This document shows positions 1 to 34,916 of a DNA stretch of 34,916 bases, in pieces (within the stretch, counting starts at the first letter, position 1; the number at the start of each line of letters is the position of its first letter). The notes under the pieces are model-generated. The model had not been told where the DNA came from, ran no database searches, and saw only the letters and a list, made by a program, of their open reading frames with translations. Source of the stretch: Coemansia sp. RSA 487 (taxonomy: Eukaryota > Kickxellomycota > Kickxellomycetes > Kickxellales > Kickxellaceae); NCBI GenBank assembly GCA_027577595.1, contig JANBRJ010000130.1, forward strand, positions 1 to 34,916, in the 5' to 3' direction. A program made the position numbers and the translations under genes.

Positions 1-642
1 TGTTACATATAAGGACAGCGTTTCCCGAGGGTCATTGCCTTCTGAGGAAGGCAAGGATTTTTCTTCTTATATATAGTTTGAGAAACAAGATATCGAATTA
101 TTACTCTGTGTTATTTTATCCTGGATCCATGGCAAATCCGTCACACAGATAGCAATTTTATTACTTAAAATATTAGGTAAAAGATTCTAAAATATTACAT
201 TATTGACGCTAGGGTTGTTACATAGAAATATTAAATATATTATTAAAAGCAGAACTAAGGATAACATAACAAGCATGGTATGAATGTCAGGCTATTTTAT
301 AGCCGTAGAATCAAGAGTAGTGATAACATTTCCTTATATCGCATGTCGAGAATATGAAATATAATATATCGTATATCATGTTATGTTTATTGTTGCTGTA
401 TGCAAGGTTGGCATGACAAATACACTATAAAAGTACAATGGGAACTTTTGTGGATATTAGATTGAAAGACTTTAAGTATATTTTTATAGTTTCATTGTCA
501 ACCCTTTTAAGGAATATAAGACATGCTGCTTTGTTTGCTTTTCCTATTTTACCTTTTCATTTTTAGAATTTCTTTATAGTTCTACACAACATAGCTCCCT
601 TTTCCTATCCCAAACACATATTCCCTGAAAATACCAATTTGT
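1..642. other. AT-rich region without a recognised gene
   Basis: No long reading frame or RNA gene is visible in these 642 bases. A perfect 7-bp inverted repeat (TTGCCTT at 35-41, AAGGCAA at 48-54, 6-base loop) lies at the left edge. Two acceptor-like stretches around 563-588 (T-rich followed by TAG) leave open that the small gene starting at 643 has a further upstream exon. Confidence 0.5.
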
Positions 643-1135
643 ATGTCAGATATTACTTTTAAACACAAGACTAATATTGTCAAGATTGATAGTACTCTAC
701 ATGTGGAGACTATTGGAGATGCAAGGTTTAGTATAAATAAAAGTATATTCTTAAAACTGAAGAAGGAACCCCGAGAAGAAAAGGGCTATCTACCTGCGAT
801 GACATGGTATGCTGTTAAATAGTGGTGTTAAATACTCTTGTGATAACGATTCGGCTTGCAGGTTTCTGAGCCGAATTGTTATCACAGTAATAGCAGGCCA
901 AACAAGTAATGTGGTTGATGTTTTACCAGAACACAACATTTGGAAAATTTTAACAAAATTTCATATACCACACACAGAAACTTCAGTTTGCCACTATAAA
1001 GATGGAAAACTTGTAAATACGTTTAATACAGTCGAGGCAGCCAGTACATTTAAAGCCAGGGGAATAAAGAGCGGTTATCATGTTGTACTCGATAATTTTG
1101 AAAGGCACCTAGGGAAAGTAAAACCGTTGGTGTAA
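643..1135 (+). CDS. Small spliced gene of unknown function (145 aa)
   Basis: I do not recognise this protein. The ATG at 643 opens a frame that meets a stop at 820-822. A GTATGC donor at 807 and a TTGCAG acceptor ending at 861 remove a 55-nt intron and join it in phase to a frame ending at 1135. Exons 643-806 and 862-1135 total 438 nt, an exact multiple of three, giving 145 residues. The product is basic, has no obvious signal peptide or membrane segment, and shows no motif I can name. Clean phase joining and canonical splice sites are the support. Codon use is AT-rich compared with the neighbours, so it could be a young or fast-evolving gene, or a chance frame. The frame stays open upstream of 643 to a stop at 592-594, so the start is uncertain. 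Confidence 0.4.
807..861 (+). other. Predicted 55-nt intron
   Basis: It begins GTATGC and ends TTGCAG. Removing it restores one continuous frame across 643-1135. The size is typical of short fungal introns. Confidence 0.4.
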
Positions 1136-1462
1136 GATACCAATCCTTTAGTTAAATAGAATTCATCAGATGTTCCTTAGGCTGTGTTTGGTTTATATAA
1201 ATATATACCACTTGGGCATTATAAAAACAACTAGTCTATCAGTTTGTTTTTAGAAGCGTGGGATTTCATTGCAGCGGATAATCACACTGCCTAACCCCAT
1301 AGTTCTTGCCATTAAAAGTACGCATATATAACCCAACAATGGTATGATCCCCTTTTTTGAAGCCAGAAAAAAACTAGTTACTCTACCCTTCTCCCACTTT
1401 CTTTTGCAGTACTCCTCGCATTTGGCTCATTTTATTTACTTTTACAAGCCCAATACTTAAGA
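1136..1462. other. Intergenic, promoter side of TMA20
   Basis: AT-rich spacer. A pyrimidine-rich stretch at about 1385-1410 (CTCTACCCTTCTCCCACTTT) precedes the TMA20 start and is likely part of its promoter or leader. No gene is seen. Confidence 0.4.
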
Positions 1463-2011
1463 ATGTTTAAAAAATTCAACCTCAGCGAGTCAATGAGTGG
1501 ACAAAACCCTGTGAAATCATCGACTGTCCGCGGACTGCGCAGCAAGCTTGTCGAGCAGTTCCCAGGGATTTCAGCGCACATTGATGAAATACTGCCAAAG
1601 AAAGTGAACCTTGTGCAAGTGAAGTGCAAAGACCATATCACTTTATTCACTGTAGATAACGAAATTCTGTTTTTCCAGCATTTTAGTGATCCAATAGCGC
1701 CGACGCTAAAACTATTGCATCAGTACCCGGATATCCTGCCCCGCGTACAAGTGGACCGCGGCGCCATCAAGTTTGTCCTATCAGGAGCAAATATTATGTG
1801 TCCTGGTTTGACGTCGCCTGGAGCACAACTTCCTGAGGAGGAGATTGCTGAGGGAAAACTGGTGGCGGTTATGGCAGAAGGGAAAGAAAACGCTTTGGCA
1901 ACTGGGATCACAAAGATGTCGACCAGCGATATAAAATCCATCAACAAGGGGAATGGAATTGAGTTGATCCAGTATTTGGGCGACCCGCTATGGAAAACTC
2001 ATATCAACTAG
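1463..2011 (+). CDS. TMA20: MCT-1/TMA20-family PUA-domain translation factor
   Basis: The 182-residue protein matches the MCTS1/Tma20 family in length (about 181) and sequence. It starts MFKKF, has the family N-terminal domain at about 1-90, and a PUA domain at about 95-175 containing the GANIMCPGLTSPG stretch typical of the family. In yeast and animals these proteins pair with the DENR/Tma22 subunit on the 40S ribosome and promote recycling and re-initiation after termination. Product and role are taken from the family; the sequence shows a complete single-exon gene. The ATG at 1463 gives the conserved N-terminus, so the start is secure. Confidence 0.93.
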   Translation: MFKKFNLSESMSGQNPVKSSTVRGLRSKLVEQFPGISAHIDEILPKKVNLVQVKCKDHITLFTVDNEILFFQHFSDPIAPTLKLLHQYPDILPRVQVDRGAIKFVLSGANIMCPGLTSPGAQLPEEEIAEGKLVAVMAEGKENALATGITKMSTSDIKSINKGNGIELIQYLGDPLWKTHIN

Positions 2012-2116
2012 GTCTCGGGAGAACACGAATAAAAAGTCTACTTTTCAAACCGCAAATAATCATGTTACGTGAAAGTGGAGATGTTTATTAGATAACGTGA
2101 AAGAGTTTCCCCTTTT

Positions 2117-2641
2117 TTACTTTGTGTGGATGAAAGGAAGCTTGCCAGGACGATAAACAAAGTTGTTCTTGTATGATTTAGGCTTTATTTGGCGGAAATG
2201 AGGATCCTGGACAAAGTATCCCCATCCTTGCTTCTCAGCAAAGTGGACGGCGTCCTCCTTGCTAGCGAAATCCAAGCGCACTGGCGCCATAGAATCAGCG
2301 GTCGACTGCCAGCCCATCAGAGGGTTTGACCAGCGGTCACCCTTCTCCAGCCCATCAAAATCAATGCGCCACCTCATATTAGAGTTCCGCCCCGACTGCA
2401 TTGGGTTGTTGGCTGGCCTGAAAATACGCACAGACCGCTTGGTTAGCGACAGAGGCGCGCCTGAGATAATCTCAGCTGGCAATGGCTCGCGTTCATGAGC
2501 CGGGTGGACTGCCTTGACAACCGCGGACGTTTGCTCTTCGGATTTGCCGTCTTTGGTATCGGTGGTCAGTTGCATACGACGCGCAAATGTGCCGGCCGTC
2601 AAGTGCTTCCCGAGAGGCGTTCTAGTTAGAATTCTGCTCAT
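2117..2641 (-). CDS. NDUFS4: Mitochondrial complex I subunit NDUFS4 (18 kDa, AQDQ-type)
   Basis: The C-terminal 100 residues carry the NDUFS4 signature: RIFRPANNPMQSG, then NPLMGWQSTADSM, then KEDAVHFAEKQGWGY, ending in a lysine. NDUFS4 is an accessory subunit of the matrix arm of NADH:ubiquinone oxidoreductase. I start at the ATG at 2641 because it gives MSRILTRTPLGKHL, an Arg-rich, Ser/Thr-rich stretch expected of a mitochondrial presequence, and a 174-residue product. The frame is open to an ATG at 2746, but the extra 35 residues are strongly hydrophobic and look like translated leader. The gene is divergent from the CSC1-like gene and converges on TMA20. Confidence 0.92.
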   Translation of the reverse strand: MSRILTRTPLGKHLTAGTFARRMQLTTDTKDGKSEEQTSAVVKAVHPAHEREPLPAEIISGAPLSLTKRSVRIFRPANNPMQSGRNSNMRWRIDFDGLEKGDRWSNPLMGWQSTADSMAPVRLDFASKEDAVHFAEKQGWGYFVQDPHFRQIKPKSYKNNFVYRPGKLPFIHTK

Positions 2642-2746
2642 TTGCAAAAAGGATGTGCGAAAAATTCGGTTGATTCTGTACAAGAAAAGTAATAAAAGAG
2701 CAATGCAAAGAAGAAAGAGATTAGGAATTTGGAATTTGGAAACCAA

Positions 2747-3240
2747 TCGCTTTAGAACTTTTTCTGCGATAGGGAGAGGATAGGCTATGTCAATTTATGA
2801 CTGGAATCAGCACGGATCAGATCAATAGATCAAAGTTTGAATATGAAAAAGGACAAGATAATCTAGAACTTTGAAACAAGCGTGGTCCTGGCCACCTTTT
2901 ATTCATTTGTAACGCTTTGTTGATCTGCAAACCGATCACTTTGGAGTGTCTAAAGGAGCAAGAGTATGATGTATTTGCCTGGAATCTCCTACTTTTTCCA
3001 ATAACTGCTCGTTCTTTTTTCTTTGAAGATGGAAAGGGGGATGTTGCTCTATGTTACTGTCCTTTTTTTTTGACAGTTTGAACATTTTCTTTCAATCTTT
3101 CCTTCCACCCTTGTGTCTTAGCGAAAGGAACGTAACAGATAGGAAAAATGTGTTCCTGTTTTCTGTTTTCTGTTTTTTTAATATAGCTATATTAACTCGT
3201 ATATATTTATTTTTCTTTTGCACGCTTTTTATTCGGTACA
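2747..3240. promoter_or_regulatory. Divergent promoter region between NDUFS4 and CSC1-like gene
   Basis: No gene is seen. The right part is T-rich and holds a TATA-like GTATATATTTA at about 3199-3209, some 35 bases before the CSC1-like ATG, in a long pyrimidine-rich leader. Confidence 0.35.
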
Positions 3241-6200
3241 ATGTCGCTGTTTCTTGACGCACGGGCTGACATTGCCAGCATCTTTGACCCAGCCAAGGTA
3301 CCCGGATCCAGCGTATACACGGCGTCGAATGGAACAGATCTAGGAATGCAAGCAATATTTGCTGGCACCTTCTTCCTTGTGTTTACCTTGATATTCAGCG
3401 CGCTCCGCTTACGGTGGCCATTCATATTCTCGCCCCGCACGCGATTGACTATCACAGCACCATCATTATTGCCACGTCGATTCTTCGGATGGATCTTGCC
3501 AACGCTACGGACATCCGAAACACACGTGCTCAACACACTAGGCTTGGACGCAGTAGTTTTTCTCAGGTTCTACAAAATGTGCATGCGCCTGTTGCTGGAC
3601 ATTTCGCTGTTCTCGATTGCTATCATCTGGCCAATCAACATCCGGTGGTCCAAGGTGAATTTGAATTCTGACAGCGCTAAACCGTCTACCGAAGGAAACA
3701 TTGTGCTGCCAATGTCGTACTCGGTGACCGATTATCTGTTCAACCTGACACTGAACCCCAGCGATCCGAAGCAAAAATGGAATCTGGTTACGCATATCGT
3801 GTTTGTCTATGTGTTTTCAGGTATCGCATACTACCATGTATCAAAGTTCAGCTCGCGGTGGGCGTCGCTGCGGTGGCATTTCCTGATGCAGTCGCGACAT
3901 GCAATGGTGTCGCGCACAGTGATGCTGACTGGAGTGCCGCGGCATTTGGCGGCAAATCCGCGGGAACTCGAGTGGTTCTGGGGCGCAGGTCTTGGGCTAG
4001 GCAAAGTCGAACGCGTCCGTGTTTGCCCATTCAACACTCGGCTGACCAGCGGAGCAAGGGAACGCGCAAAGTACCTGGCCAAGCTGGAGCACGGATACGT
4101 CGAGCTCCTGGGCAACCCGTGCAAGCACCCTGCATATGATCCCGAGAGACTATGTCGGTTGGCGCTCGATCCTGATGCACGCGACGAGGAGCGCGCCCTT
4201 CTGCACCAGTGGACGGGCAACAGAAGGCGCCCAACCGTATGGGTGTCTCGTATGATGCCGCTTGTGTCGTGGCGCCGCGTCGACGCTATCGACTATTGGC
4301 GTGAAAAATTCCTCAAGGCAGACCGCGACTTCCACCAGCTGCGCCAAACGCTGTTACGCGAAAGCGAAGCCACCACCCATGGCCTATCGACTACGGCATT
4401 TGTGACGTTTGAGGACGCAGCCACCGCACATATGGCAACGCAGCTGTCGTGCTACCCGAACCCCGGATACATGAAGGCGAAGCTGGCACCGGAGCCGCGT
4501 GGCGTGTACTGGCCCAACATCTGGCACTCGAGCCGTCGCAAGTGGATGGGAATTGCACTAAAGTGGGCATGTATCGTAGTGATCTGGGCGTTCTGGAGCG
4601 TGCCGGTTATCCTTGTTTCATCGCTGTTGACACCGGCATCGCTGGCGCGCGTGTTTCCCGCTATAAACGATGCACAGCATGCGTTGCTGCGGTCGTTTCT
4701 GTCAGCCACAGTACCGTCGGTTTTCTTGCTCCTGTTTCTCAATACGTTGCCGTGGATCCTGAAGCAAGTGCACTTTGTTACAGGCGAGCGCACAAAAACA
4801 GATATCGACTACTCAGTGATGACCAAGATGTGGGCATTCCTTGTGTTCAACATTGTCCTTGTGTTTGGCTTCTCAGGAACCTTTTGGACAATGATTCTCA
4901 ATGTGGTTAACCGACCCGGAACGCCAATGCAGAACCTGGCGTCTAACATCCCGCGTGTCGGCACCTTCTTTACTGGATACATTTTGGTTTTGGGCGTCGG
5001 GTACCAGCCATTCAAGCTCCTGCAGCTGCGACCCGTGATCTGGCATATTGGGCGGCAGTGGCTGTGCAACACACCAAGGGACTATGCGCGGCTAGTCGCT
5101 CCCGTGTATATCGACTGGTACTCCGTGTACCCGTACCCATTGCTGGTGTTCACTATAGCTATGGTGTATTCGAGTTTTTCGCCACCCGTTGTGCTAGGCG
5201 CTGTCGTGTACTATGCCATAGGGTATCCGGTGATGAAATATTTGCTTCTGTACGTGTACTTTAGACCGTTCGAAACCGCTGGAATGGCGTGGCCCAAAGT
5301 GTGCCGCCGAATGATCCTCTCTGTCATCCTGTATCAGGTCGTCATGCTTACTTTTGTTATTGTCAAGGGTGGTGGCTGGTATACGTTCAGTATGGTTCCT
5401 GTTATCCTCGTGTACCTATGGTTCTTCTACCATGTCGGATGGTCGCTGGAAAAGCAAGGCACCGTGCTGCCTGTATACTTGTGGCGAAACCCACCTCCTG
5501 ATAGCTCATACCCGATGCCACCACCCACTTCTTCTTATGGGGGTGGTGTAGTTGACAGGGGCGATGGTGAGAATGTTGCATGCACAAGATCTGTGCCTCG
5601 TTCTGTGGCAAAAAACACGGCAAAGCTTATCCTTGGATCAAGACATAGCAACAGCCACACCCACAACCACAACCACAGCCGCCAATGCAGGCAAGTTGCG
5701 TCGAGTGGGAACATCCGAAGCACCAGAAGCGCAGCTCGGGCGCAAGCCGAGAAGAAACGGTTGCGGTACAAGTGTCTTGCCGAAGCAGCCACAGTCCAAG
5801 GATCAAAGCTGATCAAATCACTTTCACGAATCCCAGCCGCTACAGCTAACGGAAGATGGGCCGATAGCGGATTCATTGATGAGCATGCCGTTGATGAGGA
5901 AGAGTGGGAGGACGATATCGAAGAAGAAGAGGGGGAGGGGGAGGAGGAAAGCTGGGATCCATTACTCTATCTCCGACCCACACGTGCGCAAGGCGACAAG
6001 CCTTTTTTACCACAACCACCATTGCTACTTAGCGGTATTATGCGAAGGTCGCAGCGAGGAAGTGGTAGTGGTGAGGACCGTGCGTCAGTGTTTGCGTCGG
6101 GAGTCGTCAATACGCCAATGTCAGAGGCCGCACGTACTGTCACAGCTGTAGCGGGCTCAGCAACACCACACCTTCCTCCAAGAATCGCCGCCCGACTTCA

Positions 6201-6870
6201 AGGAACGCTGCACCACATGCGTGACTACTTTCTCGCGGACTTCCGCCCAGCTGGTCCAATCCTCGATCTGACCTACGACCGCGCATATTCGCAAAGCACC
6301 GACTCTGATAGCAACAGCACAACCCTGACTCCGTTTCGCCAGCTAATAGATCGCGTTCTACCGCGCTCATTTAGCCCAGAAGCCTACGGAACGTCCGTAC
6401 AAAGGTCTCCTCTTCCTCCTCCTGACATGCTGCCAACGCGGCTTGTCACGCAGCTCAACTACACGCCAAGCAGATCACAACCCCCCGGTGCGGAAGAAGA
6501 AAGCGAGGCTGAGCAGCTGCTACTGGCCAACTACCAGCGCTACGCAGTCGAGGCGCAATCTACGTTTGCCCCAGACCAATACACGGATTACACGCAAACG
6601 CCAATGCTTAATTTTAACGGTATCCTTGATCGCGGGATCCAAGATTACGTACACCCAGGGCTGGTGGGCGAGCTTCCGACGCTCTGGCTGCCTGTAAGAC
6701 ACATTCAAAGGGAGCAGGCAACTGGCGCAATGGCGAGGAGGGCTCCGTTTCGTTGGCTCTTTGGAAAAAGGCTTTCGGGTGGACAATACGCAAATAGCGG
6801 CACGTATTCTTCTTCGCAGGAGCTCCATGAAGTCCAAGTGCACGGAACTCGAAGTAATCCCGTCTATTGA
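3241..6870 (+). CDS. CSC1/OSCA/TMEM63-family mechanosensitive or osmosensitive cation channel
   Basis: This 1209-residue membrane protein has the DUF221/RSN1 architecture. One N-terminal helix lies at about 36-58, two more at about 105-130 and 182-203, and a cytosolic loop at about 206-430 begins with TVMLTGVPRHL and contains the degenerate RRM-like PHM7 segment. A core of about seven helices follows at about 435-740, including the conserved GYQPFKLLQL and YFRPFETAGMAWP regions. Family members act as calcium-permeable osmosensing or mechanosensing channels or lipid scramblases in the plasma membrane. The tail (about 760-1209) is very long and low in complexity, with a His/Asn-rich run near 801-815 and a Glu-rich block near 883-905. 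It is probably disordered and cytosolic. No intron is needed. Which paralogue it is (CSC1, RSN1, PHM7) cannot be told. Confidence 0.88.
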   Translation: MSLFLDARADIASIFDPAKVPGSSVYTASNGTDLGMQAIFAGTFFLVFTLIFSALRLRWPFIFSPRTRLTITAPSLLPRRFFGWILPTLRTSETHVLNTLGLDAVVFLRFYKMCMRLLLDISLFSIAIIWPINIRWSKVNLNSDSAKPSTEGNIVLPMSYSVTDYLFNLTLNPSDPKQKWNLVTHIVFVYVFSGIAYYHVSKFSSRWASLRWHFLMQSRHAMVSRTVMLTGVPRHLAANPRELEWFWGAGLGLGKVERVRVCPFNTRLTSGARERAKYLAKLEHGYVELLGNPCKHPAYDPERLCRLALDPDARDEERALLHQWTGNRRRPTVWVSRMMPLVSWRRVDAIDYWREKFLKADRDFHQLRQTLLRESEATTHGLSTTAFVTFEDAATAHMATQLSCYPNPGYMKAKLAPEPRGVYWPNIWHSSRRKWMGIALKWACIVVIWAFWSVPVILVSSLLTPASLARVFPAINDAQHALLRSFLSATVPSVFLLLFLNTLPWILKQVHFVTGERTKTDIDYSVMTKMWAFLVFNIVLVFGFSGTFWTMILNVVNRPGTPMQNLASNIPRVGTFFTGYILVLGVGYQPFKLLQLRPVIWHIGRQWLCNTPRDYARLVAPVYIDWYSVYPYPLLVFTIAMVYSSFSPPVVLGAVVYYAIGYPVMKYLLLYVYFRPFETAGMAWPKVCRRMILSVILYQVVMLTFVIVKGGGWYTFSMVPVILVYLWFFYHVGWSLEKQGTVLPVYLWRNPPPDSSYPMPPPTSSYGGGVVDRGDGENVACTRSVPRSVAKNTAKLILGSRHSNSHTHNHNHSRQCRQVASSGNIRSTRSAARAQAEKKRLRYKCLAEAATVQGSKLIKSLSRIPAATANGRWADSGFIDEHAVDEEEWEDDIEEEEGEGEEESWDPLLYLRPTRAQGDKPFLPQPPLLLSGIMRRSQRGSGSGEDRASVFASGVVNTPMSEAARTVTAVAGSATPHLPPRIAARLQGTLHHMRDYFLADFRPAGPILDLTYDRAYSQSTDSDSNSTTLTPFRQLIDRVLPRSFSPEAYGTSVQRSPLPPPDMLPTRLVTQLNYTPSRSQPPGAEEESEAEQLLLANYQRYAVEAQSTFAPDQYTDYTQTPMLNFNGILDRGIQDYVHPGLVGELPTLWLPVRHIQREQATGAMARRAPFRWLFGKRLSGGQYANSGTYSSSQELHEVQVHGTRSNPVY

Positions 6871-6950
6871 AGATGCAAGAAGAGGAGTTCTTTTGGTGAG
6901 ACTCGGAGAATAAAAAGGGCAACCAACAATAAATTGGATAGTACAATTGC

Positions 6951-6976
6951 TGATCGGTTTCTACTAAAAACGATCA
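6951..6976. repeat. Imperfect inverted repeat (hairpin potential)
   Basis: The arms TGATCGGTTT (6951-6960) and AAAACGATCA (6967-6976) pair at 9 of 10 positions around a 6-base loop. They lie 80 bases after the CSC1-like stop. The repeat may be a 3'-end hairpin or chance. Confidence 0.35.
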
Positions 6977-7132
6977 TCGATTACATGTGCTTCAATTAAA
7001 TGCAATAGTTTTTCCTCTTGCGTTGTCTTTCAATTGTAACATTGAGAAAAATACATATTGTGTATTATCTAAATTTTCTGAAAAGCCTGGTTTTGTTGAT
7101 AGTAAAAATATGTTTCCCATGTCCAGTTTGAG

Positions 7133-7140
7133 TATAAAAA
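7133..7140 (+). promoter_or_regulatory. TATA box of the repeat-peptide precursor
   Basis: TATAAAAA lies 104-111 bases before the ATG at 7244. A C/A-rich leader without an intervening ATG follows. The same TATA-to-ATG distance (about 90-115) recurs in front of the trypsin genes in this window. Confidence 0.6.
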
Positions 7141-7243
7141 GAGCCGCTGGGACCCGCCATATCCATTTGAACGTAAGAAAACACAACACCCTGCAACATC
7201 TAAACTGAACCCTATTCTCTACTTTAAGACTAATACTAACGAA

Positions 7244-7618
7244 ATGAAGTCCTACCTTGCTCTTGCAGCTTTGGCTGCTGTCTCTATGGCTGCTCCAGCT
7301 CCAGCTCCAGCCCCAGCTCCAATCCCCGCTCCCAACCCGCAGGTCGATAGTGTTGGCGAGTGGTATGTCAAGCGTGAGCCACAAGTCGATAGTGTTGGCG
7401 AGTGGTATGTAAAGCGCAACCCGCAGGTCGATAGTGTTGGCAAGTGGTACGTCAAGCGTGAGCCGCAAGTCGACAGCGTCGGCGAATGGTACGTCAAGCG
7501 CAACCCGCAGGTCGATAGTGTTGGCAAGTGGTACGTCAAGCGTGAGCCACAAGTTGATAGTGTTGGCGAGTGGTACGTCAAACGCGAGCCGCAAGTCGAC
7601 AGCGTCGGGAAATGGTAG
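7244..7618 (+). CDS. Secreted Kex2-type repeat peptide precursor (alpha-factor-like layout)
   Basis: The 124-residue product starts with a cleavable signal peptide (MKSYLALAALAAVSMA) and an Ala-Pro-rich stretch (about 17-30). Seven tandem 14-residue units then fill the rest. Each reads [N/E]PQVDSVG[E/K]WYV followed by Lys-Arg; the last unit stops after Trp. Lys-Arg is the classic Kex2 cleavage site, and the leading Glu-Pro or Asn-Pro could be removed by an X-Pro dipeptidyl aminopeptidase of the Ste13/DPP-IV type. That would release QVDSVGEWYV and QVDSVGKWYV. This is the architecture of fungal alpha-type mating pheromones and other kexin-processed repeat peptides. Unlike some fungal RiPP precursors, no UstY-like oxidase is seen beside it. 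Units differ at synonymous sites while the peptide is kept, arguing for a functional product. The role (mating, self-signalling or other) is inference. Confidence 0.85.
   Translation: MKSYLALAALAAVSMAAPAPAPAPAPIPAPNPQVDSVGEWYVKREPQVDSVGEWYVKRNPQVDSVGKWYVKREPQVDSVGEWYVKRNPQVDSVGKWYVKREPQVDSVGEWYVKREPQVDSVGKW
7334..7615 (+). repeat. Tandem 42-nt repeats (7 units) in the peptide precursor
   Basis: Units start at 7334, 7376, 7418, 7460, 7502, 7544 and 7586; the last is cut at 30 nt by the stop. Units 3 and 5 are identical at the nucleotide level. The order of Glu/Lys variants is E, E, K, E, K, E, K, so units 2-7 form three copies of an 84-nt E-then-K dimer. Units 4 and 7 share the synonymous block GACAGCGTCGG where the others have GATAGTGTTGG. 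Confidence 0.95.
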
Positions 7619-8231
7619 GTTTAGTTTAGCGCTGAATTCCCCCATTCTTCTATAGCTTTCATAAATCCGGATTTATTTTTTCCTCTTCTTTCTAATGGAT
7701 ATCCACAGTTAACACATCCAAAACGGGTAAAAAATGGTGGAGTAAAATACCAAGGCTTTCTGCTCCAACAAAAGAGATTTAAAAAGAAAGGGGAGAGGGG
7801 AACAGAAAGAAGCCAGAATAGTGTCAGATATAGTCTCTTTGTAAGGGACAATGGTGAAAAAAAGAACGGGACAAATAGTAAAAATAAATCCTTTTTAATA
7901 CAAAAAAGGCATTTTTATCCAAATTTCCTTTTTTATTTAGAAAAAGATGGAAAGTAAAAAGAATGAGAAAATAAAACGTACTTTCTACAATAAAATACAA
8001 GACACTAGATGCACTTTGGAAGTCCCTTACCAAAAAGCTGAATCCAGTATATCCTGTTATCCAGTGCACAGAGGTTGTGTTAGATCATTTTACATTTTAT
8101 TTTTCAATCTCCTTTTCCCTCTTCTCTTCAGTGTGTTTTTATTTCGCTCTGCATCCTTACATTATCGCATTTTCCTCTCTCTATTCTATACAACATTTTG
8201 CATTTATTTTTACATTACTTTAATATAGATT
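7619..8231. other. Intergenic, 3' region of the precursor and promoter of the arrestin-like gene
   Basis: AT-rich with A- and T-runs. No convincing reading frame; the 76-residue minus-strand frame across 7621-7851 has no family features. The T-rich 8090-8230 stretch is the likely leader of the following gene. Confidence 0.4.
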
Positions 8232-9596
8232 ATGCGGGCTAATGGTACTACCAAGAAAGCTAGTGTGTCCATTGATTTATTCACACCACGGATCACAGTG
8301 ACAAGCGGCTCGGAAACCAATTTGCTCCTAGGATACGTAGATATCGTACTGGACCGGCCAACGGAAATAAAGTACATCAAAGTGGTGTTCACAGGCACGT
8401 ATTCTGCATTCTGGAATGACGGAGTAGGGCAAGCACGCAGCGAATACTACCAGAACAAGCTGTTCCACCACGAAAGCATTACACTAACACGGCATCATCT
8501 ACAGACCCCAGGCTTATCGCATAGAAGTAGCTCCGTGTGGGATGTCCCGCCACTGGAATTGTGTGTGCGCAGAGTGGATAAAGATTGGGAAACTGTTTCG
8601 CTTGAAAGCAATAGCGATGCCGAAATCGACTGTATTTCACAGCAGGATACGTGGAGTGCACCGATTTCGCCCCCACCGCCACCGGCGCCTTCGCTATCCG
8701 GAACCACGTGGTCGCGCCGCCAATACCATGATACGGAGCCGACTGGTGTGTTCGTGTTGCCTGGAGGCAAGCACCGGTTCCAGTTCAACATGCGCCTTCC
8801 GTCGCGGATGCCCTCAACTATAGTGTCAGCGGCCGGCGGCGGCATCGCATACGCGTTGTCTGCACGATTGAAAACAAAGGGCGCATTGGGATTGCCCGCC
8901 CATAGCACCGCATCGTGCGCTGTTCGTGTTGTCAACCTACCTTCCCGGTTTGCCGAGCTGCAAGCATCGCTGCCTGTGAATGATGAGGCGATATTTACCA
9001 GGCAAATAGACGACACGTGGTGGATCTTGGCCCGGCTGTCGTCGTGTACAGTCAGTCCAATGGATTTTCTGGTGCTTAGCGTTACGCTTGCGTGGCCATC
9101 CAAGTGCGGATACAAAGAAGATATGGCACGGTTCGTCGAGGTAGCCAGCGTGCAAATGGATTTGCACGAGCATACCGTTTACAGGTCGCTGGCGTCTGGG
9201 TCTGTTATTAAGAAGATAAAAGTCCCAGTAGCCTCCAGTATCGATGGCAGTGGAAGGCAAGTAAAGGCATGTGCCAGGGTCGATTCAAAAGAAGGGAGTT
9301 CATCGGATGAGGAAGGACAGATCCGTGCAATGTTCAACGAAGATTACCAGCGTGTGTTTCAGCTCAAGGTCCCCATCCAGCGTGGAGACAGAGGTACCAA
9401 GGGCGTACATATCGACTGCCGCTCGGTACCGATATGCGTGTCGCACGAGCTGCAAATGAACATACAGGTGCTGGACAAGGTTACAAGCAAAATGCACTTG
9501 GTCCCGTTCCATAGCCGTGTAATTGTTGTTCCCGAAGCAGAGTCATTCTATCTTCCGGCATACACTTCATCAAGGCTAGACACCCGCGTGCTGTAG
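8232..9596 (+). CDS. Arrestin-fold protein (alpha-arrestin-like)
   Basis: The 454-residue protein opens with an arrestin N-type beta-sandwich pattern. IDLFTPRITVTSGSE, GYVDIVLDRPTEIKYIKVVFTGTYS and later FVLPGGKHRFQFNMRLPSRMPST correspond to the strands that define Arrestin_N (about 10-220, interrupted by a Pro/Ser-rich loop near 140-160). A second beta-rich region at about 225-450 fits the C domain. Fungal alpha-arrestins recruit Rsp5-type ubiquitin ligases to transporters and receptors, including pheromone GPCRs in yeast. I see no PPxY or LPxY ligase-binding motif here, so it may act through a partner or differ in role. Single exon. The ATG at 8232 is the first in a T-rich leader. Family placement is fair; function is inferred. 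Confidence 0.7.
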   Translation: MRANGTTKKASVSIDLFTPRITVTSGSETNLLLGYVDIVLDRPTEIKYIKVVFTGTYSAFWNDGVGQARSEYYQNKLFHHESITLTRHHLQTPGLSHRSSSVWDVPPLELCVRRVDKDWETVSLESNSDAEIDCISQQDTWSAPISPPPPPAPSLSGTTWSRRQYHDTEPTGVFVLPGGKHRFQFNMRLPSRMPSTIVSAAGGGIAYALSARLKTKGALGLPAHSTASCAVRVVNLPSRFAELQASLPVNDEAIFTRQIDDTWWILARLSSCTVSPMDFLVLSVTLAWPSKCGYKEDMARFVEVASVQMDLHEHTVYRSLASGSVIKKIKVPVASSIDGSGRQVKACARVDSKEGSSSDEEGQIRAMFNEDYQRVFQLKVPIQRGDRGTKGVHIDCRSVPICVSHELQMNIQVLDKVTSKMHLVPFHSRVIVVPEAESFYLPAYTSSRLDTRVL

Positions 9597-9908
9597 AAAA
9601 GATACAATACGAAGCACACGCTTTTCCCTTACAGAGAGAGATTGTGTGTGTATGCGGGGGAGTGGTAAAAAGTGTCACAGAAAGAAGGGGTGGGTTTTGA
9701 ATCGAGAAGCCACATGTGTCCCTAACCAACACTTTTTCCTCCACACAATACATATTAGTGCCACATGTACATATATCGAAAGAAACAAACTACATCTTTT
9801 TTAGTATGGACCAGATTCATTTACTATTTTTTTTCTTTTTTTTTTTCTTCTCTGCATTATTAGAGCTGATGTTTATTTATTTTTTTAAAAAAAGATTTTG
9901 TGTAAAAA
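9597..9908. other. Intergenic between arrestin-like and multicopper oxidase genes
   Basis: Contains a T-run at about 9826-9848 and a T/A-rich leader before 9909. No gene seen. Confidence 0.4.
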
Positions 9909-11486
9909 ATGTTTTTCCAAAAAATCGCATTGTTATATAGCAGCATGTTTACCGCGGTGCAGTGCGCGCGAATCGAGTACGACTGGGAGATATCCAACAT
10001 CCAAGTCAAAATGGATGGCAAACACGATCGCCTGGCAGTAGCCGTCAACGGAGAAATCCCAATGCCTTTGGCAAAGGCGCAGCTGGGCGACACACTTGTG
10101 CTAAACCTGCGCAACAGCCTGGAAGGCGAGCCAACTGGCTTGCATTCGCACGGGATACTGAATAACGGCACAAACTATTACGATGGTGCTGGAATGGTCA
10201 CCGAGTGCGGTGTTGCGCCAGGGTCGCAAATGGCCTACGAGATCCCGCTCAACCAGACAGGCACTTACTGGGTGCACGGACACCACAACAGCCAGTACAT
10301 TAATGGGCTCCGTGGCCCGCTCATTGTCACGGACCCTGCCGGCGAGCCGTACGACTACGATGACGACTACGTATTGACCCTGGAAGACTGGTTCCCGCAT
10401 GCGTCTGACGTCATGATAGATCCCTTCTCTATGCCGCAAAGCTCAGCCAGCAACAGCACTTTCAGGAAATCGCCAGAGGAAAAGTACCCGATTGGCGTGA
10501 TCAATGGTGTCAGCGGCGACAGCGCCCCCGACCTGCCGTTTGCGCCAAACGCAACGTACCGCGTGCGGCTGCTCAACATCGGGTCGACCAGCATGTTCCG
10601 TTTCGCTATCGACGACCACGACATGCACGTGATTGAGGCCGACGGCGTATCATCGGAAAAGCGCAAAGTCGATCATGTGGTTCTGGGCGTAGCGCAGCGC
10701 ATTTCGGTGCTTGTCAGTGCCCGCCCTGAGGCTACAAGGAACTCACGCTACTACTTTGAGATCTTCACTGATGTGTTTCCTGAGTCTCCCGGATACAACC
10801 CACGCCTGTACTCGGGGGCTGTCTCCTATACAAGCGAAAGCGATGTTCCAGCCCCGAAAAGACCCGGGTCTTTCGATGAACTCACATTCGATGATCTTGA
10901 TCTGGTTCCTTTTGACAGGCAGTCGATTTTGCCGCCTCCAGACGCTAGCCATGACGTCATTGTCAGTGCGAGCCGTTCTGCAACGGATATAATGCAAGCC
11001 TACATCAACGGTGTTTCTTTTGCGCTTCCCCGCGTGCCATCGATATTCACAGCGCTAGGGTACCAAGGCGACGGCTCCATCAGCGATGCGTCGTTCGGCC
11101 GTCGATGCAACGCCAAAGTGCTGCAGCACTTGGATACAGTTGAGCTCTTTGTCGCCAACATTGATACAGTCACGCATCCGATGCACTTGCATGGCCACTT
11201 TTTCCAGATCATCGAACGTGGCATATTGGGCGACCCAAAGGGTGTTAGAAAGTCGTCCCAGTATCCAATGCGCAGGGACACGGTACTTGTTGGGCCCAAT
11301 TCATATGTAAAGCTGAGGTTCCGTGCGGATAACCCGGGCGTGTGGCTAATGCATTGCCATATCGAGCGTCATATGGAGCTCGGTCTATCGATGATGTTTG
11401 TCTCTGCACCAGATGTGATGCGCCAGACTATCCAAGTCCCGGAGGCTCTGAAAGACCAATGTCGGCAGATCGGGGTCACAATTTAA
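9909..11486 (+). CDS. Secreted Fet3-like multicopper oxidase (ferroxidase or laccase)
   Basis: All four copper-binding signatures are present in 525 residues: LHSHG (H79, H81), WVHGHH (H123, H125), HPMHLHGH (H423, H426, H428) and HCHIERHMELGL (482-493, with the type 1 Cys at 483 and Leu as axial residue). The cupredoxin segments around GTYWVHGHHNSQY and GVWLMHCHIE resemble the Fet3 group. A short signal peptide (about 1-20) is visible. The enzyme would oxidise Fe(II) or phenols with reduction of oxygen to water. Unlike yeast Fet3 (about 636 residues) it has no C-terminal membrane helix, and no FTR1 permease gene is nearby. It is therefore probably an extracellular enzyme and not part of a membrane Fet3-Ftr1 complex. 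Ferroxidase versus laccase cannot be settled by eye. Confidence 0.88.
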   Translation: MFFQKIALLYSSMFTAVQCARIEYDWEISNIQVKMDGKHDRLAVAVNGEIPMPLAKAQLGDTLVLNLRNSLEGEPTGLHSHGILNNGTNYYDGAGMVTECGVAPGSQMAYEIPLNQTGTYWVHGHHNSQYINGLRGPLIVTDPAGEPYDYDDDYVLTLEDWFPHASDVMIDPFSMPQSSASNSTFRKSPEEKYPIGVINGVSGDSAPDLPFAPNATYRVRLLNIGSTSMFRFAIDDHDMHVIEADGVSSEKRKVDHVVLGVAQRISVLVSARPEATRNSRYYFEIFTDVFPESPGYNPRLYSGAVSYTSESDVPAPKRPGSFDELTFDDLDLVPFDRQSILPPPDASHDVIVSASRSATDIMQAYINGVSFALPRVPSIFTALGYQGDGSISDASFGRRCNAKVLQHLDTVELFVANIDTVTHPMHLHGHFFQIIERGILGDPKGVRKSSQYPMRRDTVLVGPNSYVKLRFRADNPGVWLMHCHIERHMELGLSMMFVSAPDVMRQTIQVPEALKDQCRQIGVTI

Positions 11487-11647
11487 AAAATTTGGCGGAA
11501 TCCCCACAATATTCCATTTTCATGCATATTGATCGTGATGTCATGGTAAAAAAAAGTTTCATTTTTAAAAAATTTGAATTATCATACCACGTTTTCAATT
11601 CACTTTTTGTTTCTCTGTTCTACTTCATGTACTTTTCCCCATTCTGA

Positions 11648-12646
11648 ATGGCTCCCAGGAAATTGTTGTTGCCTGATATCAGTGCCGCTGATCTCGATGG
11701 TCTTGTTATTGTTTCAGGTCCACGCAACCACTTACCTGCCACAAGCTGTTGCACGCGTCGTAAACTAGAGCCCGGCTTGACATATCGACCCATTGTGGAG
11801 GTACGTGACGGGTCCGAGCGGCTTTACAGCAAAAACAGTTTGCCATTGTTTGAGATCATAGGTGCACGAAATATAAAGAATGGCTCTGAAAGCGAGACAA
11901 CCGATGATGATAAAGGGCCAGCAGGCGCTGTTCTACGACGCCGACGAAGCGGAATAGTAAAGCGAAATGCTGCTAATGGCAAAAAGGCCGAGGAAGAGGA
12001 GGACATTAGCGATGAACATTACAGGAAACTTCATCGAAAGCCAGAGTACGTGGAGAAACGGATACGTAATAGGGAAATTGAGCTGTATCAGTACTCACGG
12101 TGGCAAGAGAGCCAGCACAAGTCGGCTGTAGCAGCGGCAGTGGAGGAGGCAGCGACTGAATCCGGTAGCGATGCTCTGCCTCCCGTTGACATAATCAGCG
12201 AAGCGTTACGCAAGCTTGATTCCACAGACGATACGGATAGTAATAGTAGTGGTCATCGGCGGCAGCGTCGGAGGAAGGAGCTTTTGGCGCTGGTGGACTC
12301 GAATGGATACCAGAAAGCACAGCAGCAAATCCATGACCACGAGCAGCAATTGTTGCTTCAGCAGCAAAAGCAGCAGCAGAGGGAAAAGCAGAAACTGCTG
12401 CGCCAAACATCGGAGCACGACAGGAAAATGTCGCGCTTGGGCGGTGTCATCCTTGAGCAGCTGCTTGTACAGGCATCGCATTTCCCGCCAAAGCCACCCG
12501 CCAGCCTTTCTAGCGATCTCGACAATGAAAATACCGAGGATGAAGCCCAGCAAAAAAAGTACCCTTGCTGCCCACGCGAGTTTTCAATTCCTCCACGCCT
12601 GTACAGCCAAGTGATCAAGCACCGCAATATCAACGCCACCGATTAA
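11648..12646 (+). CDS. SAS4-like (PEHE-related) chromatin scaffold protein, tentative
   Basis: The 332-residue acidic/basic, mostly disordered protein contains YRKLHRKPEYVEKRIRNRE (about 125-143). This resembles the HRxPExxEKRxRNxE core of the SAS4 / MSL1-type domain, which tethers MYST histone acetyltransferases in yeast SAS and animal MSL/NSL complexes. Other visible parts are a basic run RRRRSGIVKR near 97-106, a Gln-rich coil near 225-250 and a C-terminal FSIPPRLYSQVIKHR segment. The rest has no named motif. It lies close behind the oxidase gene and just ahead of PDK1 on the same strand. A nuclear role in histone acetylation is inference from one short motif. Confidence 0.5.
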   Translation: MAPRKLLLPDISAADLDGLVIVSGPRNHLPATSCCTRRKLEPGLTYRPIVEVRDGSERLYSKNSLPLFEIIGARNIKNGSESETTDDDKGPAGAVLRRRRSGIVKRNAANGKKAEEEEDISDEHYRKLHRKPEYVEKRIRNREIELYQYSRWQESQHKSAVAAAVEEAATESGSDALPPVDIISEALRKLDSTDDTDSNSSGHRRQRRRKELLALVDSNGYQKAQQQIHDHEQQLLLQQQKQQQREKQKLLRQTSEHDRKMSRLGGVILEQLLVQASHFPPKPPASLSSDLDNENTEDEAQQKKYPCCPREFSIPPRLYSQVIKHRNINATD

Positions 12647-12926
12647 TCTTCAAACTCGGAACATGTGTTTTTTTCATTTTTGTCATTGTGCCAAGTTCAC
12701 AGTCAATCTGAAAAGTCTCACTCTTTTTTTTTTTTCCTCTTCCAGTCAAAGGGATTCAAAAAATCTAGCGTGGTCCTTTGCATATTTTCGGTTGTCTACT
12801 CTTGCTTTGTCTCGAACTTTTTTTCTCTTTTCCACAAAGTCTTTTTTCCCACCTTTAATAAATCAAAAGGTTTCACATTTTTCCTCTCCTCCTTTTTCCA
12901 TTTGTATTCTTTTTCTATATAACGCA
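12647..12926 (+). promoter_or_regulatory. Pyrimidine-rich promoter/leader of the PDK1-like gene
   Basis: T- and C-rich throughout, with T-runs near 12725-12738. The reading frame is open back to an ATG at 12663, but the translation there is Phe/Ser-rich junk typical of a pyrimidine leader. Confidence 0.4.
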
Positions 12927-14360
12927 ATGTCCAACGAAGAAAACAGCCAAATGTCAACCATAGAGCCGCGGGAGCGTCCGCGAATTCCGCCAAAGCCTGC
13001 GAATCTACGACCAGCCAACACCAACAACAGCAGTAGCAACAGCAGCAGCAGCAGCAACACCAACACCACCAACACCAACACCACCAACAACAATCCTGAT
13101 ATGTCTACACACAAACGGCTGGTCAGCGACTTTGACTTTGGACGGACACTCGGCGAGGGCTCATACTCAACGGTAGTCGAGGCGACAGAGAAAACAACGG
13201 GACGCGTGTACGCGGCGAAAATCCTTGACAAGCGGCACATAATCAAGGAGAAGAAAATCAAATACGTCAACATTGAGCGCGACATGCTACAAGCGCTCCA
13301 CCACCCGTTTATTGTACGACTACACTATGCGTTCCAGGATCCCCACAGCCTGTACTTTATCTTGGATATGGCGCACAATGGTGAGCTGCTTACGTGGATC
13401 CGTAAGCTGAATGGCCTATCTTTGGAGTGTACTCGCTTTTACTTGGCTGAAATCATTACAGCCATCGAATACATGCATGGGGAGCGCACATTACATCGCG
13501 ATATCAAGCCAGAGAACATCTTGCTCGGAAGCGATATGCATATCCTGGTGACCGACTTTGGCACCGCCAAAATGTTCCGCAAACAAGGGGCGGACGATAG
13601 TATGCGTGCATATTCGTTTGTAGGCACCGCAGAGTACGTGTCGCCCGAGCTGTTAACCGACAAGGCCGCCGACTGCAACTCAGACCTGTGGGCCATCGGA
13701 TGCGTTGCTTACCAGCTTCTGACTGGGCGTCCTCCTTTCAAGGGCGTCAACGAGTACCAGACGTTCCAAAAGGTGCTGAAATTAGATTACACTGTGCCTT
13801 CTGCATTACCTCCGCAGGCGCGTGACCTCGTTGACCGCATTCTTGTGCTTTCTCCGGAGGAGCGACTTGGCGCAACGCAGCGTGGCGGGTTCCGCGAGCT
13901 GAAAGAACACGCCTTCTTCCATGGCTTCGAGTGGCAAGGACTGGCCACGCGCACACCGCCTCCCATGGCTGGCGCTCCTCCAGCCGTCCCGCCTAAGCCT
14001 GCGGTTCTCCGACTGCAGCCAAACGTGCAAGTGCGTGGGTCCAGTAGCGATGGATTCGGGACAGAAAAGACATCGGACTCGTCGTTCTCGCCGTCTCCTA
14101 CGGCATCAACAGACCCGCTGAATATGTCGCCGATGCAACCGCCGGCTGCTCTGGCTCAGCCTGCTGTGTATGGGCGCGGTGAGCTGCCTGTGGTTACTGT
14201 GCAGAGCCCAAGCGACTACTACACAGCGGCATCGTACCGCCCACCTGTGGCATGTCCTGCGCGGCCCATTTATAACGCCAGTACAGCAGGAGGAGGCACA
14301 CATGATGACAGTGCTTCATGGCTTTCACGGCTGCGAGAAACGTTATGCTGTGGGACCTAG
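12927..14360 (+). CDS. PDK1-family AGC protein kinase (Pkh1/Ksg1-like)
   Basis: From the ATG at 12927 the product is 477 residues. An Asn/Ser/Thr-rich linker (31-56) precedes a complete kinase domain (about 69-335): glycine loop GEGSYSTV (76-83), Lys98, HRDIKPEN (190-197), DFG (210-212) and the PDK1-specific activation loop SFVGTAEYVSPELL (230-243, with Ser230 at the PDK1 autophosphorylation site). The PIF-pocket region IIKEKKIKYVNIERDM is also conserved. PDK1 phosphorylates the activation loops of other AGC kinases such as Ypk/Sch9/PKC in cell-wall and sphingolipid signalling. No PH domain is seen after the kinase. Instead the Pro/Ser-rich tail ends WLSRLRETLCCGT, a Cys-Cys near the terminus that could be palmitoylated. 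An upstream ATG at 12663 gives a long Phe/Ser-rich extension that I judge to be leader. Confidence 0.93.
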   Translation: MSNEENSQMSTIEPRERPRIPPKPANLRPANTNNSSSNSSSSSNTNTTNTNTTNNNPDMSTHKRLVSDFDFGRTLGEGSYSTVVEATEKTTGRVYAAKILDKRHIIKEKKIKYVNIERDMLQALHHPFIVRLHYAFQDPHSLYFILDMAHNGELLTWIRKLNGLSLECTRFYLAEIITAIEYMHGERTLHRDIKPENILLGSDMHILVTDFGTAKMFRKQGADDSMRAYSFVGTAEYVSPELLTDKAADCNSDLWAIGCVAYQLLTGRPPFKGVNEYQTFQKVLKLDYTVPSALPPQARDLVDRILVLSPEERLGATQRGGFRELKEHAFFHGFEWQGLATRTPPPMAGAPPAVPPKPAVLRLQPNVQVRGSSSDGFGTEKTSDSSFSPSPTASTDPLNMSPMQPPAALAQPAVYGRGELPVVTVQSPSDYYTAASYRPPVACPARPIYNASTAGGGTHDDSASWLSRLRETLCCGT

Positions 14361-14570
14361 AGGAAACAAAAAAAGCTCGTTAGGCTTATTCCCTCCCTCC
14401 CTGTTCTTTATTATTCCAGCACGATTGCTTTTGTGTGTTTCTTTGTTTCTTTTTAGCTTGTACAATACTTGATTTGATTTTGATTTACCTTTAAAATTAA
14501 CATACTCGGAAACGAAAACAGAGAATTGATATGCATGCAATAGATTGGAGAGAAGGAGAAAAAAGTGTTA

Positions 14571-15767
14571 TTAATTCTGGGAATCAGATGTTGTTGACAT
14601 GAACGTGGATATGCTTGCAGCAAAATCAGCAGCACTGTACAGTTCAAGAGGAGTGGGATTGATACCAACAAGAGAAGTGTCGATGGTGGGCGGTACAAGT
14701 GGTGCAAGCATGGGCGTCATATCCTCAAAGGAAAATGGTCCGTAGTAGGACGACATATCAAGCGACTTTGTAGCCAGCTGTTTGCGCATATCCTCAGTGA
14801 CACATCTCCGACGCTTAGCGGCAGGCGGCTTGGAAAGCATCATAGGCGATGCTGAAGCAGCCCGTGTGCAAGCAGTGGTATCTGAAGCCGGCAATGTCAA
14901 ACTACGGCGGCGGGCGGATCCGTCAAACCCAGCAGGCGGTAAGGACTCGGTGTCTGACGAACCGCTGCTGCTATCGTCGCGGGACCGCTTGGTACCCATC
15001 GTTGCCTTCTTCATGTCGTAGATTTTCTTTTCTTCCAAGTACTGGATGCGGAACTGGTTCTTGACATCCTCGCTCTCGGTTTTCCAGCACTCGCCAGCCA
15101 ACCGCGAGATCTCTGTTTGGCTTGCTTCTGGATGCAACCGCTTGAGCTCGGCTATCTTGTAGCTGCGGTACTTGATAAAGGCGTTAATAGGTTTGTTCGA
15201 CTTTTCCTTGGGTTTCTTGGCCGCAACAGATGGCAGTGCCGACGCTATGGCAGAAGCATTGGCTGCTGCCGATTGCTGCCTAGAGTGAACAGACCTTGGC
15301 TTTGACGTTTGCTTGGCCGAGTGCGAACGTCCCTTGGGTCGGGATGCAGCCGCAGCATTGGCGGCTTCCACCAGAGGAAGCGGAGGCAGCACTGGAGGAG
15401 CAGGCGGCGGAGCCATCGTTGCGTTCTGCTGGAACTTGTCCAGCGTCTGCGCAAGGCTGTAGCCGAGCGGAACATAGACGACGCAGTGATTGGGCACATG
15501 CTCAATAAACATGCGTCCGTCGGGAAGACATATCTGCTGGCACATCTGGTCCGCAAGCCCGCCTGCTTCGTCCTGGCGGTAAATGTAGCAGGGAGCCGGG
15601 GTGTCGGCGCCAATAACAGAAGTGCATGGCAGCACGGCAGGTGATGGAATGTAGGATTGCGAGGCATAAGGGGGAGTAAGGTACTGAGTTGGAGGCGTGG
15701 ACATGAAGGCGGGAGGTGGTGGTGGTGGCGGTGCCATGTATGCAAACTGGCTTTGGTACTGGTCCAT
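14571..15767 (-). CDS. HMG-box transcription factor of the MATA/Ste11 type
   Basis: The 398-residue protein has a single HMG box at about 191-254: NKPINAFIKYR, then HPEASQTEISRLAGECW, then KNQFRIQYLEEKK. The NAFIxYR start and the EISRxxGExW core are characteristic of the MATA_HMG / Ste11 / sexM-sexP class of sequence-specific factors, not the abundant non-specific HMGB class. The N-terminal 140 residues are Pro-rich with a poly-Pro run (13-19). A Cys-containing conserved-looking segment spans about 60-112. The C-terminal part is Ser-rich with a KRRRC basic patch. Fungal relatives control mating type or sexual development, others control morphogenesis. The gene converges on PDK1 and lies 7 kb from the repeat-peptide precursor. 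Identity as a mating-type gene is not shown. Confidence 0.85.
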   Translation of the reverse strand: MDQYQSQFAYMAPPPPPPPAFMSTPPTQYLTPPYASQSYIPSPAVLPCTSVIGADTPAPCYIYRQDEAGGLADQMCQQICLPDGRMFIEHVPNHCVVYVPLGYSLAQTLDKFQQNATMAPPPAPPVLPPLPLVEAANAAAASRPKGRSHSAKQTSKPRSVHSRQQSAAANASAIASALPSVAAKKPKEKSNKPINAFIKYRSYKIAELKRLHPEASQTEISRLAGECWKTESEDVKNQFRIQYLEEKKIYDMKKATMGTKRSRDDSSSGSSDTESLPPAGFDGSARRRSLTLPASDTTACTRAASASPMMLSKPPAAKRRRCVTEDMRKQLATKSLDMSSYYGPFSFEDMTPMLAPLVPPTIDTSLVGINPTPLELYSAADFAASISTFMSTTSDSQN

Positions 15768-16914
15768 TGTTCAGAAAGGAAGGGGGTGAATAAATGACTT
15801 TTTGCTAAAAAGGTGTGAATGAAAGTGCAAGGCTTATGCAATAAAGGAAGCGGGGTGGAGAGGAGGGGCGGTGGTGTTAGGAACAAGAAAAGATGATGAG
15901 GCGTAAACTTTAGAAAGGAAAAGGAACAAAGACTACGGGAGACCGTTTGTTATATAGGTGAAGAAGTGGGGAAAAATAGGCAGCGATGGTATCAAGATGT
16001 GGGGGTGGGGGAAAACAGGGCGAAAAAAGGGCCAAGGGAAACACAGTTTGAGGCGGAAAAAGGAAAGGGTATTGATTTTCCAGCGCTGGAAAATGGGGAG
16101 GAAAAAGCAACTTTTGCAAATCATCGCCAAAACAAAATGTCGGCAGCCTTCGCTGCCAGCACGACATACATGAGACCGCGAAGCTTGCTGTCATTAGTGG
16201 GCTTGGGAGGGAGGGGGATTTACTTGTGCAGGACTAAGGTTCCTGTTATTGTTTATTTATGTTATGTGCGCACAGGAAAGGCGCTATCCCACGTGAGGAT
16301 ATACATGTTTTGCGCTTTTTTTCCTGTTTCTCGCACCCAAAGATTGCGTACTTTCTTCAACATTTCCGAAATGTCAAACATCACCTTCCTTATTAATTTG
16401 AGTGTTTTTTGAGTGCCGCCAATTTGGCAAGCAGGACTTTCGGCCTGGAGATATCCGATCACCAGCTGTCAATTATTTACACAATAGCAGCTTGCCTGCC
16501 GGATTACCTTTGCATGCATATCGGTCAAAGCGGATTGGCTGGGCCTTTTTTCGATGCATCCTGTCTCGGGGTTTCCCAGGAACACCTGGCTATTTATAGG
16601 GAGATTTTGTCTGCGATGCACGTGGTCGTTCCAAATCGGGTTCTTGGCGAGTCATCTGGATTTGTGCATATAACCTTTCCAAAAGCGGACGGAGATAAGG
16701 GACGGGGAGAGCGGAAAACCCGGAAAAGGGCTCATTTGTGGCGGTGATTACAATGACCATGATCACAGAAATACCTTTCTAATTACCAAAAAGCTGTATA
16801 CGTAATCGCTTTAATCCCCCAAAAAGCTTTCCCCTCAGGCCAGAAAGTCTTTTTCATTTCCCATTCGAGCTTTTTATTTCTTTATTGTGTTGTATAGAAT
16901 TACTATTGTATAAA
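15768..16914. promoter_or_regulatory. 1.1-kb divergent intergenic region (HMG-box gene / UFD1-like gene)
   Basis: No gene is convincing here; frames at 15966-16412 and 16409-16747 lack any family signature. A TATATA at about 15951-15956 lies some 185 bases upstream of the HMG-box start, read on the minus strand. A G-rich tract on the plus strand (15999-16030; GGGGGTGGGGG followed by two GGG runs) may form a quadruplex. A CACGTG E-box lies at about 16290-16295 and a second G/A-rich stretch at 16206-16219. The length exceeds most other spacers here, which suits a regulated transcription-factor gene. Confidence 0.4.
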
Positions 16915-18768
16915 ATGGGGAGGGCCGCTGTATTTTCGCAAAGGCTGCACTGCTGTGTGGCGGATGCACATGGCCCGTATTCGGACAAAATATACCTACC
17001 GCCGTCGTTTCTAGCTGGTCTGCTCGCCGAATGCGCACAGGAGCTTCCGTCTCCAGTGACTGTGCGTATCGCTGGAACCATGGTACATTGCGGCGTGCGC
17101 GAGTTTAGCTCTGAGGAAGGGAGCGTCGGAGTTCCTACAAGCTTGCTTGAGCAAATTAATTCCAATTCCAATTCCAATTCCAATTCCAAAAACGGCATGG
17201 TCACGGTAGAACACGTGCAACTGGAGAAGGGTGAATTCGCGCAACTCAGGGCACTCGATCCGGAGGAAGAGTCGCAAAACATTGTTGGCAATTTGCGCAC
17301 ATTGCTCGAGACGCACATGCGAACAAACCTAACGGTACTGTTTGTGGGCGAGACGATTCGGTTCCCTGTGGGTGGTCGCCGTGTACCACTGTCGTTTGAG
17401 GTTATGTCGCTGGAGCCAGACACTGCAGTCGACATTATCGACACCGATCTAACTGTGGATATCATTTCCGAAAGCGGTGATCAGTCGAGTAGTAACGGCA
17501 CTGATACTGATAATGTGATTTCTGTTGATGCACGGCCCTTGGATATTGAGGCTGCGCCAGGCGCAACGCGCGTGCTGATCCTGCATATTCCTGCACATAC
17601 CACGGCTGTCGATGTTGTGCTTGAGTGCAAGCCAGGCCACGACGCCTCCCTTGTTGCCAGCAGGCTCGTGCGCGATGCCAGCGAGGCCGACAACGACTGG
17701 CACGACTACTCGGCGCCATCGCAGTTGCGCAAGGAGTTACACATCGAACGGGTGCAGCAGCAGCAGCAGGGTCTTCCAGATGGGGCATGTAACATCTATG
17801 TGGGCGTCATTGCAGATGCAACGTCGTCGTCTGGATTTAAGGGCACAATATCCGCAACCACATCACAGAATAAACAAGAAGTAGGTGCCGATGCAGCTAT
17901 GGACGACACTAAGCGTTGTCCAAACTGCAAAACAGACGTCCCGAAGGGAAACTACGATATACACACGCTTTTCTGCGAGCGACACAACTTTAGATGCGAC
18001 GGATGCGGGGCAGTGCTCAGACGTAACAGCGATGAAGCCAAGATCCATTGGCACTGCGACATTTGCTACGAGCCTGGTGTCTTGGGCGACGAAGCAAAGC
18101 ATGCTCGCTTTTTCCACACACCATGCAGCTGCACATGTGACGAAAACGAGGATAACACATTTACTTCGGTAGCAGAGCTTGCCCAGCACCGGCGCACTGA
18201 CTGCTCGCACCGACTGATCGAGTGCCGGTTCTGCAAGCTAGCAATCGTCCAAGGTCCCATAGACTCGTCTTACGAGGCACAGATGCTCGGGATGCGCGCT
18301 CACGAGTGGAGCTGCGGCAACCGGAGCATATCGTGTGCCCGATGCAAAGCGTACGTGCGCATCCAGCACGTAGCAGCACATATGCGAATGCACGAGCTTA
18401 GCGACAAAAAGCGGCACGCAAGCATGGTTCATTGCGCAAACAAGCTGTGCGACCGCGAACGAGCTACAGCGGGTAACCCGTTGGGCCTGTGTGCAACATG
18501 TTACGGTCCGCTGTACTCGAATGCATGGGATCCAGGCTACAAGAAGCTTTTGGGAAGGCTGACGCGCATGCTGTTTGCACAAATAACTCAGGGGTGCGGC
18601 AACCCCGAATGCAAGAACCGTGGCGAGTGTTGCGCTACCGGTCTAACCGAATCCGAGGCAGCTGCCAAGATTGTTCCAATCGTCCGTGCGTATGCGCCGC
18701 TGACAAACACTGCAGGTAGCCCGAGAATAGACTACGACAGTATTGACTTGCGACTTTGTATCAGGTAA
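16915..18768 (+). CDS. UFD1-domain protein with TRAF-type zinc fingers and AZUL-like C-terminus
   Basis: The ATG at 16915 starts a 617-residue protein; codons before it begin with TTG, not ATG. Residues about 8-185 form a UFD1-like fold: YSDKIYLPPSFLAGLL, then AQLRALDPE, then PLSFEVMSLEPDTAVDIIDTDL, corresponding to the Ufd1 double-psi barrel region that binds ubiquitin. From about 333 to 510 there are Cys/His clusters (CPNCK, CDGCG, CRFCK, CARCK and several HxxxxxH) of TRAF-like zinc-finger type. The last 60 residues hold GCGNPECKNRGECCATG, resembling the AZUL zinc finger of UBE3A-type ligases. Yeast Ufd1 works with Npl4 and Cdc48 in ERAD; this longer fusion form occurs in filamentous fungi and its role is less clear. 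A (NS)5 run and a poly-Gln run are length-variable insertions. Confidence 0.8.
   Translation: MGRAAVFSQRLHCCVADAHGPYSDKIYLPPSFLAGLLAECAQELPSPVTVRIAGTMVHCGVREFSSEEGSVGVPTSLLEQINSNSNSNSNSKNGMVTVEHVQLEKGEFAQLRALDPEEESQNIVGNLRTLLETHMRTNLTVLFVGETIRFPVGGRRVPLSFEVMSLEPDTAVDIIDTDLTVDIISESGDQSSSNGTDTDNVISVDARPLDIEAAPGATRVLILHIPAHTTAVDVVLECKPGHDASLVASRLVRDASEADNDWHDYSAPSQLRKELHIERVQQQQQGLPDGACNIYVGVIADATSSSGFKGTISATTSQNKQEVGADAAMDDTKRCPNCKTDVPKGNYDIHTLFCERHNFRCDGCGAVLRRNSDEAKIHWHCDICYEPGVLGDEAKHARFFHTPCSCTCDENEDNTFTSVAELAQHRRTDCSHRLIECRFCKLAIVQGPIDSSYEAQMLGMRAHEWSCGNRSISCARCKAYVRIQHVAAHMRMHELSDKKRHASMVHCANKLCDRERATAGNPLGLCATCYGPLYSNAWDPGYKKLLGRLTRMLFAQITQGCGNPECKNRGECCATGLTESEAAAKIVPIVRAYAPLTNTAGSPRIDYDSIDLRLCIR
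17158..17187 (+). repeat. Hexanucleotide microsatellite AATTCC x5 (codes Asn-Ser)
   Basis: Five in-frame copies of AATTCC lie inside the UFD1-like gene and encode an Asn-Ser run. Copy number can change in whole codons without a frameshift. Confidence 0.9.
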
Positions 18769-18785
18769 ATATTGCAGCTGGATAA

Positions 18786-19783
18786 TTAAAGTAGACATTT
18801 CGAGTAGATAAACATTTGGTGTTCATTGTTAAAAAAAAAGTAATTAGAAGTAGATGCCGAAAAGCAGCACTGTGACGACATGGGCTGTGGTGCTGGCAGC
18901 TGTGTGGTTGGAACTGGCTTAAGCGCACTGGACACTGGGCCAGTTGCAATGCTTTGCCCAGTGATGGACTCAATCCATGGGACAAAGTGGCTGATGCGCA
19001 TGTAAATTCCAAAACTGTTGAGTTGGCCGCAGGTCACATTGTATTCCTTGTTGCGACCATAGCTGGTAAGGCCGGCAATGTGCGACTTTCCACCAGTAGT
19101 AACAATTGTGCCAGTGCCTGAATCGCTCTGGCACACATCGACGCCAGCATTGTAGTTGTTATCGACGCAAATGAGCGATTCTTCAGTGTTGTCGTATATT
19201 GGATCAATGACTTGGCAGTCCTGTGGCTCGCCAACGTACACTTTTTGCGTCAACAGCATAATGGACAAGTTGGAACCAGTTCCTCCAGCGACTGTCAAGC
19301 CCCACCCGAGTATGTCCATCTTCTGATGCGGCTGAATATCGCTGTTATAAACAGGAAGGGCCTCAGTGTACCCCTGCTTTAGCAGAATTGCTGGCATCTG
19401 GATTATAAGAATATCGTTGTGGAAGTTTCCCGTCTCATTGAGCTGTGGGTTCATAGTCACTTTGTTTGCAACTACTCTAAAGCCAGTCCCTGGCGCAACA
19501 TTGCCATATATAACGGTTATGCTTGCTGTAAGATAAACAGTGTCGTTATCAGCATCATACACGCAGTGGGCAGCGCTAACAACTGTGGTCGCGCCAAGGA
19601 TAGTTGCACCACGGTGGACTAACGTGTCTGCGCCCCTTTGGCGATGACCAATTAGACAAAGTACGGCGCCTGACCTTGTGGTGAGGCCGTATCATTCGTG
19701 AAACGCATGTCTGGGAGCACAACCGAAAGCCCAGTGCTGACAAACGCTACAGCAGCGGTAAGTATATATTTAGCGAATGCCAT
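18786..19783 (-). pseudogene. Decayed trypsin-like (S1) protease, first of the tandem array
   Basis: The ATG at 19783 begins a signal peptide and propeptide like those of the three downstream paralogues (ending LPDMR then FTNDT). The frame then meets TAA where the relatives have Gln, about 45 residues in. A nearby length change shifts frame before the AAHC segment. From there to 18786 the protein is recognisable: AAHC with the catalytic His, HNDILIIQ with Asp, and QSDSGTGT with Ser but with the usual Gly before Asp changed to Ser. The Cys that pairs with the AAHC Cys is also lost (HRGATI for RCGGTI). At the 3' end a further shift hides a tail that still reads FGIYF-stop in the next frame. At least three disabling changes in 250 codons point to a pseudogene. 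A TATATA at about 19895-19900 survives. Confidence 0.8.
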
Positions 19784-20482
19784 AACGATAACGAGATGAG
19801 TGTTTGAGGATAAAGGTAGTTATTACATTGATACTGGAACATTCTTGCTTGAGAGGGAAATATGTTGCAAGGGGAGAAATCAATGGGTACTACGTATATA
19901 ATGGCACGATTTTATGCGTAAACAATTACTCAGTCGCCGGTAGTTAATGGCTTCACTTGCTACAGCAAGGCGGCTACACTAATGCGAGATTATATTTACA
20001 ATGCGTTTAATGTAATTTTCCCTTTGCCATGCTCTTTACATCGATTTCTTTCATATCAGCAATGACGCAAGTGGTGAACAATGTTTAATGACATTTTCAT
20101 TGGCGCTCATTTGTGTGTCTAGTGTCAATATATTCCTCTTTCGCATTTGCTAGGTATAAGCACATATCGAGCGCGATACTTATGTTTAGCTTTATAACTA
20201 ACCAATCTTTCAGAATTAAAATGATGGTGCTTTAATCCATATGAATGAAACTATTCCAAAACAATGTTGTCTCCTTCCCGGTGGACAAGCAAGTTAGTCA
20301 ATAGTATGCTGTTAATTTTCCATAAAATGTGAAGCAACTGGGATAAGTAAAGAATATGTTTACATTCGTGGGCAATGTAATTTAGAAAGGATATTTTTCC
20401 AATGAATAAACATGGACGCGGGAGCAAGAGTGGTGAAGGCAAGAATTAAGTGTTTATTGGAACAGATGGTTAAATTTGATGA
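19784..20482. other. Spacer between protease copies 1 and 2
   Basis: AT-rich, no gene seen. It holds the TATA element of the decayed copy and a stretch near 19946-19985 (ATGGCTTCACTTGCTACA) resembling the sequence 5' of copy 2 near 21651-21676. This suggests the flanks were duplicated with the genes. Confidence 0.4.
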
Positions 20483-21436
20483 CTAGAGACATATATTGAA
20501 GAGACAGAACCATGATGACGACGACGATGTAGGTTGTGGTGCTGGTGTCTGTGTTGGAGTTGCCACAGGTGCAGGTGTGCTAACTAGCTGTGGGCCAGCG
20601 CTAACACCATGTTTAATGACGGATTCGATCCACGGAATATAGTAGTAGGGGCGTGTGTAAAAACCAAAACTGCCAGCTTGCCCGCAAGTCCGGTTACCTT
20701 TTGCGTCAGTTCCATAACTGACAAAGCCAGCATAGTAATCATGTCCGCCCACAGTTATAATTGTTCCAGTACCTGAATCACCTTGGCATGCGTCAACTCC
20801 AGTGTGGTAGTCATTATTGGCACATATTTGCCACCCATTAGCGTCCTCGTATGATGGATCAATAGTCTGGCAGTCCTGTGCTTCTCCAACGTACACTTTC
20901 TGCGTTAACAGCGCAGTGGACAAGTTGGCACCAGTTCCTCCTGTGACTGTCAAGCCCCACCCAAATATTTTCATTTGGTCAAGTGGCTCGATATCACCGT
21001 TATACACGGTAATAGCTTCAGCCTTTCCTGGTTGAAGATCCATTGGCGGCACCTGGATAATGGCAATATCGTTGTGGAGATGGCCATTATTGTTGAAATT
21101 TGGGTGCACAGTTAAACTGGTTGCATTTACACGCGTACCCTCAAGTTGTACAACACTGCCATAGATAACGGTAAGTGCACTTGCATCATATGCGACCTTG
21201 GTCTGCATATTGGTTACACAGTGTGCGGCAGTAATGACTGTGGTTGCATCAAGAATGGTTCCACCGCAGCGGCCGTAAGTGTCATTACCTTCGTATGTGA
21301 GTAATTGAATAAAGTACGGTGACCGGCCCTGTGGAGAGAGAGTACCGTTCGTAATGCGCATGTCCGGGAGTACAGAAGAAAGCACTGTTCCGGCAAGCCC
21401 GGTAGCAGTGGTTAGTAAAAGCGAAGCGATTCTCAT
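20483..21436 (-). CDS. Secreted trypsin-like serine protease (S1), copy 2
   Basis: The 317-residue zymogen has a signal peptide (about 1-20), a 7-residue propeptide SVLPDMR and a mature start ITNGT. The catalytic triad is His72 (TAAHC), Asp123 (HNDIAIIQ) and Ser221 (QGDSGTGT). Asp215, six residues before the Ser, corresponds to trypsin Asp189, so cleavage after Arg/Lys is expected and autoactivation at Arg27 is plausible. The Ser motif ends in Thr-Gly-Thr in place of the canonical Gly-Gly-Pro. After the catalytic domain comes a Pro/Thr/Ser linker (about 285-310), then WFCLFNICL. Several NxS/T sites suggest glycosylation. A TATATATAAA (21522-21531) lies about 90 bases upstream. It is one of a tandem set on the same strand, each with its own promoter. 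Confidence 0.92.
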   Translation of the reverse strand: MRIASLLLTTATGLAGTVLSSVLPDMRITNGTLSPQGRSPYFIQLLTYEGNDTYGRCGGTILDATTVITAAHCVTNMQTKVAYDASALTVIYGSVVQLEGTRVNATSLTVHPNFNNNGHLHNDIAIIQVPPMDLQPGKAEAITVYNGDIEPLDQMKIFGWGLTVTGGTGANLSTALLTQKVYVGEAQDCQTIDPSYEDANGWQICANNDYHTGVDACQGDSGTGTIITVGGHDYYAGFVSYGTDAKGNRTCGQAGSFGFYTRPYYYIPWIESVIKHGVSAGPQLVSTPAPVATPTQTPAPQPTSSSSSWFCLFNICL

Positions 21437-22184
21437 AATGGCAATGGATTAGATGCTGAAAAGACAAAAACAACCTTGTGGATGTGGAAATGTTAATTGC
21501 TTGAGAAAAAACATGCCTTAGTTTATATATAAGCATTGTATTTTTTGTGTAAAAGCAATATCAACAATTGAAGTGGTAAACTTTGTTTCATATAATGTAA
21601 CATTCTGCGTTACATTTATCTGTAGAGTGTATTTCAACCGGCAAATATTAAATGGCACACTTGCTACAATGATGCGAATACATTGATGCAAGGTGGAGCA
21701 CACACTGTGGTGAGTGGAATATTAACAAATGAGTTTGACTGATTATACTCTATGTAATTTATTCATTGTCAAATCCCTGTGACTAAAGTTGTATGGCTGT
21801 TATACTACCATTGAAGCAAATCTAAATAGCATGAAAGGACACCGCTTTAAATGTCAAGGATCATAGCTGTACGTTTGAAGGAAGAAAATATATTTTCACT
21901 AATTCATGCCACCTATACACATACATCTATTTGTAGCGGGATATAATTGGTTTTGTAATATATTGCCTCATTTGTCGTAGCCAGTATCAAATTGATATTA
22001 GTAGCTGGATATCTAAAACCAGATATTTAGAGAATGAAGGAAAGAAAAATAGCTAGCAATTATAATTATATGTATACGATCATTGATGATACAGTTTGGC
22101 AATTATATTTTTCCAGCAACTAAACTATCATACATGTAGTAGAAAAAGTATAGAGTTTATTGGATAAAGTAGTCAATTTCATCT
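21437..22184. other. Spacer between protease copies 2 and 3
   Basis: AT-rich, no gene seen. It holds the copy 2 promoter (TATA at 21522-21531) and ATGGCACACTTGCTACAATGATGCG-like sequence near 21651-21676 shared in part with the other spacers. Confidence 0.4.
21522..21531 (-). promoter_or_regulatory. TATA box of protease copy 2
   Basis: Reads TATATATAAA on the minus strand, about 90 bases before the ATG at 21436. Confidence 0.5.
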
Positions 22185-23126
22185 TTAGAGACAGTAACCG
22201 AAAATGCAGAACATTGATGAAGTCGGAGTTGGAGTAGGAGTTGAAGTTTGAGTAGTCGCAGCCGTAGGTGCACTGGTCACTGGGCCAGAGACAACATTAT
22301 GCCCGATAATCGACTCGATCCACGGAATAAAATAGTTTGTGCGCGTGTAAATCCCAAAGCTTCCGGCCTGTCCGCAAGTCGGATGATGTTGTGCATCAGT
22401 TCCGTAACTGACAAGGCCGGCAATGTATGGTTTTCCGCCTGAATTTATAATTGTTCCGGTGCCTGAATCGCCCTGGCACACATCTACGCCCACATTGTAG
22501 TTATTGTCAACACATATAAACGATCCATCTGCATTCATGTATGTAGGATCAATGACTTGACAGTTCTGTGGCTCTGAAATGTACACCTCTTGTGTCAAAA
22601 GAGAAGTTGACAAGTTGTTACTCGTTCCTCCTGGCAATGTCACACCCCATCCGAATATCTGCATCTGCTCTTGTGGCTCAATATCACCATTAAAAATCGG
22701 AATGGTCTCGACGTAATCTGGCTGAAGTGGGATTTTTGGGATTTGGATAACTGCAATATCATTGTGGAGGTTGACACTCGGGGTGAACAGTGGATGCACG
22801 TTGACTGAGGTTGCACCTACCCTTTTTCCTGCCAATGCCTGGACGTTGCCATAGATAATAGTTATGCCTTTTGCTGAATATGTTGCTTCATTATCAAAGT
22901 CGTACACGCAGTGTGCAGCAGTGATAACTGTGGTCTGGTCAATCAGGGTTCCACCGCAGTGCTCAATGATCCCCCCGCCATCATCAATAAGCACCTGGAC
23001 AAAATACGGTGCCTGGCCCTGTGGCGAGAACGTGCCATTAGTAACGCGCACATCCTGGATCACGGCGGAAAGCACGGTGCCAGTAAGTCCTATCGCCGCT
23101 GTAAGTAAATGTCTAGCAAACTTCAT
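22185..23126 (-). CDS. Secreted trypsin-like serine protease (S1), copy 3
   Basis: I start at 23126 because it aligns with the paralogues' signal peptide; the ATG six codons upstream only adds MLFTGI. The 313-residue product has the same plan as copy 2 with catalytic residues at identical positions: His72, Asp123, specificity Asp215, Ser221. The propeptide ends QDVR and the mature form begins VTNGT. GVDVCQGDSGTGT surrounds the nucleophile. The tail is a Thr/Pro linker then SSMFCIFGYCL. It probably acts outside the cell on proteins with Arg/Lys, for nutrition or host/insect substrates; that is family inference. It shares an extended promoter box with copy 4. Confidence 0.92.
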   Translation of the reverse strand: MKFARHLLTAAIGLTGTVLSAVIQDVRVTNGTFSPQGQAPYFVQVLIDDGGGIIEHCGGTLIDQTTVITAAHCVYDFDNEATYSAKGITIIYGNVQALAGKRVGATSVNVHPLFTPSVNLHNDIAVIQIPKIPLQPDYVETIPIFNGDIEPQEQMQIFGWGVTLPGGTSNNLSTSLLTQEVYISEPQNCQVIDPTYMNADGSFICVDNNYNVGVDVCQGDSGTGTIINSGGKPYIAGLVSYGTDAQHHPTCGQAGSFGIYTRTNYFIPWIESIIGHNVVSGPVTSAPTAATTQTSTPTPTPTSSMFCIFGYCL

Positions 23127-23625
23127 AATTCCAGTAAAAAGCAAAAAGTAAAAAAATTTGAATGTGGAGATGATTCCGATGGTACAAGAAGTATTTTATT
23201 TATTTATTTTTGTTTAAGCGAATACGTCTCTTCTTTTTATACATATGTAGTCCCTTGCATAAAGGCAGTGTAAAATAGCGAAAACATCAAATAGTGCTAC
23301 GTATAACATTGCTTTCTGTGCCACGCTTATGTATTAGCTATTACTCAATCATCAAAGACAAGTAGATCACTCACTTATTATAGCGATACGGCTACATTTG
23401 TGTTAAATGGCACACATAAATCATTATATTCTTTTAATAATATCAATGTTGCAAAAATGTGAGTGCAGTTGTTTAAAGAAGTAGTCTTAATGTCCAAAGC
23501 CCTATCTTGTATTTTTGATTACTCTCGTCTACGTATCCAATGTCAAGGCATTGCTCTGACACGTCCATTATTATTGTGACAACAAAATGATTGTGCGAAT
23601 TCGAACCTGTTATTAAATTAGATCT
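23127..23625. other. Spacer between protease copies 3 and 4
   Basis: AT-rich, no gene seen. It contains the copy 3 promoter box at 23227-23241 and TTAAATGGCACAC near 23403-23415, shared with the spacer 5' of copy 2. Confidence 0.4.
23227..23241 (-). promoter_or_regulatory. Shared TATA-containing promoter box, protease copy 3
   Basis: On the minus strand TATAAAAAGAAGAGA, about 101-115 bases before the ATG at 23126. The same 15 bases occur in front of copy 4. Confidence 0.6.
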
Positions 23626-24558
23626 CTAGAAACAAATAAAGAAGAGACAGTATGAAGAGGATGTGGGTTTTGGCTCTGGCGTCTCTGTTGGTGTTGTCAG
23701 CGGGCTTGTCAATGGCCCAGTGGAAACGCCATGTCCAATGACAGATTCAATCCACTTTGCAAAATAGCCAACACGTGTATACATGCCAAAGCTACCAGCT
23801 TCGCCACAAGTCGGATTGTAGTGCTTGTCGCGACCATAGCTTACAAGGCCAGCAAAGTACTGTTTTCCACCGGAAAATACAGTTGTTCCTGTACCCGAAT
23901 CGCCCTGGCACACATCGACACCCACATTATAGTTGTTGTCTACGCAGATAAGCGAGCCATCGGCATTTTCATATGACGGATCAATGTCCTTGCAGTTCTT
24001 TGGCTCGCCAACATATACCTTCTGCGTCATCAGTGCTGTGGGATTGTCGTCATTCGATCCCCCTGTGCGTGTCTTGCCCCAGCCGTATATTTGCATCTCC
24101 CGGTGCGTTTCTATATCGCCGTTATACATGGCAATTGACTCGGCGTACCCCGGTTTTAGTGTCATTTTCGGCACCTGGATTATGGCGATATCATTGTGGA
24201 ACTCGCCGCCAGTATTGTACTGCGGATGAACTGTTACTTTGGTCGCACGCGCATATGTTCCGTCAAATGTCTGTACGCTGCCGTAGATAACAAGTATACT
24301 GTTCGGCGGATAGGTTGTGCCGTACCTTGCATTGTACACACAGTGGCCGGCAGTAATAACCGTGGTCTCATCAATAATGGTCCCACCACAGCGGCCATAC
24401 CGGTCTCCGCCCTCATTAATGAGGAGCTGAGTGAAGAATGGTGCTTGTCCTTGTAGCGAAAGTGTGCCATTTGTAACACGTATATCCTGGATCACAGCAG
24501 AATGTGCGATGCCAACAAGCCCGACAATAGCAGCAAACAAAGATGTAGTGACTCTCAT
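23626..24558 (-). CDS. Secreted trypsin-like serine protease (S1), copy 4
   Basis: The 310-residue protein has a signal peptide (1-20), propeptide AVIQDIR and mature start VTNGT. His72 (TAGHC), Asp123 (HNDIAIIQ), specificity Asp215 and Ser221 (QGDSGTGT) are all present. TAGHC for TAAHC is a mild change. The catalytic domain is followed by a Thr/Pro/Ser linker and the tail SSSYCLFFICF. The gene starts the array and is divergent from the inactive GPI-anchored relative at 25201, so the two may share control sequences in the 640-bp spacer. Confidence 0.92.
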   Translation of the reverse strand: MRVTTSLFAAIVGLVGIAHSAVIQDIRVTNGTLSLQGQAPFFTQLLINEGGDRYGRCGGTIIDETTVITAGHCVYNARYGTTYPPNSILVIYGSVQTFDGTYARATKVTVHPQYNTGGEFHNDIAIIQVPKMTLKPGYAESIAMYNGDIETHREMQIYGWGKTRTGGSNDDNPTALMTQKVYVGEPKNCKDIDPSYENADGSLICVDNNYNVGVDVCQGDSGTGTTVFSGGKQYFAGLVSYGRDKHYNPTCGEAGSFGMYTRVGYFAKWIESVIGHGVSTGPLTSPLTTPTETPEPKPTSSSYCLFFICF

Positions 24559-25200
24559 TATTAGAAATAACTAAGTGTAGAGGGAAGATAAAAGATAATC
24601 TCAAGTGGCGCCCAAATTTCTCCTTTAGTCTCTTGCTGAAAAAGAACGTGTCTCTTCTTTTTATATACACCTTGGCGGGGCTCTCCCTTGCATATTGGCA
24701 ACGTATGTTGTATAAAAAAATTAAAGGGATTTTTGTGTATAAATGCATTTTATACTACATTTACCAACATAGTTTTGCTTTTTTTTCAATCGCCAGTGGT
24801 CAATGGTGGTTCTCTTCCATTTATTTGCCACCAATTTTCTAAATATGCAATATCATGGAAATTTAATTTGTATGATCAGACCAATGTTTGCATTTCATTC
24901 GTGTGCTTTTTTTCTTTGATAAAGAGCCTCTGATTGGTTGTGCTGGAATAACAAACTGCCTTAAAACCTGTTTCTTTTTTAAATAATACGGGCGTCGGCA
25001 TTGGTGGGAGAGAGACGAGAGAGATCCGAACAACAGGCTCAAAACGGTCTTGCTCTTTCAGAAATTTTCTGCTTCTTTCTTTCTTTCCTTCCTTCCTTCC
25101 TTCCTTTCTTGTTAGACTTTGATACATCCCATCACATCACTTTTATACCGGCATTTTCCTTTTATACTTTTTTATTGTTACGAAAAACTCCTTTACGAAG
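24559..25200. promoter_or_regulatory. Divergent promoter region, protease copy 4 and protease homologue
   Basis: No gene seen. Copy 4's promoter box is at 24651-24665. On the other side, a pyrimidine tract with TTCC repeats (about 25078-25109) lies in the leader of the 25201 gene. Confidence 0.4.
24651..24665 (-). promoter_or_regulatory. Shared TATA-containing promoter box, protease copy 4
   Basis: On the minus strand TATAAAAAGAAGAGA, identical to the box of copy 3, about 93-107 bases before the ATG at 24558. Confidence 0.6.
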
Positions 25201-26319
25201 ATGGTCTCCTTTGTTACACTTTCCATTGCTTTTATCGCATCCGCTGCCACTGGTGGAATCAGCGGCGTTTACGGTTCAGCTGATATGCTCGAGAGACGCA
25301 TTGTAGGCGGCGGCGCATTGGATGCTAGCCATGACTACTCGTTTCTCACCAACATCCTGGCCACAGTTGACGGCAAAGCCGCATATGCGTGCACTGGTGC
25401 ACTGGTTGCGCCAAATGTCGTTATTGCGCCAGCATCGTGCGTGGCAAACTCTGTAAGCAGCAAGGCGCTGCAGCCCAACCAGGTGGTAGTCGGGCAAGGA
25501 AACCCATCGACGATGCTTGCGCTAGTATCCAAGGGCTCGTCAGTTGATTTAAGCAAAGCAGTGTCTGGCGGTGGGTACGCGTATCCCACTTCGGTTACGT
25601 CGCACCCAGGCTATGACTCCATTGCATTCACCGACAACATTGCGGCACTGGTGCTGTCGCAGCCGCTTGCGTCAAAGGCAACGAGTGCCAAGCTGATCAT
25701 CAAACCGTCTACTGATTCAGGCGCTTCCTACACTGCGGTCGGATGGGGCATTGCGTCGGCCACCAATGCCACAGACTACTCGCAGGCGCCGCTCCAACTG
25801 CCGCTGACGGTTGCTAGCAATGATACCTGCACGGAGATTTGGGCACCCTACAAAAGCCTGACGAATTCGCTGTGCCTTGAGCCATTGGACAGCACCAAGG
25901 CCAATGTGTGCACAGGCGACGGGCTTCTTATCAAGACCAACGGCCAAACTGCTGCCATCGCTGGGCTTCTGAATATTGTGGCAGCAGAGGGCGAGGTCCC
26001 GGCGTATCAGTGCGCGGGGTCTTCGGGAACTGTGGACTTTTTCACGACGTTTGCCAACTACGTCAGCTGGTTGACACAAGTGACGCCATTGGAATCGTCT
26101 GCCTTTGTGTCAACCGATTCCTTTGACTACCAGAACGCTGCTGGCGCCGCCCAATCCAGCAACGATGATTCCGAGTCGGACAGCTCTAATGCGGAGAGCA
26201 ACACTTCGGAAGAAAGCGAACTGACCAATGTCGAGTCGTCCGAGTCCGGTGCAGCTGGCGGCTTGTTTGCACCAACCCTGGCCGCTTCTGTTGCTGTAAG
26301 TGTTTTGCTACTTTTCTAG
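25201..26319 (+). CDS. GPI-anchored, catalytically dead trypsin-like protease homologue
   Basis: A signal peptide is followed by MLERR then IVGGG, a classic zymogen junction with a dibasic site. The S1 fold is visible through HPGYDS, FTDNIAALVL (Asp145 at the catalytic Asp position), VGWGIAS and NYVSWL. The catalytic His is replaced by Ser79 (APASC for AAHC) and the nucleophile by Gly241 (CTGDGLL for CQGDSGG); Asp189 is Asn235. The protein should therefore not cleave peptides. After the domain (about 34-293) comes an Asp/Glu/Ser/Asn-rich stalk (about 315-350), then ESGAAGG and a hydrophobic tail ending SVAVSVLLLF. This is a typical GPI signal with a likely omega site at Ser/Gly/Ala near 347-350. 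It would sit on the plasma membrane or wall, perhaps as a binding protein, decoy or adhesin. The function is inference. Confidence 0.85.
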   Translation: MVSFVTLSIAFIASAATGGISGVYGSADMLERRIVGGGALDASHDYSFLTNILATVDGKAAYACTGALVAPNVVIAPASCVANSVSSKALQPNQVVVGQGNPSTMLALVSKGSSVDLSKAVSGGGYAYPTSVTSHPGYDSIAFTDNIAALVLSQPLASKATSAKLIIKPSTDSGASYTAVGWGIASATNATDYSQAPLQLPLTVASNDTCTEIWAPYKSLTNSLCLEPLDSTKANVCTGDGLLIKTNGQTAAIAGLLNIVAAEGEVPAYQCAGSSGTVDFFTTFANYVSWLTQVTPLESSAFVSTDSFDYQNAAGAAQSSNDDSESDSSNAESNTSEESELTNVESSESGAAGGLFAPTLAASVAVSVLLLF

Positions 26320-26652
26320 AAATAGCGGTGTTTTTTGGAGATTTTCTTTGGTTGCCCAGCATTTCCAGCAATAAACACAGTTTAAATACAGCCTCTGCAA
26401 TATGGACATTTACGAATGCAAGCGATTTTTTTAATTGATAATTGACAATATTAATCTGCCCTGAAAATCAGACATGATGCAATTATGACGCCTTGATTTT
26501 GAAGTCCACGTCAGCAGCCACTACAAAAAATGCCAAGCCTTGGTCGCTCCCTATTAATCCAGATCCTCTCTCTTTCCTCACAGCTGGATTTTATCATTCA
26601 TTCTTTTTTCCTTCTGAATCTTATTTCTGGCCCCTTTTCTCTTGTTTGAATC
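26320..26652. other. Intergenic between protease homologue and SppA-like gene
   Basis: AT-rich with an AATAAA at 26371-26376, a likely 3'-end signal of the upstream gene, and a pyrimidine-rich leader at 26565-26645 before the next ATG. No gene seen. Confidence 0.4.
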
Positions 26653-28482
26653 ATGTTTCGTCGTTATGCCAGTGTTGCGTGGAAGTACAAGAAGACCACG
26701 CTCTTCGCCGTGGGTGCCACTTTCGCAGGGTACCGCTTGACAAAAATGCGACTGGCAAAAACTGCCAGCCTGACGATCCATCCGCAAACAGTTCTTACGT
26801 GGCGTATCACCGATGGATTGATAGTCGAGTCGCCAACACAGGTTGATATGGGAGACTCGGGGTTGTTAAGCAAGATACTGAACAATGCCCTTCGCGACCC
26901 TGACGAAATAACCGTGCTTGAAGCGTTGCTTTCCCTAGAGCTGGCCGCCAAGGATCCACGTATCGAGGCGATAGCTATTGATTTGACCACAAGCTCCAAA
27001 AACGGTCGCGGCAACGCAGGGTCAGCTGGTATCTCGATGGCTCAAGCCCAGGAACTGCGCGCTGCGCTATTGAACTTTAGGGAGCTCAAGAAACAGCAGC
27101 ATGGAGCTGATAGTGGACGGGTCTACTTTTACGTTGACTCATTTGACGACCAAGCTACGTACTACTTGGCATCAGCGTGTAGTGACATTATTGTCCAGCC
27201 CAGCGGAACCCTGCCTCTGACTGGAGTGTTTGCAACGCAATTCTTTGTCCGCCGTCTTGCAGACAAGCTTGGCATAAAGCCGGTTGCCGAGAGCCGCAAA
27301 GACTACAAGAGCGTCATGTCAATGCTCACAGAGACAAAGATGCCTGCAAAGCAGCGCGAAAACATGGCCAGTATGCTCGAGTCCTTGAACGATATGCTTG
27401 TTTCTGATATCGTCGGTTTCAATCCAGAGGGCGCAACAGAGCCGTTGACTACAGAGGCTGTGCGCAAAGCAATGGCTGAGGGTCCGCTCTCTGCACCTGA
27501 AGCCGTCGACAGGCATCTGATATCGCGCTGCGGTTACGCACTCGATGTGAAATCGATCATTGGGCCACGCAAGTCGTTTGGTATCTCCGCATACAGAGTT
27601 GTACGTCAAAAGGAGTTGAGTCGGCTAAATGCAGAAGCGACAGACACCGTTGGTGTTGTTTACCTTCTTGGCGCTATCCAACGCAATGGAATGCATAGCG
27701 CCAGATCTATTGCCAACACCTTGTTAACCACAGCTGAAGACTCATCGGTCTCGGCCATTGTCCTTCGCATCGACTCTGGTGGCGGTGATGTCGTTGCCAG
27801 CGAAACCATTGCCTGTGCAGTTGAACACATCCAGAACACAGTTGGAAAGCCTGTCATTGCTAGCTACGGAAGCACTTCTGCGTCAGGCGCTGTCTTTGCC
27901 TCAGCCATGTGCCGCAAAATCTTTGCTGACCCAGCAACTGTCACTGGCAGCATCGGTGTTGCTTCGGTGCGGCCAGTATTTACAGACAAGCTGCTCGATT
28001 ATGCGGGTCTCAATATCGAGGAGCTGCGCACCGTCGACAACCGCACTTTCTCGCTGATTGAAGAGTCTTCTGGCGCCGAGCTGCAGCGCTTCAAGAAGAG
28101 AATTGATCAGACCTACGACGATTTTGTCGGTCGTGTTGCCAAGGGCCGCAACTTTACATCCGAACAAGCAGAAGCTGTTGCCCAAGGCCAAGTGTTTACA
28201 GGCGCACAAGCCAAGGCAAACGGGCTTGTGGATGAGCTTGGCGGCTTAACGCGCGCTATAGAGGCGGCTGCGCAGCTCGGACACAAGACAGATGACAAGT
28301 ACGAGGCTGATATTACGGAGAATGTAAGCGTCAAGGTCTCTGTGCCGAAAACAATGGTTGGTCTAAGGCATTTGACCAAACCACTTGTGTCGCAGATGCT
28401 GCGTGCGGAAGCTGAACGCCTACTGCTCCAAGAAACTTCACAAAACGTGGATGCAAAGCTAGATGACATTTACTTTAAGTAG
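26653..28482 (+). CDS. SppA-type signal peptide peptidase (peptidase family S49), probably mitochondrial
   Basis: The 609-residue protein has the two-domain layout of the long (67K, E. coli-type) SppA. The catalytic Lys is Lys219 in SRKDYKSVM and the Ser is Ser411 in GSTSASGAVF, matching the E. coli Lys209/Ser409 pair in context and spacing. LRIDSGGGDVVASE and ADPATVTGSIGVASVRPVF are further S49 hallmarks. Bacterial SppA digests leftover signal peptides in the membrane, and plant forms sit on thylakoids. The N-terminus (MFRRYASVAWKYKKTTLFAV) is basic and amphipathic then hydrophobic, consistent with a mitochondrial presequence and a membrane anchor. Yeast has no S49 enzyme, so its presence in a fungus is notable. 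Origin (organelle-derived or transfer) is not decidable here. Single exon, intact. Confidence 0.9.
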   Translation: MFRRYASVAWKYKKTTLFAVGATFAGYRLTKMRLAKTASLTIHPQTVLTWRITDGLIVESPTQVDMGDSGLLSKILNNALRDPDEITVLEALLSLELAAKDPRIEAIAIDLTTSSKNGRGNAGSAGISMAQAQELRAALLNFRELKKQQHGADSGRVYFYVDSFDDQATYYLASACSDIIVQPSGTLPLTGVFATQFFVRRLADKLGIKPVAESRKDYKSVMSMLTETKMPAKQRENMASMLESLNDMLVSDIVGFNPEGATEPLTTEAVRKAMAEGPLSAPEAVDRHLISRCGYALDVKSIIGPRKSFGISAYRVVRQKELSRLNAEATDTVGVVYLLGAIQRNGMHSARSIANTLLTTAEDSSVSAIVLRIDSGGGDVVASETIACAVEHIQNTVGKPVIASYGSTSASGAVFASAMCRKIFADPATVTGSIGVASVRPVFTDKLLDYAGLNIEELRTVDNRTFSLIEESSGAELQRFKKRIDQTYDDFVGRVAKGRNFTSEQAEAVAQGQVFTGAQAKANGLVDELGGLTRAIEAAAQLGHKTDDKYEADITENVSVKVSVPKTMVGLRHLTKPLVSQMLRAEAERLLLQETSQNVDAKLDDIYFK

Positions 28483-28818
28483 CAACTTGCTGATTGGTAC
28501 AATCTGTCTGAAACATTAATCTTTTATTAAATAAATTGTTTGACTTGAAGCGCTAGGAGCAACTGGTGGTTACAAATAAATGCAATTATTTGTATAGAGC
28601 AGAAATTTTAATTAGAGCAGGGACACATAAAGTCCTTTACGCTTTTAAAATGGTAAATTGAATGCCAAAACAGGATGCCAGCCAATCATATTACGATTTT
28701 CCATTCAAATGAATTTTGAAAAATAACAAAAACTCTGCTTTAAGTCTCTTGAAAGATATAGTATCAAACACCCCGATATCTCGACATATTGTGTTGGCTG
28801 GAAAAGTACAGCGAGACC

Positions 28819-28826
28819 TATAAAAA
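28819..28826 (+). promoter_or_regulatory. TATA box before a mini-ORF
   Basis: TATAAAAA lies 96-103 bases before the ATG at 28922. The leader between them is A/C-rich and without ATG, like the leader of the repeat-peptide precursor. Confidence 0.35.
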
Positions 28827-28921
28827 CTGAATCACCTGCGTTGCATTTCTGAAACAACTAAACCAAACCCACCACTCAACATATTGCTTTCGACTATACC
28901 AGCAACAGCTAAAGATAAAAT

Positions 28922-28993
28922 ATGCCGCCAGACAGACCTACCAAGCCAGCACTTCCACGTCATTACCTTAAACCCAAATCAAGACTTAAATAG
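28922..28993 (+). CDS. Possible mini-ORF or first exon (23 aa)
   Basis: Encodes MPPDRPTKPALPRHYLKPKS and three more residues, a very basic, Pro-rich peptide. The only support is the promoter-like setting: a TATA box and a clean leader with the same spacing as the secreted-peptide gene. It may be the first exon of a gene whose rest I cannot resolve, a short peptide gene, or the 5' end of a non-coding transcript. Confidence 0.22.
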   Translation: MPPDRPTKPALPRHYLKPKSRLK

Positions 28994-29613
28994 GGGGTTA
29001 TCATAAGTGTTTGCTAATTCAGCAGTGCTTTGTTTGGATACCTATCTAGGCAATGCGTATTGTACAGCGTGGTAAAAAGACAAATAACGAACGCAATAAA
29101 CATGCCAACAAGCAACGCACCGGATATATTTAGGACAGATGTTCAAATATTATTCGTTGGAGCTAGTTCAGAAGCGCGTAGTTTCATGTTTTATCAATGA
29201 ACATATTTTTAAACAATAAATTGCTGTAAACTCGCTTTTCAAGGGTTGTTAATCAAATTGAAAATATGACAACTGCCATATACTTTGTTTCATCGGCAAA
29301 AAGTATTTGTGCACACTTGCTTCCAGCTGTTCTAAATCGTGAAAGGCATCATTGGGGCTCATTGAATTTATAAACGCGAATTAGCCATTCGGTATCATGC
29401 AATGGAGTAATTAATGAATTGGTTGTGACTTTCGAAGCATTATGACCGCAAACATGTAAAGAACTCACTAGTTTACGTTGTTTTTAAAAGAGTGATGTTG
29501 ATTTATTGATTGGATCCAAATAAAAAGAGTACACACTACCACACCCATTCAAAATGAATACGTGTTCTTGGATAGAGTGCTAGACAAAAGTTATCCAAGT
29601 CGCGCCCAAGTGT

Positions 29614-29745
29614 TTACTTTGTCCCATTGGGATTTCCATCAGAATCATGCGACCTGTGTTTGTAAAACTCTGATTCTGGGATATTGTATGGCTTGCCGTT
29701 GTTTTTGCAGACAAAGCATGTTTGAGTGGGCTCACTAGAGTTCAT
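29614..29745 (-). CDS. Possible small Cys-containing protein (43 aa)
   Basis: The frame from 29745 encodes MNSSEPTQTCFVCKNNGKPY and 23 further polar residues ending DGNPNGTK. It has a CxxC pair and balanced, gene-like codon use in an AT-rich setting. A TATATAAA on the minus strand at about 29876-29883 lies about 130 bases upstream, but two short upstream ATGs occur in between. No family recognised; it could be a second exon of a longer gene. Confidence 0.28.
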   Translation of the reverse strand: MNSSEPTQTCFVCKNNGKPYNIPESEFYKHRSHDSDGNPNGTK

Positions 29746-30572
29746 TGTAACAAGGAGTATTTAATTTGTCTTTGTTTGTGCTGGAGAACTGTTGATATCC
29801 TGGGTATGTTGTCGGATGGCTATTCAGGGATGTTGTGCTTTTGATTGCATTTGGACATGGGGACCCAGAGTCGGTTTATATACGTTACATAGGCTTACTT
29901 CAGTCAGAGGGTGTTTGTTTCTTAACAACAGCGTCATTTGTCTCTTTTAATATTTAGAGTCAACAGAGCACTGTTAGGAAACAAGAGGAAAATACGATTA
30001 CTATCCACTCGATACTCCACGTGTGACATGCCAGTCTTTCCACTGTAAGATATTGAGATGACGTAGTGTAAAACTACCAATAAAGATACACGCAGATATT
30101 TTATATATAAAAATAGATATTTTACAAAGCCTTTTTAAGCAAAAGTTTGTAAATACTATCCATTTGCAAAAAGGAGTTCGGCAGGCGTAAATTCCCAACA
30201 AAACAAATACATGACTAGGACATTCCTTTTTACAGCAGATACAAAATGTGACGGAAACTTGAAGTGTGCAAGTAGAATATGAAATTGCACCATTGCTGAC
30301 TGGGAAAAACACACGTATTCGATTAATATAAGCAAGAAAAGCATGCGTGCGTCATAGCTCCCCAGTAAAAGTCACAGCCAATTAATATTTTATATGAAGA
30401 TGTGGTTAAATTATAATATTACTGAGCAATTTAGTTGGAAAAGGCAGATTAAAATTGCTGCCCGTATTTCAAAAGTCACGGACTGCTTTATATTACTCTT
30501 TTTGTAACAAATTGACCAAAGCAAATATTTTACTAATTTGAAGATGAATTGGTTGGATAAACCTGAAATTTC

Positions 30573-32101
30573 TCACCCGCTGCCTTGGATGGTAAATTTG
30601 AAAAGGTAGCTTATTCTAAAACAAATGACGATGCCGATGCCAAGCAAAAAATCTACCGACTTTTTATGTAGGCGCTCTATTGTCTCCCTGTATTTGTCAT
30701 ACAATCCGCTGGCAATAGCCTTCTTTGGTTCCCATTGGTATTTTCCTCTTTGGTCGTATGGTACTTCTGTAAATATAAAGTTGGCGCACAGAATTGCGAA
30801 TACTATTGACGCCAGCGCTATGGGCTCTTCAGATCCATCACCATCAAATTTGGTTATCCAGTGTTTGAAACGATAGCTCAGCGGATAATACTTGATATAA
30901 ATATCATCCACAAAGTTTCTGTTTTGTCCAACCTCATCCCCCAGTCCAAGGCCATCCTCTTTGAAGTAGCATAAAAGTCTTGTCAAATTTGGTAATTGTC
31001 TGATAAGGTTAATCATATCCAGCAAATTAAGCTCGGCATATTCCAAGCGCAAAACCTGGATATTTTCCGAGCAAGAGCGTATACGAGTGGATTCACCGAT
31101 ATCTTCATAAGTACAGGATTCTGACAATGAAATGAGCTTTGTCGATGGTGAGATAAGCCCGACAGCAGATTTGAGAAATAAAGTGTTTTCAGAATTATGG
31201 TAGGCAGAACCGTACTCTGCACGGTTTGATGAAACAAAGTCGTGAATAGCTACCACTGGCAAACGCTTTGTACTTTTGCCAAATATCAAGCAAATCGGTG
31301 TCAAATTTTATATAGAGGTATTCTAAAGTATCATCGTTTCCTCTAAATACTATACCATCGTCGAATACATACTTTGACGCCCATGTAAAGCAACACAGGG
31401 CTGGGAATAGTTTAACAGATTTGTCGATTTTAATTTTTTTCTCAAGCCATCCGCCAGAAGAGATGTCAAGCTCTAGCTTCTTCATTCGGGGATATACGAT
31501 TGGCTGGTCCATGTCATCAACAACAAGAGACTTCACCGCATGTAAATAATAGTGCGAAACTCTCAGTGACTACAATGTTTGTGCTGATTCATTGGCAATG
31601 TGGTGGAGAAGGTCAACGTTGAACATGCGGTTAATTTCCAGCTGGGTAAGTTTCGAGCAATTTGGCATGAACGAATATTCACTTGCTGGGCGAATCGGTT
31701 TTGCACTGAAATCCAGACTAGTCGCCTTTTGAGGATAACCAACAAAAGCTCGTCTATGTTCCATTTTGTCCTGTCGAATATAAATTGTAGCAAATAATCC
31801 CTGAATCCAAAGTCACGGATATCAACCTTTTGAAGCTTTGGCATTGCCATTCTTATGCTTTTGCAAACCACGCATACTCTTCAGCTCTTGGAGTTTTGTT
31901 TATCGCTTCGTGCTGTTCGTCTGAACCGGTGGTATCGATGCTCATGAAACGTGCCGACGGAAACACCAGGCTTTCAGGCCAAGTAGACGAATAGTCATTA
32001 CGTTTCTCCACGCTTGGAAGTCCACATTCATCTTTGAAAATAACCTCGACCTCCCTGACACAGATGAATAGCGCGGTCTTTGCCTTAATTATGCCTGGCA
32101 A
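30573..32101 (-). pseudogene. Broken member of a large F-box/LRR-like family
   Basis: Four overlapping or adjacent minus-strand frames (32101-31853, 31871-31563, 31536-31195, 31304-30573) read in order as one protein interrupted by frame changes near 31860, 31740 and 31240 and a TAG near 31572. Segments such as MPKLQKVDIRDFG, KLTQLEINRMFN, YPRMKKLELDI, DDTLEYLYIKFDTDLL and LRQLPNLTRLLCYF-like stretches have leucine-rich spacing. The C-terminal part (YIKYYPLSYRFKHW, IVFAILCANFIFTEV) resembles a multicopy family of uncharacterised F-box/LRR-like proteins that I associate with Kickxellales genomes; that match is from memory. The gene is clearly non-functional as read. A multi-intron gene is less likely because good GT-AG pairs are not seen at the breaks. 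Confidence 0.5.
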
Positions 32102-32479
32102 AATCTATCAAGATATTTTTGGTGCATAGGTTGTGCATCGAAAGTTGCAAACAGTGGCGATCAGCAGCAGATAATGCTTGCATGCAGACGCGGGTAAGCA
32201 CGCGACCCTTGATGCTGTATTTCGGTGCACAGGCAAGACAAACAAGCCTCGCGCAACAGAGGGATCCAAAGCTGCGTTTATTTTTACAAAAGGCCAACGG
32301 AAAGGAAAGTCGGAAGCGCCAACGAGGACCATTCCTGTGATACTGTGTTGTCTTTCAAAGCCCGTTTGCATGGCACAGCATGTTTGAACGACGCAGTGCA
32401 TGCGCATCGTGCAAAACTGGCGCACTTTCAAGAGACAAAGCACGAGTCTGCCTTGTTTTTGTGGTGCAAAGCGCAGGCG

Positions 32480-33280
32480 CTATCGGCAGTCTGCGCCAAG
32501 CTCGGTCTCGAGTGCATTGTCTACATGGGTTGCGAGGACATGCGCCGCCAGTCGCTCAATGTCCTCCGTATCCGCGGGCTTGGCGGCAAAGTCATCCCCG
32601 TAACAAAGGGATCGTGCGCTCTTAAGGACACCATCAACGAGGCCATGCGCGACTTGGTTTCAAACCTCGATACCACATACCATCTTGTCAGCTCGGCAAT
32701 CGGCTGCCATCTATTCCCAACAACGGCACGCGACTTTCGGCGTGTCATTGGAAATGAGACCAAAGAGCAGCTGAAGGCGCTGGCTGGCCGTCTACCCGAC
32801 ACACTGGTGGCATGCGTTGGCGGCGGCAGCAACGCGATTGGCATATTCCATCCATTTAGCATGAACAAGAGCGTCCGTCTTGTCGGGGCAGAGGCTGCAG
32901 GCAATGGCGTCGATACTTCTAGGCATTCGGCAACGATGTCTGCCGGGGCCCCGGGTGTGTTCCACGGCGCCAAGACGTATCTTCTACAAGACAAAAAGGG
33001 CCAGGTCATGGAGACACACTCCATCGCAGCTGGGCTTAACTATCCTGGTGTTGGACCTGAGCATTCGTGGCTCAAGTCGACTGGCCGTGCTGAGTACCAT
33101 GCTGTCACCGATGCCCAGGCGCTTGAGGGCTTCCGCAGCCTTGCTGAGCTGGAGAGCATCGTTCCGTCACTCGAAGAATCGCACGCTGTCTACCAAGCAA
33201 TGTAAGTTGCCTCAACTATGACCAGCAATGAGCTACTTGTCATTTGCATCAGTGACAATAGCGACAAAGGCTTGAGCTGA
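32480..33280 (+). pseudogene. Truncated tryptophan synthase beta-chain relic (TRP5 C-terminal half)
   Basis: From about 32489 the frame matches the C-terminal two-thirds of tryptophan synthase beta: VCAKLGLECIVYMG, KVIPVTKGSCALKDTINEAM, VACVGGGSNAIGIFHPF (the PLP phosphate loop), METHSIAAGLNYPGVGPEHS and EESHAVYQAM. A TAA at 33203-33205 interrupts it, but the same frame continues VASTMTSNELLVICIS to a TGA at 33278-33280, matching the normal C-terminal continuation. The N-terminal part with the catalytic PLP-lysine (HTGSHKIN in relatives) and the fused alpha domain of fungal TRP5 are absent. The 32225-32480 stretch shows no clear family match. It is a recent-looking gene fragment, presumably copied from a functional TRP5 elsewhere. 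Confidence 0.85.
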
Positions 33281-33538
33281 TCTTGCAAACACACTTCTAG
33301 CTTCTAGCTTTGATGAGAGATATGGCTCTGCGACTTCCATAAATCAAGCCCTTTCGTCAATACACCACACGACTAAAACGAAAACAAAAGCCACTTGCAT
33401 AAATTGCGCAGTATCAGAAAAGGGTTATTTTTTTGTAAGAAAATGGATTTCTTGCTCTTTTCCCTTTGCTCGCTTTATGTAAATGTGCAAATCTGCATTC
33501 TCAACAGTTTAGCAAACTTCTTTTTTTTTCATACGCCA
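33281..33538. other. Spacer and leader before the AAA-ATPase-like gene
   Basis: No gene. The T-run at about 33520-33529 lies directly before the chosen start at 33539. The frame is open upstream to an ATG at 33395, but the extra residues are Phe/Leu-rich leader-like sequence. Confidence 0.4.
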
Positions 33539-34916
33539 ATGTCCTCTGAGAAAAACACGGATCCAAAAAACAAAAGAAGAGGTCCTTTGGACGGTGGGCA
33601 CGAGAAAAGGCTTCGTCGCGAAAGCAACCAGCAGCTCCAGCCAGAATCGCACTCCAGCAATTCAGAAGACGATTCGAAACTCTGGAAAGGTGCGCTTGGT
33701 GTCTGTACATTGTCAGAGGTCGACAATATTCTTTGTGAAGCGCTTGACGGCTCCCTTTCTTGCCAGCCCGATAACTCGCTGGCAAAGGCTGGACACGAGC
33801 CTGGCTCTCAGGAAATGGATACTCAACCATGCACACCTGAGAATAGATCCTCTCAGCCTTCAGCTTTTCAGGGGTCTCCAAGGACAAGGATCACTGGTCG
33901 CACTATTCGGCTTGGCCTTTGCGAGTGGGCTAATTTTATCGACGAAGATGCTACTTTTGTTGACAAGTCTGCTGCAATTGCTGATATCATGAGCCCACGC
34001 GTCGGGAAGGTGATTGCTGGAATGTACCCGCGGCGTATGGGTAAAACGACTTTTCTACAGACACTGGCAAACTTTTTGGATATTGTTGGAGACATGCCAC
34101 GGAGCCAACGCGAGAAGCATTTCCGACAATGCGCTTTATATGAATTGCATCCCAAGTTTTTTGAGGAGAACTTTGCAAAATATCCAGTAATTATGCTTGA
34201 TTTCAAGGTAAGCCAGCAGTCTGCATTGTTGCTTCTTTAATGCTCTTGCTAACGCGTATGCTGATATTGCGTAACTAATTTTATCGATGTTCCTTCCTGT
34301 TTTTGCGTTTTTTTCTTTAGACAAGTTGCCCCAAGTCTTTTGACGATGTCCCATCCTGTCTCCGCAAGTCTGTGCTCGCAGCGACGTCCAAATACACCGA
34401 ACTACTTTGCAATCTTTTGGATGATGTGGATAGCGGTTATAAGCATTTAGGACTTGACAAGGATATTATTAAACGGAAACAACGCCAGATCAAAGAATTT
34501 ATAGACGACGTGAGCTACGTAATGGGAAGTCGCGATGCCCAAACTACACATCTTTCGGCTATTTCAGGGATTATTCCTGATTTGATGAAAGTTCTATACA
34601 CCATTTTCGGGCGCAGATCTGTTTTGATTGTCGATGAATATGATGCCCCCTTCATGAGCGCACTATGCCACGTTGAGGATGCCAAGGAGCAAGCTAATAT
34701 CCAACAAACATATTCCGAATTCCTTTGCGAAAGCCTAAAGGTAAGATTATTTGATGCTGCATGATGGTTATTATTGATATCCAATTAATTCTGGTTGCTA
34801 ATTATCTATACCACATGTGCAGCCTGTTCTTTGTAAGTATGCGGGGCTTTACATGTGTAGAATAACAAACATCTTCATTCAGGCATACTCGTTGGCGTAT
34901 TTGACGTTCGGGGCAT
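33539..34916 (+). CDS. AAA-ATPase-like protein (PF09820 type), spliced, runs off the window
   Basis: Exons 33539-34207, 34321-34740 and 34861 onward join in phase 0. Residues 1-120 are polar and disordered with a basic patch (KNKRRGPLDGGHEKRLRRES), a likely nuclear signal. The ATPase region starts near LCEWANFIDEDATFVDKSA (about 124-142). Walker A is YPRRMGKTTFLQT (about 163-175) and Walker B is SVLIVDEYDAPFM (about 323-335). Exon 3 reads GILVGVFDVRG, a conserved step of this family after the Walker B region. Relatives in bacteria and early-diverging fungi usually end in a PD-(D/E)XK nuclease-like domain, which would lie beyond the window. They are often multicopy and linked to biological conflict, but their role in fungi is unknown. 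The start at 33539 is chosen over 33395. Confidence 0.82.
34208..34320 (+). other. Intron 1 of the AAA-ATPase-like gene (113 nt)
   Basis: Begins GTAAGC, ends TTTTTCTTTAG, phase 0. Removal joins MLDFK to TSCPKSFDDV, which continues the family pattern. Confidence 0.8.
34741..34860 (+). other. Intron 2 of the AAA-ATPase-like gene (120 nt)
   Basis: Begins GTAAGA, ends TGTGTAG, phase 0. The next exon reads NNKHLHSGILVGVFDVRG, matching the family. An alternative AG at 34821-34822 would not give this reading. Confidence 0.7.

What the first reader, a model, noticed from the sequence alone, without database searches (positions are those of the whole stretch)
7244..7618. Alpha-factor-like repeat precursor: a candidate unknown secreted signalling peptide
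Seen: signal peptide, Ala-Pro spacer, seven near-identical units [N/E]PQVDSVG[E/K]WYV separated by Lys-Arg. Known: Kex2 cuts after Lys-Arg, and Ste13/DPP-IV-type enzymes remove X-Pro or X-Ala pairs; yeast alpha-factor precursors share this plan. Inferred: the mature forms are QVDSVGEWYV and QVDSVGKWYV. I know of no described peptide with this core. If the fungus is an early-diverging lineage, a peptide pheromone of this class would be notable.
Basis: partly seen in the sequence, partly recalled or inferred. Interest (0 to 1): 0.88.

Follow-up and report, generated by a model that had tools for sequence, protein, structure and literature searches.

The report
Fungal repeat precursor of secreted peptide
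This fungal gene seems to make a small secreted protein that is cut into seven near-identical peptides, on the same plan as the yeast alpha mating factor; this peptide was not found in the papers searched, but precursors of this kind are already known from many fungi.

Summary
Frame 7244-7618 (+) encodes 124 residues: a signal peptide, X-Pro dipeptides, then seven units, six ending in Lys-Arg. Corrections: no Lys-Arg precedes unit 1, and unit 7 stops after Trp. Among the six full units 14 of 42 DNA columns vary, 12 at third codon positions; only 2 of 14 residues change, and 0 of 5000 neutral simulations had so few. The peptide is therefore under selection. If the signal peptide is cut after Ala16, exactly eight X-Pro dipeptides lead to core 1, so Kex2, Kex1 and a Ste13-type enzyme could release QVDSVG[E/K]WYV. 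The gene fits the published Kex2-processed repeat proteins (KEPs) with a STE13 signature; it does not match the alpha-factor Pfam families. No relative was found in a prokaryotic and a viral collection, and the core is in 0 papers of the library searched. No genome is held, so receptor, orthologues, expression and lineage remain open. New member of a known kind; function inferred.

The parts
7133..7138 (+). TATAAA, candidate TATA box 111 bp upstream of the ATG
   Evidence: motif position; function not tested
7244..7618 (+). whole precursor gene, 124 aa plus stop, no intron needed
   Evidence: selection on units
7244..7291 (+). signal peptide MKSYLALAALAAVSMA, predicted cut after Ala16 (Ser at -3, Ala at -1)
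   Evidence: hydropathy maximum 2.38 over 10 residues; 13 of 164 ATG frames of 40 aa or more in the window reach it, itself included; cut site by the -3,-1 rule (recalled); SignalP not available
7292..7339 (+). 16 residues = eight X-Pro dipeptides in register (AP x5, IP, AP, NP), the last shared with unit 1; no Lys-Arg before unit 1
   Evidence: spacer split into dipeptides; Lys-Arg positions
7334..7375 (+). unit 1 NPQVDSVGEWYVKR
7376..7417 (+). unit 2 EPQVDSVGEWYVKR
7418..7459 (+). unit 3 NPQVDSVGKWYVKR
7460..7501 (+). unit 4 EPQVDSVGEWYVKR
7502..7543 (+). unit 5 NPQVDSVGKWYVKR
7544..7585 (+). unit 6 EPQVDSVGEWYVKR
7586..7618 (+). unit 7 EPQVDSVGKW and stop; lacks Tyr-Val-Lys-Arg

Best explanation
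This is the precursor of a short linear secreted peptide, made by a fungus as a cell-to-cell signal. The chain enters the endoplasmic reticulum and the signal peptide is removed after Ala16. Kex2 cuts after each of the six Lys-Arg pairs, a Kex1-type carboxypeptidase trims Lys-Arg, and a Ste13/DPP-IV-type dipeptidyl aminopeptidase removes Asn-Pro or Glu-Pro from each unit, plus the seven X-Pro pairs in front of unit 1. This yields about six QVDSVG[E/K]WYV and one QVDSVGKW per chain; the N-terminal Gln probably closes to pyroglutamate. The most likely role is self-signalling between hyphae (a peptide hormone or chemoattractant, perhaps sexual) through a receptor not seen here. Shown: the anatomy and selection on the peptide. 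Inferred: cleavages, pyroglutamate, role, receptor.
For: Anatomy. Selection: 2 of 14 residues variable, 0 of 5000 simulations as low; pN/pS 0.09 over the six full units and 0.11 over ten codons of all seven. Between the predicted signal-peptidase cut and core 1, 8 of 8 dipeptides are X-Pro; 7 of 7 units begin with X-Pro. No DUF3328/UstYa match in the 36 stop-to-stop frames of 130 aa or more (E up to 0.01), so no sign of cyclisation in the window. Published: KEPs with a STE13 signature are called good candidates for peptide hormones, and the signature is reported absent from Rep1, cyclic-tetrapeptide and epichloecyclin precursors (PMC6339444, passages). KEP peptides with N-terminal Gln were detected as pyroglutamate forms, and peptides of STE13-type basidiomycete KEPs were detected (PMC9769878, passages, Discussion).
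Against: No transcript, peptide, orthologue or receptor was seen. Knockouts of six KEP genes in Coprinopsis cinerea had no apparent phenotype, and those authors favour roles towards the biotic environment. A STE13-type plan does not exclude cyclisation: of 76 KEPs homologous to the putative Basidiomycota pheromones of the 2019 survey, 17 had a DUF3328 gene nearby (PMC7329392, passage). Unit 7 departs from the C-terminus of the others. SignalP could not be run, and the register of the spacer depends on the predicted cut after Ala16.
Confidence: 0.57

Rival explanations
1. The same precursor and processing, but the linear peptide acts outwards, on other microbes, animals or the hyphal surface, and is not a signal between cells of the fungus.
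For: Authors of the Coprinopsis cinerea knockouts favour roles towards the biotic environment (PMC9769878 Discussion); Rep1 of Ustilago maydis is a KEP whose peptides attach to hyphae and form amyloid-like fibrils (passages).
Against: The cores carry side-chain charges of -2, 0 and 0, unlike the cationic peptides usual among membrane-active antimicrobials (recalled); Rep1 is reported to lack the STE13 signature that all seven units have here.
Confidence: 0.25
2. A true alpha-type mating pheromone homologous to ascomycete alpha-factor.
For: Same order of parts: signal peptide, dibasic sites, X-Pro pairs, near-identical short repeats.
Against: No MF_alpha or MF_alpha_N match at E 0.01 (no positive control run). 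No Lys-Arg-ended pro-region. The core has no Cys and lacks the PYGXPXG motif of the subgroups named, and lacks a PGQP-like motif (recalled).
Confidence: 0.07
3. A dikaritin-type cyclic RiPP precursor (ustiloxin, phomopsin, epichloecyclin plan).
For: Signal peptide and Kex2-separated repeats with a Tyr in 6 of 7 units; 17 of 76 KEPs homologous to STE13-type basidiomycete ones do have a DUF3328 gene nearby.
Against: No UstYa-like match in 36 of 36 long frames; 8 HxxHC motifs in six frames, none in a fitting gene (the one in a long frame lies upstream of the kinase's likely ATG at 12927). DUF3328 proteins were detected in no named phylum outside Ascomycota and Basidiomycota (PMC7329392). The STE13 signature is reported absent from cyclic-tetrapeptide and epichloecyclin precursors.
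Confidence: 0.06
4. Not a working gene: a repeat with a chance open frame, or a decayed precursor.
For: An overlapping 217-aa antisense frame and a 122-codon Met-less antisense frame are open too; unit 7 is cut short.
Against: Third-position bias and constant peptide; TATA-like box and single-exon frame with a signal-peptide-like start.
Confidence: 0.05

Closest known systems
Kex2-processed repeat proteins (KEPs) with STE13 signature, Basidiomycota and Rhizophagus irregularis (PMC6339444; PMC9769878)
   Same: Signal peptide, three or more near-identical short repeats between dibasic sites, XA or XP after the Kex2 cut; function unknown
   Different: Core QVDSVG[E/K]WYV found in 0 papers; run of eight X-Pro pairs directly after the signal peptide with no dibasic site before unit 1 (how common this is was not checked; supplements could not be read)
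Ascomycete alpha-factor precursors
   Same: Processing plan by Kex2, Kex1, Ste13
   Different: No Pfam alpha-factor match, no Lys-Arg-ended pro-region, no visible likeness of the core (by eye)
Dikaritin RiPP precursors (ustiloxin and kin)
   Same: Signal peptide and Kex2 repeats, Tyr in most units
   Different: No UstYa-type gene seen in the window; STE13 signature present here
Prepromelittin of honeybee (recalled)
   Same: Run of X-Pro/X-Ala pairs removed stepwise by a dipeptidyl peptidase
   Different: Single peptide, animal venom gland, no Kex2 repeats; analogy of processing only

Membership tests
KEP (PMC6339444 and PMC7329392 criteria) | ER signal peptide | tested here: inconclusive
   hydrophobic stretch and fitting cut site; SignalP not available
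KEP (PMC6339444 and PMC7329392 criteria) | at least three tandem repeats of 8 aa or more between dibasic sites (criteria read) | tested here: met
   six full units ending in KR plus one terminal unit; the only one of 164 ATG frames of 40 aa or more that passes my repeat screen
KEP (PMC6339444 and PMC7329392 criteria) | repeats fill at least 15% of the protein (PMC6339444) | tested here: met
   units span residues 31-124 of 124
KEP with STE13 signature | XA or XP dipeptide after each Kex2 cut | tested here: met
   6 of 6 units that follow a Lys-Arg begin with Asn-Pro or Glu-Pro, and unit 1 too
Ascomycete alpha-factor | MF_alpha / MF_alpha_N Pfam match | tested here: not met
   no such family at E up to 0.01; no positive control run
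Ascomycete alpha-factor | recognised by a Ste2-type receptor in mating | not testable with these tools
   no genome held
Dikaritin RiPP | UstYa (DUF3328) gene close by | tested here: not met
   36 of 36 stop-to-stop frames of 130 aa or more scanned with Pfam, none; shorter exons and genes beyond the window not seen
Mucoromycota-type sex locus (TPT, HMG, RNA helicase; recalled) | HMG gene flanked by TPT and helicase genes | tested here: not met
   HMG-box gene at 14574-15767; no TPT or helicase match in the 36 frames

The most novel reading that the evidence does not exclude
In an early-diverging (zoopagomycete, perhaps Kickxellales) fungus this gene encodes a peptide mating pheromone of alpha-factor plan, acting through a G-protein-coupled receptor and linked to the HMG-box regulator 7 kb away. 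Peptide sex signals would then not be confined to Dikarya.
Probability: 0.1. Interest if true: 0.85.

Novelty: new member of a known kind. Interest (0 to 1): 0.45.

Why it matters
Outside Mucoromycotina and Blastocladiomycota the pheromones of early-diverging fungi are called largely unknown (PMC6339444 section 18), and mating genetics in Zoopagomycota 'still not well understood' (PMC10386755, passage). The 2019 survey named Rhizophagus irregularis the unique early-diverging fungus with STE13 signatures, though it held few such species. If this window is zoopagomycete, it is a further case. The peptide is short, its masses can be predicted, and it could be synthesised and tested directly.

Tried and rejected
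Own-genome search for relatives of the precursor: error, no genome held; for that reason no search for a receptor, Kex2 or Ste13 was made. Relatives in GTDB contigs and IMG/VR: 57 and 7 pattern matches, none confirmed by tblastn; both collections are prokaryotic or viral, so this says little about fungi. Neighbours CSC1 and arrestin in IMG/VR, hoping for stray fungal contigs: 13 and 8 pattern matches, none confirmed. PDB by sequence: the 6 best of 10 matches (E 0.011-0.26) are myosin light chains over query residues 12-36, that is the end of the signal peptide and the Ala-Pro spacer with the first residues of unit 1; the other 4 are weak (E 0.61-1.1); none taken as a relative. Pfam DUF2944 (E 0.00018) and RHH_ERCC6L2 (E 0.0013) lie below their curated cut-offs, with no single stretch passing, and were rejected as chance on repeats. 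NCBIfam: no match for the precursor. Rfam and tRNA scans: nothing. Bacterial promoter scan of the flanks: 1 site, 2.9 expected, not applicable to a fungus. Codon-usage score: does not separate sense from antisense in the repeats. Placing the lineage: NDUFS4 scores highest against two fungal complex I chains (153 and 119 bits) and about 97 against mammalian ones (organisms recalled), which says fungus but not which. The Kickxellomycotina phylogenomics paper is not held. A splice reading upstream (GTAAGA 7173, TACTAAC 7234) was considered by eye; it would remove the start codon, and the single-exon reading was kept.

Full report
What is there. Frame 7244-7618 (+) encodes 124 residues: MKSYLALAALAAVSMA, then AP AP AP AP AP IP AP, then seven units. 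Units 1-6 are [N/E]PQVDSVG[E/K]WYVKR; unit 7 is EPQVDSVGKW and stop. The stop is followed by a Val codon and a second in-frame stop (bases), so the array edge lies where a full WYV end would fall. Whether the shorter end matters is unknown.

More than chance. The array has the two highest repeat scores of 10 rows in the window. In the six full units 14 columns vary: 12 third, 2 first, 0 second codon positions. Only 2 of 14 residues change: Asn/Glu in the removable dipeptide and Glu/Lys at core position 7. In 5000 neutral simulations the mean number of variable residues was 8.47 and the minimum 4. Sense pN is 0.051 and pS 0.552. In the frame of the 217-aa antisense ORF pN (0.150) and pS (0.154) are about equal, and I take it as a shadow. 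A second antisense frame (7255-7620) also changes little, 3 of 14 residues, pN 0.048 and pS 0.417, but holds no Met; the substitution test alone does not exclude it. Codon usage was not informative. The simulation treats columns as independent and ignores gene conversion between units, which could exaggerate sharing; it does not explain the third-position bias.

How it probably works. If signal peptidase cuts after Ala16, the 16 residues up to core 1 are eight X-Pro dipeptides with none left over, and each later unit starts with one. Signal peptidase, Kex2, Kex1 and a Ste13-type enzyme would then use up the whole precursor, with no pro-region left and no Kex2 site needed before unit 1. This is inference from register. 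The motif recognised by STE13 is reported to be often a repetition of XA or XP dipeptides (PMC6339444, passage), and peptides of STE13-type KEPs were detected in mushrooms (PMC9769878, passages and Discussion). N-terminal Gln was found as pyroglutamate in Coprinopsis cinerea KEP peptides. Role: the 2019 authors regard STE13-signature KEPs as good hormone candidates. Against this, six Coprinopsis cinerea KEP knockouts had no apparent phenotype and their authors favour roles in biotic interaction; and 17 of 76 KEPs homologous to the putative Basidiomycota pheromones have a DUF3328 gene nearby (PMC7329392), so the plan alone does not exclude cyclisation.

Surroundings. Pfam was run on 36 of 36 stop-to-stop frames of 130 aa or more (frames). 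Found above curated cut-offs: Pre-PUA/PUA protein (MCT-1-like, recalled), NDUS4, RSN1/PHM7 channel (CSC1, recalled), Arrestin_N protein (starts 614 bp after the precursor's last base), multicopper oxidase, protein kinase (PDK1-like, recalled), HMG box, UFD1-like protein, five trypsin-family frames, peptidase S49, a PALP frame that is a tryptophan-synthase-beta fragment, and AAA-ATPase_like. Two further frames (11648-12643, 30576-31307) matched nothing. The 16 frames gave one sub-threshold match (DUF7542) and nothing else; 15 of them overlap a frame scanned before. No UstYa, TPT or helicase match was seen. The HMG protein matches HMG_box (43.0 bits) and only sub-threshold MATalpha_HMGbox (27.5 against 28.1); its best PDB match of 7 is mitochondrial Abf2. 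A link to mating is therefore speculative.

Lineage. No genome is held and no tree was built. Mostly single-frame genes with trypsins and AAA-ATPase_like suggest Kickxellales to me; this is recall, not a test. At least one likely intron exists (34208-34320). NDUFS4 is most like fungal chains (organisms recalled).

What is known. The 2020 survey counts 7878 KEPs in 1345 of 1461 strains; Zoopagomycota have the highest density, 185 KEPs in 16 strains, none accompanied by DUF3328 genes (PMC7329392 section 5). The 2019 survey calls Rhizophagus irregularis the unique early-diverging fungus with STE13 signatures (PMC6339444 section 18), on few such species (section 6). The core or its pieces occur in 0 papers of the library; supplementary tables were not readable, so the precursor may already be listed. 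What I saw of each paper: PMC6339444 abstract, passages and sections 6, 9, 18, 24; PMC7329392 abstract, passages and sections 5, 13; PMC9769878 abstract, passages and Discussion; PMC10386755, PMC8778642, PMC5567314, PMC10478498, PMC7466969 and PMC10406608 passages only, besides listings.

Verdict. A KEP with a STE13 signature whose peptide is under selection: a new member of a known kind. It works like an alpha-factor precursor, but membership in that family is not met by Pfam. Pheromone function is open.

Noticed in passing
14574-15767 -: HMG-box protein with a sub-threshold MATalpha_HMGbox match, 7 kb from the precursor; possible but unproven mating link.
   Followed up: partly
18786-26319: Five trypsin-family frames, four on the minus strand and one on plus. 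The frame at 18789-19691 matches the profile only from position 28 on, so its start is missing or in another exon; the plus-strand one ends in a Ser-rich tail and a hydrophobic stretch.
   Followed up: partly
32213-33205 +: Tryptophan synthase beta fragment matching TIGR00263 only from position 113 on and below its curated cut-off (328.8 against 392.45 bits); of 43 PDB hits one is a fused alpha-beta entry, near the end of the list; looks like a truncated copy.
   Followed up: partly
33392-34761 +: AAA-ATPase_like gene in two frames (the second below cut-off) separated by a likely intron (GTAAGC ... TTTAG, 34208-34320).
   Followed up: partly
7173 and 7234: GTAAGA and TACTAAC just upstream of the precursor's ATG; could be splice signals, but using them would remove the start codon.
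   Followed up: partly
6992-7645 -: 217-aa antisense frame across the array; unconstrained between units, no Pfam match, taken as a shadow.
   Followed up: yes
26653-28479 +: Peptidase S49 (SppA-like) gene, a family whose function is listed as unknown in fungi.
   Followed up: no
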